DNA from: an uncultured Planctomycetaceae bacterium
GTDB taxonomy: Bacteria; Planctomycetota; Planctomycetia; Pirellulales; UBA1268
Length of the DNA: 37,362 nucleotides
NCBI GenBank assembly: GCA_903917235.1
Contig: CAIWZS010000181.1
Location: 1 to 37,362 of the forward strand
Direction: 5' to 3'
Numbering within the stretch: the stretch's first letter is position 1; each line of letters opens with the position of its first letter. Position numbers and translations under genes: made by a program. A model generated the notes under the pieces. The model saw only the letters and a list, made by a program, of their open reading frames with translations, made no database searches and was not told the origin of the DNA. This document shows positions 1 through 37,362 of this stretch, one piece after another.

Positions 1-1
1 G

Positions 2-901
2 CAGGGGCGCGGTGCCTGCGACGTGAAGGGAGGCCTCGCGGCGATGCTCGTGGCGCTCGAGCGGCTCGCGGGGTCGGCCGGTGGACGAGAGGCGACGGTC
101 ATCCTCATCGCGACGGTGAACGAGGAATGCGGCTTCAGCGGAGCCCGGGCCGCGACCCGCCTCTGGGGCGGCGAGCCGCCGACGCCGAGCGACGAACCGG
201 CCCGCGCGTTGCTCTCGAGCCCGGCGGCGCTCGCGGTCGTCGCGGAGCCGACCGAACTCGCCCTCGTCGCGCAGCACAAAGGCGCCGTGCGCTGGCGGGT
301 GCGCATCCACGGCCGCGCCTGCCACAGTGCCTACCCCGAGCGGGGCGACAACGCGATCTATCGCGCGGCGCCGGCCATCGCCGCCATCGAGTCGCTCGCC
401 CTCGAGCTGCTCGACCGCGACGCGAAGCATCCGTGCGGCCCGCCCACGCTCAGCCTGGGCACGATCCGCGGCGGTGCCGGCGTGAACCTCGTGCCGGACG
501 GCGTCGTGCTCGAGATCGACCGGCGGCTCCTGCCCGGGGAATCGCCGCGTGCCGCGCGCGACGAGGTCATCGCCCGGATCGCATCGGCCTGCGGCGGCAC
601 ACGGATCGACCACGACCCGCCGTTCATCGAGAGCCTCGGGCTGCCCGACGGCACCGGCGCGCCGTCCGCCGCCCCGTGGGTCCACCGTCTCGTCACAGCC
701 TCCCGGCGACACGGCTTCGAGGCCGCCACCACCGCGGCTCGTTACGGCACGAATGCGAGCGTCTATGCCGCCGCCGGGGTGCCCTCGATCGTGTGGGGGC
801 CGGGCTCGATCGCCCAGGCACACACGGCCGACGAGTGGATCGACCTCGCACAGCTCGATGCATCGGTCGAGGCCCTCGTGGGCATGGTTACCGAGGCGTG
901 A
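2..901 (+). CDS. M20-family metallopeptidase/deacylase (ArgE/DapE type), 5'-truncated
   Basis: The reading frame is already open at base 2, so the gene starts outside the window; about 299 codons are visible. The visible part begins inside the M20 zinc-site motif GRGACDVKGGLAAM. It continues with the catalytic/metal pair in TVNEECGFSGA, the dimerisation-domain stretch GRACHSAYPERGDNAIY, and the C-terminal metal-ligand region AQAHTADEWI. Family members are cytosolic zinc enzymes that hydrolyse N-acyl amino acids such as acetylornithine or succinyl-diaminopimelate. The substrate cannot be assigned from this sequence. The HTD motif expected near the N-terminus lies upstream of the window. The GTG at 23 is not the real start, because conserved sequence precedes it. 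The next gene is convergent, 200 bp away. Confidence 0.9.
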   Translation, partial: QGRGACDVKGGLAAMLVALERLAGSAGGREATVILIATVNEECGFSGARAATRLWGGEPPTPSDEPARALLSSPAALAVVAEPTELALVAQHKGAVRWRVRIHGRACHSAYPERGDNAIYRAAPAIAAIESLALELLDRDAKHPCGPPTLSLGTIRGGAGVNLVPDGVVLEIDRRLLPGESPRAARDEVIARIASACGGTRIDHDPPFIESLGLPDGTGAPSAAPWVHRLVTASRRHGFEAATTAARYGTNASVYAAAGVPSIVWGPGSIAQAHTADEWIDLAQLDASVEALVGMVTEA

Positions 902-941
902 CGCGTCGCAACCTGCAGACCCCCGGGGCGAAGAGTCCCCA

Positions 942-965
942 GTGGCGCACGCCTCCAGGCGTGCG
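942..965 (+). repeat. Dispersed palindromic repeat, copy 1
   Basis: Identical over 24 bp to the copies at 1050-1073 and (inverted) 29756-29779. The core GCACGCCTCCAGGCGTGC can form an 8-bp stem with a 2-nt centre. It lies in the convergent gap between the M20 gene and the GMD-family gene. Function unknown; a REP-like element or a transcription-ending hairpin are both possible. Confidence 0.85.
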
Positions 966-980
966 AATCGACGCGACCCG

Positions 981-1004
981 GTGGCATACGCCTCCAGACG
1001 TGAC
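981..1004 (+). repeat. Dispersed palindromic repeat, degenerate copy 2
   Basis: Begins GTGGCATACGCCTCCAGACG and differs from the 24-bp consensus at several places, on both sides of the dyad, so most of the stem is lost. It sits 39 bp after the start of copy 1 and 69 bp before the start of copy 3, which makes a small irregular array. Confidence 0.7.
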
Positions 1005-1049
1005 CTCGGTGTCGCTGAGGTTTGTGTGCTGGTCGTCCCCTGTCCTCAT

Positions 1050-1073
1050 GTGGCGCACGCCTCCAGGCGTGCG
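1050..1073 (+). repeat. Dispersed palindromic repeat, copy 3
   Basis: Same 24 bp as copy 1. Similarity to the inverted copy at 29756-29779 continues past the core: the flank CATGCGGCCTC here matches the reverse complement there with one difference. The mobile or duplicated unit is therefore longer than the palindrome. It lies just downstream of the stop codon of the GMD-family gene (1102). Confidence 0.85.
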
Positions 1074-1101
1074 CATGCGGCCTCGCGTCGGAGAGGACCG
1101 A

Positions 1102-2100
1102 TCACGCCGCGCGACGCAGCGGCTCGGCGGGTCGCCGCGCCTCGACGAGCATCCGCGCGACGTCGGGCATCGTGGATCGCGCCCGCCAGGCGAGCCGTTC
1201 GGTCGTGCGCGAGGTCGCGGCGCGGCTCACGGGGATCTCGCCTGCACGCATGAGCGACTCATCCCGCGTGACGTGACGCCGCCAGTCGAGCCCGAGGCTG
1301 CGGAACACCGCGGCCACGAAGTCTTCGAGCGCGACGGTCGTGCCGGTCGCGATCACGAGGTCCTCGGGCTCGTCGAGCTGGAGCATGCGGTGCATCGCCA
1401 CCACGTACTCCGGCGCCCAGCCCCAGTCGCGATGCACCGAGAGATCCCCGAGGGCGACGGTGTGCCGCGTGCCGGCGGCCACCTCGCAGGCCGCGGTGAC
1501 GATCTTCTGCGTCACGAACCGCTCGGGCCGGAGGGGACTTTCGTGATTGAAGAGGATCCCCGTGCACGCGGCGATGCCGAGGTCGCGTCGTGCACGCTGC
1601 ACTTCCCAGAACGCCGCCGCCTTGGCGGTGGCGTAGGGGCTGCGCGGCTGTGGCGGCGTGCGTTCGTCGGCGGGGCGTCCTTCGGTGTCGCCGAACATCT
1701 CGCTCGAGCCGGCGAAGAAGAGCCGGGCGGGCAGGCGCAGGAGCCGGACCGTCTCGAGCAGGTGCGTCGTCGCCATGAGGACGCTCTCGATGGTCTGCGC
1801 GGGCTGTGCGAACGAGAGCCCGACGGAGCTCTGGCAGGCGAGGGCATAGATCTCGTCGGGACGATGGCGGGCGACGACGTCGAGCGTCGAGCAGGAATCG
1901 GTCGGCCGCATCGCCTCGAGCGTCACGCGGTCCGCGATGCCGAGCCGCGCGAGGTTGCCCTCGCGGGCGGCCCGAGGCTCCCGGCTCGTGCCGACGACCT
2001 GGTAGCCCAGCGCCAGGAGGTGCGCGGCGAGGTACGCGCCGTCCTGGCCGCCGATGCCGACGATGAGAGCGGATGGTCGTCGCGGGGCGAACACGTACAT
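1102..2100 (-). CDS. GDP-mannose 4,6-dehydratase-family NAD(P)-dependent sugar-nucleotide dehydratase/epimerase (paralog)
   Basis: Extended short-chain dehydrogenase of 332 residues. The Rossmann motif is VGIGGQDGAYL (residues 14-24). The catalytic Ser region is GSSEMFG (about 131-137) and the YxxxK pair is Y156/K160 in SPYATAK. The stretches ILFNHESP and HRDWGWAPEYV are typical of GMD. The arginine-rich RRRSS loop seen in the second GMD here (12683-13705, residues 32-36) is replaced by TSREPRAAREGNL, so cofactor binding, assembly or substrate may differ. I chose the ATG at 2100 because it sits a few residues before the Rossmann fold; the frame stays open upstream without recognisable homology. 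It probably acts on a GDP-hexose in the cytoplasm. GDP-6-deoxy-4-keto-mannose reductase or an epimerase are alternatives. Confidence 0.85.
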   Translation of the reverse strand: MYVFAPRRPSALIVGIGGQDGAYLAAHLLALGYQVVGTSREPRAAREGNLARLGIADRVTLEAMRPTDSCSTLDVVARHRPDEIYALACQSSVGLSFAQPAQTIESVLMATTHLLETVRLLRLPARLFFAGSSEMFGDTEGRPADERTPPQPRSPYATAKAAAFWEVQRARRDLGIAACTGILFNHESPLRPERFVTQKIVTAACEVAAGTRHTVALGDLSVHRDWGWAPEYVVAMHRMLQLDEPEDLVIATGTTVALEDFVAAVFRSLGLDWRRHVTRDESLMRAGEIPVSRAATSRTTERLAWRARSTMPDVARMLVEARRPAEPLRRAA

Positions 2101-2351
2101 GGCAGGCGGCGCTCCCGTGGGGGCGGGACGATAGTCGGCCTCGTGGTCGGTCGGTAGGGCAGCCACCACGCGACCCGGCACCACGCCGGCGCGGGCCGCG
2201 GGGCACCCGCCGGTCACGTCGCCCCCTGCACGACCCAGCTTGCCGAGCATGCCCGCCTGCCGTGCGCTCGCGCATCCATGCCTCAACCGTCCGACCCTCG
2301 GCGACCGATACCAACTGCCGGCCCGGTTGGTCTTGTCAGGGGGGCGGGACG

Positions 2352-3155
2352 ATGCGTATTTCGAGTTTTTTCCGCGGCGGCACCTCGCGATGGCGCGGGG
2401 GACGAAGCGTTCCGGAGCCTCCGGTCTGCGTGCTCCACATCATGAAGACCGCCGGCACGTCGCTCCGCGCCATCCTCGAGGACGACATCGGGAGCGGGTC
2501 GGTGTATCCCAACGCGCGTGACCTCGCGCGGCGCGAGCATGGCTGGTATCCCAGCGCCCAGGAGGTGCTCGCCGCGCTGCCCGCCACGCGGCGGCACCAG
2601 ATCCTCATCGGTCACTTCCCGGCCGCGATCCTCGACCATCTGCCGGCGGGATATCGGGGTGCCGTCGTGCTCAGGGATCCGGTCCAGCGCACCCTTTCGG
2701 CACTCGCGCATGTCGCCCGCATCCGCGGCAGCACGCCTGCCCGGCTCGTCGAGGACGAGCAGGTGATCGGCAGGCTCGTGCGGGACTACCAGACGAAGAT
2801 TCTCGGGTGCGACGGGATCGATCAGCCCAACCACCACGACCGGGTGGACGACGCCACGCTCGACCGCGCCCTGCGACGGGTGGACGAACTGGCCTTCGTC
2901 GGCATCACGGAGCGCTTTCGCGACTCGTGCCGCCTCTTTGATCACGTCTTCGGCACGACCACGCAGCGGTTCGACCGGCAGGAAAACGTCCTGCGGTCGC
3001 GCGGCACCGAGCATGCGGAGCTCGTCCCGCTCATCCTGCCGCACATCCGCCGCGACATGGTCCTCTATGAGCACGCGACGCGGCGCTTTGCGGACGACGT
3101 CGCCCGGCTCGCTCAGGAACGGCCGCTCCTTCGCGAGATGCGGCGCGGCGCGTGA
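2352..3155 (+). CDS. Sulfotransferase family protein (PAPS-dependent), first of two in tandem
   Basis: 267 residues. The 5'-phosphosulfate-binding loop is HIMKTAGTSLR (residues 29-39) and the 3'-phosphate-binding segment is VVLRDPVQRTLSAL (about 105-118). Both are hallmarks of the sulfotransferase superfamily, which moves sulfate from PAPS to hydroxyl groups of carbohydrates. The ATG at 2352 follows a G-rich stretch that could act as a weak Shine-Dalgarno. No signal peptide is obvious, although residues 1-20 are basic. A second sulfotransferase of a different subfamily follows 49 bp downstream, so the two probably modify the same glycan. The gene is divergent from the GMD-family gene, with 251 bp between them. 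Confidence 0.85.
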   Translation: MRISSFFRGGTSRWRGGRSVPEPPVCVLHIMKTAGTSLRAILEDDIGSGSVYPNARDLARREHGWYPSAQEVLAALPATRRHQILIGHFPAAILDHLPAGYRGAVVLRDPVQRTLSALAHVARIRGSTPARLVEDEQVIGRLVRDYQTKILGCDGIDQPNHHDRVDDATLDRALRRVDELAFVGITERFRDSCRLFDHVFGTTTQRFDRQENVLRSRGTEHAELVPLILPHIRRDMVLYEHATRRFADDVARLAQERPLLREMRRGA

Positions 3156-3204
3156 GCCGCGTGCCCTGACGCACCCTCGGTCCACACCACGATCGGACGA
3201 CGCG

Positions 3205-4281
3205 ATGAACGTACCAGCGACCGCCCGACCGTCCCGCACGACCGAGCCGCACGGTCGCCAGCCCGCGCTCCGCGTCGTGTCGCCGTCCTCCACCTCGGCG
3301 TCGGCCCCGGAGGTGGCGTGGTCGCTCCTCCAGAGGCTCGGGCTGGCGCGTTCGCCGGCGGCGGACGGCCCCGTGCAGACGGGATTCATCATCGGCACGG
3401 GACGCTGCGGCACCACCCTCCTGGCGCAGATGCTCAACGCCCACCCGCGCATCTGCGTGCCCCACGAACTGCAGATTCTCTTCGAGGAGCAGACCGGCAA
3501 CGGGCCGCGGCTCTGGGAGGCGTTCGAGCGTGGCGACCACCTGCGGTGGAGCGCGCGGGACTTCTCCGCGGCGATCCGGCGCTGGTGCCCCTACCGGCTG
3601 CATCGCTGGTTCTCCTACGAAGGGTTCCTCCGCAGACAGACCTACCCGATCGTCGATCCCGGCCGGCTCGTCGGCGATCTCTACGCGGCGATCGCCCGCA
3701 GCGTCGGCAAGGACACGTTCCTCGAGCAGACGCCCTGGTATGGCCAGCGGCTGGACATCGTCGAGCGGCTCGTGCCCGGCGCCCGGTACATCCACATGGT
3801 GCGCGACGGCCGGGACGTGGCGGTGTCATTCGCCCGCACGCCCTGGTGGTCCGACGACGTGGGGCACAACCTGCAGCGCTGGCACGACGAGGTGCGGGCG
3901 ATCCAGCGAGCGGCCGCGGCGCTCCGCATCGGCAGCCGCCTGCTGACGGTCCGCTACGAAGACGTGGTGGACGATCCGGAGGGCCAGCTGCGTCGCGTGA
4001 GCGATTTCCTCGACCTCCCGTTCGCCGCGTCGATGCTCGATGCCCGGCGGTTCACACGCTACGAGCGGTTCTACCGTGGCAGCCGCGCGGGGTTTCGCGG
4101 TCTCTCGAGCGCCGCATTCCTCCGCTGGCGCTCGTCGGGCGGCGGTCCCACGTTCACGAGCAGTGTCGGCGCCTGGCGGCGCTGCGAGGACTTCGACTTC
4201 GCCCAGACGCCCCCGCTCGTCGCGCGGCTGCTGGGCGAGTTCGGGTACGAGCGGGCTGCGGGGCGTGTCCGCGCGGCGTGA
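3205..4281 (+). CDS. Sulfotransferase (Sulfotransfer_1/3 type)
   Basis: 358 residues. The PAPS-binding loop GTGRCGTT (residues 64-71) is followed by LLAQMLNAHP. The 3'-phosphate-binding motif HMVRDGRDVAVSFA starts near residue 197. A later RYEDVVDDPEGQLRRVSDFL stretch is typical of the C-terminal half of this family. The first 55 residues are polar and low in complexity, with no clear domain. ATG 3205 is the first start in the frame after the previous gene. It is likely to sulfate surface polysaccharide, given the glycan genes around it. The acceptor cannot be read from the sequence. It ends 51 bp from the convergent GT2-methyltransferase gene. Confidence 0.9.
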   Translation: MNVPATARPSRTTEPHGRQPALRVVSPSSTSASAPEVAWSLLQRLGLARSPAADGPVQTGFIIGTGRCGTTLLAQMLNAHPRICVPHELQILFEEQTGNGPRLWEAFERGDHLRWSARDFSAAIRRWCPYRLHRWFSYEGFLRRQTYPIVDPGRLVGDLYAAIARSVGKDTFLEQTPWYGQRLDIVERLVPGARYIHMVRDGRDVAVSFARTPWWSDDVGHNLQRWHDEVRAIQRAAAALRIGSRLLTVRYEDVVDDPEGQLRRVSDFLDLPFAASMLDARRFTRYERFYRGSRAGFRGLSSAAFLRWRSSGGGPTFTSSVGAWRRCEDFDFAQTPPLVARLLGEFGYERAAGRVRAA

Positions 4282-4332
4282 TGCCGTCGCGTGGTGCGGT
4301 CGGCCGGCGGTTCCGTATGCCGCGTCGGCCAC

Positions 4333-6162
4333 TCACCGCTTCGTGCCCTCGACGATCAGGGCGCTCTGCAGCGGCGGCCGTGTCTCGAGGCCGCGCAGCG
4401 GCTCGTAGGGCGACTCGCCGTGAGGCCGGCGGGCCACCGCGGTGAACCCCGCGTTCGTGAGCAGACGCACGAGGTCGGTCTCGTCGTAGAGATAGGCGTG
4501 TCCCCAGCCGTACATGCACACATTGAGTCGCTCGCCGCGCGTGCCGAACGAGTCGCCGAAGAGGGCCCGCGCCTCGACGGCCGTCGGCTCGAGGACGTCG
4601 GCTGCGGCCGTCGGGGTCTCGAGAAACGTCTCGTCGGCGTACATGCCGATCACGTTCGCGAGGTCGGGCACCGCGATCCGCACCGTGCCACCGGGGCGCA
4701 GCAGGCGGTGAATCTCGTCGACGATGCGCCGGCCGGTCGCGCGGGGAAAGTGCTCGAGCACGTGCTCGCTGTAGGCGAAGTCGAACGTCGCGTCCGCCGC
4801 CCACACGAACGGCCTGCGCAGGTCCCAGACAAGGTCGGGCCGGCCGCCGAGATCGACGTTGAGCCAGCCGGCGAAGGCCTGGTCGCCACAGCCGAGGTGG
4901 ACGGCGCGGACGCACCCCGCGACCATGCGGGTGCGCACGTAGTCGGCCGCGATCGTCGTGGCGTGACGGCCTGACATCGGGGGACGACGCACCTCGGTGT
5001 AGCCGGGCTTCTGGGCCGCGCGCCGCGCGCGTCGGCGTACGCCCGCCACTGCCCGCGACGTGGCCTCGCCCACGGCGTGCAGGTGGTCCTGGATCTGGCC
5101 GTACACCCGACGAGTCTCGCGGCGCACGCGGTCGAACACATGGGGGCCGTCCCGACGTTCCCGCCGGCCATCATGCACCGTCGTCGTATCGGTGGCCGCA
5201 GCCACGGCGATGAGGTCGCGATGGGCGAAGCCGTGGACGTCGCGGAGCCGCGCGGCCGTCTCGGGCTGATCCATCAGCTCGTGGAGCACCTGCACGCCGT
5301 GGGTCCGCACCGTCGGGCAGCGATGGGCGACGGCGAGCCTCGCGAAGGCGAAGTCGATATCCTCCGCCGCGCCGGCGAGCCAGTGCGCAGACTCCGGAAA
5401 CGCCGTGGCGAACACGTCGGGCCGGTCGCGGAGCCGGCGCAGATGCCGTACCACGAGCGGCCACTCGTGCAGGCCGCAGTTCACGTTTGCCCGCGTCCCC
5501 GCGCTCGCGTTCGTGGCGTGGAGCCGGAACGAGAGCAGCTCACCATCGAGCGTGACGAAGTCGCCGGGCTCCTGCACCGCCATCCGCATCCACATCTCGA
5601 AGTCGCCGAGGGAGGCCATGCGTGGGTCGTAGCCGCCCACGCGCTCGTAGGTCTCGCGCCGCGCCATGACGCTCGGATGGCAGAAGAAGTTTCCTTCGTG
5701 GAAGAGCCTCGCGAGCGCGGCGCCACGGGTCCAGCGGCCGGAGACGAACGTGCCCTCGAGCGGGTGCGCGCCGGAGCGGAGCGGCCGGCCCTCGCCGTCG
5801 ATGAGCCGGGGCGTGCAGAAGACCGCGGTCGGCTCGGCCCCGTCGTCCCAGCACCGCAGTTGTCGCTCGAGCTTGGTCGGGGCGAAGACGTCGTCGGAGG
5901 AGATCATCGCGACGAAGGGCGCCCGGGCGAGCGCGAGGCCGTCGTTCGACCCGGCGCTCGCCCCGACGTTGCGCTCGCGGAAGACGCAGCGGAGCCGCTC
6001 GTCGCGGATTCCGCGGAGCACCTCCTGCGTGCCGTCGATCGACCCGTCGTCGATGACGATGAGTTCGATGTCGTGCAGGGTCTGCGCGAGGACGCTCTCC
6101 ACCGCGGCCCCCACGTACCGGGCGTGGTTGTAGCTCGGCATGATCACGCTGACGATCGGCAT
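4333..6162 (-). CDS. Bifunctional protein: family 2 glycosyltransferase fused to a SAM-dependent methyltransferase
   Basis: 609 residues in two enzymatic halves. Residues 1-240 are a GT-A family 2 glycosyltransferase: VSVIMPSYNHARYV at the start, VIDDGSIDGT near 36-45 and the metal-binding SDD near 89-91. Residues 421-609 are a class I methyltransferase: VHLGCGDQAFAGWLNVDLGG as motif I and its acidic partner, EHVLEHF, then RLLRPGGTVRIAVPDL. The middle (about 240-400) is helical-looking and unassigned. ATG 6162 is preceded by GGAGG with 8-nt spacing, which settles the start. It is the last gene of the long minus-strand glycan operon, 46 bp after the propeller gene. It probably adds and methylates (or caps) a sugar at the cytoplasmic face. 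Confidence 0.88.
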   Translation of the reverse strand: MPIVSVIMPSYNHARYVGAAVESVLAQTLHDIELIVIDDGSIDGTQEVLRGIRDERLRCVFRERNVGASAGSNDGLALARAPFVAMISSDDVFAPTKLERQLRCWDDGAEPTAVFCTPRLIDGEGRPLRSGAHPLEGTFVSGRWTRGAALARLFHEGNFFCHPSVMARRETYERVGGYDPRMASLGDFEMWMRMAVQEPGDFVTLDGELLSFRLHATNASAGTRANVNCGLHEWPLVVRHLRRLRDRPDVFATAFPESAHWLAGAAEDIDFAFARLAVAHRCPTVRTHGVQVLHELMDQPETAARLRDVHGFAHRDLIAVAAATDTTTVHDGRRERRDGPHVFDRVRRETRRVYGQIQDHLHAVGEATSRAVAGVRRRARRAAQKPGYTEVRRPPMSGRHATTIAADYVRTRMVAGCVRAVHLGCGDQAFAGWLNVDLGGRPDLVWDLRRPFVWAADATFDFAYSEHVLEHFPRATGRRIVDEIHRLLRPGGTVRIAVPDLANVIGMYADETFLETPTAAADVLEPTAVEARALFGDSFGTRGERLNVCMYGWGHAYLYDETDLVRLLTNAGFTAVARRPHGESPYEPLRGLETRPPLQSALIVEGTKR

Positions 6163-6170
6163 GTCGGTTT

Positions 6171-6175
6171 CCTCC
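6171..6175 (-). promoter_or_regulatory. Shine-Dalgarno GGAGG deciding the start at 6162
   Basis: Reads GGAGG on the minus strand, 8 nt before ATG 6162. The frame is open for 25 more codons upstream, so this site is the main reason for choosing 6162 as the start of the GT2-methyltransferase fusion. Confidence 0.75.
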
Positions 6176-6208
6176 GTGATCCCGCGCCGCCCGGCGGCCC
6201 GGTCGTGT

Positions 6209-7165
6209 TCACTCCGCGACGGCCACGCCGATGCCATGCCGGCCGAAGCCGTTGCCGTTGTAGAAGAGATGCAGCCGTTCGCCCACAGCGATCACGGCCG
6301 GATACTCGATCATCTCGGCATCCCAGCCGGCGACCGAGACGTCGATGCCCGCCTCGGCATCGCACCGCCGCCAGGTGCGCCCGTCGGCCGACTCGGCGTA
6401 GCCGATGCGGTAGGACGACGGTCCGCCGCCCCGATAGTCGTGCCAGCCCCGCCGCGAGTACCACATCCGCCACCCGTCGGCGTCGCGGAGCACCGCGGGC
6501 CGAACGAGCCCCCCCTCGTCGGGCGACGCGAAGTCGATGGCCACCGTGCCGTCGCGGTGCCACGAGATGCCGTCGGCCGATTCCGCGTACTTGATGTGGT
6601 AGCGGGGCTCGAGGGCCTCCCCGGTGCGCCGCCACTCGGTGCCGGACGCGTACCACATCCGCCACCGTGGCGCGCCATGCGGGCCGTCGGGCCAGCATCC
6701 GACGTCGGCGGTGGCGCAGAAGTAGGGATCGACCATCGAGCGGTCGAGGAGCGGCCCGGGCGAGATGCGTGCGCAGGCGAGCCCTCCGTCGCGGGAGACG
6801 GCGAGTCCGATCGCGTTGTGGAAGGGCACCGTGTTCCGCACGTTCCAGCCGAGGTAGTAGAGATGGATCGCGTCACCGGCGGGCACCGCCGCGCACGCCA
6901 TCGACCCGCAGTCGTCGAAGGCCCCGGGGCAGCCCGGCGTGAGCACCGGCAGCGGATGGTCCTGCACGATCCGCGTGGGATCGGCGGCGGCCACGTCGAA
7001 GCAACCGGTCGATGTGCGGTTGTCGGCGTCGCGCGTGGAATAGAAGACCCGGATGCGGTCGCCGAGCAGGATCGGTGTCGGCACCTGGGCGTGCGAGCGG
7101 CTCCAGGGCCGGGTGCCGTCCGGGGCGAACACGAGCCCGAGTTTTCGCCACCGCACCGCGCCCAT
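6209..7165 (-). CDS. Five-bladed beta-propeller protein, GH43/GH32-like fold, in glycan operon
   Basis: 318 residues made of repeated beta-propeller units. Blade-type segments recur: DRIRVFYSTRDADN, AIHLYYLGWN, RWRMWYASGTEW, GWRMWYSRRGWHD and RLHLFYNGNG, with IKYAESADGISW and IGYAESADGRTW as paired repeats. Acidic residues in SMVDPYF, DEGGLVRP and AEMIEYPAV sit where GH43/GH32 superfamily enzymes keep catalytic acids, but activity cannot be confirmed. There is no signal peptide, so it is probably cytoplasmic. That is odd for a glycoside hydrolase and fits proteins of this fold found beside glycosyltransferases. GAGAGG precedes ATG 7165. It lies between the acyltransferase and GT2-methyltransferase genes of the same operon. 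Confidence 0.75.
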   Translation of the reverse strand: MGAVRWRKLGLVFAPDGTRPWSRSHAQVPTPILLGDRIRVFYSTRDADNRTSTGCFDVAAADPTRIVQDHPLPVLTPGCPGAFDDCGSMACAAVPAGDAIHLYYLGWNVRNTVPFHNAIGLAVSRDGGLACARISPGPLLDRSMVDPYFCATADVGCWPDGPHGAPRWRMWYASGTEWRRTGEALEPRYHIKYAESADGISWHRDGTVAIDFASPDEGGLVRPAVLRDADGWRMWYSRRGWHDYRGGGPSSYRIGYAESADGRTWRRCDAEAGIDVSVAGWDAEMIEYPAVIAVGERLHLFYNGNGFGRHGIGVAVAE

Positions 7166-7219
7166 TCGCCTCTCGCTCCCCCGTCGTTCGCTGCCGCGAG
7201 ACGCGGACGCGCCCGCCGG

Positions 7220-7885
7220 TCACCGTTCCAGTCGGTCGCTCGTGATCTTCATCACCTCGCCCGGATTGCCCTTCACCACGGACCGCTCGGCGGTGTCCCG
7301 TGTCACGGCCGTGGCCATGCCGACGTAGGTGTGGGCGCCGAGCGTGATACCGTCGCGCAGGGTGGCGTTCACGCCGATGAACGAGTTGCGTCCCACGACG
7401 CAGTGGCCCGAGATCACGACGTGCGAGGTGACGAAGGCATGATCCTCGATCGTGGTGTGGTGGCCGACGTGATTGCCGCTCCAGAGCACGACATTGGAGC
7501 CGATCCGGCAGAAGGGCTGCAGCGTGTTGTCCTCGAGGACGAAGCAGTTGTCGCCGATCTCGAGTCCGGGGAAGCGGGTCGCCTTCGAACTGACGTAGGA
7601 GACGAGCTCGTAGCCGGCGCCGCGGAGCAGGCCGTAAATCCGTTCACGGAGCGTGTTCATCCGGTAGTGCGACGCCGGCGCGAACGCGAGGCACGCATCC
7701 GGCGGATACTGCCGCGACAGTTCGTCGAGCGGCACGACGGGCAGCCCCTCGAAGCGGCCCGACTCCGGCACGTAGTCGCGCTCCACGGTGAAGGCGACGA
7801 CCTCGTGCGGCGAGTCGTGCGTGAGGTAGAAGCGTGCGAGCGACGCGAAGTCGCTCGTGCCGAACACGACGACATCCGCCATCAT
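7220..7885 (-). CDS. NeuD/PglD-like sugar O/N-acyltransferase with left-handed beta-helix
   Basis: 221 residues. The N-terminal Rossmann-like sugar-nucleotide-binding subdomain starts MADVVVFGTSDFASLARFY and contains LPVVPLDEL. From about residue 107 the hexapeptide repeats of a left-handed beta-helix run (GLEIGDNCFVLEDNTLQPF, then IEDHAFVTSHVVISGHCVVG). His residues in NHVGHHTTIED (138-147) match the position of the catalytic His of PglD/PerB. The family transfers acetyl or formyl groups to amino or hydroxyl groups of nucleotide sugars. The ATG at 7885 overlaps the methyltransferase stop as ATGA, with GGGAG upstream, so translation is probably coupled. Together with gmd and the aminotransferase it suggests N-acylation of a 4-amino-sugar. 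Confidence 0.88.
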   Translation of the reverse strand: MMADVVVFGTSDFASLARFYLTHDSPHEVVAFTVERDYVPESGRFEGLPVVPLDELSRQYPPDACLAFAPASHYRMNTLRERIYGLLRGAGYELVSYVSSKATRFPGLEIGDNCFVLEDNTLQPFCRIGSNVVLWSGNHVGHHTTIEDHAFVTSHVVISGHCVVGRNSFIGVNATLRDGITLGAHTYVGMATAVTRDTAERSVVKGNPGEVMKITSDRLER

Positions 7886-8529
7886 TCCGGCTCCCGGTAG
7901 ACGTAGGTCGTGTATTCCCAGAGCCCGTAGTCGGCGCGGAGCACGACGTGCCGGCTCACCTCCGCCTTGAGGAACGCCAGCAGCGTGTCGCAGGGGAGGT
8001 GGAAGAGGTCGTCGCGCTGCCAGTCGACGTGCCAGCTCATGACGTTGAACGCCAGTCCGATCCGGGCGCGCGAGTGGAGGGCGGTGATCATCCGCCGTGT
8101 GTGCTCCCACATCGCGTCCCACGACAGCGACCGCTTCTCGGTGAAGACCCCGTTCGCGACGACGAAGTCGGCGGTGGGCAGGGCGTCCGGTTCGCGAAGG
8201 ACGTCGACGCAGCGGAAGTCGAGATCGGGAAACTTCGCGCGGCAGAGGTCGATGAACCGCGGCGACAGGTCGGCACCGAGATACCGCACGTCGCCCGGAC
8301 CGTGCCGGCGCAGATGATCGACGAGATGGCCCGCGCCGCAGCCGAAATCGAGGAGCGAGGCGTCGGCCGGACGCGGGCGCCGGTCGAGAAGGCCGAGCAT
8401 GACGCGGTAGCGGGTCGTCGCGTCGTCGGCATCGGGCCAGTCCACCCCGCGGTGGGTGTCGCCGTGGGCGGCGAGGCACGCCTCGTAGTGCTCGACGAGC
8501 TCGAGGTAGGAGGGGCGGCAGGCGGTCAT
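7882..8529 (-). CDS. SAM-dependent class I methyltransferase
   Basis: 215 residues. Motif I is LLDFGCGAGHLVDHL (about 59-73), followed by YLGADLSPRFIDLCRAKFP. The acidic motif and FVVANGVFTEK follow in the expected order. The fold matches Methyltransf_11/25 type enzymes; the substrate is unknown. A strong GAGGAG lies 5 nt before ATG 8529. It sits 8 bp after the GNAT-like gene and overlaps the acyltransferase by 4 bp, so the three are co-translated. Its place in the operon suggests O- or N-methylation of a sugar or glycan end. Confidence 0.88.
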   Translation of the reverse strand: MTACRPSYLELVEHYEACLAAHGDTHRGVDWPDADDATTRYRVMLGLLDRRPRPADASLLDFGCGAGHLVDHLRRHGPGDVRYLGADLSPRFIDLCRAKFPDLDFRCVDVLREPDALPTADFVVANGVFTEKRSLSWDAMWEHTRRMITALHSRARIGLAFNVMSWHVDWQRDDLFHLPCDTLLAFLKAEVSRHVVLRADYGLWEYTTYVYREPE

Positions 8530-8537
8530 GGCGCTCC

Positions 8538-9515
8538 TCAGGCGGCCCGGTAGGCGGGAAAGAAGGAGGCGCGCGCCGCCTCGGCGGGTCCGCCCAGCCG
8601 GGCATACGCGACGCGATCGAGAATGCGGCCGCAGAGGCGCACCGGCGCGGTGCCGGTGGCCCAGCCGCGCTTGAACCGCTCGAGTCCGGCCGAGGCGGCG
8701 TGCGTGCCGGCACCCGCGCCGAGTCCGACGCGGCGGACGCCTCGCGCCGCGAGCGTCCCGACGACCTCGGCGAACATCGCATACGACGCGCGCACCCGGT
8801 ACCCGGTCTCGTCGTACGCGCCGAGGTGGTAGTAGGCGCGGTCGTCGTGCACCGCCCAGAGCGTCATGCCGACGACGGCGGCCTCGTGGACGGCCCGCAC
8901 GGCGAGCATGCCGGGGATCGCGAGCTGCGCGCGGAGCGACTCGGCGGGGAACGCGGCGGGACCGCTGATCGCGTGACGCTCGACGAGGTGCCCGTAGAGC
9001 CGCACCCAGTCGTCGGCCCAGCCGACGGCGCGATCGAGCACCTCCACCGTCGTCTCACGTCGGCCGAGGCGCACGTTGCGGCGATGGTGCTCGTCGAGCG
9101 GCGGCGGGCCGGCGGCGAGATCGATCACGTAGTGCGACTTGTATGGCCGGCAGAGGTCGGGAAAGGCGTTGCCGAGTGTGGCGTCGTCGATCTCGGCGAG
9201 CGGGTCGGTGACGGTCGTCACGCTCACGACGCCCGCGTTGCGATCGTCGGCCAGCGACGCGAGATCGTCGGGAAGCCGGTCCCACGCGTGACAGACGAGA
9301 AATGGATAGGGGCCAGCCGCATCGACGCGGCCGGAGTCGCCGATCGGGCGGACCAGGCACCATGCGCCGGACCGCTCGAGCGCGCGCGGCGTGCCGACAT
9401 GCCCGAGGGTCGCCGGGTACGCGGCACCCGCATAGCCTGCGTGCTGGCCGGTGCCACAGGCACCCCCGGCAGACCCCCACATGGCTCCGCGCACACCGGT
9501 TGCCGAATCGCCCAT
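8538..9515 (-). CDS. GNAT-fold acyltransferase (FemAB-like / Acetyltransf_6 type)
   Basis: 325 residues. The C-terminal half carries a GNAT/FemAB-like core: DEHHRRNVRLGRRE, then the acyl-CoA-region strand GMLAVRAVHEAAVVGMTLWAVHDDRAYYHLGAY, and the end GLERFKRGWATG. The last pattern, LxxFKxxWGxx, recurs at the end of FemAB-like GNAT proteins in polysaccharide loci. The first 60 residues are Gly/Ala-rich and less informative. The gene starts 1 bp after the stop of the upstream GT2, so the start relies on coupling rather than a Shine-Dalgarno. It probably acylates a sugar or attaches an amino acid in the cytoplasm; the donor is unknown. Confidence 0.75.
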   Translation of the reverse strand: MGDSATGVRGAMWGSAGGACGTGQHAGYAGAAYPATLGHVGTPRALERSGAWCLVRPIGDSGRVDAAGPYPFLVCHAWDRLPDDLASLADDRNAGVVSVTTVTDPLAEIDDATLGNAFPDLCRPYKSHYVIDLAAGPPPLDEHHRRNVRLGRRETTVEVLDRAVGWADDWVRLYGHLVERHAISGPAAFPAESLRAQLAIPGMLAVRAVHEAAVVGMTLWAVHDDRAYYHLGAYDETGYRVRASYAMFAEVVGTLAARGVRRVGLGAGAGTHAASAGLERFKRGWATGTAPVRLCGRILDRVAYARLGGPAEAARASFFPAYRAA

Positions 9516-9516
9516 G

Positions 9517-11388
9517 TCAGGCGGCCCGCCTTTCCCCGCCGGCGCCCCGCGGCCGGCGCGGGGGGGCGATGACCGTGGGTGCGGGGTGTGGCAGCGGACC
9601 GGCCACGAGGGAGGCCAACGCGACCCGCTTCCGTTCGCGCCACACCCGTGCGAGGCCGTCCGGCACGAACTCCGTGGGCGAGAGGTAGGGATGGAAGAAG
9701 TCGTCGCGGGCGAGGCTCGGCGCCCAGCGGGAGATGAAGAGGTCGCGCGCCGTTCCGCCGACGCGACGCGTCCGGCTCTCCCAGTGCACCGCCCGCACCC
9801 GCGGCGCGTAGACGACCTTCCAGCCGGCGCGCCGGAGCCGCAGGCAGAGATCGATGTCGTTGTAGTCGTTCGGAAAACGCTCGTCGAAGCCGCCGAGCTG
9901 CACGAACGCGGAGCGGCGCACGAGCACGCAGGCCGCCGTCACCGCCGAGAACTCCTGCAGCGATGCGACCCGGCCGAGGTAGCCCGGGTCGTCCGCCGGC
10001 CTGCCACGATGAAGGTGCAGGCACATCCGCTTGCGATCGAGGATCGCGCCGCCGTGCTGGAGATCGCCATCCGGATACCGCAGCCGTGCGCCGACCGCGG
10101 CGATCCTCGGGTCGAGCTCCGTGACCGCGACCAGGTCCGCCAGCCAGCCGGGCGAGAAGTCGGAGACGTCGTTGTTGAGGAAGAGGAGCCACGAGCCCTC
10201 GGTCGCCTTCACGGCGGCGTTGTTCATCGCGGCGAAGTTGAACGGGCCGGCGTAGGGGAACACGCGGAGGCGGGAGGCGGCCGACTCCCGCGCGAGGTAG
10301 TCGAGCAGGGCCGGCTCGTCGGACGCGTGGTCGATGACGGTCACGTCGTACGCGTCGTACCCCGCCTGCGCCCGCGCCGACTCGACGCACGTGGCCACGA
10401 GGTCGGCGCCGTTCTTCGTCGGAATGATGATCGACACCCGCGGGTTGTGGACCGCACGCGGGGCGACGTCGTGCACGCCCGGGCAGGCGTCGAGTGGACG
10501 CACGACCGCATCGATGCCACGCCGCGCGAGGGCGGCGGTGGCCATGGCGGCTCGGTCAGCCGCGATGGCGTGCTCGGCTGCGGCCGGACGCACGGGCAGC
10601 GCATTGAGCGGTTCGGCCACGTGGGCGACGTCGGCGAGCGTGAGGCCGCCGAGCGCCTCCAGCGCGATGGCGTAGAGCGCCCCGGGGCCGGTGGCCGGCT
10701 GCGGCTCCGTCGCCAGCCGCTCCACCGCGGCTGCCAGCACCTGCCGCTCGTAGACGACCATGGGCGCCACGACATCCCGCGCGAGCAGGTGGATCGGCGA
10801 GAAGCGCGGCTTCAGCTGCAGCTGCGTCGCGCCGGCGTCCCGCGTCGTGTCGTCGATCTCGACGTGGTCGGCGTACAGCGCCTGCGGACCCGGATGGCGG
10901 GCCCAGGTGGATGCGATCCAGAGCACGGCGTCGTCGCAGGGCACGGCCGCGGCATCCCAGACCGCGATCGGCGCGCCGCGTCCGGCGGCGAGCACCGCCC
11001 GCAGGCCGCGCGCGAGCGAGCCTCCCATGGTGTCGAGGTCGAGAAGGGTCGTGTCGGCAGCCTCGGCGACGCCGTCGAACTGGGCGAGCACCGCACGGGG
11101 TGCCAGCAGCGTGACGTGCGCGCAGGGGAGCGCCTGATCGAAGAGCGCGTCGAGGCAGCGGCGACTGGCCCGCGCCGCCTCCGGCGAGGTTTCGAGGCAC
11201 ACGGCCACCGCCTCGGGACGCGGCAGCGGGGCGGCACGCCGGGCCAGCGCGGCCAGATCGGTGCGGCCGGCGACCGCGACGGTGCGGCCGGTGCGCAGGA
11301 TGCGCAGCGCACTGCCCCGCAGGCGGCGCAGCGCGCGTTCGGCGCGCTTGAGCGGCGAGTCGGGCTTTCCGCGGGATGATCCTGCCAT
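9517..11388 (-). CDS. Large two-part glycosyltransferase, C-terminal GT2 domain
   Basis: 623 residues. Residues about 318-545 form a canonical GT2 catalytic domain: VSIIIPTKNGADLVATCVES, VIDHASDEPA, the NND metal motif near 405, LQHGGAILD, and DYNDIDLCLRLRRAGW near the acceptor site. Residues 60-300 look like a decayed or divergent first domain, with ALYADHVEIDD resembling the DXD strand of O-antigen GT2 proteins of this architecture. ATG 11388 has GGAG 7 nt upstream and lies 10 bp after the aminotransferase stop. It is a cytoplasmic or membrane-face enzyme that probably elongates the glycan. Sugar specificity is unknown. Confidence 0.88.
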   Translation of the reverse strand: MAGSSRGKPDSPLKRAERALRRLRGSALRILRTGRTVAVAGRTDLAALARRAAPLPRPEAVAVCLETSPEAARASRRCLDALFDQALPCAHVTLLAPRAVLAQFDGVAEAADTTLLDLDTMGGSLARGLRAVLAAGRGAPIAVWDAAAVPCDDAVLWIASTWARHPGPQALYADHVEIDDTTRDAGATQLQLKPRFSPIHLLARDVVAPMVVYERQVLAAAVERLATEPQPATGPGALYAIALEALGGLTLADVAHVAEPLNALPVRPAAAEHAIAADRAAMATAALARRGIDAVVRPLDACPGVHDVAPRAVHNPRVSIIIPTKNGADLVATCVESARAQAGYDAYDVTVIDHASDEPALLDYLARESAASRLRVFPYAGPFNFAAMNNAAVKATEGSWLLFLNNDVSDFSPGWLADLVAVTELDPRIAAVGARLRYPDGDLQHGGAILDRKRMCLHLHRGRPADDPGYLGRVASLQEFSAVTAACVLVRRSAFVQLGGFDERFPNDYNDIDLCLRLRRAGWKVVYAPRVRAVHWESRTRRVGGTARDLFISRWAPSLARDDFFHPYLSPTEFVPDGLARVWRERKRVALASLVAGPLPHPAPTVIAPPRRPRGAGGERRAA

Positions 11389-11398
11389 GCGTGCTCCG

Positions 11399-12631
11399 TC
11401 AGGCGGCGAGCCGCGCGCGGCGACCCTCGGAGAGCGCGTGACGGACGGCCCCGGCCCGCGCGCAGGCGGTGTCGAGGATGGTGCCGATCCGCGCGATGTC
11501 GGCCGCATCGACGCCCTCGCCCGTCGGGAAGGCGATGAGCCGTTCGGACAGCCGCTCGGTCACCGGCAGCACGACGGGTCGCGCGGCGTACGGGGCGCTG
11601 CGGTGGCAGCCCGGATGGAAGTAGCGGCGGGCGATCACGTTCTCCGCGTGCAGCACCGCCACGAGTTCGTCACGCGCAAGCGGGCACCGCGCGGGATCGA
11701 CGACCGCGATGAGGTACTGGAAGTTGTTGTCCTCGGCCTCGTCGTATTCGTAGAGCGAAAGGCCGGGAAGGCCGTCGAGCGCCTCCCGGTAGGCGACGCG
11801 ATTGGCCCGGTTGCGCGCCACGATCCGCTCGAGGCATTCGAGGCTCCCGATCCCCACCGCGGCGGAGAACTCGTCGAGCTTCGCGTTGGTGCCGAGCGCC
11901 ACGACGTTGTCATAGCCCGCGAAGCCGAAGTTCCGCATGAGGCGCAGGCGTGCCGCGAGGTCGCGGTCGGGCGTGAGGATCGCGCCCCCTTCGAGGCTCT
12001 GCACGAGCTTCGTGGCGTGGAAGCTCACGACCGAGGCCGTGCCGAGGCCACCCATCGGACGACCCCGGTGGGTGCAGCCGAGCGCGTGGGCGGCATCGAA
12101 GACGAGGGGAATGCCCCGTGCCACCGCGAGGGCCTCGAGCGCCTCGACGGGACACATGCGGCCCCACAGGTGCACGCCCACGATCGCGGCCGTGCGGTCG
12201 GACATCGTGGCCGCGACCGAGTCGGCATCGAGCACGTGCGTGTCCTCGTCCACATCGGCGAACACCGGCTCGCACCCCTCCCAGGCGCAGGCGTGCGCCG
12301 TGGCGATGAACGTGAACGACGGGAGGACCACCTCGCCTGCCACGCCGAGGGCCTTGAGCAGGAGCTGCATGCCGATCGTGGCGTTGCACACGGCCACGGC
12401 CTCGACGCCGCCGCTCATCTCCCCGAGTCGCGCCTCGAACTCCCGCGCGAACGGGCCGTCGTTCGTGAGCCGCCGCGCGTCGAGCATCGCGTCGAGCCGC
12501 GCATGGAGGGTGGCTCGGTCGGGGATGCCGGGCGTGCCCACGTAGCGCGGGGAGGCGAAGGCGGGCGGACCGCCGCACACCGCCAGCTCCGGCGGGGAAC
12601 GCGACGCATCGGACACGGATCGATGGTGCAT
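11399..12631 (-). CDS. DegT/DnrJ/EryC1/StrS-family PLP-dependent sugar aminotransferase
   Basis: 410 residues, the usual length for the family. The PLP lysine is K208 in SFHATKLVQSLEGG. The ring-binding Asp is D179 in LVFDAAHALG. VCNATIGMQLLLKAL forms the phosphate-binding loop, and NFGFAGYDNVVALGTNAKLDEFSAAVG follows. The enzyme transfers an amino group from glutamate to a 4-keto (or 3-keto) 6-deoxy nucleotide sugar. It is the next gene after gmd, whose product is a GDP-4-keto-6-deoxymannose, so a GDP-perosamine synthase role is attractive. However, FHATK-type active sites are, as far as I recall, also common in dTDP-sugar enzymes. The first 30 residues are extra and the Shine-Dalgarno is weak, so a slightly later start is possible. 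Confidence 0.92.
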   Translation of the reverse strand: MHHRSVSDASRSPPELAVCGGPPAFASPRYVGTPGIPDRATLHARLDAMLDARRLTNDGPFAREFEARLGEMSGGVEAVAVCNATIGMQLLLKALGVAGEVVLPSFTFIATAHACAWEGCEPVFADVDEDTHVLDADSVAATMSDRTAAIVGVHLWGRMCPVEALEALAVARGIPLVFDAAHALGCTHRGRPMGGLGTASVVSFHATKLVQSLEGGAILTPDRDLAARLRLMRNFGFAGYDNVVALGTNAKLDEFSAAVGIGSLECLERIVARNRANRVAYREALDGLPGLSLYEYDEAEDNNFQYLIAVVDPARCPLARDELVAVLHAENVIARRYFHPGCHRSAPYAARPVVLPVTERLSERLIAFPTGEGVDAADIARIGTILDTACARAGAVRHALSEGRRARLAA

Positions 12632-12682
12632 GGGGGTGTCCGGCAGTGCGGATGACGACGGGGTGACGGGGCTCCGACCGTC

Positions 12683-13903
<1,221 letters not shown>

Positions 13904-15040
13904 TCAGGCGCAGGCTGCGGTCGGCTGCCGTCCGAGCAGGTCGTCGTAGATCCGGGCGTAGCCCCGCGCGGTCTCGCGCCACGAGAAGGTGGCCACGTGG
14001 GCCCGCGCGCGGTCGCCGAAGTGCGGGTCGCGTGCGGCCGCCTCCATGCCGGCACGGTACGTGGCGGCCAGCGCGGGCCCGTCGTACGAATCGAAGAAGA
14101 AGCCGTGGTCCCCGGCGATCTCCGGCAGGCTCGTCGCCCGCGACATGAAGACCGGCTTGCCGCACTGCATCGCCTCGAGCACGGGGAAGCCGAAGCCCTC
14201 GGCGCGTGACGGAAACAGGAACGCCTCGCAGTGCTCGTAGAGCCACTGTCGATCGCCGTCGGAGACCTCCCCGGGCAGGACCACGCGGTCGGCGAGGCGG
14301 CGGCGGGTCACCTCCTCGCGCAGGAAGCCGCCGTACGGGGTCGTGACCTTTCCGGCGACCACCAGCCGCGGTCCCGGCAGTTCCTCGAGCATGTCGAAGA
14401 GCACGTGGAAGTTCTTGTGGGGCAGGGCGTTGCCGATCGAGAGCAGGAAGGGACCGGCCGGCAGGAAGTCGGGCCGCCGCGGCGACGGGTCGGGGGGGGA
14501 CGAGAGACCGAGTGGCACGACGTGGACCGGCGTGCCGTGGAGGTCGACGTGCTCCGCCAGGTCGCGGGCGACGAACGCCGAGTCGGTGACGATCGCCGTC
14601 GCACGCCGCACGCGCGCCTCGATGTCGGCGAGCTTGCGGCGGATGCGGTCGGGAGCGCGCTCGGCGCCGTCCTCGTGCAGGAAGTTCAGGTCATGGATGG
14701 TGAGCAGCACCGGCACGCGGTCGTCGAGCGGCAGGTACTTCGACATCTGGTTGGTGACGTGCCAGAGCGCCACGTCCGACGGCGGCAGGAAGGGACGCAC
14801 CCATGGCCTGAGGTGGCGACGCAGGTATTCCTTGCGCCAGGGTCGCACGTCGATCCGCGCGAACGACCGGCCGGGGAAGTGGCGTTCCGCACCCTGCGGC
14901 AGGAGGAACACCGGCTCGAAGCGGCCGCGGGCGTCGTCGAGCAGGCCGCGGCCGAGATGGAGCGAGAATCGTCCCAGCCCACAGTTGATGTGGCGGAGCT
15001 TCTCGAGATCGACGACGACGCGCGGCAGCGGCGATGCCAT
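13904..15040 (-). CDS. Family 4 (GT-B) glycosyltransferase
   Basis: 378 residues. The C-terminal nucleotide-sugar domain has PFLLSIGNALPHKNFHVLF, RLVVAGKV and the EX7E motif EGFGFPVLE (about 281-289), followed by MQCGKPVFMSRATSLPEI. These are typical of mannosyl- and rhamnosyl-transferases of family GT4. The N-terminal acceptor domain starts VVVDLEKLRHINCGLGRFSLHLGRGL and includes LLTIHDLNFLHED. The frame stays open far upstream, but ATG 15040 is followed directly by the first beta strand. It is the first gene of the minus-strand glycan cluster, divergent from icd, with 198 bp before gmd. It acts at the cytoplasmic membrane face; the donor may be a GDP-sugar, unproven. Confidence 0.9.
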   Translation of the reverse strand: MASPLPRVVVDLEKLRHINCGLGRFSLHLGRGLLDDARGRFEPVFLLPQGAERHFPGRSFARIDVRPWRKEYLRRHLRPWVRPFLPPSDVALWHVTNQMSKYLPLDDRVPVLLTIHDLNFLHEDGAERAPDRIRRKLADIEARVRRATAIVTDSAFVARDLAEHVDLHGTPVHVVPLGLSSPPDPSPRRPDFLPAGPFLLSIGNALPHKNFHVLFDMLEELPGPRLVVAGKVTTPYGGFLREEVTRRRLADRVVLPGEVSDGDRQWLYEHCEAFLFPSRAEGFGFPVLEAMQCGKPVFMSRATSLPEIAGDHGFFFDSYDGPALAATYRAGMEAAARDPHFGDRARAHVATFSWRETARGYARIYDDLLGRQPTAACA

Positions 15041-15247
15041 GGATGGCGCTTCCCTGCGAACGACGGGCCCATCCGCATCTTGGCGACCGACCGGCCGGCG
15101 CCCAAGAGCGGTTCCGGGCGGTGCGCGGGTGCTTCTGCCGCCGTGGCTCCACGGGCCCGTGGGAAGCCCGGGAACGGATTGGTACAACTCCGCCGCGACG
15201 ACGGTCATCGGTGAGCCCGTCGCGTCGACATCCGTGGGGGTTTGGGC

Positions 15248-16486
15248 ATGGCAGGCACGAGCGCCGGCAAGACGGGCAGGATCACCGTGCGGGGGCCGAT
15301 CGTCGACCTCGATGGCGACGAGATGACGCGGATCATCTGGCAGTTCATCAAGGACCGCCTGATCCTGCCCTACCTCGACGTCGAGCTGCGTTCGTTCGAC
15401 CTCTCGATCCAGAACCGCGACGCCACGGAGGACCGCGTGACCGTGGACGCCGCCCACGCGATCCAGGCATGCGGCGTGGGGGTGAAGTGCGCGACGATCA
15501 CGCCCGACGAGGCCCGCGTGAAGGAGTTCGGCCTCCGGAAGATGTGGAAGAGCCCCAACGGCACGATCCGCAACATCCTCGGGGGCGTGATCTTCCGCGA
15601 GCCGATCATCATCTCGAACATCCCGCGGCTCGTGCCCGGCTGGACGAAGCCGATCGTGGTGGGCCGTCACGCCTTCGGCGACCAGTACCGGGCGACCGAC
15701 ACGCGCATCCCGGGGCCGGGGGCGCTCACGCTCACGTTCACGCCGGCCGACGGCTCGGCCCCCATGGAGCTCCAGGTCTACGACTTTCCGTCGAGTGGCG
15801 TGGCGCTGGCCATGTACAACCTCGACGACTCGATTCGTGACTTCGCCCGCGCGAGCTTCCGCTACGGCCTCGTCAGGCGGTATCCGGTCTACCTGTCGAC
15901 GAAGAACACGATCCTCAAGGCCTACGACGGCCGCTTCAAGGACATCTTCCAGGAGGTCTTCGACGCGGAATTCCGGGCGGAGTTCACGGCCCACGGCCTG
16001 ACGTATGAGCACCGCCTCATCGACGACATGGTGGCCTCGGCGCTCAAGTGGGAGGGGGGCTACGTCTGGGCCTGCAAGAACTACGACGGCGACGTGCAGA
16101 GCGACATCGTGGCCCAGGGCTTCGGGTCGCTGGGGCTCATGACGAGCGTGCTCATGACGCCCGACGGGCGCACCGTCGAGGCGGAGGCCGCGCACGGCAC
16201 CGTGACGCGGCACTACCGCCAGCACCAGCAGGGCAAGCCGACCTCCACCAATCCCATTGCCTCCATCTTCGCCTGGACCCGCGGCCTCGCGCATCGCGGC
16301 ACGCTCGACGAGACGCCCGAGGTGACCCGGTTTGCCGAGACGCTCGAACGCGTGTGCATCGAGACGGTGGAGGCGGGGAAGATGACGAAGGACCTGGCGA
16401 TCCTCGTCGGCCCCGGACAGGAGCATCTGACGACGGAGGCGTTTCTCGCCGCCGTCGATGCCGGGCTCCGCGCCGCGATCGGTTGA
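15248..16486 (+). CDS. icd: NADP-dependent isocitrate dehydrogenase, eukaryote-like homodimeric type
   Basis: 412 residues, close to the usual length of the cytosolic/mitochondrial-type enzyme. Diagnostic stretches are [13 protein letters not shown] near the N-terminus, the isocitrate-binding [29 protein letters not shown], and the NADP-binding [10 protein letters not shown] followed by [17 protein letters not shown]. It oxidatively decarboxylates isocitrate to 2-oxoglutarate with NADP in the TCA cycle. The ATG at 15248 has a G-rich run just upstream; an in-frame TTG two codons earlier is less likely. It is a housekeeping gene inserted between glycan and secretion genes, and divergent from the GT4 gene with about 207 bp between them. 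Confidence 0.97.
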
Positions 16487-16670
16487 GCCGCGAGGCGGCG
16501 GGTCCGCGCGGGCGGCGGTGCATGCGCGTGATGGTGGCAGGCTGGCGAGTGCCCACAGGCGGGGCAAGGTCTGCGTTTTCGATCTTGCGACGGCGCTGCC
16601 GCGGCCGATATCCCCCCACGGATGGATCCGTTCGTTCGCCCCTCGCGCCGGTCCCGGTGCGTCACCCGCC

Positions 16671-16675
16671 AGGAG
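16671..16675 (+). promoter_or_regulatory. Shine-Dalgarno AGGAG for the GTG start at 16683
   Basis: AGGAG sits 7 nt before GTG 16683. The frame is open for 75 codons upstream with no homology, so this site, together with the motif that follows, decides the start. Confidence 0.75.
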
Positions 16676-16682
16676 ATTTGCC

Positions 16683-17723
16683 GTGGCCAGCCTGCCCTTC
16701 GGTCGCACCCCGGTGCCCCAGAGTCGTCGTCGCCCGCTGTCGCTCGAGTCGCTCGAGTCACGCGCGCTGCTCGCCGGTGTTCCCTTCTCGTCCATTCCCG
16801 ACCTCGTCGCGGCCAGTGACGCCGGGACGTCGGCGACCGACAACAGGACGAATGTCTCGGCCCCGACGTTCACGGGCACGGCCCGCAACGCGCAGTCGGT
16901 GAAGATCTTCGTGGGTCGCACCGAGGTCGGCACGGCGCCGGTCGTCGACGGACGCTGGTCGTTCACGCATCCCGGGTTCGCCGATGGCCGCTACACCGTG
17001 CTAGCCCAGCCGGTCGGTGAGGGCGGCACGACCGGCCGGCTCACGGCCGCGCTGCCGATCGAGATTCGCACCGCGGCTCCGGCGACGCCCTCGCTCGGGA
17101 TCGTGCAGGCGGGTGTCAGGCCCTCGCAGGCGGGTTCTGCCGCGACCAACCTGGCGCGGCCCGTCTTCAACGGTCTCGGCCCGACGGGCGGCACCGTCGA
17201 GGTCTTCGTGGACGGCTCGTCGGTCGGCCGCGGTGTCGTCGGGAACGGTCGCCAGTTCGTCGTCCGTCCGGCCGCGTCACTCGCCAGCGGCCAGCGGGCG
17301 GTGACCGCCGTGGCGTCGGACGTCTTCGGGAACCGAAGCGCCGCGGCCACGCTCGCGCTGGCGGTCGACGCCGAAGCGCCGACGGTCGTGTCGATCGTCC
17401 GCACATCGTTCGACACGCTCACGGCGACCTTCAGTGAGGCCGTGAAGGGCGTCACGCCGGGCAATTTCCGGTTCTCCGGCCGCACGTCCGACGGCTTCGC
17501 CATCTCCTCGAGGCCTCTGACCGACGGGCAGTTGCGGATGTTCGTGGGTACGATCACCGGTCAGTTGTCGGCCGATGGTCGCACCTACACGCTGCGGGCC
17601 CCGAATCTCGACCTCGCGGCCGGCACATTCTCGCTGACGTTGCCGAAGGGCGCCGTCACCGACCTCGCCGGCAATCGCCTCGCCAACGCGGGCACGCTGA
17701 CGGTCGAGGTCGAGGGCGCGTGA
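16683..17723 (+). CDS. Secreted/surface protein with planctomycete LEPR-like N-terminal motif and Ig-like domains
   Basis: 346 residues starting at GTG. Residues 15-32 contain RRRPLSLESLESRALLAG, which matches the LExLExRxLLAG pattern (LEPR-XLL type) found at the N-terminus of many planctomycete extracellular proteins and thought to act in export or sorting. Two Ig-like beta-sandwich units follow (PTFTGTARNAQSVKIFVG..., PVFNGLGPTGGTVEVFVDG...). The C-terminal third, from DAEAPTVVSIVRTSFDTLTATFSEAV to AVTDLAGNRLAN, resembles SwmB/Big-type domains. There are no catalytic motifs; a role in adhesion or surface structure is likely. It stands alone between icd and the pseudopilin and ends 45 bp before a perfect hairpin. 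Confidence 0.82.
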   Translation: MASLPFGRTPVPQSRRRPLSLESLESRALLAGVPFSSIPDLVAASDAGTSATDNRTNVSAPTFTGTARNAQSVKIFVGRTEVGTAPVVDGRWSFTHPGFADGRYTVLAQPVGEGGTTGRLTAALPIEIRTAAPATPSLGIVQAGVRPSQAGSAATNLARPVFNGLGPTGGTVEVFVDGSSVGRGVVGNGRQFVVRPAASLASGQRAVTAVASDVFGNRSAAATLALAVDAEAPTVVSIVRTSFDTLTATFSEAVKGVTPGNFRFSGRTSDGFAISSRPLTDGQLRMFVGTITGQLSADGRTYTLRAPNLDLAAGTFSLTLPKGAVTDLAGNRLANAGTLTVEVEGA

Positions 17724-17768
17724 GCGTCGCCCCGCAGGCCGTCGCTCCATGACGTCGCATCGGTTCAC

Positions 17769-17801
17769 GCGGTCTCCCGCACGAAGGGTGCGGGAGACCG
17801 C
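17769..17801 (+). terminator. Perfect 13-bp hairpin after the LEPR-like gene
   Basis: GCGGTCTCCCGCA pairs exactly with TGCGGGAGACCGC around a 7-nt loop, 45 bp after the stop at 17723. There is no T-run, so it is either a GC-only terminator or a 3'-end stabiliser. Confidence 0.7.
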
Positions 17802-17814
17802 GGTGGCCGGGTGC

Positions 17815-17831
17815 GGGGCGCGCCGCGCCCC
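17815..17831 (+). terminator. Second short GC hairpin
   Basis: GGGGCGC and GCGCCCC form a 7-bp stem around GCC, 13 bp after the first hairpin. It may act with it as a tandem terminator. Confidence 0.45.
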
Positions 17832-17889
17832 GGTGTCGGGTCAGCCCCTGCCCCGTTCGGCAAGCCCGAAAAACGTGAGCCCGAAAACG

Positions 17890-17917
17890 TTGACGGGGCT
17901 TCGCGTGTTCGTACAGT
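17890..17917 (+). promoter_or_regulatory. Candidate sigma70 promoter upstream of the pseudopilin
   Basis: TTGACG (5/6 to consensus) and TACAGT (4/6) with 16-bp spacing, preceded by A-rich sequence. The predicted transcript would have a leader of about 290 nt before ATG 18215. Confidence 0.45.
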
Positions 17918-18214
17918 TGGGGGCATGGCACAGGTGTGCCTCGACCCATCCCGTCATGCCAGCCATTCGGCTCGTCCCGCGGCTGTGACGGACAACGTGG
18001 ACGCGCCCCCATGGTCGCCGAAGCCCGTCGCCAGTTGTCTGGGTCCTTATGCGGAGCTGTCGTCGCACGCACGGGCCGCCCAGCCACGCGCGGACAGCAC
18101 GCCGTCGGGCCGCGTTTCGCAGACTGCGGAACACGTCTCCCCGAGCAGGATGCGAGGAGTGCCAACCGCGGAAACCCGCCGTGTTTCCACCGGTCGGCCA
18201 AGTGGACAAAGGCC

Positions 18215-19111
18215 ATGGAAGGCTTGGTCCACGGGCAGCGAGTTGCGAGGGGATTCACGCTGATCGAACTGATCGTCGTGATCGCGATCATCGGAACGCT
18301 CGTGGGAATGCTTCTCCCCGCGGTCCAACGGGCCCGCGAGTCGGCCCGCCAGGCGTCGTGTCGCAACAACATGCGGAACATCGGGGTCGCCGTGCTCAAT
18401 CACGAGACCGCCAAACGCGTGTTTCCGATCGGCTGTGACCACGCCACCGGGCTCGATCATGCGTGGTCGTCGTTCATCCTCCCGTACCTCGAGCAGGGAA
18501 ACACCGCCGCCCGCATCGACTACGCGAAGCCGTGGAACGACCAGCCGGCCGGTGGCGTTCCCGGCAATCTCGCCGCCGCCGACACGACGGTGCCGGTGTA
18601 CATCTGCCCGTCAGGGATCGTGAGTTACGCGGGCAAGCAGGACTACTTCGGGATGGCCGGGATCGGTCCGGGAGCCGAGGGCGTGCCATGGACGGGTTAT
18701 GACCCGGGCCCGGCGGCGGTCAAAGTGCCTGAAGAAGAATGGACGACGTGCGGGATGCTCTATCAAACGGACTCGCGGACACCGCGGGGAGTACGGGCGG
18801 CGGCCGTGACCGACGGCCTGAGCCGGACTTTGATGGTGTCGGAGTCGAGCGACCAAGGGGTGCCGGTGAGTGAACTCACTGATCCCAGACAGGCCGCCGG
18901 GTTCGGTCGGTGGGCCACGTCGTCGAGCTACCTCCTCAACAAGCGGGTGGTCAATGACAACCGGGGTGAGCCCTTCTTCAGCAACCATTCCGGCATCATT
19001 TTCGCACTTTTTGCCGACGGCCACGTGGGCATCATCAAGGACGGGGTGGACCCGGCTGCCTTGGTGGCGGTTTCCACGCGAAGTGGCGGCGAAATTCAGT
19101 CAGATCTCTGA
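18215..19111 (+). CDS. DUF1559 pseudopilin-like protein with type IV prepilin N-terminus
   Basis: 298 residues. The class III signal reads ARG|FTLIELIVVIAIIGTLVGMLLPAVQ: cleavage after G13, the conserved Glu at position +5, and a single hydrophobic helix. RARESARQASCRNNMRNIGVAVLNHE follows, which is the start of DUF1559 (SBP_bac_10). The family ends with a (F)ADGHV-type motif, here FALFADGHVGIIKDG. Such proteins are highly expanded in planctomycetes and are thought to be processed by a prepilin peptidase and held at the cell envelope; their role is unknown. ATG 18215 gives a short, basic leader as expected. No pilus assembly genes lie nearby, so it depends on machinery encoded elsewhere. Confidence 0.93.
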   Translation: MEGLVHGQRVARGFTLIELIVVIAIIGTLVGMLLPAVQRARESARQASCRNNMRNIGVAVLNHETAKRVFPIGCDHATGLDHAWSSFILPYLEQGNTAARIDYAKPWNDQPAGGVPGNLAAADTTVPVYICPSGIVSYAGKQDYFGMAGIGPGAEGVPWTGYDPGPAAVKVPEEEWTTCGMLYQTDSRTPRGVRAAAVTDGLSRTLMVSESSDQGVPVSELTDPRQAAGFGRWATSSSYLLNKRVVNDNRGEPFFSNHSGIIFALFADGHVGIIKDGVDPAALVAVSTRSGGEIQSDL

Positions 19112-19135
19112 TTTGTGGGATTCCGATTTTTTTGC

Positions 19136-19164
19136 TTGCACGGGTGGGTCGACGCCGGTAGATT
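19136..19164 (+). promoter_or_regulatory. Candidate sigma70 promoter of the small exported protein
   Basis: TTGCAC and TAGATT (4/6 each) with an ideal 17-bp spacer, in unusually AT-rich sequence just after the pseudopilin gene. It would give a leader of about 150 nt containing a direct repeat TCTCGATACGT at 19250-19260 and 19262-19272. Confidence 0.5.
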
Positions 19165-19311
19165 CCCCAAGTCGCCGAGATTCCGGTCTCGCGATCGTCG
19201 CTTGCGAAAAGAGACGGCAGCGAGACGGTTCAACCGATCACAAGTTCGTTCTCGATACGTTTCTCGATACGTACAGATTCGTGAGTTCTCAAACGAGTCC
19301 TTTCCTTTCCT

Positions 19312-19317
19312 GAGGAG
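19312..19317 (+). promoter_or_regulatory. Shine-Dalgarno GAGGAG for the GTG start at 19325
   Basis: GAGGAG with 7-nt spacing to GTG 19325. It decides the start against a longer in-frame reading that begins at 19115 and lacks a signal peptide at its N-terminus. Confidence 0.8.
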
Positions 19318-19324
19318 CCTTGCT

Positions 19325-19666
19325 GTGGCAATTCGTCGTGTGCTTCTGTCAGTTGCGGCAATGGCCTTGATGGTCGCCGTCGCGTCCCCGGCCATGGCCG
19401 GTGGTGGTGGTGGTGGCTCGAAGTCCAAGGTCAACATCCGCGTCAAGAACTTCACCACTGACCCGGTTGCCGTCGCCGTGGCCAACAAGAACCCGACCCA
19501 ATTCCGCGGTTTGAACCCGGATCAGGTCACGCAGTTCAAGGTCAACAAGGGCGCCTTCGTGGTGAACGATCAGGTCGAGTCGGCCTCGTTCAACACCGGC
19601 AGCCGGAAGACCGTGTACATCGCGATCTCCGACTTCGGTATCGAAGACACGACGACCCGGTTCTGA
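19325..19666 (+). CDS. Small exported protein with poly-Gly mature N-terminus, unknown function
   Basis: 113 residues from a GTG start. A clear Sec signal peptide, MAIRRVLLSVAAMALMVAVA, ends at SPAMA|G after residue 25. The mature protein of about 88 residues opens with six glycines and SKSK, then a beta-rich part: VNIRVKNFTTDPVAVAVANKN, QFKVNKGAFVV, KTVYIAISDFGIED. There are no cysteines and no known catalytic motif. It has its own promoter-like element, a strong Shine-Dalgarno and a strong terminator, and it is richer in AT and Lys/Asn than its neighbours. These features suggest an abundant, independently expressed periplasmic or surface protein. I do not recognise the family. Confidence 0.85.
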   Translation: MAIRRVLLSVAAMALMVAVASPAMAGGGGGGSKSKVNIRVKNFTTDPVAVAVANKNPTQFRGLNPDQVTQFKVNKGAFVVNDQVESASFNTGSRKTVYIAISDFGIEDTTTRF

Positions 19667-19700
19667 TTCGGGACGTCCCCGATCGGGACACGAAGCGAAC

Positions 19701-19754
19701 AAGCCGGTCGGAGCATCAGGGGTGACCCGTGCTCCGGCCGGCTTCTCGCTTTTT
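19701..19754 (+). terminator. Rho-independent terminator after the small exported protein
   Basis: AAGCCGGTCGGAGCA (19701-19715) pairs with TGCTCCGGCCGGCTT (19730-19744) over 15 bp with one U-G wobble. The loop is 14 nt and a T-run follows at 19750-19754. It lies 34 bp after the stop codon and separates this gene from lnt. Confidence 0.85.
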
Positions 19755-19803
19755 GGGTGCCTTTCGGTTGGTCGTTCGTCGGTCGCCCGGTGTCGTTTGT
19801 GTC

Positions 19804-19831
19804 CCCCCGATACGGCAGGTAGAACCGGGGG
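19804..19831 (+). promoter_or_regulatory. Hairpin overlapping the lnt ribosome-binding site
   Basis: CCCCCG (19804-19809) can pair with CGGGGG (19826-19831), which directly abuts ATG 19832 and is the only purine-rich stretch available as a Shine-Dalgarno. It could hide the site; the stem is only 6 bp. Confidence 0.35.
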
Positions 19832-21448
19832 ATGCAGCCCAATCCTGCCCGTTCGACATCGCGACCGATCGGCGCGTCGGTCCCGGTCGCGTTGCTCGCC
19901 TCGGTGTCGCTCGCGGTCATCACCGCCGCGCCCTGGTTGCGGCAGGAACTGGTCGTGTGTGCGATCGGCAGCGTCGTGGCCGGACTGCTGCTCGCCCGGC
20001 ATGTCCGCGGCTGGGTGGGCGAGTCGGCGGCCCTGCTGACGGCGATCCTCTCGCTCTCGATCGCCTTCCACTGGGCGCCCAAGGTGCTCGCCCATGCGAT
20101 GGACACGAGTGATCGGATCGGGCTCGCCTTCACGGTGCCGATCGTGCTCTGGGACGCGCTGCGGCTCGTGGCCCCCTTTTGGTTCGTGGCCCGGTTCGTG
20201 CGGGATCCCCGCGACGCCTGGCTGCCTGCGGCGCTCGTGGCGGTGGTCACGGAGGCCGTCCTGCCGAGTGTGTTTCCCTGGAAGCTCGGCTACACGCTCA
20301 TCGCCTGGCCGGTGACCATCCAGGGCGTCGATGCGTGCGGCCCGGAGTGGTCGACGTTCGTGCTCTTCGCGATCGCGGGCGCGGTGATCGGCGTGCTCGC
20401 CGCGATCCTGATTCGCGTGGGTCGCGGACAGCTGGTCGGGATGGACGCGGATTCCGCAGGCCGCGCGTGGACGCCGACGGGCCTGGCCGCGCTGGCTGTC
20501 GTGGCCGGCAGTCTCGTCCATGGCATGTGGGCGATGGCGTCGTGGAACGCGGCGATCGCGGCGGCTCCGAAGCTGCGCGTGGCGCTCGTGCAGGCCGACC
20601 CGTCCGAGGAGGATGCGATCGAGGACCTGCAGCGACTCACACGCGAGGTGTGCGGTGCCGGTGATGTCGATCTCGTGTGCTGGCCGGAGTGCAGTGGCGG
20701 CTCGTACGAAGACTGCCTCCAGTCGTTCACCGACCAGGATCTGCGCGACCGCTTCTCGCGCGAGCCTCGTCAGGGCGTGCATCCGCTCGAGTCGCCATCC
20801 TGCCCCCTACTCTTCGGCGGCCAGATCTACCGGGGCCTCAAGGAAAAGCCGAAGGAGCTCTTCCAGTCGGCGATCCTCATGGACCGGTCCGAGTCGCTCG
20901 CCGGCACCTACCACAAGCGCCACCTCATGCCCTTCGGCGAATACGTCCCGTGGGCGGAGCAGTTTCCCGAATTGCGGCTCTATTTCCCGATGGCCGAGGA
21001 ATTCAGCGTCGGCCGTGAGGCGACCGTGCTGGCCACCGACGGTCCGGCGCGGCTGGGCGTGCTCCTCTGCTACGAGGACATGGTGTCGCCGGCGGCTTCC
21101 TCGCTCGTGCGCAACTCCGCCAACGTGCTCGTGTCGCTCATCAACGGCTCGTTTTTCACCGAGCCGCTGACGCTCGTGCAGCACCGACTCCTCGCCCAGC
21201 TCCGGGCGGTCGAGAACCGACGCCCCCTCATGCGCTGCGCCGCGACGGGGGAGACGTGCGTCATCTCACCGCTCGGCACGATCGTCGCTCGTCTGCCGCT
21301 GCACGCCACCGACGTGCTCACCGCGGAAGTGCCCCTCGTGGAGACCGTCACGCTGGCGACAAGATTCTGGCCGGCGTTTCCCGCAGCCTGCGGGCTCGCG
21401 CTCGTCACCGTCGGCCTGCGTCGTCGACTGGCCGCCCGTGCGGCGTGA
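19832..21448 (+). CDS. lnt: Apolipoprotein N-acyltransferase
   Basis: 538 residues. The first 240 residues hold several membrane helices (for example VPVALLASVSLAVITAAPW, STFVLFAIAGAVIGVLAAILI, LAALAVVAGSLVHGMWAM). From K247 a nitrilase-type domain follows with the Glu-Lys-Cys triad in place: E286 in VCWPEC, K362 in YHKRHLMPFGEYVPW and C413 in LLCYEDM. The enzyme adds the third acyl chain to the N-terminal Cys of lipoproteins at the periplasmic side of the inner membrane, which supports a diderm envelope. It is preceded by the terminator at 19701-19754, so it starts its own unit. A repeat-filled gap separates it from the glycosyltransferases downstream. Confidence 0.95.
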   Translation: MQPNPARSTSRPIGASVPVALLASVSLAVITAAPWLRQELVVCAIGSVVAGLLLARHVRGWVGESAALLTAILSLSIAFHWAPKVLAHAMDTSDRIGLAFTVPIVLWDALRLVAPFWFVARFVRDPRDAWLPAALVAVVTEAVLPSVFPWKLGYTLIAWPVTIQGVDACGPEWSTFVLFAIAGAVIGVLAAILIRVGRGQLVGMDADSAGRAWTPTGLAALAVVAGSLVHGMWAMASWNAAIAAAPKLRVALVQADPSEEDAIEDLQRLTREVCGAGDVDLVCWPECSGGSYEDCLQSFTDQDLRDRFSREPRQGVHPLESPSCPLLFGGQIYRGLKEKPKELFQSAILMDRSESLAGTYHKRHLMPFGEYVPWAEQFPELRLYFPMAEEFSVGREATVLATDGPARLGVLLCYEDMVSPAASSLVRNSANVLVSLINGSFFTEPLTLVQHRLLAQLRAVENRRPLMRCAATGETCVISPLGTIVARLPLHATDVLTAEVPLVETVTLATRFWPAFPAACGLALVTVGLRRRLAARAA

Positions 21449-21482
21449 GCATCGCCGGCTCGTGCGCGAGTGGGTTTCGGTC

Positions 21483-21803
21483 TGGCACCGGCTCGGCCGA
21501 CCACCCCTTCGCTTCGTCTTCTCTGACTGCTTCGTCCAGACGTCGCGTAACCTCCATGCAGTGTGGCACCGGCTCGGGGCGGCGGCAAAAGTCTCCTCGC
21601 TCGGGCCGCGGCGGCCGCTCGCTCGGGAAGCGTTCGCCGACCACCCCTTCGCCTCGTCTTTTCTGACTGCTTCGTCCAGACGTCGCGTAACCTCCATGTA
21701 GTGTGGGGCCGGCTCAGGGCGGCGGCAAAAGTCTCCTCGCTCGGGCCGCGGCGGCCGGTCGCTCGGGAAGCGTTCGCCGACCACCCCTTCGCCTTGTCCT
21801 TCG
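21483..21803 (+). repeat. Imperfect tandem repeat of a 140-bp unit (about 2.3 copies)
   Basis: Unit 2 spans 21564-21703 (140 bp). Unit 1 (21483-21563) is the same sequence with a 59-bp internal deletion. Unit 3 (from 21704) follows the unit to about 21803, then diverges near the next start codon. The anchor CCACCCCTTC recurs at 21501, 21641 and 21781, exactly 140 bp apart. Units differ by scattered single bases. The block fills the gap between lnt and the GT2 gene and carries nothing else I can recognise. Confidence 0.92.
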
Positions 21804-21813
21804 ACGTGTCCAG

Positions 21814-22809
21814 ATGCACTCTCAGGAACCGGTCGTCTGCCTCGTGATCGTCACGTGCAACTCCACGGACGTGATCGAGCGTTGTCTTGCGTCCGTGGCG
21901 GCGCAGACGCGCCTGCCCGACCGGCTGATCGTCATCGACAACGCCAGCACCGACGGATCGTCGGACGAGACGGAGCGGGTGCTCGAGCATCTGCCGGTGC
22001 TTGCCGTGCGTGCGACGGTGCGCCGTGAGGCACACAACCTCGGGTTCGCCGCCGCGAACAATCGCGCCATCGCATCCACCGATGCCTCGTGGGTGGCGCT
22101 CCTCAATCCGGACGCGTTTCCCGAGCCGTCATGGCTCGAGTCGCTGCTGGCCGCGACGCGGGCACATTCCGACGCAGCCGCCTTCGGGTCGCTCCAGATG
22201 CTCGACGGACGCCCCGACGTCGTCGACGGCTGCGGCGACGTCTACCACGTGAGCGGTCTATCGTGGCGGGCCGGTCATGGGCGTCCGCTGCATCCCGACC
22301 ACCTCGAGGAGCGGGAGGTGTTTTCCGTCTGCGCGGCTGCGGCGCTGTATCGGCGGGACGCCGTGGTCGCGGTGGGCATGTTCGACGAAGACTTCTTCTG
22401 TTACCTCGAGGATGTCGATCTGGGGTTTCGGCTGCGGCTGGCGGGTCATGCCGCGCGGCACGTGCCCTCGGCCGTCGTCCGCCATGTCGGCAGCAGTTCG
22501 AGTGGCGGCCGCCACAGCCCGTTCGCCATTTACCACGGACATCGCAACATGGTCTGGTGCTTCGTGAAAAACATGCCACAGCCGCTTTTCGCCGGCCTGT
22601 TGCTCCCCCATCTGGCCCAGACTATCGTGACTTTCCTGGTGATGTGGCGACGCGGTCGGGCCCACGCGTTCCTGGTGGCCAAGCGGGATGCCCTCGCCGG
22701 GCTTCCAGCGATTCTGCGGAAGCGGACGCACGCGAGACGAGCCGGGCAGTGGCGCGTGGGGTGGCGGCGGATATGGCGGGTGCTCGACGCGGGATGGTGG
22801 CGGGCGTGA
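21814..22809 (+). CDS. Family 2 glycosyltransferase (WbbL/rhamnosyltransferase-like)
   Basis: 331 residues. The GT2 core includes VVCLVIVTCNSTDVIERCLASV (7-28), VIDNASTDGSSDET, NLGFAAANNRAI and the metal-binding LLNPDA. EDFFCYLEDVDLGFRLRLAGH is the ED acceptor motif typical of WbbL-type rhamnosyltransferases. After it come GHRNMVWCFVKNMP and a hydrophobic segment (LLLPHLAQTIVTFLVMW), which suggests membrane attachment. I start it at ATG 21814, where homology begins; the frame is open further upstream through the tandem repeat. It overlaps the next GT2 gene, so the two are probably coupled and work on the same chain. Confidence 0.9.
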   Translation: MHSQEPVVCLVIVTCNSTDVIERCLASVAAQTRLPDRLIVIDNASTDGSSDETERVLEHLPVLAVRATVRREAHNLGFAAANNRAIASTDASWVALLNPDAFPEPSWLESLLAATRAHSDAAAFGSLQMLDGRPDVVDGCGDVYHVSGLSWRAGHGRPLHPDHLEEREVFSVCAAAALYRRDAVVAVGMFDEDFFCYLEDVDLGFRLRLAGHAARHVPSAVVRHVGSSSSGGRHSPFAIYHGHRNMVWCFVKNMPQPLFAGLLLPHLAQTIVTFLVMWRRGRAHAFLVAKRDALAGLPAILRKRTHARRAGQWRVGWRRIWRVLDAGWWRA

Positions 22810-23831
22810 GGCAGCCGGTGCACGAGACTCGTCAATCGTCCGATGCCGAGCTCGCGGCCGCGTCGGTGGTCATCGTGAACTTCAACGCGGGCGACGTGCT
22901 CCGCGAGTGCCTCGAGGCACTGCTGCCGCAGGCACGGCAGGTCGTGGTCGTCGACAACGCCTCCGAGCCGACCGGGTTCGAGGCGGCTGTGGCGCCGTTC
23001 CTGGATCATCCGCGCGTGGTCGTCATCCGGTCTCCGAACAACGTCGGCTTCTCCGCCGGGTGCAACCTCGGCATCGCGGCCGCCACCGAGCCGACGATCC
23101 TCCTGCTCAACCCGGACAGCATCGTGCATCCCGGAGCCGTATCGCGGCTCTGCGAGGTGCTGCACAGTCGGCCGACGGTTGGCATGGTCGGCGGGTTTCT
23201 CGTATCGCCCGATGGGACGGAGCAGGGGGGCGGACGTCGCGCCGTGCCGACACCGTGGCGGTCGGCGGTTCGCGGCTTCGGCCTCTCGCGTCTGGCCCGG
23301 CGGTGGCCCAGGCTCTTCGATGACTTCTATCTCCACCTGCAGCCCCTGCCCCCGGGACCGGTGGTGGTCGAGGCCATCTCCGGTGCGTGCATGGCCGTTC
23401 GCCGGCAGGCGCTCGACGATGTCGGGCTCCTCGACGAGGGCTACTTCCTCCACTGCGAGGACCTCGACCTGTGCATGCGGTTTCGTCAGCGCGGGTGGGA
23501 GATCCTCTTCGTTCCTGACGCCCGCGTGCTGCACCACAAGGGAGTCTGCAGCCACGATCGCCGACTGTTCGTCGAGTGGCACAAGCACCGGGGCATGATG
23601 CGGTTCTATCGAACGCATTTCCGGCACCAGTACCCGGCGGGGCTCATGACGCTCGTCCGGCTCGGTGTCTGGGCACGCTTCGCCGGCATCGCGGCCACGA
23701 TCACGGCCCGCCGGATTCCCGCATGGTGTCGTGGCGGCATCGGACGCCTGGCCTCAGTCGTCCGACCCCGACGCACCCAGGCACCGACCGTCATGACGCG
23801 TGGCGTCACCTCGAGTTCCGTCGCCTCGTAG
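22794..23831 (+). CDS. Family 2 glycosyltransferase (WbbL-like), second of pair
   Basis: 345 residues from ATG 22794. A GTG at 22806, whose last bases overlap the previous stop as GTGA, is an equally plausible start and would shorten it by 4 residues. Motifs: ASVVIVNFNAGDVLRECLEAL, VVVDNASEP, NVGFSAGCNLGIA, LLLNPDS, and YFLHCEDLDLCMRFRQRGWEI. FYRTHFRHQYPAG and a weakly hydrophobic tail follow. It is closely related in plan to the preceding gene, so the pair may add successive rhamnose-like sugars. It ends 15 bp before the epimerase-like gene. Confidence 0.9.
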   Translation: MVAGVRQPVHETRQSSDAELAAASVVIVNFNAGDVLRECLEALLPQARQVVVVDNASEPTGFEAAVAPFLDHPRVVVIRSPNNVGFSAGCNLGIAAATEPTILLLNPDSIVHPGAVSRLCEVLHSRPTVGMVGGFLVSPDGTEQGGGRRAVPTPWRSAVRGFGLSRLARRWPRLFDDFYLHLQPLPPGPVVVEAISGACMAVRRQALDDVGLLDEGYFLHCEDLDLCMRFRQRGWEILFVPDARVLHHKGVCSHDRRLFVEWHKHRGMMRFYRTHFRHQYPAGLMTLVRLGVWARFAGIAATITARRIPAWCRGGIGRLASVVRPRRTQAPTVMTRGVTSSSVAS

Positions 23832-23846
23832 TCCGAGGGAGCAGGC

Positions 23847-24830
23847 GTGCCCAGCGCGGCGATCACGTCGATGACGACGGGGCCTGGAGCGCCGGGTCAT
23901 GCGGATGGGAGCACACTCGAGCCGGTGTCGGTCACGATGATGCCCCCGGCCCCTGACGCGACGGCGCTTCACTCGACCATGCCCGAGACGGGTGCAGGGG
24001 CCCGTGGCTGTGTCGGCGTGCTCGGCATGGGCAGCTTCGTCTCCCGGCCGCTCCTGTCACGCCTCGCGCTGGCCGGGTATGCGTCATGGCCCATTGCCTC
24101 GCGCGCGGCTGCCGCGGACCGCGTGTCTGCGGTCGCCACCCCGGGGGGCATCACCGCGGCGGTCGCCCTGTGTCCGCTCTGGGGGCTCGTCGATCGTCTG
24201 CCGGCTCTCACGGCGCTGGGCATCCGCCGGATCGTGGCGGTGTCCTCGATGAGTCGCCTCACGAAGGCGGCTTCACCCGATCCAGACGAGCGGGCCGTCG
24301 CGGAGCGGCTTGCCGCCGCCGAGGACGCGGTCGCGCGCTGGGCGGAGCGGCACGCGACGCGCGTGACGATTCTGCGGCCGACGCTCGTGTACGACGGCCT
24401 GCACGACCGCAACGTGACCCGGATCGCGGGCTTCGTCCGCCGCTGGAGGTTTTTTCCTCTCGTCGGTGCGGGATGCGGCCTCCGGCAGCCGCTGCACGCC
24501 GACGACCTCGCGGCCGCCTGCGTCGCGGCCCTCGACGCCCCGTCGCCCCGGCCGTGCTACGACGTTGCCGGCGGTGAGACACTCACCTACCGCGAGATGG
24601 TCTCACGCATCTTCGTGGCGGTCGGCAGGCGTCCACAATTCGTGGAGGTGCCGCGGGTGCTCGTGCGTGCCGCGCTCCCCATGCTCGGGCTCCTGCCGGG
24701 CTTCCGCGGCGTTTCGGTCGCGGCCTTCGACCGCATGAACGAGCCACTCGTCGCCGACAACGCGGCGGCCGTCGCCGATCTGGGGTTCGCTCCGCGGCCG
24801 TTCAATCCCCGGTCGGGAAGCCCGCCATGA
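23847..24830 (+). CDS. NAD(P)-binding epimerase/NmrA-like short-chain protein
   Basis: 327 residues. The Rossmann strand GCVGVLGMGSFVSRPLLSRL begins near residue 54. The later LRPTLVYDGLHDRNV and PLHADDLAAACVAALD segments are typical of atypical SDRs such as complex I NDUFA9-like proteins and UDP-sugar epimerases. VAVSSMSR occupies the catalytic Ser strand, but no YxxxK is evident, so activity may be absent or altered. GTG 23847 has GAGGGAGCAGG upstream. The first 50 residues are low in complexity, so a start near ATG 23979 is possible. The stop overlaps the next ATG (ATGA), which ties it to the O-antigen ligase gene. Confidence 0.75.
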   Translation: MPSAAITSMTTGPGAPGHADGSTLEPVSVTMMPPAPDATALHSTMPETGAGARGCVGVLGMGSFVSRPLLSRLALAGYASWPIASRAAAADRVSAVATPGGITAAVALCPLWGLVDRLPALTALGIRRIVAVSSMSRLTKAASPDPDERAVAERLAAAEDAVARWAERHATRVTILRPTLVYDGLHDRNVTRIAGFVRRWRFFPLVGAGCGLRQPLHADDLAAACVAALDAPSPRPCYDVAGGETLTYREMVSRIFVAVGRRPQFVEVPRVLVRAALPMLGLLPGFRGVSVAAFDRMNEPLVADNAAAVADLGFAPRPFNPRSGSPP

Positions 24831-26941
24831 GTGAGAGCGTCCAGCCCATGAATCAGAGCGTCCAGCCGGACGAGGAAGGTCGGTCCTCGGGGGTGGAGGG
24901 TGGCGGCTGCCACGTGCCGGTTCCTGCGACCGCTTCGGCATGCCGGCGCACGTGCTGGGTCGTGGGCTGGCTCGCGCTCGTGCTCATTGGCATCAACCTC
25001 GTCCACGATGCGTCGATGCACGACAAGACGCTCGTCCCCCGCCTGCACGCGCTGCTCATCGTCCTCGGAGCCTCCGGACTCGCCCTCGTGATGCCGCGCG
25101 TGCTGCGCCGATGCGATCCGTCGATCGTCCGCGAGCCGGTCGTCCTGGGCGCGCTCGCCCTCGTCGCGTGCACCGCGCTGTCGCTCCTTGCCGCCGTCAA
25201 CGTGAGTGCCGGCTGGCTCGATCTCGTGCGCACCAGCGCGTTCGCCGGTGTGCTCGTGGTGTCGTGCCTGCTCCTGCCGCTCGTGCCGCGCTGGCCCGAC
25301 CACCTGCTGCGCCTGCTCGTCGTCTCGGCCGCGGTCACCGCCGGCCTCGGGTGGGCGGAGTTCATCATGCGCTATGGGATCAACGTGCCGGGGAGACGGT
25401 GGATCGAGGACGTGTCGGGCCGGATGGGCAACATCAACCTTCTGTCGAGCTACCTGGTCCTCGTCCTGCCCGGCTGCCTTGGCGCGGCGTGTCTGCTCCG
25501 TGGTGCGTGGCGGGGGGCCGGGGCGCTGGCGGGTGTCGCGTCCCTGGTGCTCGTCATCGTGCTGCAGTCGCGGTCCGCCTGGGTCGCGCTCGCCGCGTCC
25601 GCACTCGTCGCGCTGGCGGTGGCGTGGCGCGTGCGCGAGCGACTCGGGATCGGACGGGTCCTGCGGAACGTCATGGTCACGGGGGCTGTGGGAATCACCT
25701 GCGGGATCGCGGCCTGTGGTTCACTCGCGAGTCCCGATCATCCGATCATGGCGCGGCTGCGCAGCATCGGCGTCGCGAATCCGGACGGCCGACCGAGCGA
25801 CGGAGGCCGGACGGTGATCTGGTGGCTCACCACGCACCTGATCGCCGATCACCCGCTCGTCGGAGTCGGTGCCGGCAACTTCCCGATCCGCATCCAGGAG
25901 TATTACGCGACGCCCGGTGCCGATCTGGCGAGGCTGCACACCGACGACTGGTCCCGGCCGCACAACGACTTCCTGCAGGTGTGGGCGGAGAAGGGAGTGC
26001 TGGGACTGGCGGCCTTCATCGGCATCTTCGCGGCCGCCCTCGCGTCGATCGTCACGGTCCTGCGAGTCGCGGTGTCTCCGCGCGATGCGGGACTCGCCGT
26101 GCTCTTGCTCATGTCGTTCGTGACCAACCTCGTCGCCTCGTGCTTCGATTTTCCGCTCGAGCGGATCAGCCATCAGGCGACGCTCGCCGTACTCCTCGCG
26201 GCGGCCACGGTCCTGCGGCGGGAGGTCGCGGCGCGGGCTGTCGGTGATCCCCTCCACGCGGCTCGACGTGCGCCGACGTGGGGCGACGGCCCCGAACCGA
26301 CCGCGGTCGGTAGCGACGGATGCAGCGACGTGCCATCCGCCGGCGCATCCGGTCTCGTCTGGGGCGTCGTGGCCGCGGGGATCGTCGCCACGGCCTGTGG
26401 CCTTGCCTGGACGACCGTGGCGATCTCCCAGGAGCGATCCGCCGTGGGGGCCCGCGCGGCGCTCGAGGCGGGCAGGTGGGACGACGCGGTGCGTCTGGCC
26501 CGCGGTGCCACGACGCCGTGGCGCACGCTCGACCCGTTCGGTACCCCGGTCGCGTTTCTCGAGGGTGCGGCGCACATGCGGTCGGGCGCCGCGGACGAGG
26601 CCATCGCGTGCCTCGAGCGGGCCCGCCGTCACCACCCGAATCGTCTCGTCGTGCTCAACAACCTCGGCATCCTCTACGCGACGACGGGGCGCACCGACGA
26701 CGCGATCGAGTGCCTCTCCGTCGCGGCGTCGCGGTATCCGCACCGGCTCGAAAGCGTCACGAACCTGGCCGGTTGCTACCTCGACGCAGGACGGCCGACC
26801 GACGCCGTGAGCCTCATCGAAGGCGTGCCGGAGACGAGCCGCACGCCCGTCATGCGCGAGCATCTCGCACGGGCGCGGTCGCTCCTGGGCTTGCCCTCCG
26901 GCGCGCCATCGGACACGTCTCAGCCCGCGGCGGAACGCTGA
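24827..26941 (+). CDS. O-antigen ligase/polymerase-like membrane protein with C-terminal TPR-like repeats
   Basis: 704 residues. About ten membrane helices occupy residues 40-470. The Wzy_C/WaaL signature follows in the expected order: DHPLVGVGAGNFPIRI, then the periplasmic-loop motif RPHNDFLQVWAEKGVLGLAAFIG, with its His at about 379. A further helix (GLVWGVVAAGIVATACGLAW) leads to residues 540-690, which hold TPR-like helices (EAGRWDDAVRLARG, LNNLGILYATTGRTDDAIECL, TNLAGCYLDAGRPTDAVSLI). Such proteins link or polymerise undecaprenyl-linked glycans at the outer face of the inner membrane. It overlaps the epimerase-like gene by 4 bp, with two GT2 genes just upstream. Substrate unknown. Confidence 0.9.
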   Translation: MSESVQPMNQSVQPDEEGRSSGVEGGGCHVPVPATASACRRTCWVVGWLALVLIGINLVHDASMHDKTLVPRLHALLIVLGASGLALVMPRVLRRCDPSIVREPVVLGALALVACTALSLLAAVNVSAGWLDLVRTSAFAGVLVVSCLLLPLVPRWPDHLLRLLVVSAAVTAGLGWAEFIMRYGINVPGRRWIEDVSGRMGNINLLSSYLVLVLPGCLGAACLLRGAWRGAGALAGVASLVLVIVLQSRSAWVALAASALVALAVAWRVRERLGIGRVLRNVMVTGAVGITCGIAACGSLASPDHPIMARLRSIGVANPDGRPSDGGRTVIWWLTTHLIADHPLVGVGAGNFPIRIQEYYATPGADLARLHTDDWSRPHNDFLQVWAEKGVLGLAAFIGIFAAALASIVTVLRVAVSPRDAGLAVLLLMSFVTNLVASCFDFPLERISHQATLAVLLAAATVLRREVAARAVGDPLHAARRAPTWGDGPEPTAVGSDGCSDVPSAGASGLVWGVVAAGIVATACGLAWTTVAISQERSAVGARAALEAGRWDDAVRLARGATTPWRTLDPFGTPVAFLEGAAHMRSGAADEAIACLERARRHHPNRLVVLNNLGILYATTGRTDDAIECLSVAASRYPHRLESVTNLAGCYLDAGRPTDAVSLIEGVPETSRTPVMREHLARARSLLGLPSGAPSDTSQPAAER

Positions 26942-26974
26942 GAATGCTCGAGCCGGGCGAGTCGTCGGGCCGGG

Positions 26975-27643
26975 TCACGCCACGGCTGAGCGCCCTTCCT
27001 CGAACCGGTACCCGAACCGCTCGATGTCCTCGGCGAAGTGTTCGGCCACGCGGGCGGCGAGGCGGGGCGTGTAGTAGGTGCGGTAGTCGCGGCGATCGTG
27101 AGCGACGGTGCGATTGACGTGGGGCAGCGTTGCCGGCACGCCGAGCCACCCGCAGATGCGATCGAAGTCTTCGTGCAGCGACTCGAATCGGGCCACGTGG
27201 TCGACGAGCAGCCTGCCGTGCCGGTCGCAGAGCATCCGGCTTTGCGAGATCTTGTCGCGCCGCAGTTCGTAGTCGACGTACCCTTCGAAGGACGCGAGCC
27301 CGGTCGCGCGGGCGCGTCGATGGTGCCGTGGCGAGCTGACGAGGTAGTGGAAGTAGGAGACGAGCAGGTCCCAGGGATTGCGCACGAACGCGAACTTGAA
27401 GAGGCTGGCAAAGTCGTCCGCCGGCAGCTGGCGGCGGAGCGTGTCGGCCGGCGTGTGCAGCCGGAACCTCTTCACCTCGGGAGGCGCGTAGTGATTGACG
27501 TGGATGCCGATGCGGTCGAGCCAGCGGTTCATCCAGAAGCGCATGACGCGGTCGCCATAGGGCTGCAGTGCCTGCGAGATGCTGCAGCCGCCGGTCTTGG
27601 GCACGTGCACGAAGGCGAAGCGGTGTTTGTGAGAGACGAGCAT
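26975..27643 (-). CDS. Sulfotransferase family 2 (carbohydrate type)
   Basis: 222 residues from ATG 27643. The PAPS 5'-phosphosulfate loop is FAFVHVPKTGGCSIS (9-23), matching the HIPKTAG hallmark of PF03567. The 3'-phosphate motif is FAFVRNPWDLLVSYFHY (84-100). It is shorter than many members and ends soon after the FGYRFEE segment. A GTG five codons upstream is possible but lacks a ribosome site. It is convergent with the O-antigen ligase gene, 33 bp away, and probably sulfates the same surface polysaccharide. It is the third sulfotransferase of the window and of a different subfamily from the one at 3205. Confidence 0.9.
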   Translation of the reverse strand: MLVSHKHRFAFVHVPKTGGCSISQALQPYGDRVMRFWMNRWLDRIGIHVNHYAPPEVKRFRLHTPADTLRRQLPADDFASLFKFAFVRNPWDLLVSYFHYLVSSPRHHRRARATGLASFEGYVDYELRRDKISQSRMLCDRHGRLLVDHVARFESLHEDFDRICGWLGVPATLPHVNRTVAHDRRDYRTYYTPRLAARVAEHFAEDIERFGYRFEEGRSAVA

Positions 27644-27820
27644 GGTCCGGTCTTTCACCGCGGCTGCATCGGCGGGAGCGCCCGCGCGGCGCGGCCGTCA
27701 TGGGTACCGACGTCCGTCGGCCGGGCAGGATGCGGCCGCACGGGCATCGGCGATCGGAAGGGGGAATAGCAGGCGGGGCACCGCGGCCGCCACGGCACTT
27801 TGGGCCGTCTGGCGAAGGCT

Positions 27821-29698
27821 TCAGCCGAAGACGCCGAGCAGCCGGGTGACCTCGACGGCGAGAATGATGCCTACGCCCACGAGGGATTCGCCGGCGATGA
27901 GCCCGCTGGAGACCGGCACGATCGTGCGCTCGGCGGCCTGCGGGGCGCGCCGGGCCAGGATGAAGGCGACGAGCGCTCCGGCGAACATCGCGAATGAATT
28001 GAAGGCCGGGATGACGCCGGCGATCCCCAGTCCGGTCGTGGAGGGGATCCACGGACGCAGCCGCTTGGGCGCGAAGGTCTCCAGAAGCGTGAGCACGACG
28101 CCGATGAGCGCCCCCACGAGCATCGCCTCCCGGGCTCCGGCCGGCAGACTGTCGAGACCCTTGGCGAGCAGGCGGGCAACACCCTCCCAGACCTTGGCCG
28201 ACGGCGCGGGCAGGGCCGCGGTGCCGAGCCGCTCGGGATGGGCCTGGACGACGAAGAGGTAGGCAGGCACGGAGACGAGCGTGCCCGCGACCACGCCGTA
28301 TAGCTGGGAGAGCGTCTGCTTCCGCGGGTTGCCCCCCAGCAGGTAGCCGCTCTTGAGGTCGGTGAGCAGGTCGGCGGCGTGGGACGCCGCCCCCGAGGTG
28401 ATCGACGCGGTCATCAGGTTCGTGGTGATGTTCGAGGGGGCGATCGCACCGTAGACCAGCTGCGTGATCTTCCCCATGGCGCCGATCGGGGTGATGTCGG
28501 TCTCTCCGGTGGCACGCGCCGCGACGATCGACAGGAGGAAGGTGAGGAGCACGGCCACCACCCCCATCCACCACGTGATCCCGAAGAGGATCTCGCCGAG
28601 GACGACGCAGGCCGTGCCGAAGACGAGCGTCCCGGTCGCGAACCACCAGCCGGGCACCTCGACCCGGGCGAGTGGATCGTCCATAGCGTCGGCACGACGG
28701 CCCACGAGCGTGGCGAGGCCGCCGAAGGCGCGGACGACCGTGCGCCACTTGAGCGCGAAGGACAGGAGGCCGGACGTCACCATCATCGCGGTCGCGGGCC
28801 AGAGCACCCACGAGACGATGCCTCGATAGCCCGGCTCGGCGATGCCCCGGGAGACGAGGATCGGGCCGATGATCCCGTAGCAGATGATGCCGCCGACGAG
28901 CATCGAGGCGGCGACGCGCAGCCCCATGATGGCGCCGGCCGCGACCATGATGAGCGAGCCCTCGATCCCGATCGTGAATCGCGTGAGCAGGTCGCGGCCG
29001 AGGGCGGTGGGCAGGAAGGGAATTTCAGCCGGGAAGGCGTACGGTGCCAGCCACTTCACCTGGGCGAAGAGATCGCGCCAGAGCGCGACGAGGCCGCCGA
29101 CGATCCCGGCCGTGAAGAGCGCGCGGCCCTTGGCGACCGCCTCCGTGCCCGCGGTGTGCATGCTGCGCAGCGTCTCGGCCGTCGCGATGCCGGTGGGGAA
29201 GGGAAGCTGGTCGATGTTGATGAGCTGCCGCTTGAGCGGGATCGCCATGAAGACGCCGAGCATCGACAGCGCGCCGAGCCAGAGCATGATTTCCCACCAC
29301 GCCATGAGCCGGCCCGTCGTCAGGTAGAGGGCCGGCAGCGCCGAGACCAGGCCGGCGCTCGACATGTAGCCGGCCGCGCTCGCCGCGCTCGACATCGTGT
29401 AGTTCTCGAGGATCGTGAACGGCCGGTCGCGCCAGGCCGGCACGAGCGGCTCGAGGAAGCGGAAGACGGCGTAGGCGATGATGCACGCGGTGATCGTGAC
29501 GCCGAGACCCCAGCCGGTCTTGAGGCCGACGTAGAGGTTCGAGATCGACATCACGCCGCCGATGAGCATGCCGGTGACGACCGCCCGGGGCGTCAGTTGC
29601 ACCGCGTCGTCGCCGGCGTACACGTGCTCGAGCCACCAACGGGCGGCCGCCCGTTCGTCGTCAGGCGGCGGTGCCGCGGGAATCGTGTCGTCGCGCAT
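27821..29698 (-). CDS. OPT-family oligopeptide/metal-chelate transporter
   Basis: 625 residues with about 14-16 hydrophobic segments. Recognisable OPT stretches include VVTGMLIGGVMSISNLYVGLKTGWGLGV near the N-terminus, QLPFPTGIATAETL, ATGETDITPIGAMGKITQLVYG, and DLKSGYLLGGNPRKQ. Members are secondary transporters that import peptides or metal chelates with protons. The ATG at 29698 has no strong Shine-Dalgarno, but it gives the expected soluble N-terminal lead of about 35 residues. The frame is open upstream through repeats, which I reject as coding. It lies 177 bp upstream of the sulfotransferase gene on the same strand; a functional link is not evident. Confidence 0.92.
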   Translation of the reverse strand: MRDDTIPAAPPPDDERAAARWWLEHVYAGDDAVQLTPRAVVTGMLIGGVMSISNLYVGLKTGWGLGVTITACIIAYAVFRFLEPLVPAWRDRPFTILENYTMSSAASAAGYMSSAGLVSALPALYLTTGRLMAWWEIMLWLGALSMLGVFMAIPLKRQLINIDQLPFPTGIATAETLRSMHTAGTEAVAKGRALFTAGIVGGLVALWRDLFAQVKWLAPYAFPAEIPFLPTALGRDLLTRFTIGIEGSLIMVAAGAIMGLRVAASMLVGGIICYGIIGPILVSRGIAEPGYRGIVSWVLWPATAMMVTSGLLSFALKWRTVVRAFGGLATLVGRRADAMDDPLARVEVPGWWFATGTLVFGTACVVLGEILFGITWWMGVVAVLLTFLLSIVAARATGETDITPIGAMGKITQLVYGAIAPSNITTNLMTASITSGAASHAADLLTDLKSGYLLGGNPRKQTLSQLYGVVAGTLVSVPAYLFVVQAHPERLGTAALPAPSAKVWEGVARLLAKGLDSLPAGAREAMLVGALIGVVLTLLETFAPKRLRPWIPSTTGLGIAGVIPAFNSFAMFAGALVAFILARRAPQAAERTIVPVSSGLIAGESLVGVGIILAVEVTRLLGVFG

Positions 29699-29755
29699 GG
29701 TGGGGAGCGTACCCGAAGTCGCCCGCCGCGGCGCCTCATGCAAGGAGGCCGCATT

Positions 29756-29779
29756 CGCACGCCTGGAGGCGTGCGCCAC
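29756..29779 (-). repeat. Dispersed palindromic repeat, inverted copy
   Basis: Exact 24-bp reverse complement of the repeats at 942-965 and 1050-1073, nearly 29 kb away. The match with the 1050 copy extends about 10 bp on one side with one mismatch. It lies 58 bp upstream of the OPT start. Confidence 0.85.
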
Positions 29780-29811
29780 GAAAAGAGCGGACGTCGCTCC
29801 CCTGCCGTGAC

Positions 29812-29840
29812 CCGCCGCAGGCCCGCAGGGCCGCCGCGGC
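29812..29840 (+). repeat. 29-bp direct repeat, copy A
   Basis: Starts CCGCCGCAGGCCCGCAGGGC and is identical to 29885-29913. The GCCCGCAGGGC centre is itself partly palindromic. Confidence 0.85.
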
Positions 29841-29884
29841 GCGCTGACGAAGAATTTCTCGACGGAGGTCGTCCTGCCGTCCAA

Positions 29885-29913
29885 CCGCCGCAGGCCCGCA
29901 GGGCCGCCGCGGC
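29885..29913 (+). repeat. 29-bp direct repeat, copy B
   Basis: Identical to copy A, 73 bp downstream. Its end forms the left arm of the first hairpin of the cluster that follows. Confidence 0.85.
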
Positions 29914-30025
29914 TCAGCCAGCCGCGGAGCGCACACGGCCGCCCGGAAGGCGGCCGGCCCGGCGTGGGCACCCTTGGCGTGCCCACGTCGGGCCAAGCTG
30001 CCGGGGCCATGGATGGCCCGGCAGC
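29907..30025 (-). terminator. Cluster of four successive hairpins downstream of the Tyr-rich protein gene
   Basis: Stems: CCGCGGCT/AGCCGCGG (29907-29927, 8 bp), CGGCCGCC/GGCGGCCG (29936-29956, 8 bp), CGTGGGCAC/GTGCCCACG (29963-29987, 9 bp) and GCTGCCGGGGCCAT/ATGGCCCGGCAGC (29997-30025, 13 bp with one bulge). They follow the stop codon at 30033 on the minus strand. No T-runs are present. The 334-bp gap 29699-30032 holds these, the 29-bp repeats and the inverted palindromic repeat, and no gene. Confidence 0.6.
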
Positions 30026-30032
30026 GCTCTCG

Positions 30033-30371
30033 TCAGAACACGTCGAGATGGAAGTGGTGGCCCTGGTGGTAGCGACGCGATTGCGGGTACTCGTTGTGCC
30101 ACTGCCGGTTGTAGACCGGTATCCGCATCTCCTGGGGATAGCGGTAGTAAAGATCGTTCGCCGACTGCATGTAGCCGTCGGCGTAGAAGTTCTGCGCGTA
30201 CCAGACGTAGGGATAGTGGTAGAGCCGGTTCCAGTCGTGGGTGTTGTACGAATAGCCCCACTGGTAGCCGTAGGCCTGCTGCCCCGCGTGGGGCGTCTGG
30301 GCCCTGGCATCGACGGTGGTCAGCCAGACGGCGACGCCGACGGCGCCGACGGCGAAAAGGTGCCGCATCAT
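30033..30371 (-). CDS. Small exported Tyr/His-rich protein, conserved-looking, unknown function
   Basis: 112 residues. The signal peptide MMRHLFAVGAVGVAVWLTTV ends at DARA|Q after residue 24. The mature part of 88 residues is rich in Tyr, His, Trp and Gln: YNTHDWNRLYHYPYVWYAQNF, DLYYRYPQEMRIPVYNRQWHN, and the end YHQGHHFHLDVF. There are no cysteines and no membrane helix after the signal. The pattern resembles small planctomycete exported proteins I have seen described only as hypothetical; this is from memory, not a search. ATG 30371 has a G-rich run upstream. It is followed by the hairpin cluster, so it is probably a single-gene unit. Confidence 0.82.
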   Translation of the reverse strand: MMRHLFAVGAVGVAVWLTTVDARAQTPHAGQQAYGYQWGYSYNTHDWNRLYHYPYVWYAQNFYADGYMQSANDLYYRYPQEMRIPVYNRQWHNEYPQSRRYHQGHHFHLDVF

Positions 30372-30479
30372 GAAAGGTCCCCCCGGAAAGACGATCCCCG
30401 GAAGTCATCGGCAGCCGGCACGACCCGTCTTCACGGAAAAAAGTGACGCGACCCGAGGGGTTGGGCAGGCCGGCGGGGA

Positions 30480-30516
30480 CCGCCGCCCACACCCGTGTCG
30501 GCATCGCGGGCGGCGG
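30480..30516 (-). terminator. Hairpin just after the MBL-fold gene
   Basis: CCGCCGCCC (30480-30488) and GGGCGGCGG (30508-30516) pair over 9 bp around a 19-nt loop, directly after the stop at 30519 on the minus strand. A T-run on that strand lies about 40 nt further on, too far for a classical terminator. Confidence 0.4.
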
Positions 30517-30518
30517 GC

Positions 30519-31319
30519 TCAGGCGGGCTGCGGCTTCTGCCCGGGCAGGCGTCCCTCGGCGAGTTCCCGGTCCCACTCTTCGATGAGGGGCCAGTGGGTC
30601 GCACAGGTGCCGAAGTCCGCGAGCGTGAGGTACCCACGGAGGCGGTCGGTCGTGCGGCGGAGGAGACCGTCGTCCTTGCGGAAGATCGGCCCGTGGCTCG
30701 GCAGGAGCCACTGGACGTCACTCGCCGCGATGCGTTCGAGCGAGCGGATGAACTGCTGGATGTCGCTGCCGTGATGCGCGTCGATCGCGCCGACCGATCC
30801 GTCGCGGTAGATGTTGTCGCCCGAGAGCAGGAGGTCGTCGAGCCGGAACGCGAGCTGGCTGTCGGTGTGGCCGGGCGTGTGCCAGACCTCGAGGCGGCGG
30901 GAGCCGATCTCGATCACGTCGCCGTCGGCGACGGTGCGGTCGACCGTGACGGGCGGCATCTCGAGATGCACGTTCTGGGCGGCGATCTCGGCGAACGTCT
31001 TGACGCGGTCCCCCGACTCGAGCGCGTCGACGGCCTTGGGATGGGCGATGACCGGTGCCTTCAGGACCGCCTTCGCCCGCGCGAGGCCCTGGATGTGATC
31101 GACGTCCGCGTGCGTGGCGACGAGCCCCCGGCACTGGGAGAGCGGGAAGTCGAGCTGACGGATCATCTCGACGATCTCGTCCACGCTCTCGTCGTAGCCG
31201 ATGTCGATGAGCACCCAATCGCTGTCGTCGTAGACGAGGTACACGTTGCAGCCGATCCGCCACCCGGCCTGATGATTCATCTCGATCACACCGGGAAAGA
31301 CCGGACGCCGTGCCAGCAT
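30519..31319 (-). CDS. Metallo-beta-lactamase-fold hydrolase with HxDxDH variant motif
   Basis: 266 residues. The fold's ordered motifs are present: VYLVYDDSDWVLIDIG, then VATHADVDHIQGL (H70, D72, D74, H75), LEVWHTPGHTDSQLAF, LLLSGDNIY and LLPSHGP. The usual HxHxDH is HxDxDH here, so the second metal-binding His is an Asp. The glyoxalase-II-like order is otherwise intact. It is a cytoplasmic hydrolase of unknown substrate; thioesters, phosphoesters and lactones are all handled by this superfamily. ATG 31319 is supported by the first strand starting within 20 residues. It is divergent from the GTPase operon across a 226-bp region with a dyad element. Confidence 0.88.
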   Translation of the reverse strand: MLARRPVFPGVIEMNHQAGWRIGCNVYLVYDDSDWVLIDIGYDESVDEIVEMIRQLDFPLSQCRGLVATHADVDHIQGLARAKAVLKAPVIAHPKAVDALESGDRVKTFAEIAAQNVHLEMPPVTVDRTVADGDVIEIGSRRLEVWHTPGHTDSQLAFRLDDLLLSGDNIYRDGSVGAIDAHHGSDIQQFIRSLERIAASDVQWLLPSHGPIFRKDDGLLRRTTDRLRGYLTLADFGTCATHWPLIEEWDRELAEGRLPGQKPQPA

Positions 31320-31395
31320 GGCGGAGAGCTCTGCTGAAGGGGAGGGGCTGAACGGGAGGAGCCGAGGTGGCGGAACTGGAATGGAAGGAAGCGAT

Positions 31396-31425
31396 GGACC
31401 GGCACGATTTGCCGGTCGGACCGGC
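31396..31425 (+). promoter_or_regulatory. Candidate operator: three GACCGGC half-sites between divergent genes
   Basis: GCCGGTC (31411-31417) and GACCGGC (31419-31425) form a perfect 7-bp dyad around one base. A further GGACCGGC at 31396-31403 repeats that at 31418-31425 exactly 22 bp away, two helical turns. It lies between the MBL-fold gene and the GTPase operon, as expected for a regulator-binding site. Confidence 0.4.
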
Positions 31426-31545
31426 GGAGGACACACTGTCCCGTACCCGGACAGCATCAGCACTGCCAACCGCATGATAGCACCGCCGCGGCGGGGCGGG
31501 CAGCGAGTGGTCCGGGGGGCGTCGCAGGCGCACGGGAGTCGGGTG

Positions 31546-33432
31546 GTGGCAACGCGAGATCGCCCGGTGAACGATCCAGCGGGCGCGTCGCCGGAGACCG
31601 TGACCGGCATGGCGGTGACGGTGCGCGCGCTGTGCGACGTGGTGGAGGCGATCGCGCCGCTCGGCGCGTCACTCGGCGCGCCGGCCCCTGAGGAGATGCC
31701 CTGGCACGGCGCGCTCTTCGGGACGCTCCAGGCACAGGCCGCCCGCGGGCCGCTCGTCGTGGCGGCGGTGTGCGGCGGCACGAACACGGGCAAGAGCCTC
31801 GTCGCCAACGCGCTCGTGGGTGCGGCCATGAGCCGTTCGGTGGCCGAGGCGGCCCGCACGCGGCACCCCGTCGCGAGCCTGCCCGCCGGGGTGGCCGCCA
31901 CCGCGGATCTCGGCGCGCTCTTCCCCGGCTTCGTACCGGTCGCGTGGCGCAGCGACGAGGATGCGCTCGACCCCGCCGCCGAGGATCGGATCATCTGGCG
32001 CGAGGACGGCTCCGGGCGGCAGCCTGCCCGGCTCGTCATCGTCGATACGCCCGACATCGACGGCACGCTGCGCGAGAACTGGCACCGCGCGGAGCTCGTG
32101 CGCGACGCGGCCGACGTGATCGTGGCGGTGCTCACGCAGCAGAAGTACAACGATGCCGCCGTTCGCGAGTTCTTCGCGCGGGCCGCGGCCGCGGGTCGGA
32201 CGGTGCTCATCGTGTTCAACATGATCGACTGGCCCGCCCAGCGTCCGCGGATCGGCGGGTGGCTCGCCACGTTCACGGCGGAGACCGGGGTCGTGCCACT
32301 GGCGGTGTACGCCGTCCCGCACGATCAGGCCGCGGCCGCCGCGGGCCGCGTCCCGTTCCACGCGCTTCCCGAGCTGACCGGGACGGCCGGCGGCGCCGAC
32401 ACGACTCACGAAGGGGATCCGGGCCCCGCCGAGCGGCTCGCGGGCTGCGATTTCGACCGCATCAAGCGTCGTGCCGTCGCGGGTGCATGGGAGGTCGTGC
32501 TCGACCGCCGGGACGGCATGGGAACGTGGCTCGACGCGATCGACCACGCCGCCGGGGTCTGGCGCGAGACGGCCACATTCCTCGAGCGGGAGAGTCGCGT
32601 GCGGGTCGATCTCCCGCCCGCGCCGAGCGACATCGTGTGGAACGAGATCTGGTCGTGGCTCGAGCCCCGTCGCTCGCGCTTCGACCTCGCCGTCAGCCGA
32701 CTCTATCGCGTCGCCGGCACCGGGGTCGCTTGGGCCGCGCGGCAGGTCGGGCTGGGTCGGTCCTCCACCGAGCGTCGCGAGGATTTCACCGCCCTCGAGA
32801 TCGCGGCCCTCAAGCAGGCGCTCACCGACTTCGTCTCACGGCTCGAGGACGCCTGCCGCCACGACCCGCGCCTCGAGCAGCTGCTGGGTCCGCGGCTCGC
32901 GTCGGCCGATCGCGCCGCGTGGTACGCCGACCTCGAGCGGCGACATCGAGCGCTTCCATTGGTGTCGGAGGACTACCGCACGTTCGTGAAGGACCAGCTC
33001 GATCGGTACTCCGAGGACAACCCGGGACTCGTCGGCTGGATCGTCACGGCCCTCAATGCCGGCGCGGTGGCCCGGCCGGCGCTCACGGTGGGGCTCGGGC
33101 TCGCGGGCGCCGCGGTCGTGCCCGCAGCCGCGGCGACGGCCGGAGGTCTCACCACGCTCGTCTATCACGTCGGCGACGTCGTCGTCGGAACAGCGGCCAC
33201 GCTCGTGGGCGAGGGCGCCCTCGGGCTCACGGCGGCGGGGCTCGCGCCGCTCGTCGAGCAGCTCTTCGTGGGCTGGTCCGCTGAACGCAGCCGGGTGCTC
33301 GCCGAGACGCTCCACGATGTGGTGCTCGGCGACCGGCTGGACGAGATCGACCGGCTGGCGACGGCGGCGAGCCGGCCGGAGCTCGCGCGCGCACGGCAGC
33401 TCCTCGACGCCGTCGCGGCGGAGGGCGCCTGA
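31546..33432 (+). CDS. Large membrane-associated P-loop GTPase, first of tandem pair
   Basis: 628 residues from GTG 31546, which has GGGAG 7 nt upstream; ATG 31609 is an alternative start 21 codons in. The P-loop is GGTNTGKS (77-84). The Walker-B/G3-like strand is VIVDTPDIDGT (D167), and the G4-like element is FNMID, a departure from NKxD. A clear G2 Thr motif is not visible. After the G domain come long charged helices (about 290-490), then a Gly/Ala-rich hydrophobic stretch (about 496-570) that looks like two membrane hairpins, then a helical tail. The layout recalls bacterial dynamin-like proteins more than Era/Der. The next GTPase starts 1 bp after its stop. Confidence 0.78.
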   Translation: MATRDRPVNDPAGASPETVTGMAVTVRALCDVVEAIAPLGASLGAPAPEEMPWHGALFGTLQAQAARGPLVVAAVCGGTNTGKSLVANALVGAAMSRSVAEAARTRHPVASLPAGVAATADLGALFPGFVPVAWRSDEDALDPAAEDRIIWREDGSGRQPARLVIVDTPDIDGTLRENWHRAELVRDAADVIVAVLTQQKYNDAAVREFFARAAAAGRTVLIVFNMIDWPAQRPRIGGWLATFTAETGVVPLAVYAVPHDQAAAAAGRVPFHALPELTGTAGGADTTHEGDPGPAERLAGCDFDRIKRRAVAGAWEVVLDRRDGMGTWLDAIDHAAGVWRETATFLERESRVRVDLPPAPSDIVWNEIWSWLEPRRSRFDLAVSRLYRVAGTGVAWAARQVGLGRSSTERREDFTALEIAALKQALTDFVSRLEDACRHDPRLEQLLGPRLASADRAAWYADLERRHRALPLVSEDYRTFVKDQLDRYSEDNPGLVGWIVTALNAGAVARPALTVGLGLAGAAVVPAAAATAGGLTTLVYHVGDVVVGTAATLVGEGALGLTAAGLAPLVEQLFVGWSAERSRVLAETLHDVVLGDRLDEIDRLATAASRPELARARQLLDAVAAEGA

Positions 33433-33433
33433 C

Positions 33434-35326
33434 ATGTCGGCCGGTGCAGACGAGCGCGCGTGGGACGGGGGTGGCGGGCTCGCCGCGGACACGCAGCCGG
33501 ATTTCAGCGATTTCGACGACCTCGTCGCGGCCCTGGACCGCTGGAGCGGGTCGCTCCGCGGCTGGGGGCCGGCGGCGGCGATTCACGCCGAGTGGAGCCG
33601 AGTCGGTCCGCGGCTCGACCGCGCGCGTCGCGAGCTCGCGCGGGTGCTCGTCGTGGGTGTCATCGGTGGCACCGGCACGGGCAAGAGCACGCTCGTCAAC
33701 GCGCTGGCGGGCGCCGATGTCAGCGACGCGGGCGACGTCGCGCGGCCGACGACGACCGCACCCGTCGTGGTGGCGGGCCCGGATGTCGACGTCTCGTGGC
33801 TGCCGCTCGACGCCCTGCGGGCTCGCGTCGTGCGCAGCGACGCGCCGGCCGTGGCGAACATCGTGCTCGTCGACTGCCCGGATCCGGACACGCAGCCGCG
33901 GGAGGATCGTCCGTCCACCGGCGCGCCGGAGCGTCCCGGCGAGGAGCGCCCGCGGCCGAGCGCCGACAACCGGAATCGCGACCTGCTCGAGCAGGTGCTG
34001 CCGGCGTGCGACGTGCTGCTCGTCGTCGCCACCGCGCAGAAGTACAAATCCTGGATCGTCGCCCGCGAGGTGGCGGCGTTCGCGCCGGGCAGGCCGCTCT
34101 TCTTCGTGCAGACCCAGGCCTCGCGAGATGCCGACATCCGGGCCGACTGGCGGCGGGAACTCGAGTCGCAGGGCTTCCGCGTGCCGCGCATCTTCCGGCT
34201 GGACGGCGTCGAGGCCGGGCGCCGCGCCGCGGCGGGGCTCGCCCCCGAGCCCGGCTTCGCCGAGCTCGTCACCGCGATCGACGAGGAGCTCGCGGGCCGC
34301 GCCGCACGGCGCGTGAGACGCACCGGCGCGATCGATCTGGCCGCGTGGTTCGTGCAGGAGTCGCGAGACCGCCTCACGCCACTCGTCGAACCGCTTCGCG
34401 CGTTCGTCGAGGGCGTCACGACAGAGCGCACGCGCCTCGAGGGACTGCTGGCGGCGGCCGTCGCTGGAAAGCTCCGCAGACAGCGGCACGGCTGGCAGAG
34501 GCTCGTGGCGTCGGAGGTCGTCGAGCGGTGGCAGGGAGGGCCGTTCGCGACGTTCGTGCACGCCGTCGACGGCGTGTCGTCACTCTGGGGCAGGGCGCGT
34601 CTGGGGGGCGGACTCGTGGGACGCCTCCTCGCGGGTGGCCGCACTGACGCGAAGCCGGATGGATCACCCGGGTGGCAGGCCGTGGAGGAGATCGGCCTGT
34701 CGGAGTCGGAGGTGGAGCAGTCGCGGAGCATTCTCGCCGGCCTCGCGGCCCGCGCACGCATCGGCGATCCACTCATCGGACGCGTGCGGCTCGACGACTC
34801 CCAGGTGCAGTCGCTCGCCGCCACGCTGCTCGATCGGGCGGGTCGTTGGCTGGGGACGGGTGTCGAGCGGATGGTGGACGACCGGCGCGGTCGCCTCGGC
34901 GGCGCCGCCGTTCACTGGACGTTCGAGGTGCTCTTTGCGTCGCTGCTCGTCGCGGTCCTCGCGCGTGCCGGCTGGGGCTTCTTCTACGGGCACCTGTGGC
35001 TCGGACGGCCGGCCGAGGGCGCCGGCTTCCTGCAGCAGGCGTTCGTCTGGCTCCTGCTCTGGGGGCTCGCGCTGCGGTGGGCGGTGTTCCGTCTCGTGCG
35101 TCTCGGGCTGGAGCGCGACATCGCGGGGCTCGTGGGGGGCGTGCCTGCCGCCCGACTCGTCGACCCGCTGCTCGCCGATTACAGTGAGGCCGGTCGACGG
35201 GTGACGGACTACCTCGCGGAGGGGCGTCGCCTCGACCAGACGACCACGCGGCTCGCGGAGAGGCTCGACGAGCCGACGGCGGCACTCGGGCGTCTCCGTC
35301 CGCCGACGTCGGGGGCGGCGCCGTGA
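33434..35326 (+). CDS. Large membrane-associated P-loop GTPase, second of tandem pair
   Basis: 630 residues. The P-loop is GGTGTGKST (78-86). A dynamin/Era-like G2 segment ARPTTTAPVV (103-112) and the G3-like VLVDCPDPDTQ (145-155) follow. The G4 position reads FVQTQASRD, with no NKxD. Residues 240-490 are rich in charged helices. Two membrane spans follow: WTFEVLFASLLVAVLARAG (about 495-513) and FVWLLLWGLALRWAVF (about 535-550), then a helical tail. It shares the plan of the preceding gene but has clearly different sequence, so the two could form a heteromer. Its stop overlaps the GTG of the ABC transporter gene as GTGA, a sign of translational coupling. Confidence 0.8.
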   Translation: MSAGADERAWDGGGGLAADTQPDFSDFDDLVAALDRWSGSLRGWGPAAAIHAEWSRVGPRLDRARRELARVLVVGVIGGTGTGKSTLVNALAGADVSDAGDVARPTTTAPVVVAGPDVDVSWLPLDALRARVVRSDAPAVANIVLVDCPDPDTQPREDRPSTGAPERPGEERPRPSADNRNRDLLEQVLPACDVLLVVATAQKYKSWIVAREVAAFAPGRPLFFVQTQASRDADIRADWRRELESQGFRVPRIFRLDGVEAGRRAAAGLAPEPGFAELVTAIDEELAGRAARRVRRTGAIDLAAWFVQESRDRLTPLVEPLRAFVEGVTTERTRLEGLLAAAVAGKLRRQRHGWQRLVASEVVERWQGGPFATFVHAVDGVSSLWGRARLGGGLVGRLLAGGRTDAKPDGSPGWQAVEEIGLSESEVEQSRSILAGLAARARIGDPLIGRVRLDDSQVQSLAATLLDRAGRWLGTGVERMVDDRRGRLGGAAVHWTFEVLFASLLVAVLARAGWGFFYGHLWLGRPAEGAGFLQQAFVWLLLWGLALRWAVFRLVRLGLERDIAGLVGGVPAARLVDPLLADYSEAGRRVTDYLAEGRRLDQTTTRLAERLDEPTAALGRLRPPTSGAAP

Positions 35327-36861
35327 GGCGGACCCGGATCGGTCGCGCGGAGGGGTTCGTGCGTGCGGCGCAGTGCCTGCTGACGGTCGGCGTCATGGCG
35401 ATCTCCGCCACGACCGGGGCGTGGGCCCGCGAGCTCGACGCGGTGCGGGCGCGTGGCGAGCTCGTCTGGGCGGCCGATCAGGAGGGGGGCGGTCCGCACG
35501 TCTTCCTCGATCCGGCGCAGCCGGGGCTGGTCAAAGGGTTCGAAGTGGAGTTCGCGGAGCTGCTCGCGCAGGAGCTCGGCGTGCGGGCCCGGTTTCAGCA
35601 GGGGCAGTGGGATCGCCTGCCCCTGCTCCTCGAGACCTCGGCGGACTGCGTCATCAACGGCTACGAGCTGTTGCCGGAACGCCAGCGCGACTATCTCTGC
35701 TCGCGCCCCTACTTCGCGTACGCGCTGCAGCTGGTCGGTCGGCGGGGCGAGGCGCCTGCCGCGTTCGCGGACCTCCAGCTGCCGGGGCCCGCGGGCGATT
35801 GGCGGGTGGGCGTCCTCAGTGGCTCGGCCGCCGAGGTCGTGCTGCGGTCCCGTGCCGAACTCGCCGTCGAGGTGATCGGCTACGAGGGGACGACCGATTC
35901 ATTGCAACAGCTCGAGACCCGCGTGCTCGACGCGGTGGTGATGGACGACTGCATCTTCGCGTTCTACGCCGATCGGTTCGCCCACCTGCGGGCCGTCGAT
36001 CGGCCGTTCGCCGGTGGTGTCTACACGGTGCTCACGTCCCGGGGCACGCCGCAGCTCGCGGCCGCGATCGATGCCGCAATCGGACGGCTCATCGCCGACG
36101 GCCGGCTGAAAACGCTCTACGATCGCTGGGACCTCGCCGGGCGGCAGCAGATGCTCCTGTTGCGCGACGCCGCGGAGGTCCCGGCGGCACGCCGCGCGGG
36201 CTTCATGGAGCTCGTCCGGCAGACCGCCCCGCTCCTCGCGCGATCGGCCGGCATGACCGCGTTCCTCTCCTGCGCGTCGTTCCCGCTGGCCGTCGCGATC
36301 GGGCTCGCCGTGGCGGTCGGGCGGCAGTACGGCCCCGCGGTGCTGCGCCCGCTGCTGTCGGGGTACGTCGAGATTCTGCGGGGCACGCCCCTCATGCTCC
36401 AGCTCTACGCGATCTTTTTCCTGCTGCCGCAGGTGGGGCTCGCGCTGCCGGCGCTCGTGGCGGCGATCCTCGGCCTGGCGCTCAACTATTCGGCGTACGA
36501 GTCGGAGATCTACCGGGCGGGGCTCAAGGCGGTGCCCCCCGGGCAGTTCGAGGCGGCGCTGTCGCTCGGCCTCTCCCGCTGGCAGGCGCTGCGCCACGTG
36601 ATCGTGCCGCAGGCGATGCGGATCGTCATGCCGCCGGTGACGAGCGACTTCATCGCCCTCTTCAAGGACACGAGCGTCTGCTCGGCGATCACCGTCGTCG
36701 AGCTCACGAAGCGCTACAGCGTGCTCGCGCTCTCGACCGGACGCATCGTGGAGCTCGCGCTCGTCACCGCGCTCTTGTACCTGGCGATGAGCTGGCCGCT
36801 GGCGACGCTCTCACGCTGGTTCGAACGCCGCCTCGAGCGGCCGGCGGGTGCGACCGGTTGA
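35323..36861 (+). CDS. Fused periplasmic solute-binding protein and permease of a polar amino acid ABC importer
   Basis: 512 residues. A signal peptide covers residues 1-36 (LLTVGVMAISATTGAWA|R). The solute-binding domain (about 37-285) contains GELVWAADQEGG, LVKGFEVEFAELLAQELG and RLKTLYDRWDLA, as in the GlnH/HisJ family. A HisM/GlnP-type permease follows: helices from FLSCASFPLAVAIGLAVAV, EILRGTPLMLQLYAIFFLLP, and the EAA loop YESEIYRAGLKAVPPGQFEAA (from about 392) that docks the ATPase. The GTG start overlaps the GTPase stop by 4 bp. The ATPase gene follows 68 bp later. It probably imports amino acids; specificity is unknown. Fusions of this kind are known in other bacteria. Confidence 0.92.
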   Translation: MRRTRIGRAEGFVRAAQCLLTVGVMAISATTGAWARELDAVRARGELVWAADQEGGGPHVFLDPAQPGLVKGFEVEFAELLAQELGVRARFQQGQWDRLPLLLETSADCVINGYELLPERQRDYLCSRPYFAYALQLVGRRGEAPAAFADLQLPGPAGDWRVGVLSGSAAEVVLRSRAELAVEVIGYEGTTDSLQQLETRVLDAVVMDDCIFAFYADRFAHLRAVDRPFAGGVYTVLTSRGTPQLAAAIDAAIGRLIADGRLKTLYDRWDLAGRQQMLLLRDAAEVPAARRAGFMELVRQTAPLLARSAGMTAFLSCASFPLAVAIGLAVAVGRQYGPAVLRPLLSGYVEILRGTPLMLQLYAIFFLLPQVGLALPALVAAILGLALNYSAYESEIYRAGLKAVPPGQFEAALSLGLSRWQALRHVIVPQAMRIVMPPVTSDFIALFKDTSVCSAITVVELTKRYSVLALSTGRIVELALVTALLYLAMSWPLATLSRWFERRLERPAGATG

Positions 36862-36929
36862 GGGATGCCGCCGGCGCGTGCCGGTGGGCCGTCGCGGCAG
36901 GCTCGGCGGACGGATCGGAAAGGCAGCGC

Positions 36930-37362
36930 ATGATCGCGGTCAGCGGAGTCTCGAAGTCGTGGCCCAGCGGCCCCGCGCTCGACGGCGTGAGCCTCACCTG
37001 CACCGAGGGCGAGGTGCTCGCGCTCGTGGGACCGTCGGGCAGCGGCAAGAGCACGCTCCTGCGGTGCCTCAACGGCCTCGAGACGTTCGATCAAGGCAGC
37101 GTGACGATCGCGGGCCACCGCCTCGATCCCGGCCCCAACGTCGCCTCCGCGCTCGAGGCGCTGCGGCGGGACGTCGGCATGGTGTTCCAGCAGTTCCACC
37201 TCTTTCCCCACCTCTCGGTCCTCGACAACGTCGCGCTCGCACCCCGGCTGGTGCGACGGACGCCCCGCGCCGAGGCCCACACCCGGGGGCGGGCGCTGCT
37301 CGACCGGGTGGGCCTTGGCGCGTTCGCGACGGCACGGCCCGCCCGGCTCTCCGGCGGCCAGC
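36930..37362 (+). CDS. ABC transporter ATPase, polar amino acid type, 3'-truncated
   Basis: 144 codons are visible before the window ends. Walker A is GPSGSGKST (34-42). The Q-loop stretch GMVFQQFHLFPHLSVLDNV is typical of the GlnQ/HisP family, and the window stops inside the signature motif LSGGQ. ATG 36930 has AAAGG 6 nt upstream. It is the partner of the fused binding-protein/permease gene 68 bp upstream and powers import by ATP hydrolysis at the cytoplasmic face. The Walker B and H-loop lie beyond the edge. Confidence 0.95.
   Translation, partial: MIAVSGVSKSWPSGPALDGVSLTCTEGEVLALVGPSGSGKSTLLRCLNGLETFDQGSVTIAGHRLDPGPNVASALEALRRDVGMVFQQFHLFPHLSVLDNVALAPRLVRRTPRAEAHTRGRALLDRVGLGAFATARPARLSGGQ

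Follow-up and report, generated by a model that had tools for sequence, protein, structure and literature searches.

In the Aat system, AatD, a homologue of the apolipoprotein N-acyltransferase Lnt carrying the residues E217, K278, E286 and C325, has been described to acylate CexE on an invariant N-terminal glycine after the action of signal peptidase I (PMC7943197). According to the accessible text of the same paper, mature CexE starts with GGGNS and has no lipobox, the glycine at +1 being required and the +2 one being helpful, and the first five residues of CexE-type proteins are a mix of Gly and Ser. AatD is reported, in the accessible text of PMC7478709, in Enterobacterales only; that paper states that Lnt can partly replace AatD, which is disputed in PMC7943197. 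As far as found in the literature searched, this virulence-linked system is the one proven case of bacterial N-terminal glycine acylation (PMC7943197). AatD-type glycine acylation was already known; what is new here is a planctomycete module, DUF1559-SMALL-LNT2, in which acylation of the small protein SMALL is predicted from sequence.

The module lies in a window of 37,362 nucleotides, which is the whole contig CAIWZS010000181.1 (G000:C181) of a 4.67-Mb, 553-contig assembly from an uncultured Planctomycetaceae bacterium. The coordinates of its features are given in Table 1.

Table 1. Features of the DUF1559-SMALL-LNT2 locus, in positions of the window.
Feature	Position	Strand	Basis or remark
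Ig-like (Big_13) extracellular protein, upstream of DUF1559	16458..17723	+	start uncertain; common to six related loci
DUF1559 (SBP_bac_10) pilin-like protein, prepilin N-terminus	18215..19111	+	ATG at 18215 chosen by inspection
12-bp tandem duplication (TTCTCGATACGT twice), leader of SMALL	19249..19272	+	unique in assembly, not conserved
Ribosome-binding site GAGGAG	19312..19317	+	read directly
SMALL, small exported protein gene	19325..19666	+	ORF read; GTG start, 113 aa, mature part without Cys
Signal peptide of SMALL, 25 aa, ending A-M-A	19325..19399	+	signal peptidase I type, without lipobox
Six Gly codons at the mature N-terminus of SMALL	19400..19417	+	+1 Gly in 29/29, +2 Gly in 20/29 (site by pattern)
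Predicted all-beta sandwich domain of SMALL, residues 33-113, 8 strands	19421..19663	+	AlphaFold2 on alignment
Terminator hairpin and T run between SMALL and LNT2	19701..19755	+	folding
LNT2, second divergent apolipoprotein N-acyltransferase homologue, 538 aa	19832..21448	+	E286, K362, E370, C413

As in the Aat system (AatD with CexE or dispersin (Aap)), SMALL appears as a small exported protein with a signal peptidase I site, no lipobox and an N-terminal Gly in a Gly/Ser start, and LNT2 as a dedicated Lnt homologue with the E/K/E/C residues, whose gene either adjoins that of the substrate or lies apart from it. The two systems differ in lineage and neighbours, Enterobacterales with AatPABC on one side, Planctomycetota with a pilin-like DUF1559 protein beside the genes on the other. 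No TolC- or LolC/E-like family was found among the 25 ORFs of the window scanned with Pfam, so that no Aat-like exporter is seen nearby. LNT2 also scores above the cut-off of the Lnt equivalog model; for AatD, by contrast, an identity to Lnt of about 10% is given (PMC8689077). The likeness is to AatD and CexE as they are described in print, and acylation in the planctomycete we infer from the sequence. As the two systems agree closely wherever a sequence can test them, SMALL is read as a glycine lipoprotein and LNT2 as its acyltransferase. Our main reading is that SMALL is the substrate of LNT2, a dedicated protein N-acyltransferase, and that it is displayed with the help of the DUF1559 pseudopilin; from the whole analysis we put its probability at roughly 0.55.

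SMALL and its glycine start

The original prediction had described a tiny exported protein with a poly-Gly start and of no known family, and this description was borne out. The reading frame, signal peptide, AMA|G site and Gly-run mature start are present; cleavage at AMA|GGGGGGSKSK, a site placed by pattern and by eye, would leave a mature part of 88 residues, whose first glycine (residue 26) is the predicted acylation site. The protein encoded in the window reached the cut-off of no Pfam model and was matched by no NCBIfam model. TrbC, DUF6488 and Cupredoxin_1 were rejected as Pfam names for SMALL, all of them scoring below cut-off, and 17 family members compared with Pfam gave three stray matches only, each in one member. 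The best match to a PDB sequence had an E value of 0.24. SMALL is a real gene, with relatives 21-43% identical over the alignment in its own and in other genera.

A protein search with SMALL recovered 21 of 146 genomes at E 0.01, its own included, and 18 of 146 once four loci with matches in other or broken frames (L014, L015, L018 and L019) had been dropped. Among the 72 genomes of the bacterial family, a profile search found SMALL in 21 at E 0.001. With the loci added by position and by a wider profile, SMALL amounts to 29 loci in 25 genomes, the lowest identity being 21%; the most divergent member, L126, had an E value of 6e-4 before inclusion and owes its membership to position. L069 was omitted from alignment A5. 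Second copies, of the GSPSTQTVRIKN type, were observed away from the triad at L068 (449-1015) and L074 (6024-6443), divergent from a large exported-looking gene, in two genomes which also have the triad. Across 392 genomes of the phylum (best 10 candidates each), the SMALL profile gave three matches, namely SMALL itself and two weak ones, both of which were rejected, one lying in a 1890-aa frame and the other containing a stop. A viral origin was rejected, viral contigs having yielded no relative of SMALL.

All 29 SMALL proteins have, by pattern, a signal peptidase I site without lipobox and without N-terminal Cys, and a single one (L126) has a Cys in its mature part, away from the N-terminus. 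Glycine stands at +1 in each of them, at a cleavage site picked by a pattern that itself required Gly; the same site was among the candidates for every protein in an unfiltered list of AxA sites, in which other AxA sites often lie beside it (e.g. AFA|QA in L077). The +2 residue was Gly in 20 of the 29 proteins, and Gly, Ala or Ser in 28. Gly and Ser together occupy on average 3.72 of the first five mature positions (range 2-5), versus 17% over the rest. In a crude control, +1 Gly was present in 4 of 27 other signal-like N-termini. A Gly after AxA may be merely a good context for cleavage.

Structure prediction gave a confident eight-stranded beta sandwich for residues 33-113 of SMALL, with pLDDT mostly of 88-93 per block, and a similar fold was predicted for one homologue. 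With VIA-align, the N-terminal domain of AlgF (PDB 6czt) came first for the SMALL of the window (Z 9.4, 79 aligned, 3.7 A), tied with the extracellular domain of PepT2 (Z 8.8, 78 aligned, 2.4 A); for the homologue model, PepT1 had a Z of 7.9 and AlgF was fifth, tied, at 7.3. Such Z values between predicted and known folds may reflect merely a common arrangement. Foldseek alone returned one match below E 0.001, to PUD-1, with an rmsd of 11.9. The structural neighbours of AlgF listed in the accessible text of PMC10641220 are mostly binding domains and overlap with the fold neighbours of SMALL, PepT2, pneumolysin and transthyretin being common to both sets. AlgF has two domains versus one in SMALL and no sequence match to it; homology to AlgF was rejected, 17 members of the SMALL family having no AlgF match at E 0.01. 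A search with PF11182 in 149 genomes was uninformative, as it gave no match anywhere, 14 controls included. The fold of SMALL does not reveal its function.

LNT2 and the DUF1559 pseudopilin beside SMALL

LNT2, directly downstream of SMALL, has in common with Lnt (TIGR00546; PDB 5vrg and 5n6h) the C-N hydrolase family, the catalytic residues and a score above the equivalog cut-off of TIGR00546 (162.9 versus 132.9 bits). The E/K/E/C residues of Lnt were intact in 23 of 23 LNT2 proteins examined, with E in WPE, K and E in K-R-x-LMPFGE, and the motif CYED, but CSED in one. In a tree of 36 sequences, 23 LNT2 were split from 13 Lnt1 by one branch (100/100); the fragments L073, L080, L122 and L127 were excluded from the tree and from the residue check. 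Orthologues of LNT2, full or partial and with 51-66% identity, were found in 24 further genomes of the family, making 25 of 72 with its own. Just past the end of LNT2 (21496-21775), two tandem 140-bp direct repeats, 95% identical, surround the start of the next glycosyltransferase gene.

The score above the Lnt equivalog cut-off and the usual catalytic residues would also suit a spare or condition-specific Lnt acting on Cys lipoproteins, in a neighbourhood of no functional meaning. We regard this explanation as improbable. Another, more distant Lnt is present elsewhere in the same genome (L125) and in 17 of 18 LNT2 genomes checked, LNT2 tracks SMALL in presence and place, and SMALL itself has no lipobox. 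Compared with Lnt, LNT2 stands as a deeply separated second paralogue adjoining a protein without lipobox.

The gene directly upstream of SMALL encodes a DUF1559 protein, which shares PF07596, N_methyl and the prepilin motif with planctomycete DUF1559 (SBP_bac_10) proteins and exceeds the cut-offs of PF07596 (143.6 bits), N_methyl (29.7) and TIGR02532 (27.2); its H-X9-DG match is below cut-off. The genome holds 41 DUF1559 matches, which would put chance adjacency very roughly in the order of one per hundred genes. The DUF1559 proteins of the module stand apart: in a tree, 24 of them were split by one branch (100/100) from the 19 compared among the 40 other matches of the genome. L121 (residues 124-295 only) was left out of this tree, as were L068, L074, L082 and L085, for which no DUF1559 was found or readable.

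Pfam also detected Planc_extracel matches in the window alongside DUF1559, both in keeping with a planctomycete. Polysaccharide genes are seen on both sides of the module, with a sulfotransferase, hexapeptide, GNAT, GT2, DegT aminotransferase, GDP-mannose dehydratase and GT4 on the left (2938-15061), and two GT2, an epimerase and an O-antigen-ligase-like protein on the right (21703-26941). On another contig of the assembly (G000:C23), a 349-aa frame at L129 (4829-5878, minus strand) runs, by eye, from ribosomal protein S3 straight into L16; it is either an apparent rpsC-rplP fusion across both ribosomal subunits or an assembly error.

DUF1559, SMALL and LNT2 were found on one strand at 21 of the 29 SMALL loci, at two of them with LNT2 cut by a contig end. 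Two members (L068 and L074) are found outside the triad, and at four other loci DUF1559 and SMALL have no LNT2 beside them. By thresholds, the 72 genomes of the family were divided into 20 with both SMALL and LNT2, one with SMALL only, five with LNT2 only and 46 with neither; the Fisher p of 3e-12 overstates the association, since the genomes, being related, are not independent observations, and since some of them are incomplete. After reading of the positions, these numbers became 25, 0, 1 and 46, the one genome with LNT2 only having a contig that ends inside LNT2. All 25 genomes with SMALL have LNT2, though the copy read in G056 spans just 53 residues, where a contig ends. Within a genus, some genomes have the genes and others do not (2 of 6 have them in g12 and 3 of 12 in g7), a pattern which argues for gain and loss as a unit.

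The most constant neighbour of SMALL is DUF1559, encoded directly upstream and on the same strand at 25 of 27 readable loci (at two further loci the contig ends, and two lack DUF1559). G008 and G017 each carry two DUF1559-SMALL pairs, one of each of two types that SMALL and DUF1559 have in common; the pairs are on other contigs than the single LNT2, whose retention there speaks for the main reading. The constancy of DUF1559 as a neighbour, these pairs and the resemblance of the predicted SMALL domain to binding sandwiches such as that of AlgF favour another explanation, in which SMALL would carry no lipid and would act in the periplasm or at the surface as a partner of the DUF1559 pseudopilin, as an AlgF-like adaptor or a tip protein, and LNT2 would serve ordinary lipoproteins or the pseudopilus complex and be merely co-inherited. 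It leaves unexplained the +1 Gly in 29 of 29 proteins with the Gly/Ser start, and the presence of LNT2 in 25 of 25 SMALL genomes when 46 of 72 family genomes are without both, and we hold it to be rather unlikely. Distances were correlated between SMALL and DUF1559 (r 0.904; partial correlation 0.589) and between SMALL and LNT2 (r 0.865). The mirror-tree approach was rejected as proof of a DUF1559 partner, the two coefficients being nearly equal, so that co-divergence singles out no partner.

Among 392 genomes of the phylum (best 3 candidates each), LNT2 gave two matches at E 1e-30, its own and one in G448, from another family of the class, where an LNT2-like gene is 30% identical over most of its length. 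The DUF1559 protein of G448 is sister to the clade of the module (100/97). At this locus (L152, 3528-7633), DUF1559 is followed by two exported proteins and then by the convergent LNT2 relative on the opposite strand. Neither exported protein matched the SMALL profile, and no Gly start was apparent in them by inspection. The LNT2 of G448 may act on another substrate. The association of LNT2 with DUF1559 thus seems to predate the family, and it is only among family members that the glycine feature is demonstrated.

Expression signals and base composition around SMALL

SMALL had been presented originally as a self-contained unit for a very highly expressed or recently acquired protein, with a promoter-like element, a repeated leader sequence, a GAGGAG site and a strong terminator, in DNA more AT-rich than its surroundings. 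The GAGGAG site is in place, 7 nt 5' of the start of SMALL, and the leader does contain TTCTCGATACGT twice in tandem. This sequence occurs nowhere else in the 4.67-Mb assembly (its reversed control gave 0) and was not found in the 213 bases upstream of any of the 26 SMALL homologues examined out of 28, L082 and L085 being left out of the upstream and promoter checks on account of contig ends; the 12-bp duplication is thus private. An operator role for the repeat was rejected, on this single site in the assembly and on its absence from the 26 homologous leaders. The promoter-like element was not recovered: no sigma-70-like site was found in 18600-20300, and the best upstream match (7/12) was below the shuffle mean of 8.0. 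Three of the 26 homologous leaders (L062, L065 and L081) beat their shuffles at a fraction of 0.03 or less, so no shared promoter element is demonstrated.

The strong terminator was confirmed by folding, the segment 19695-19756 reaching -42.4 kcal/mol (z -7.25; none of 200 shuffles as low) before TTTTT. A consensus terminator scan, probably because it is confined to loops of 3-8, did not list this hairpin. Of 28 homologous loci, 13 have a hairpin 3' of SMALL that outdid each of 15 shuffles. Most transcripts may stop at the strong hairpin and so not reach LNT2. Base composition also agreed with the first description, since, of the 600-base blocks of the window, 19201-19800 has the lowest GC (0.590), the second-lowest being at 0.627 and the rest at 0.667 or more, for a window GC of about 0.70. 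In absolute terms, SMALL homologues have a GC of 0.59-0.68 and their leaders of 0.51-0.67. The ribosomal-protein genes of the genome were not clearly set apart by codon bias from the genes of the window, so codons are uninformative on the expression of SMALL.

The terminator, the Shine-Dalgarno sequence and the low GC would suit a secreted protein whose gene stands alone and is either very strongly expressed or newly acquired. To call SMALL self-contained misses its setting, a triad conserved in several genera, although a strong hairpin does follow the gene, and recent acquisition is not supported, the same gene order being found in genomes of five genera. With no sigma-70-like promoter above shuffles and with uninformative codon usage, we consider the isolated-gene explanation very improbable.

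A putative route for a planctomycete glycine lipoprotein

In the mechanism that we propose, SMALL would be exported through Sec; cleavage at AMA|G by signal peptidase I would then expose an unmodified glycine at the head of a Gly/Ser tract. LNT2 would acylate this glycine, and the acyl tail would anchor the compact beta-sandwich domain in a membrane. The DUF1559 pseudopilin of the module would then move SMALL or display it at the surface, probably with a type II secretion or type IV pilus-like machine of the cell; this display is the weakest step and, with its machine, a conjecture. For lipoproteins such as pullulanase, type II secretion has been put forward as the way to the surface (cited in the accessible text of PMC12578637), which makes a display aided by a pseudopilus plausible, still as a conjecture.

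The literature searched, with most subscription papers outside it, did not link planctomycetes to glycine acylation or to a second Lnt. We tentatively suggest, as a possibility, that planctomycetes have a pathway of their own for glycine lipoproteins: a paralogue of Lnt, dedicated to this task, would acylate an exported protein with a beta-sandwich domain, and a clade-specific DUF1559 pseudopilin would carry the product to the surface. If true, glycine lipoproteins would have a second secretion route, and DUF1559, a very large and unexplained family, would have a first member with a concrete role. Planctopirus limnophila has 68 DUF1559 paralogues, two of which are essential, according to the accessible text of PMC10632474, and the module would provide a testable partner for DUF1559 proteins. 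Our data suggest that surface proteins carrying a fatty acid on glycine are not confined to the pathogens of the gut. The same anatomy in environmental planctomycetes would make glycine lipoproteins a wider class, missed by lipobox-based predictors.

Follow-up and report, generated by a model that had tools for sequence, protein, structure and literature searches.

The window, by which we mean the whole stretch of DNA that was analysed (37,362 nt), carries at its 3' end two genes for different large GTPases, here called GTPase A and GTPase B, followed by the genes of an ABC importer. The features of this region, with the evidence on which each is based, are as follows.

31546..33432, + strand: GTPase A, predicted to be dynamin-like, first gene of the pair (translation, orthologues, Pfam, AF2 model, PDB structural matches)
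33028..33270, + strand: hydrophobic region of GTPase A (residues ~495-575), candidate membrane paddle (hydropathy, place in the chain)
33434..35326, + strand: GTPase B, predicted to be dynamin-like, second gene of the pair (translation, orthologues, Pfam, AF2 model, PDB structural matches)
34928..35098, + strand: two hydrophobic helices of GTPase B (residues 499-555), candidate membrane insertion (hydropathy, model)
35323..36861, + strand: fused substrate-binding protein and permease (SBP-permease) of a polar-amino-acid-type ABC importer (Pfam SBP_bac_3, BPD_transp_1)
36930..37362, + strand: ABC ATPase of the GlnQ/TcyN type, incomplete at the contig end (Pfam ABC_tran; partial matches to NCBIfam GlnQ/TcyN-type models)

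Two start codons are candidates for GTPase A, GTG at 31546 and GTG at 31567; family alignments favour 31567, either being possible, and the stop codon occupies 33430-33432. GTPase B begins with ATG at 33434, head to tail with A and separated from it by exactly 1 nt. Each protein is ~630 aa long. Both reading frames are real, with nearly full-length orthologues of 30-97% identity in dozens of genomes. A and B themselves are only weakly alike, and their similarity (31% over 167 aa, E 0.013) does not extend beyond the G domain. The end of GTPase B overlaps the SBP-permease gene by the four nucleotides GTGA (35323-35326), and the ATPase gene comes next, with its ATG at 36930 and with contig and window both ending at 37362. 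An earlier reading of the locus from its sequence alone (the sequence-only reading) had described this arrangement correctly: two different large GTPases placed head to tail with a 1-bp gap, each with a P-loop, and the second overlapping a binding-protein/permease fusion that is followed by an ATPase. The P-loops are GGTNTGKS at residues 77-84 of A and GGTGTGKST at residues 78-86 of B. Ectoine-, cystine- and glutamine-type permease models match the SBP-permease below their cut-offs. Scans for promoters and terminators found nothing.

Predicted fold, membrane regions and nucleotide-binding motifs

Pfam assigns both proteins no more than general GTPase domains. GTPase A scored 25.8 bits with MMR_HSR1, above the cut-off, and 19.3 bits with Dynamin_N, below it. 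GTPase B reached 29.1 bits with Dynamin_N (cut-off 27 bits) over a partial profile, and MMR_HSR1 was also just above its cut-off. None of the NCBIfam models fits either GTPase, and sequence and profile searches of the PDB with A and B returned no dynamin-like protein (DLP); all that they matched was the P-loop of proteins such as Der, Era and ABC proteins. The remaining Dynamin_N matches in the same genome were rejected as further DLPs, as their sequences resemble MnmE, Der and IF2.

The dynamin superfamily is defined by fold and not by its G3 and G4 motifs. AlphaFold2 models, built from 61 aligned A sequences and 44 aligned B sequences, had mean pLDDT values of 86.1 (A) and 85.3 (B). When these models were searched against the PDB with Foldseek, the first match of both was the Nostoc protein BDLP (2j69; E 1.2e-8 for A and 3.1e-10 for B), and the next matches of both were IniA, mitofusins, SynDLP, OPA1 and the Cj-DLP1/2 pair (5owv/5oxf). 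The matches to BDLP, IniA and mitofusin span most of the A and B chains. With VIA-align, A was superposed on Fzo1 (9kfd; Z 22.2, 328 aa, rmsd 5.0) and on Mfn1 (5yew; Z 20.5), and B on Mfn1 (5gnt; Z 20.0, 302 aa, rmsd 4.0), on mycobacterial IniA (6j72, 6j73; Z 17.4), a bacterial DLP and a strong structural match of B, and on the Cj-DLP chain 5owv_B (Z 16.4); many unrelated GTPases also reach Z 13-17 on the G domain. Over the whole chain the TM-scores of both models are low (0.25-0.3), which makes the trunk assignment softer than that of the G domain and neck; hinge differences between DLP states could be the source of these values.

Judged by the models, A and B are dynamin-like proteins of the BDLP/mitofusin type, with a predicted large G domain followed by neck and trunk helical bundles. 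The label "dynamin-like" that the sequence-only reading had given both proteins is thus supported by a predicted fold that matches BDLP, mitofusin, Fzo1, IniA and Cj-DLP1/2, and so is the long helical region that it had noticed in each: structure prediction, its own proposed check, yielded BDLP-like bundles in both (pLDDT 86 and 85). Nostoc BDLP1 (2j69/2j68) is the closest likeness by Foldseek, and the mitofusins and Fzo1 are the closest by VIA-align. These proteins differ from A and B in sequence (~10-16% identity), in having another G3 motif, and in being one protein as opposed to two divergent partners.

The membrane segments that had been proposed for both proteins are clear by hydropathy in B and weaker in A. 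In B, two peaks of 1.92 and 1.71 (19-residue window) cover residues 499-517 and 537-555, the family mean is high there too, and the model places helices at 491-522 and 530-556. The corresponding stretch of A (residues ~495-575) is rich in Gly and Ala, peaks in hydropathy at residues 512-530, and has a model confidence below 50 over residues 521-557. Both regions lie in the C-terminal third of their proteins, and that of A would sit where BDLP has its paddle.

Motifs were counted in the alignments that served for modelling. All 61 A sequences carry a P-loop of the type GGTN[TI]GK[ST], with the variant GGANMGKS in 2, and all 44 B sequences carry GG[TS]GTGKST; both types satisfy the consensus GxxxxGK[ST]. 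Further motifs at this locus are the G3 sequence DTPDID, the signature LTQQKYNDAAV and NMID in A, and the switch I sequence RPTT, the G3 sequence DCPDPDT and the signature TAQKYKS in B. The usual G3 motif is DxPG, with Gly at the fourth position. DxPG is absent here and is replaced by DxPD, the fourth position being Asp in 61/61 A and 44/44 B sequences; D167, P169 and D170 of A are invariant. Because of this exchange the pair is set apart as variant DLPs. Divergent pairs from other planctomycete classes have DxPDx[DN] in most of their proteins, and many have a looser version of the KY motif. In A this second signature, which follows G3, reads T[QP]QKYND; its form in B is T[AS]QKY[RK]S, or TQQKY in order-level relatives. 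The G4 motif also departs from the usual [NT]KxD. In A it is mostly FN[MQ]xD, with Asn invariant, Lys absent and Asp frequent, and in B it is degenerate, mostly FVQTHAS within the same family and QTHAD in order-level relatives. Given the Asp in place of the G3 Gly and the degenerate G4 of B, nucleotide hydrolysis by the pair cannot be assumed.

GTPases A and B are retained or lost as a pair across Planctomycetia

We surveyed 198 Planctomycetia genomes of at least 95% completeness, with the genome of the window (93%) listed as well. GTPase A was found in 99/198 and GTPase B in 98/198, both together in 98 (Fisher p ~1e-56, a value that ignores kinship), such that 98/99 A-bearing genomes have B and 98/98 B-bearing genomes have A. 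The sole A-only genome (G275, family f21) is a 200-contig assembly. An A-then-B tandem is present in 55/98 genomes. In the other 43 the genes lie within 16 kb of each other (4 genomes), on different contigs (30) or 0.17-4.8 Mb apart on one contig (9). Among 60 relatives, full-strength A and full-strength B were found in the identical 46 genomes. Both genes were read at 44 loci, with start codons chosen by script, and at 38 of these the A-B junction overlaps or spans at most 5 nt.

A and B are therefore kept or lost together even when unlinked, and it is this co-retention after separation, stronger evidence than adjacency, that argues for a joint function. The idea that paired bacterial DLPs occur at this locus has held up well, in the form of a real and conserved pair. 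Its distribution is uneven: the pair is present in every listed genome of family f21, with B lacking in G275 only, and nearly every sampled genome of family f15 lacks both genes, as do several other families of this order. One f15 genome (G380) has A and B in tandem (C261:3155-6841), the other listed f15 genomes having neither; late loss in the rest of the family and transfer are both possible explanations.

Outside the class, other planctomycetes carry divergent tandem pairs with the same A-then-B order wherever both members were found. A tree of 58 G domains splits in two: one group (99/94) unites all A proteins with six divergent first genes, and the second genes all belong to the other group. 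Five first genes on long branches lack a settled place. First- and second-gene labels change twice on this tree, against a mean of 19.6 for shuffled labels. The pair is older than the split of the planctomycete classes, and A and B are probably paralogues that diverged anciently.

A search with a divergent A sequence found one actinomycete, Nonomuraea gerenzanensis, with tandem GTPases.

L225:5857-7713 and 7710-9602 (NZ_LT559118.1): GTPases of Nonomuraea gerenzanensis, matched by planctomycete profiles

Like A and B, these are two GTPases of ~620 aa; their genes overlap by 4 nt, their G3 sequences are DAPDIDSV and DLPDHDSI, and they carry RYADEV/QKYADAA motifs. Unlike A and B they belong to an actinomycete and sit on long branches whose position in the tree is not settled. 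The pair type thus extends beyond Planctomycetota. The two genes are unannotated in NZ_LT559118.1 and apparently adjoin a two-component system; the replicon is filed as a plasmid, yet at 11.85 Mb it is chromosome-sized.

Proposed function of the pair and its link to the importer

Most bacterial DLPs are encoded as side-by-side pairs in operons (PMC6104087). The closest likeness that has been tested by experiment is the Campylobacter jejuni pair Cj-DLP1/Cj-DLP2 (5owv, 5oxf). These two form a 2:2 tetramer that tethers liposomes, and it is through assembly that GTPase activity and lipid binding are switched on (PMC6104087). As with A and B, two different DLP genes lie side by side and encode proteins with a G domain and helical bundles, and both models have these proteins among their best structural matches. 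Unlike A and B, Cj-DLP1 carries an assembly domain of 119 aa at its N-terminus, for which the A and B models have no counterpart. Compared with Cj-DLP1/2, the DxPD form of G3 and the retention of both genes when unlinked are features of the planctomycete pair, which is described here from genes and models. Pairing of bacterial DLPs as such is already known; what is new is a planctomycete DLP pair, its co-retention when unlinked and its DxPD switch. A search of the open-access literature found no paper on dynamin-like proteins in planctomycetes.

We consider it probable that A and B form a heterotypic DLP pair that acts in membrane tethering or remodelling, with the importer as a lineage-specific operon partner that is no part of the GTPase machine. 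A and B would co-assemble, and their hydrophobic regions would insert into the cytoplasmic membrane. GTP binding would then bring the G domains together as dimers, and the resulting conformational change could tether, bend or fuse membranes. The most plausible target would be the folded cytoplasmic membrane of planctomycetes, a phylum without FtsZ (PMC10632474, PMC4164004) and with a developed endomembrane system (PMC10632474). The genome of the window gave no match to FtsZ in a search whose control was positive in 13/14 genomes. The pair may bear on how planctomycetes give their inner membrane its deep folds and how they divide in the absence of FtsZ. Co-retained in half of the sampled Planctomycetia and present throughout f21, A and B are direct candidates for a knock-out in a cultured member.

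A more specific version is tentative and on balance unlikely: here the pair would act on the invaginated cytoplasmic membrane, or on the bud neck, and would tether, fold or cut it by means of a modified DxPD switch, one partner perhaps regulating the other. Distinctly unlikely is a dedicated role in FtsZ-independent budding division, where A and B would constrict or sever the neck in place of FtsZ and its helpers. The lack of FtsZ in the phylum and in this genome would suit such a role, as would the presence of the pair throughout f21 and the precedent of Streptomyces DynA/DynB, which support septation; a role in division has been reported for these actinobacterial DLPs (PMC8748795). DynA/DynB resemble A and B in being a functional bacterial DLP pair; they differ in working with FtsZ, which planctomycetes lack. 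Against it speaks the lack of both genes in nearly every f15 genome sampled and in several other families of the order, and, if those families are also FtsZ-less, the pair is not a universal planctomycete division factor.

It is very unlikely that A and B serve in phage defence, or that they are a stress or envelope-repair pair of the kind proposed for DynA of Bacillus subtilis and for mycobacterial IniA. The occurrence of the pair is patchy within Pirellulales and its fold resembles that of IniA, and A has a weak PADLOC match to LeoA (E 5.9e-6, residues 161-229 only). Against this, A and B group in a largely congruent way in the tree and are near-universal in f21, which points to a cellular role that has been kept for long. 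None of the neighbours of the pair was recognised as a defence gene, the defence libraries having been applied to A and B alone. We rejected a defence system, for which the partial LeoA match is the sole support, and also a mobile element, A having no phage match and B no plasmid match.

The proposal of the sequence-only reading, by which the GTPases would steer membrane insertion, assembly or gating of the adjacent importer as one functional system, is highly improbable. Within the family of the window's own genome (f1), the importer genes lie 3' of B in most loci, B and the SBP-permease gene overlap by 4 nt in 26/34, and the SBP-permease is present in 26/37 genomes (the GTPases in 35/37). 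GTPases and importer look like a genuine operon there, and the conserved overlap makes their co-expression likely. Outside f1 an SBP-permease gene adjoins A or B at 0 of 83 loci. Transporter and GTPases also dissociate both ways: two genomes (G048, 100% complete, and G053, 97%) of the same order have the transporter without the GTPases, and four (G011, G013, G026, G035) have A and B without an SBP-permease at E<=1e-60. In two more (G051, G055) the GTPases and the SBP-permease are on different contigs. A transporter-GTPase module as a general rule was rejected on these grounds. Of the co-occurrence that the sequence-only reading had proposed to survey, the A/B pair is conserved and the importer link holds within f1; outside f1 it does not. 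The functional tie to a polar amino acid importer is unsupported as a general claim. By the sequence-only reading's own test the linkage would be incidental if GTPase homologs usually occurred without the ABC genes, and at the 83 loci outside f1 they occur without an adjacent SBP-permease gene. Control of importer assembly or gating is unsupported. The DLP pair stands as a sound observation, and the transporter link, attractive as it is, has no such support.

Unrelated genes in a fixed order also flank the pair on both sides in f1 and likewise weigh against control of the importer; they encode a metallo-beta-lactamase-fold protein, an OPT transporter, and DUF1559, PabA-like and MoeA-like proteins. 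In the window, divergently transcribed genes at 27821-31337 (a metallo-beta-lactamase-fold protein, a small conserved protein and an OPT-type transporter) keep their order across the family, which suggests that these neighbours and the pair make up an old syntenic block. No third conserved partner of the pair was found among the 83 loci outside f1, where the neighbours that recur most are generic ABC ATPases and, at several loci, a ketosynthase gene upstream of A. In six loci of order-level relatives (L165, L167, L171, L172, L179, L184) a beta-ketoacyl-synthase-like gene (FabF-type) lies directly upstream of A, and B is located elsewhere. The fused SBP-permeases of G048 and G053 are 52-56% identical to the one described here and provide a useful control for transporter function.
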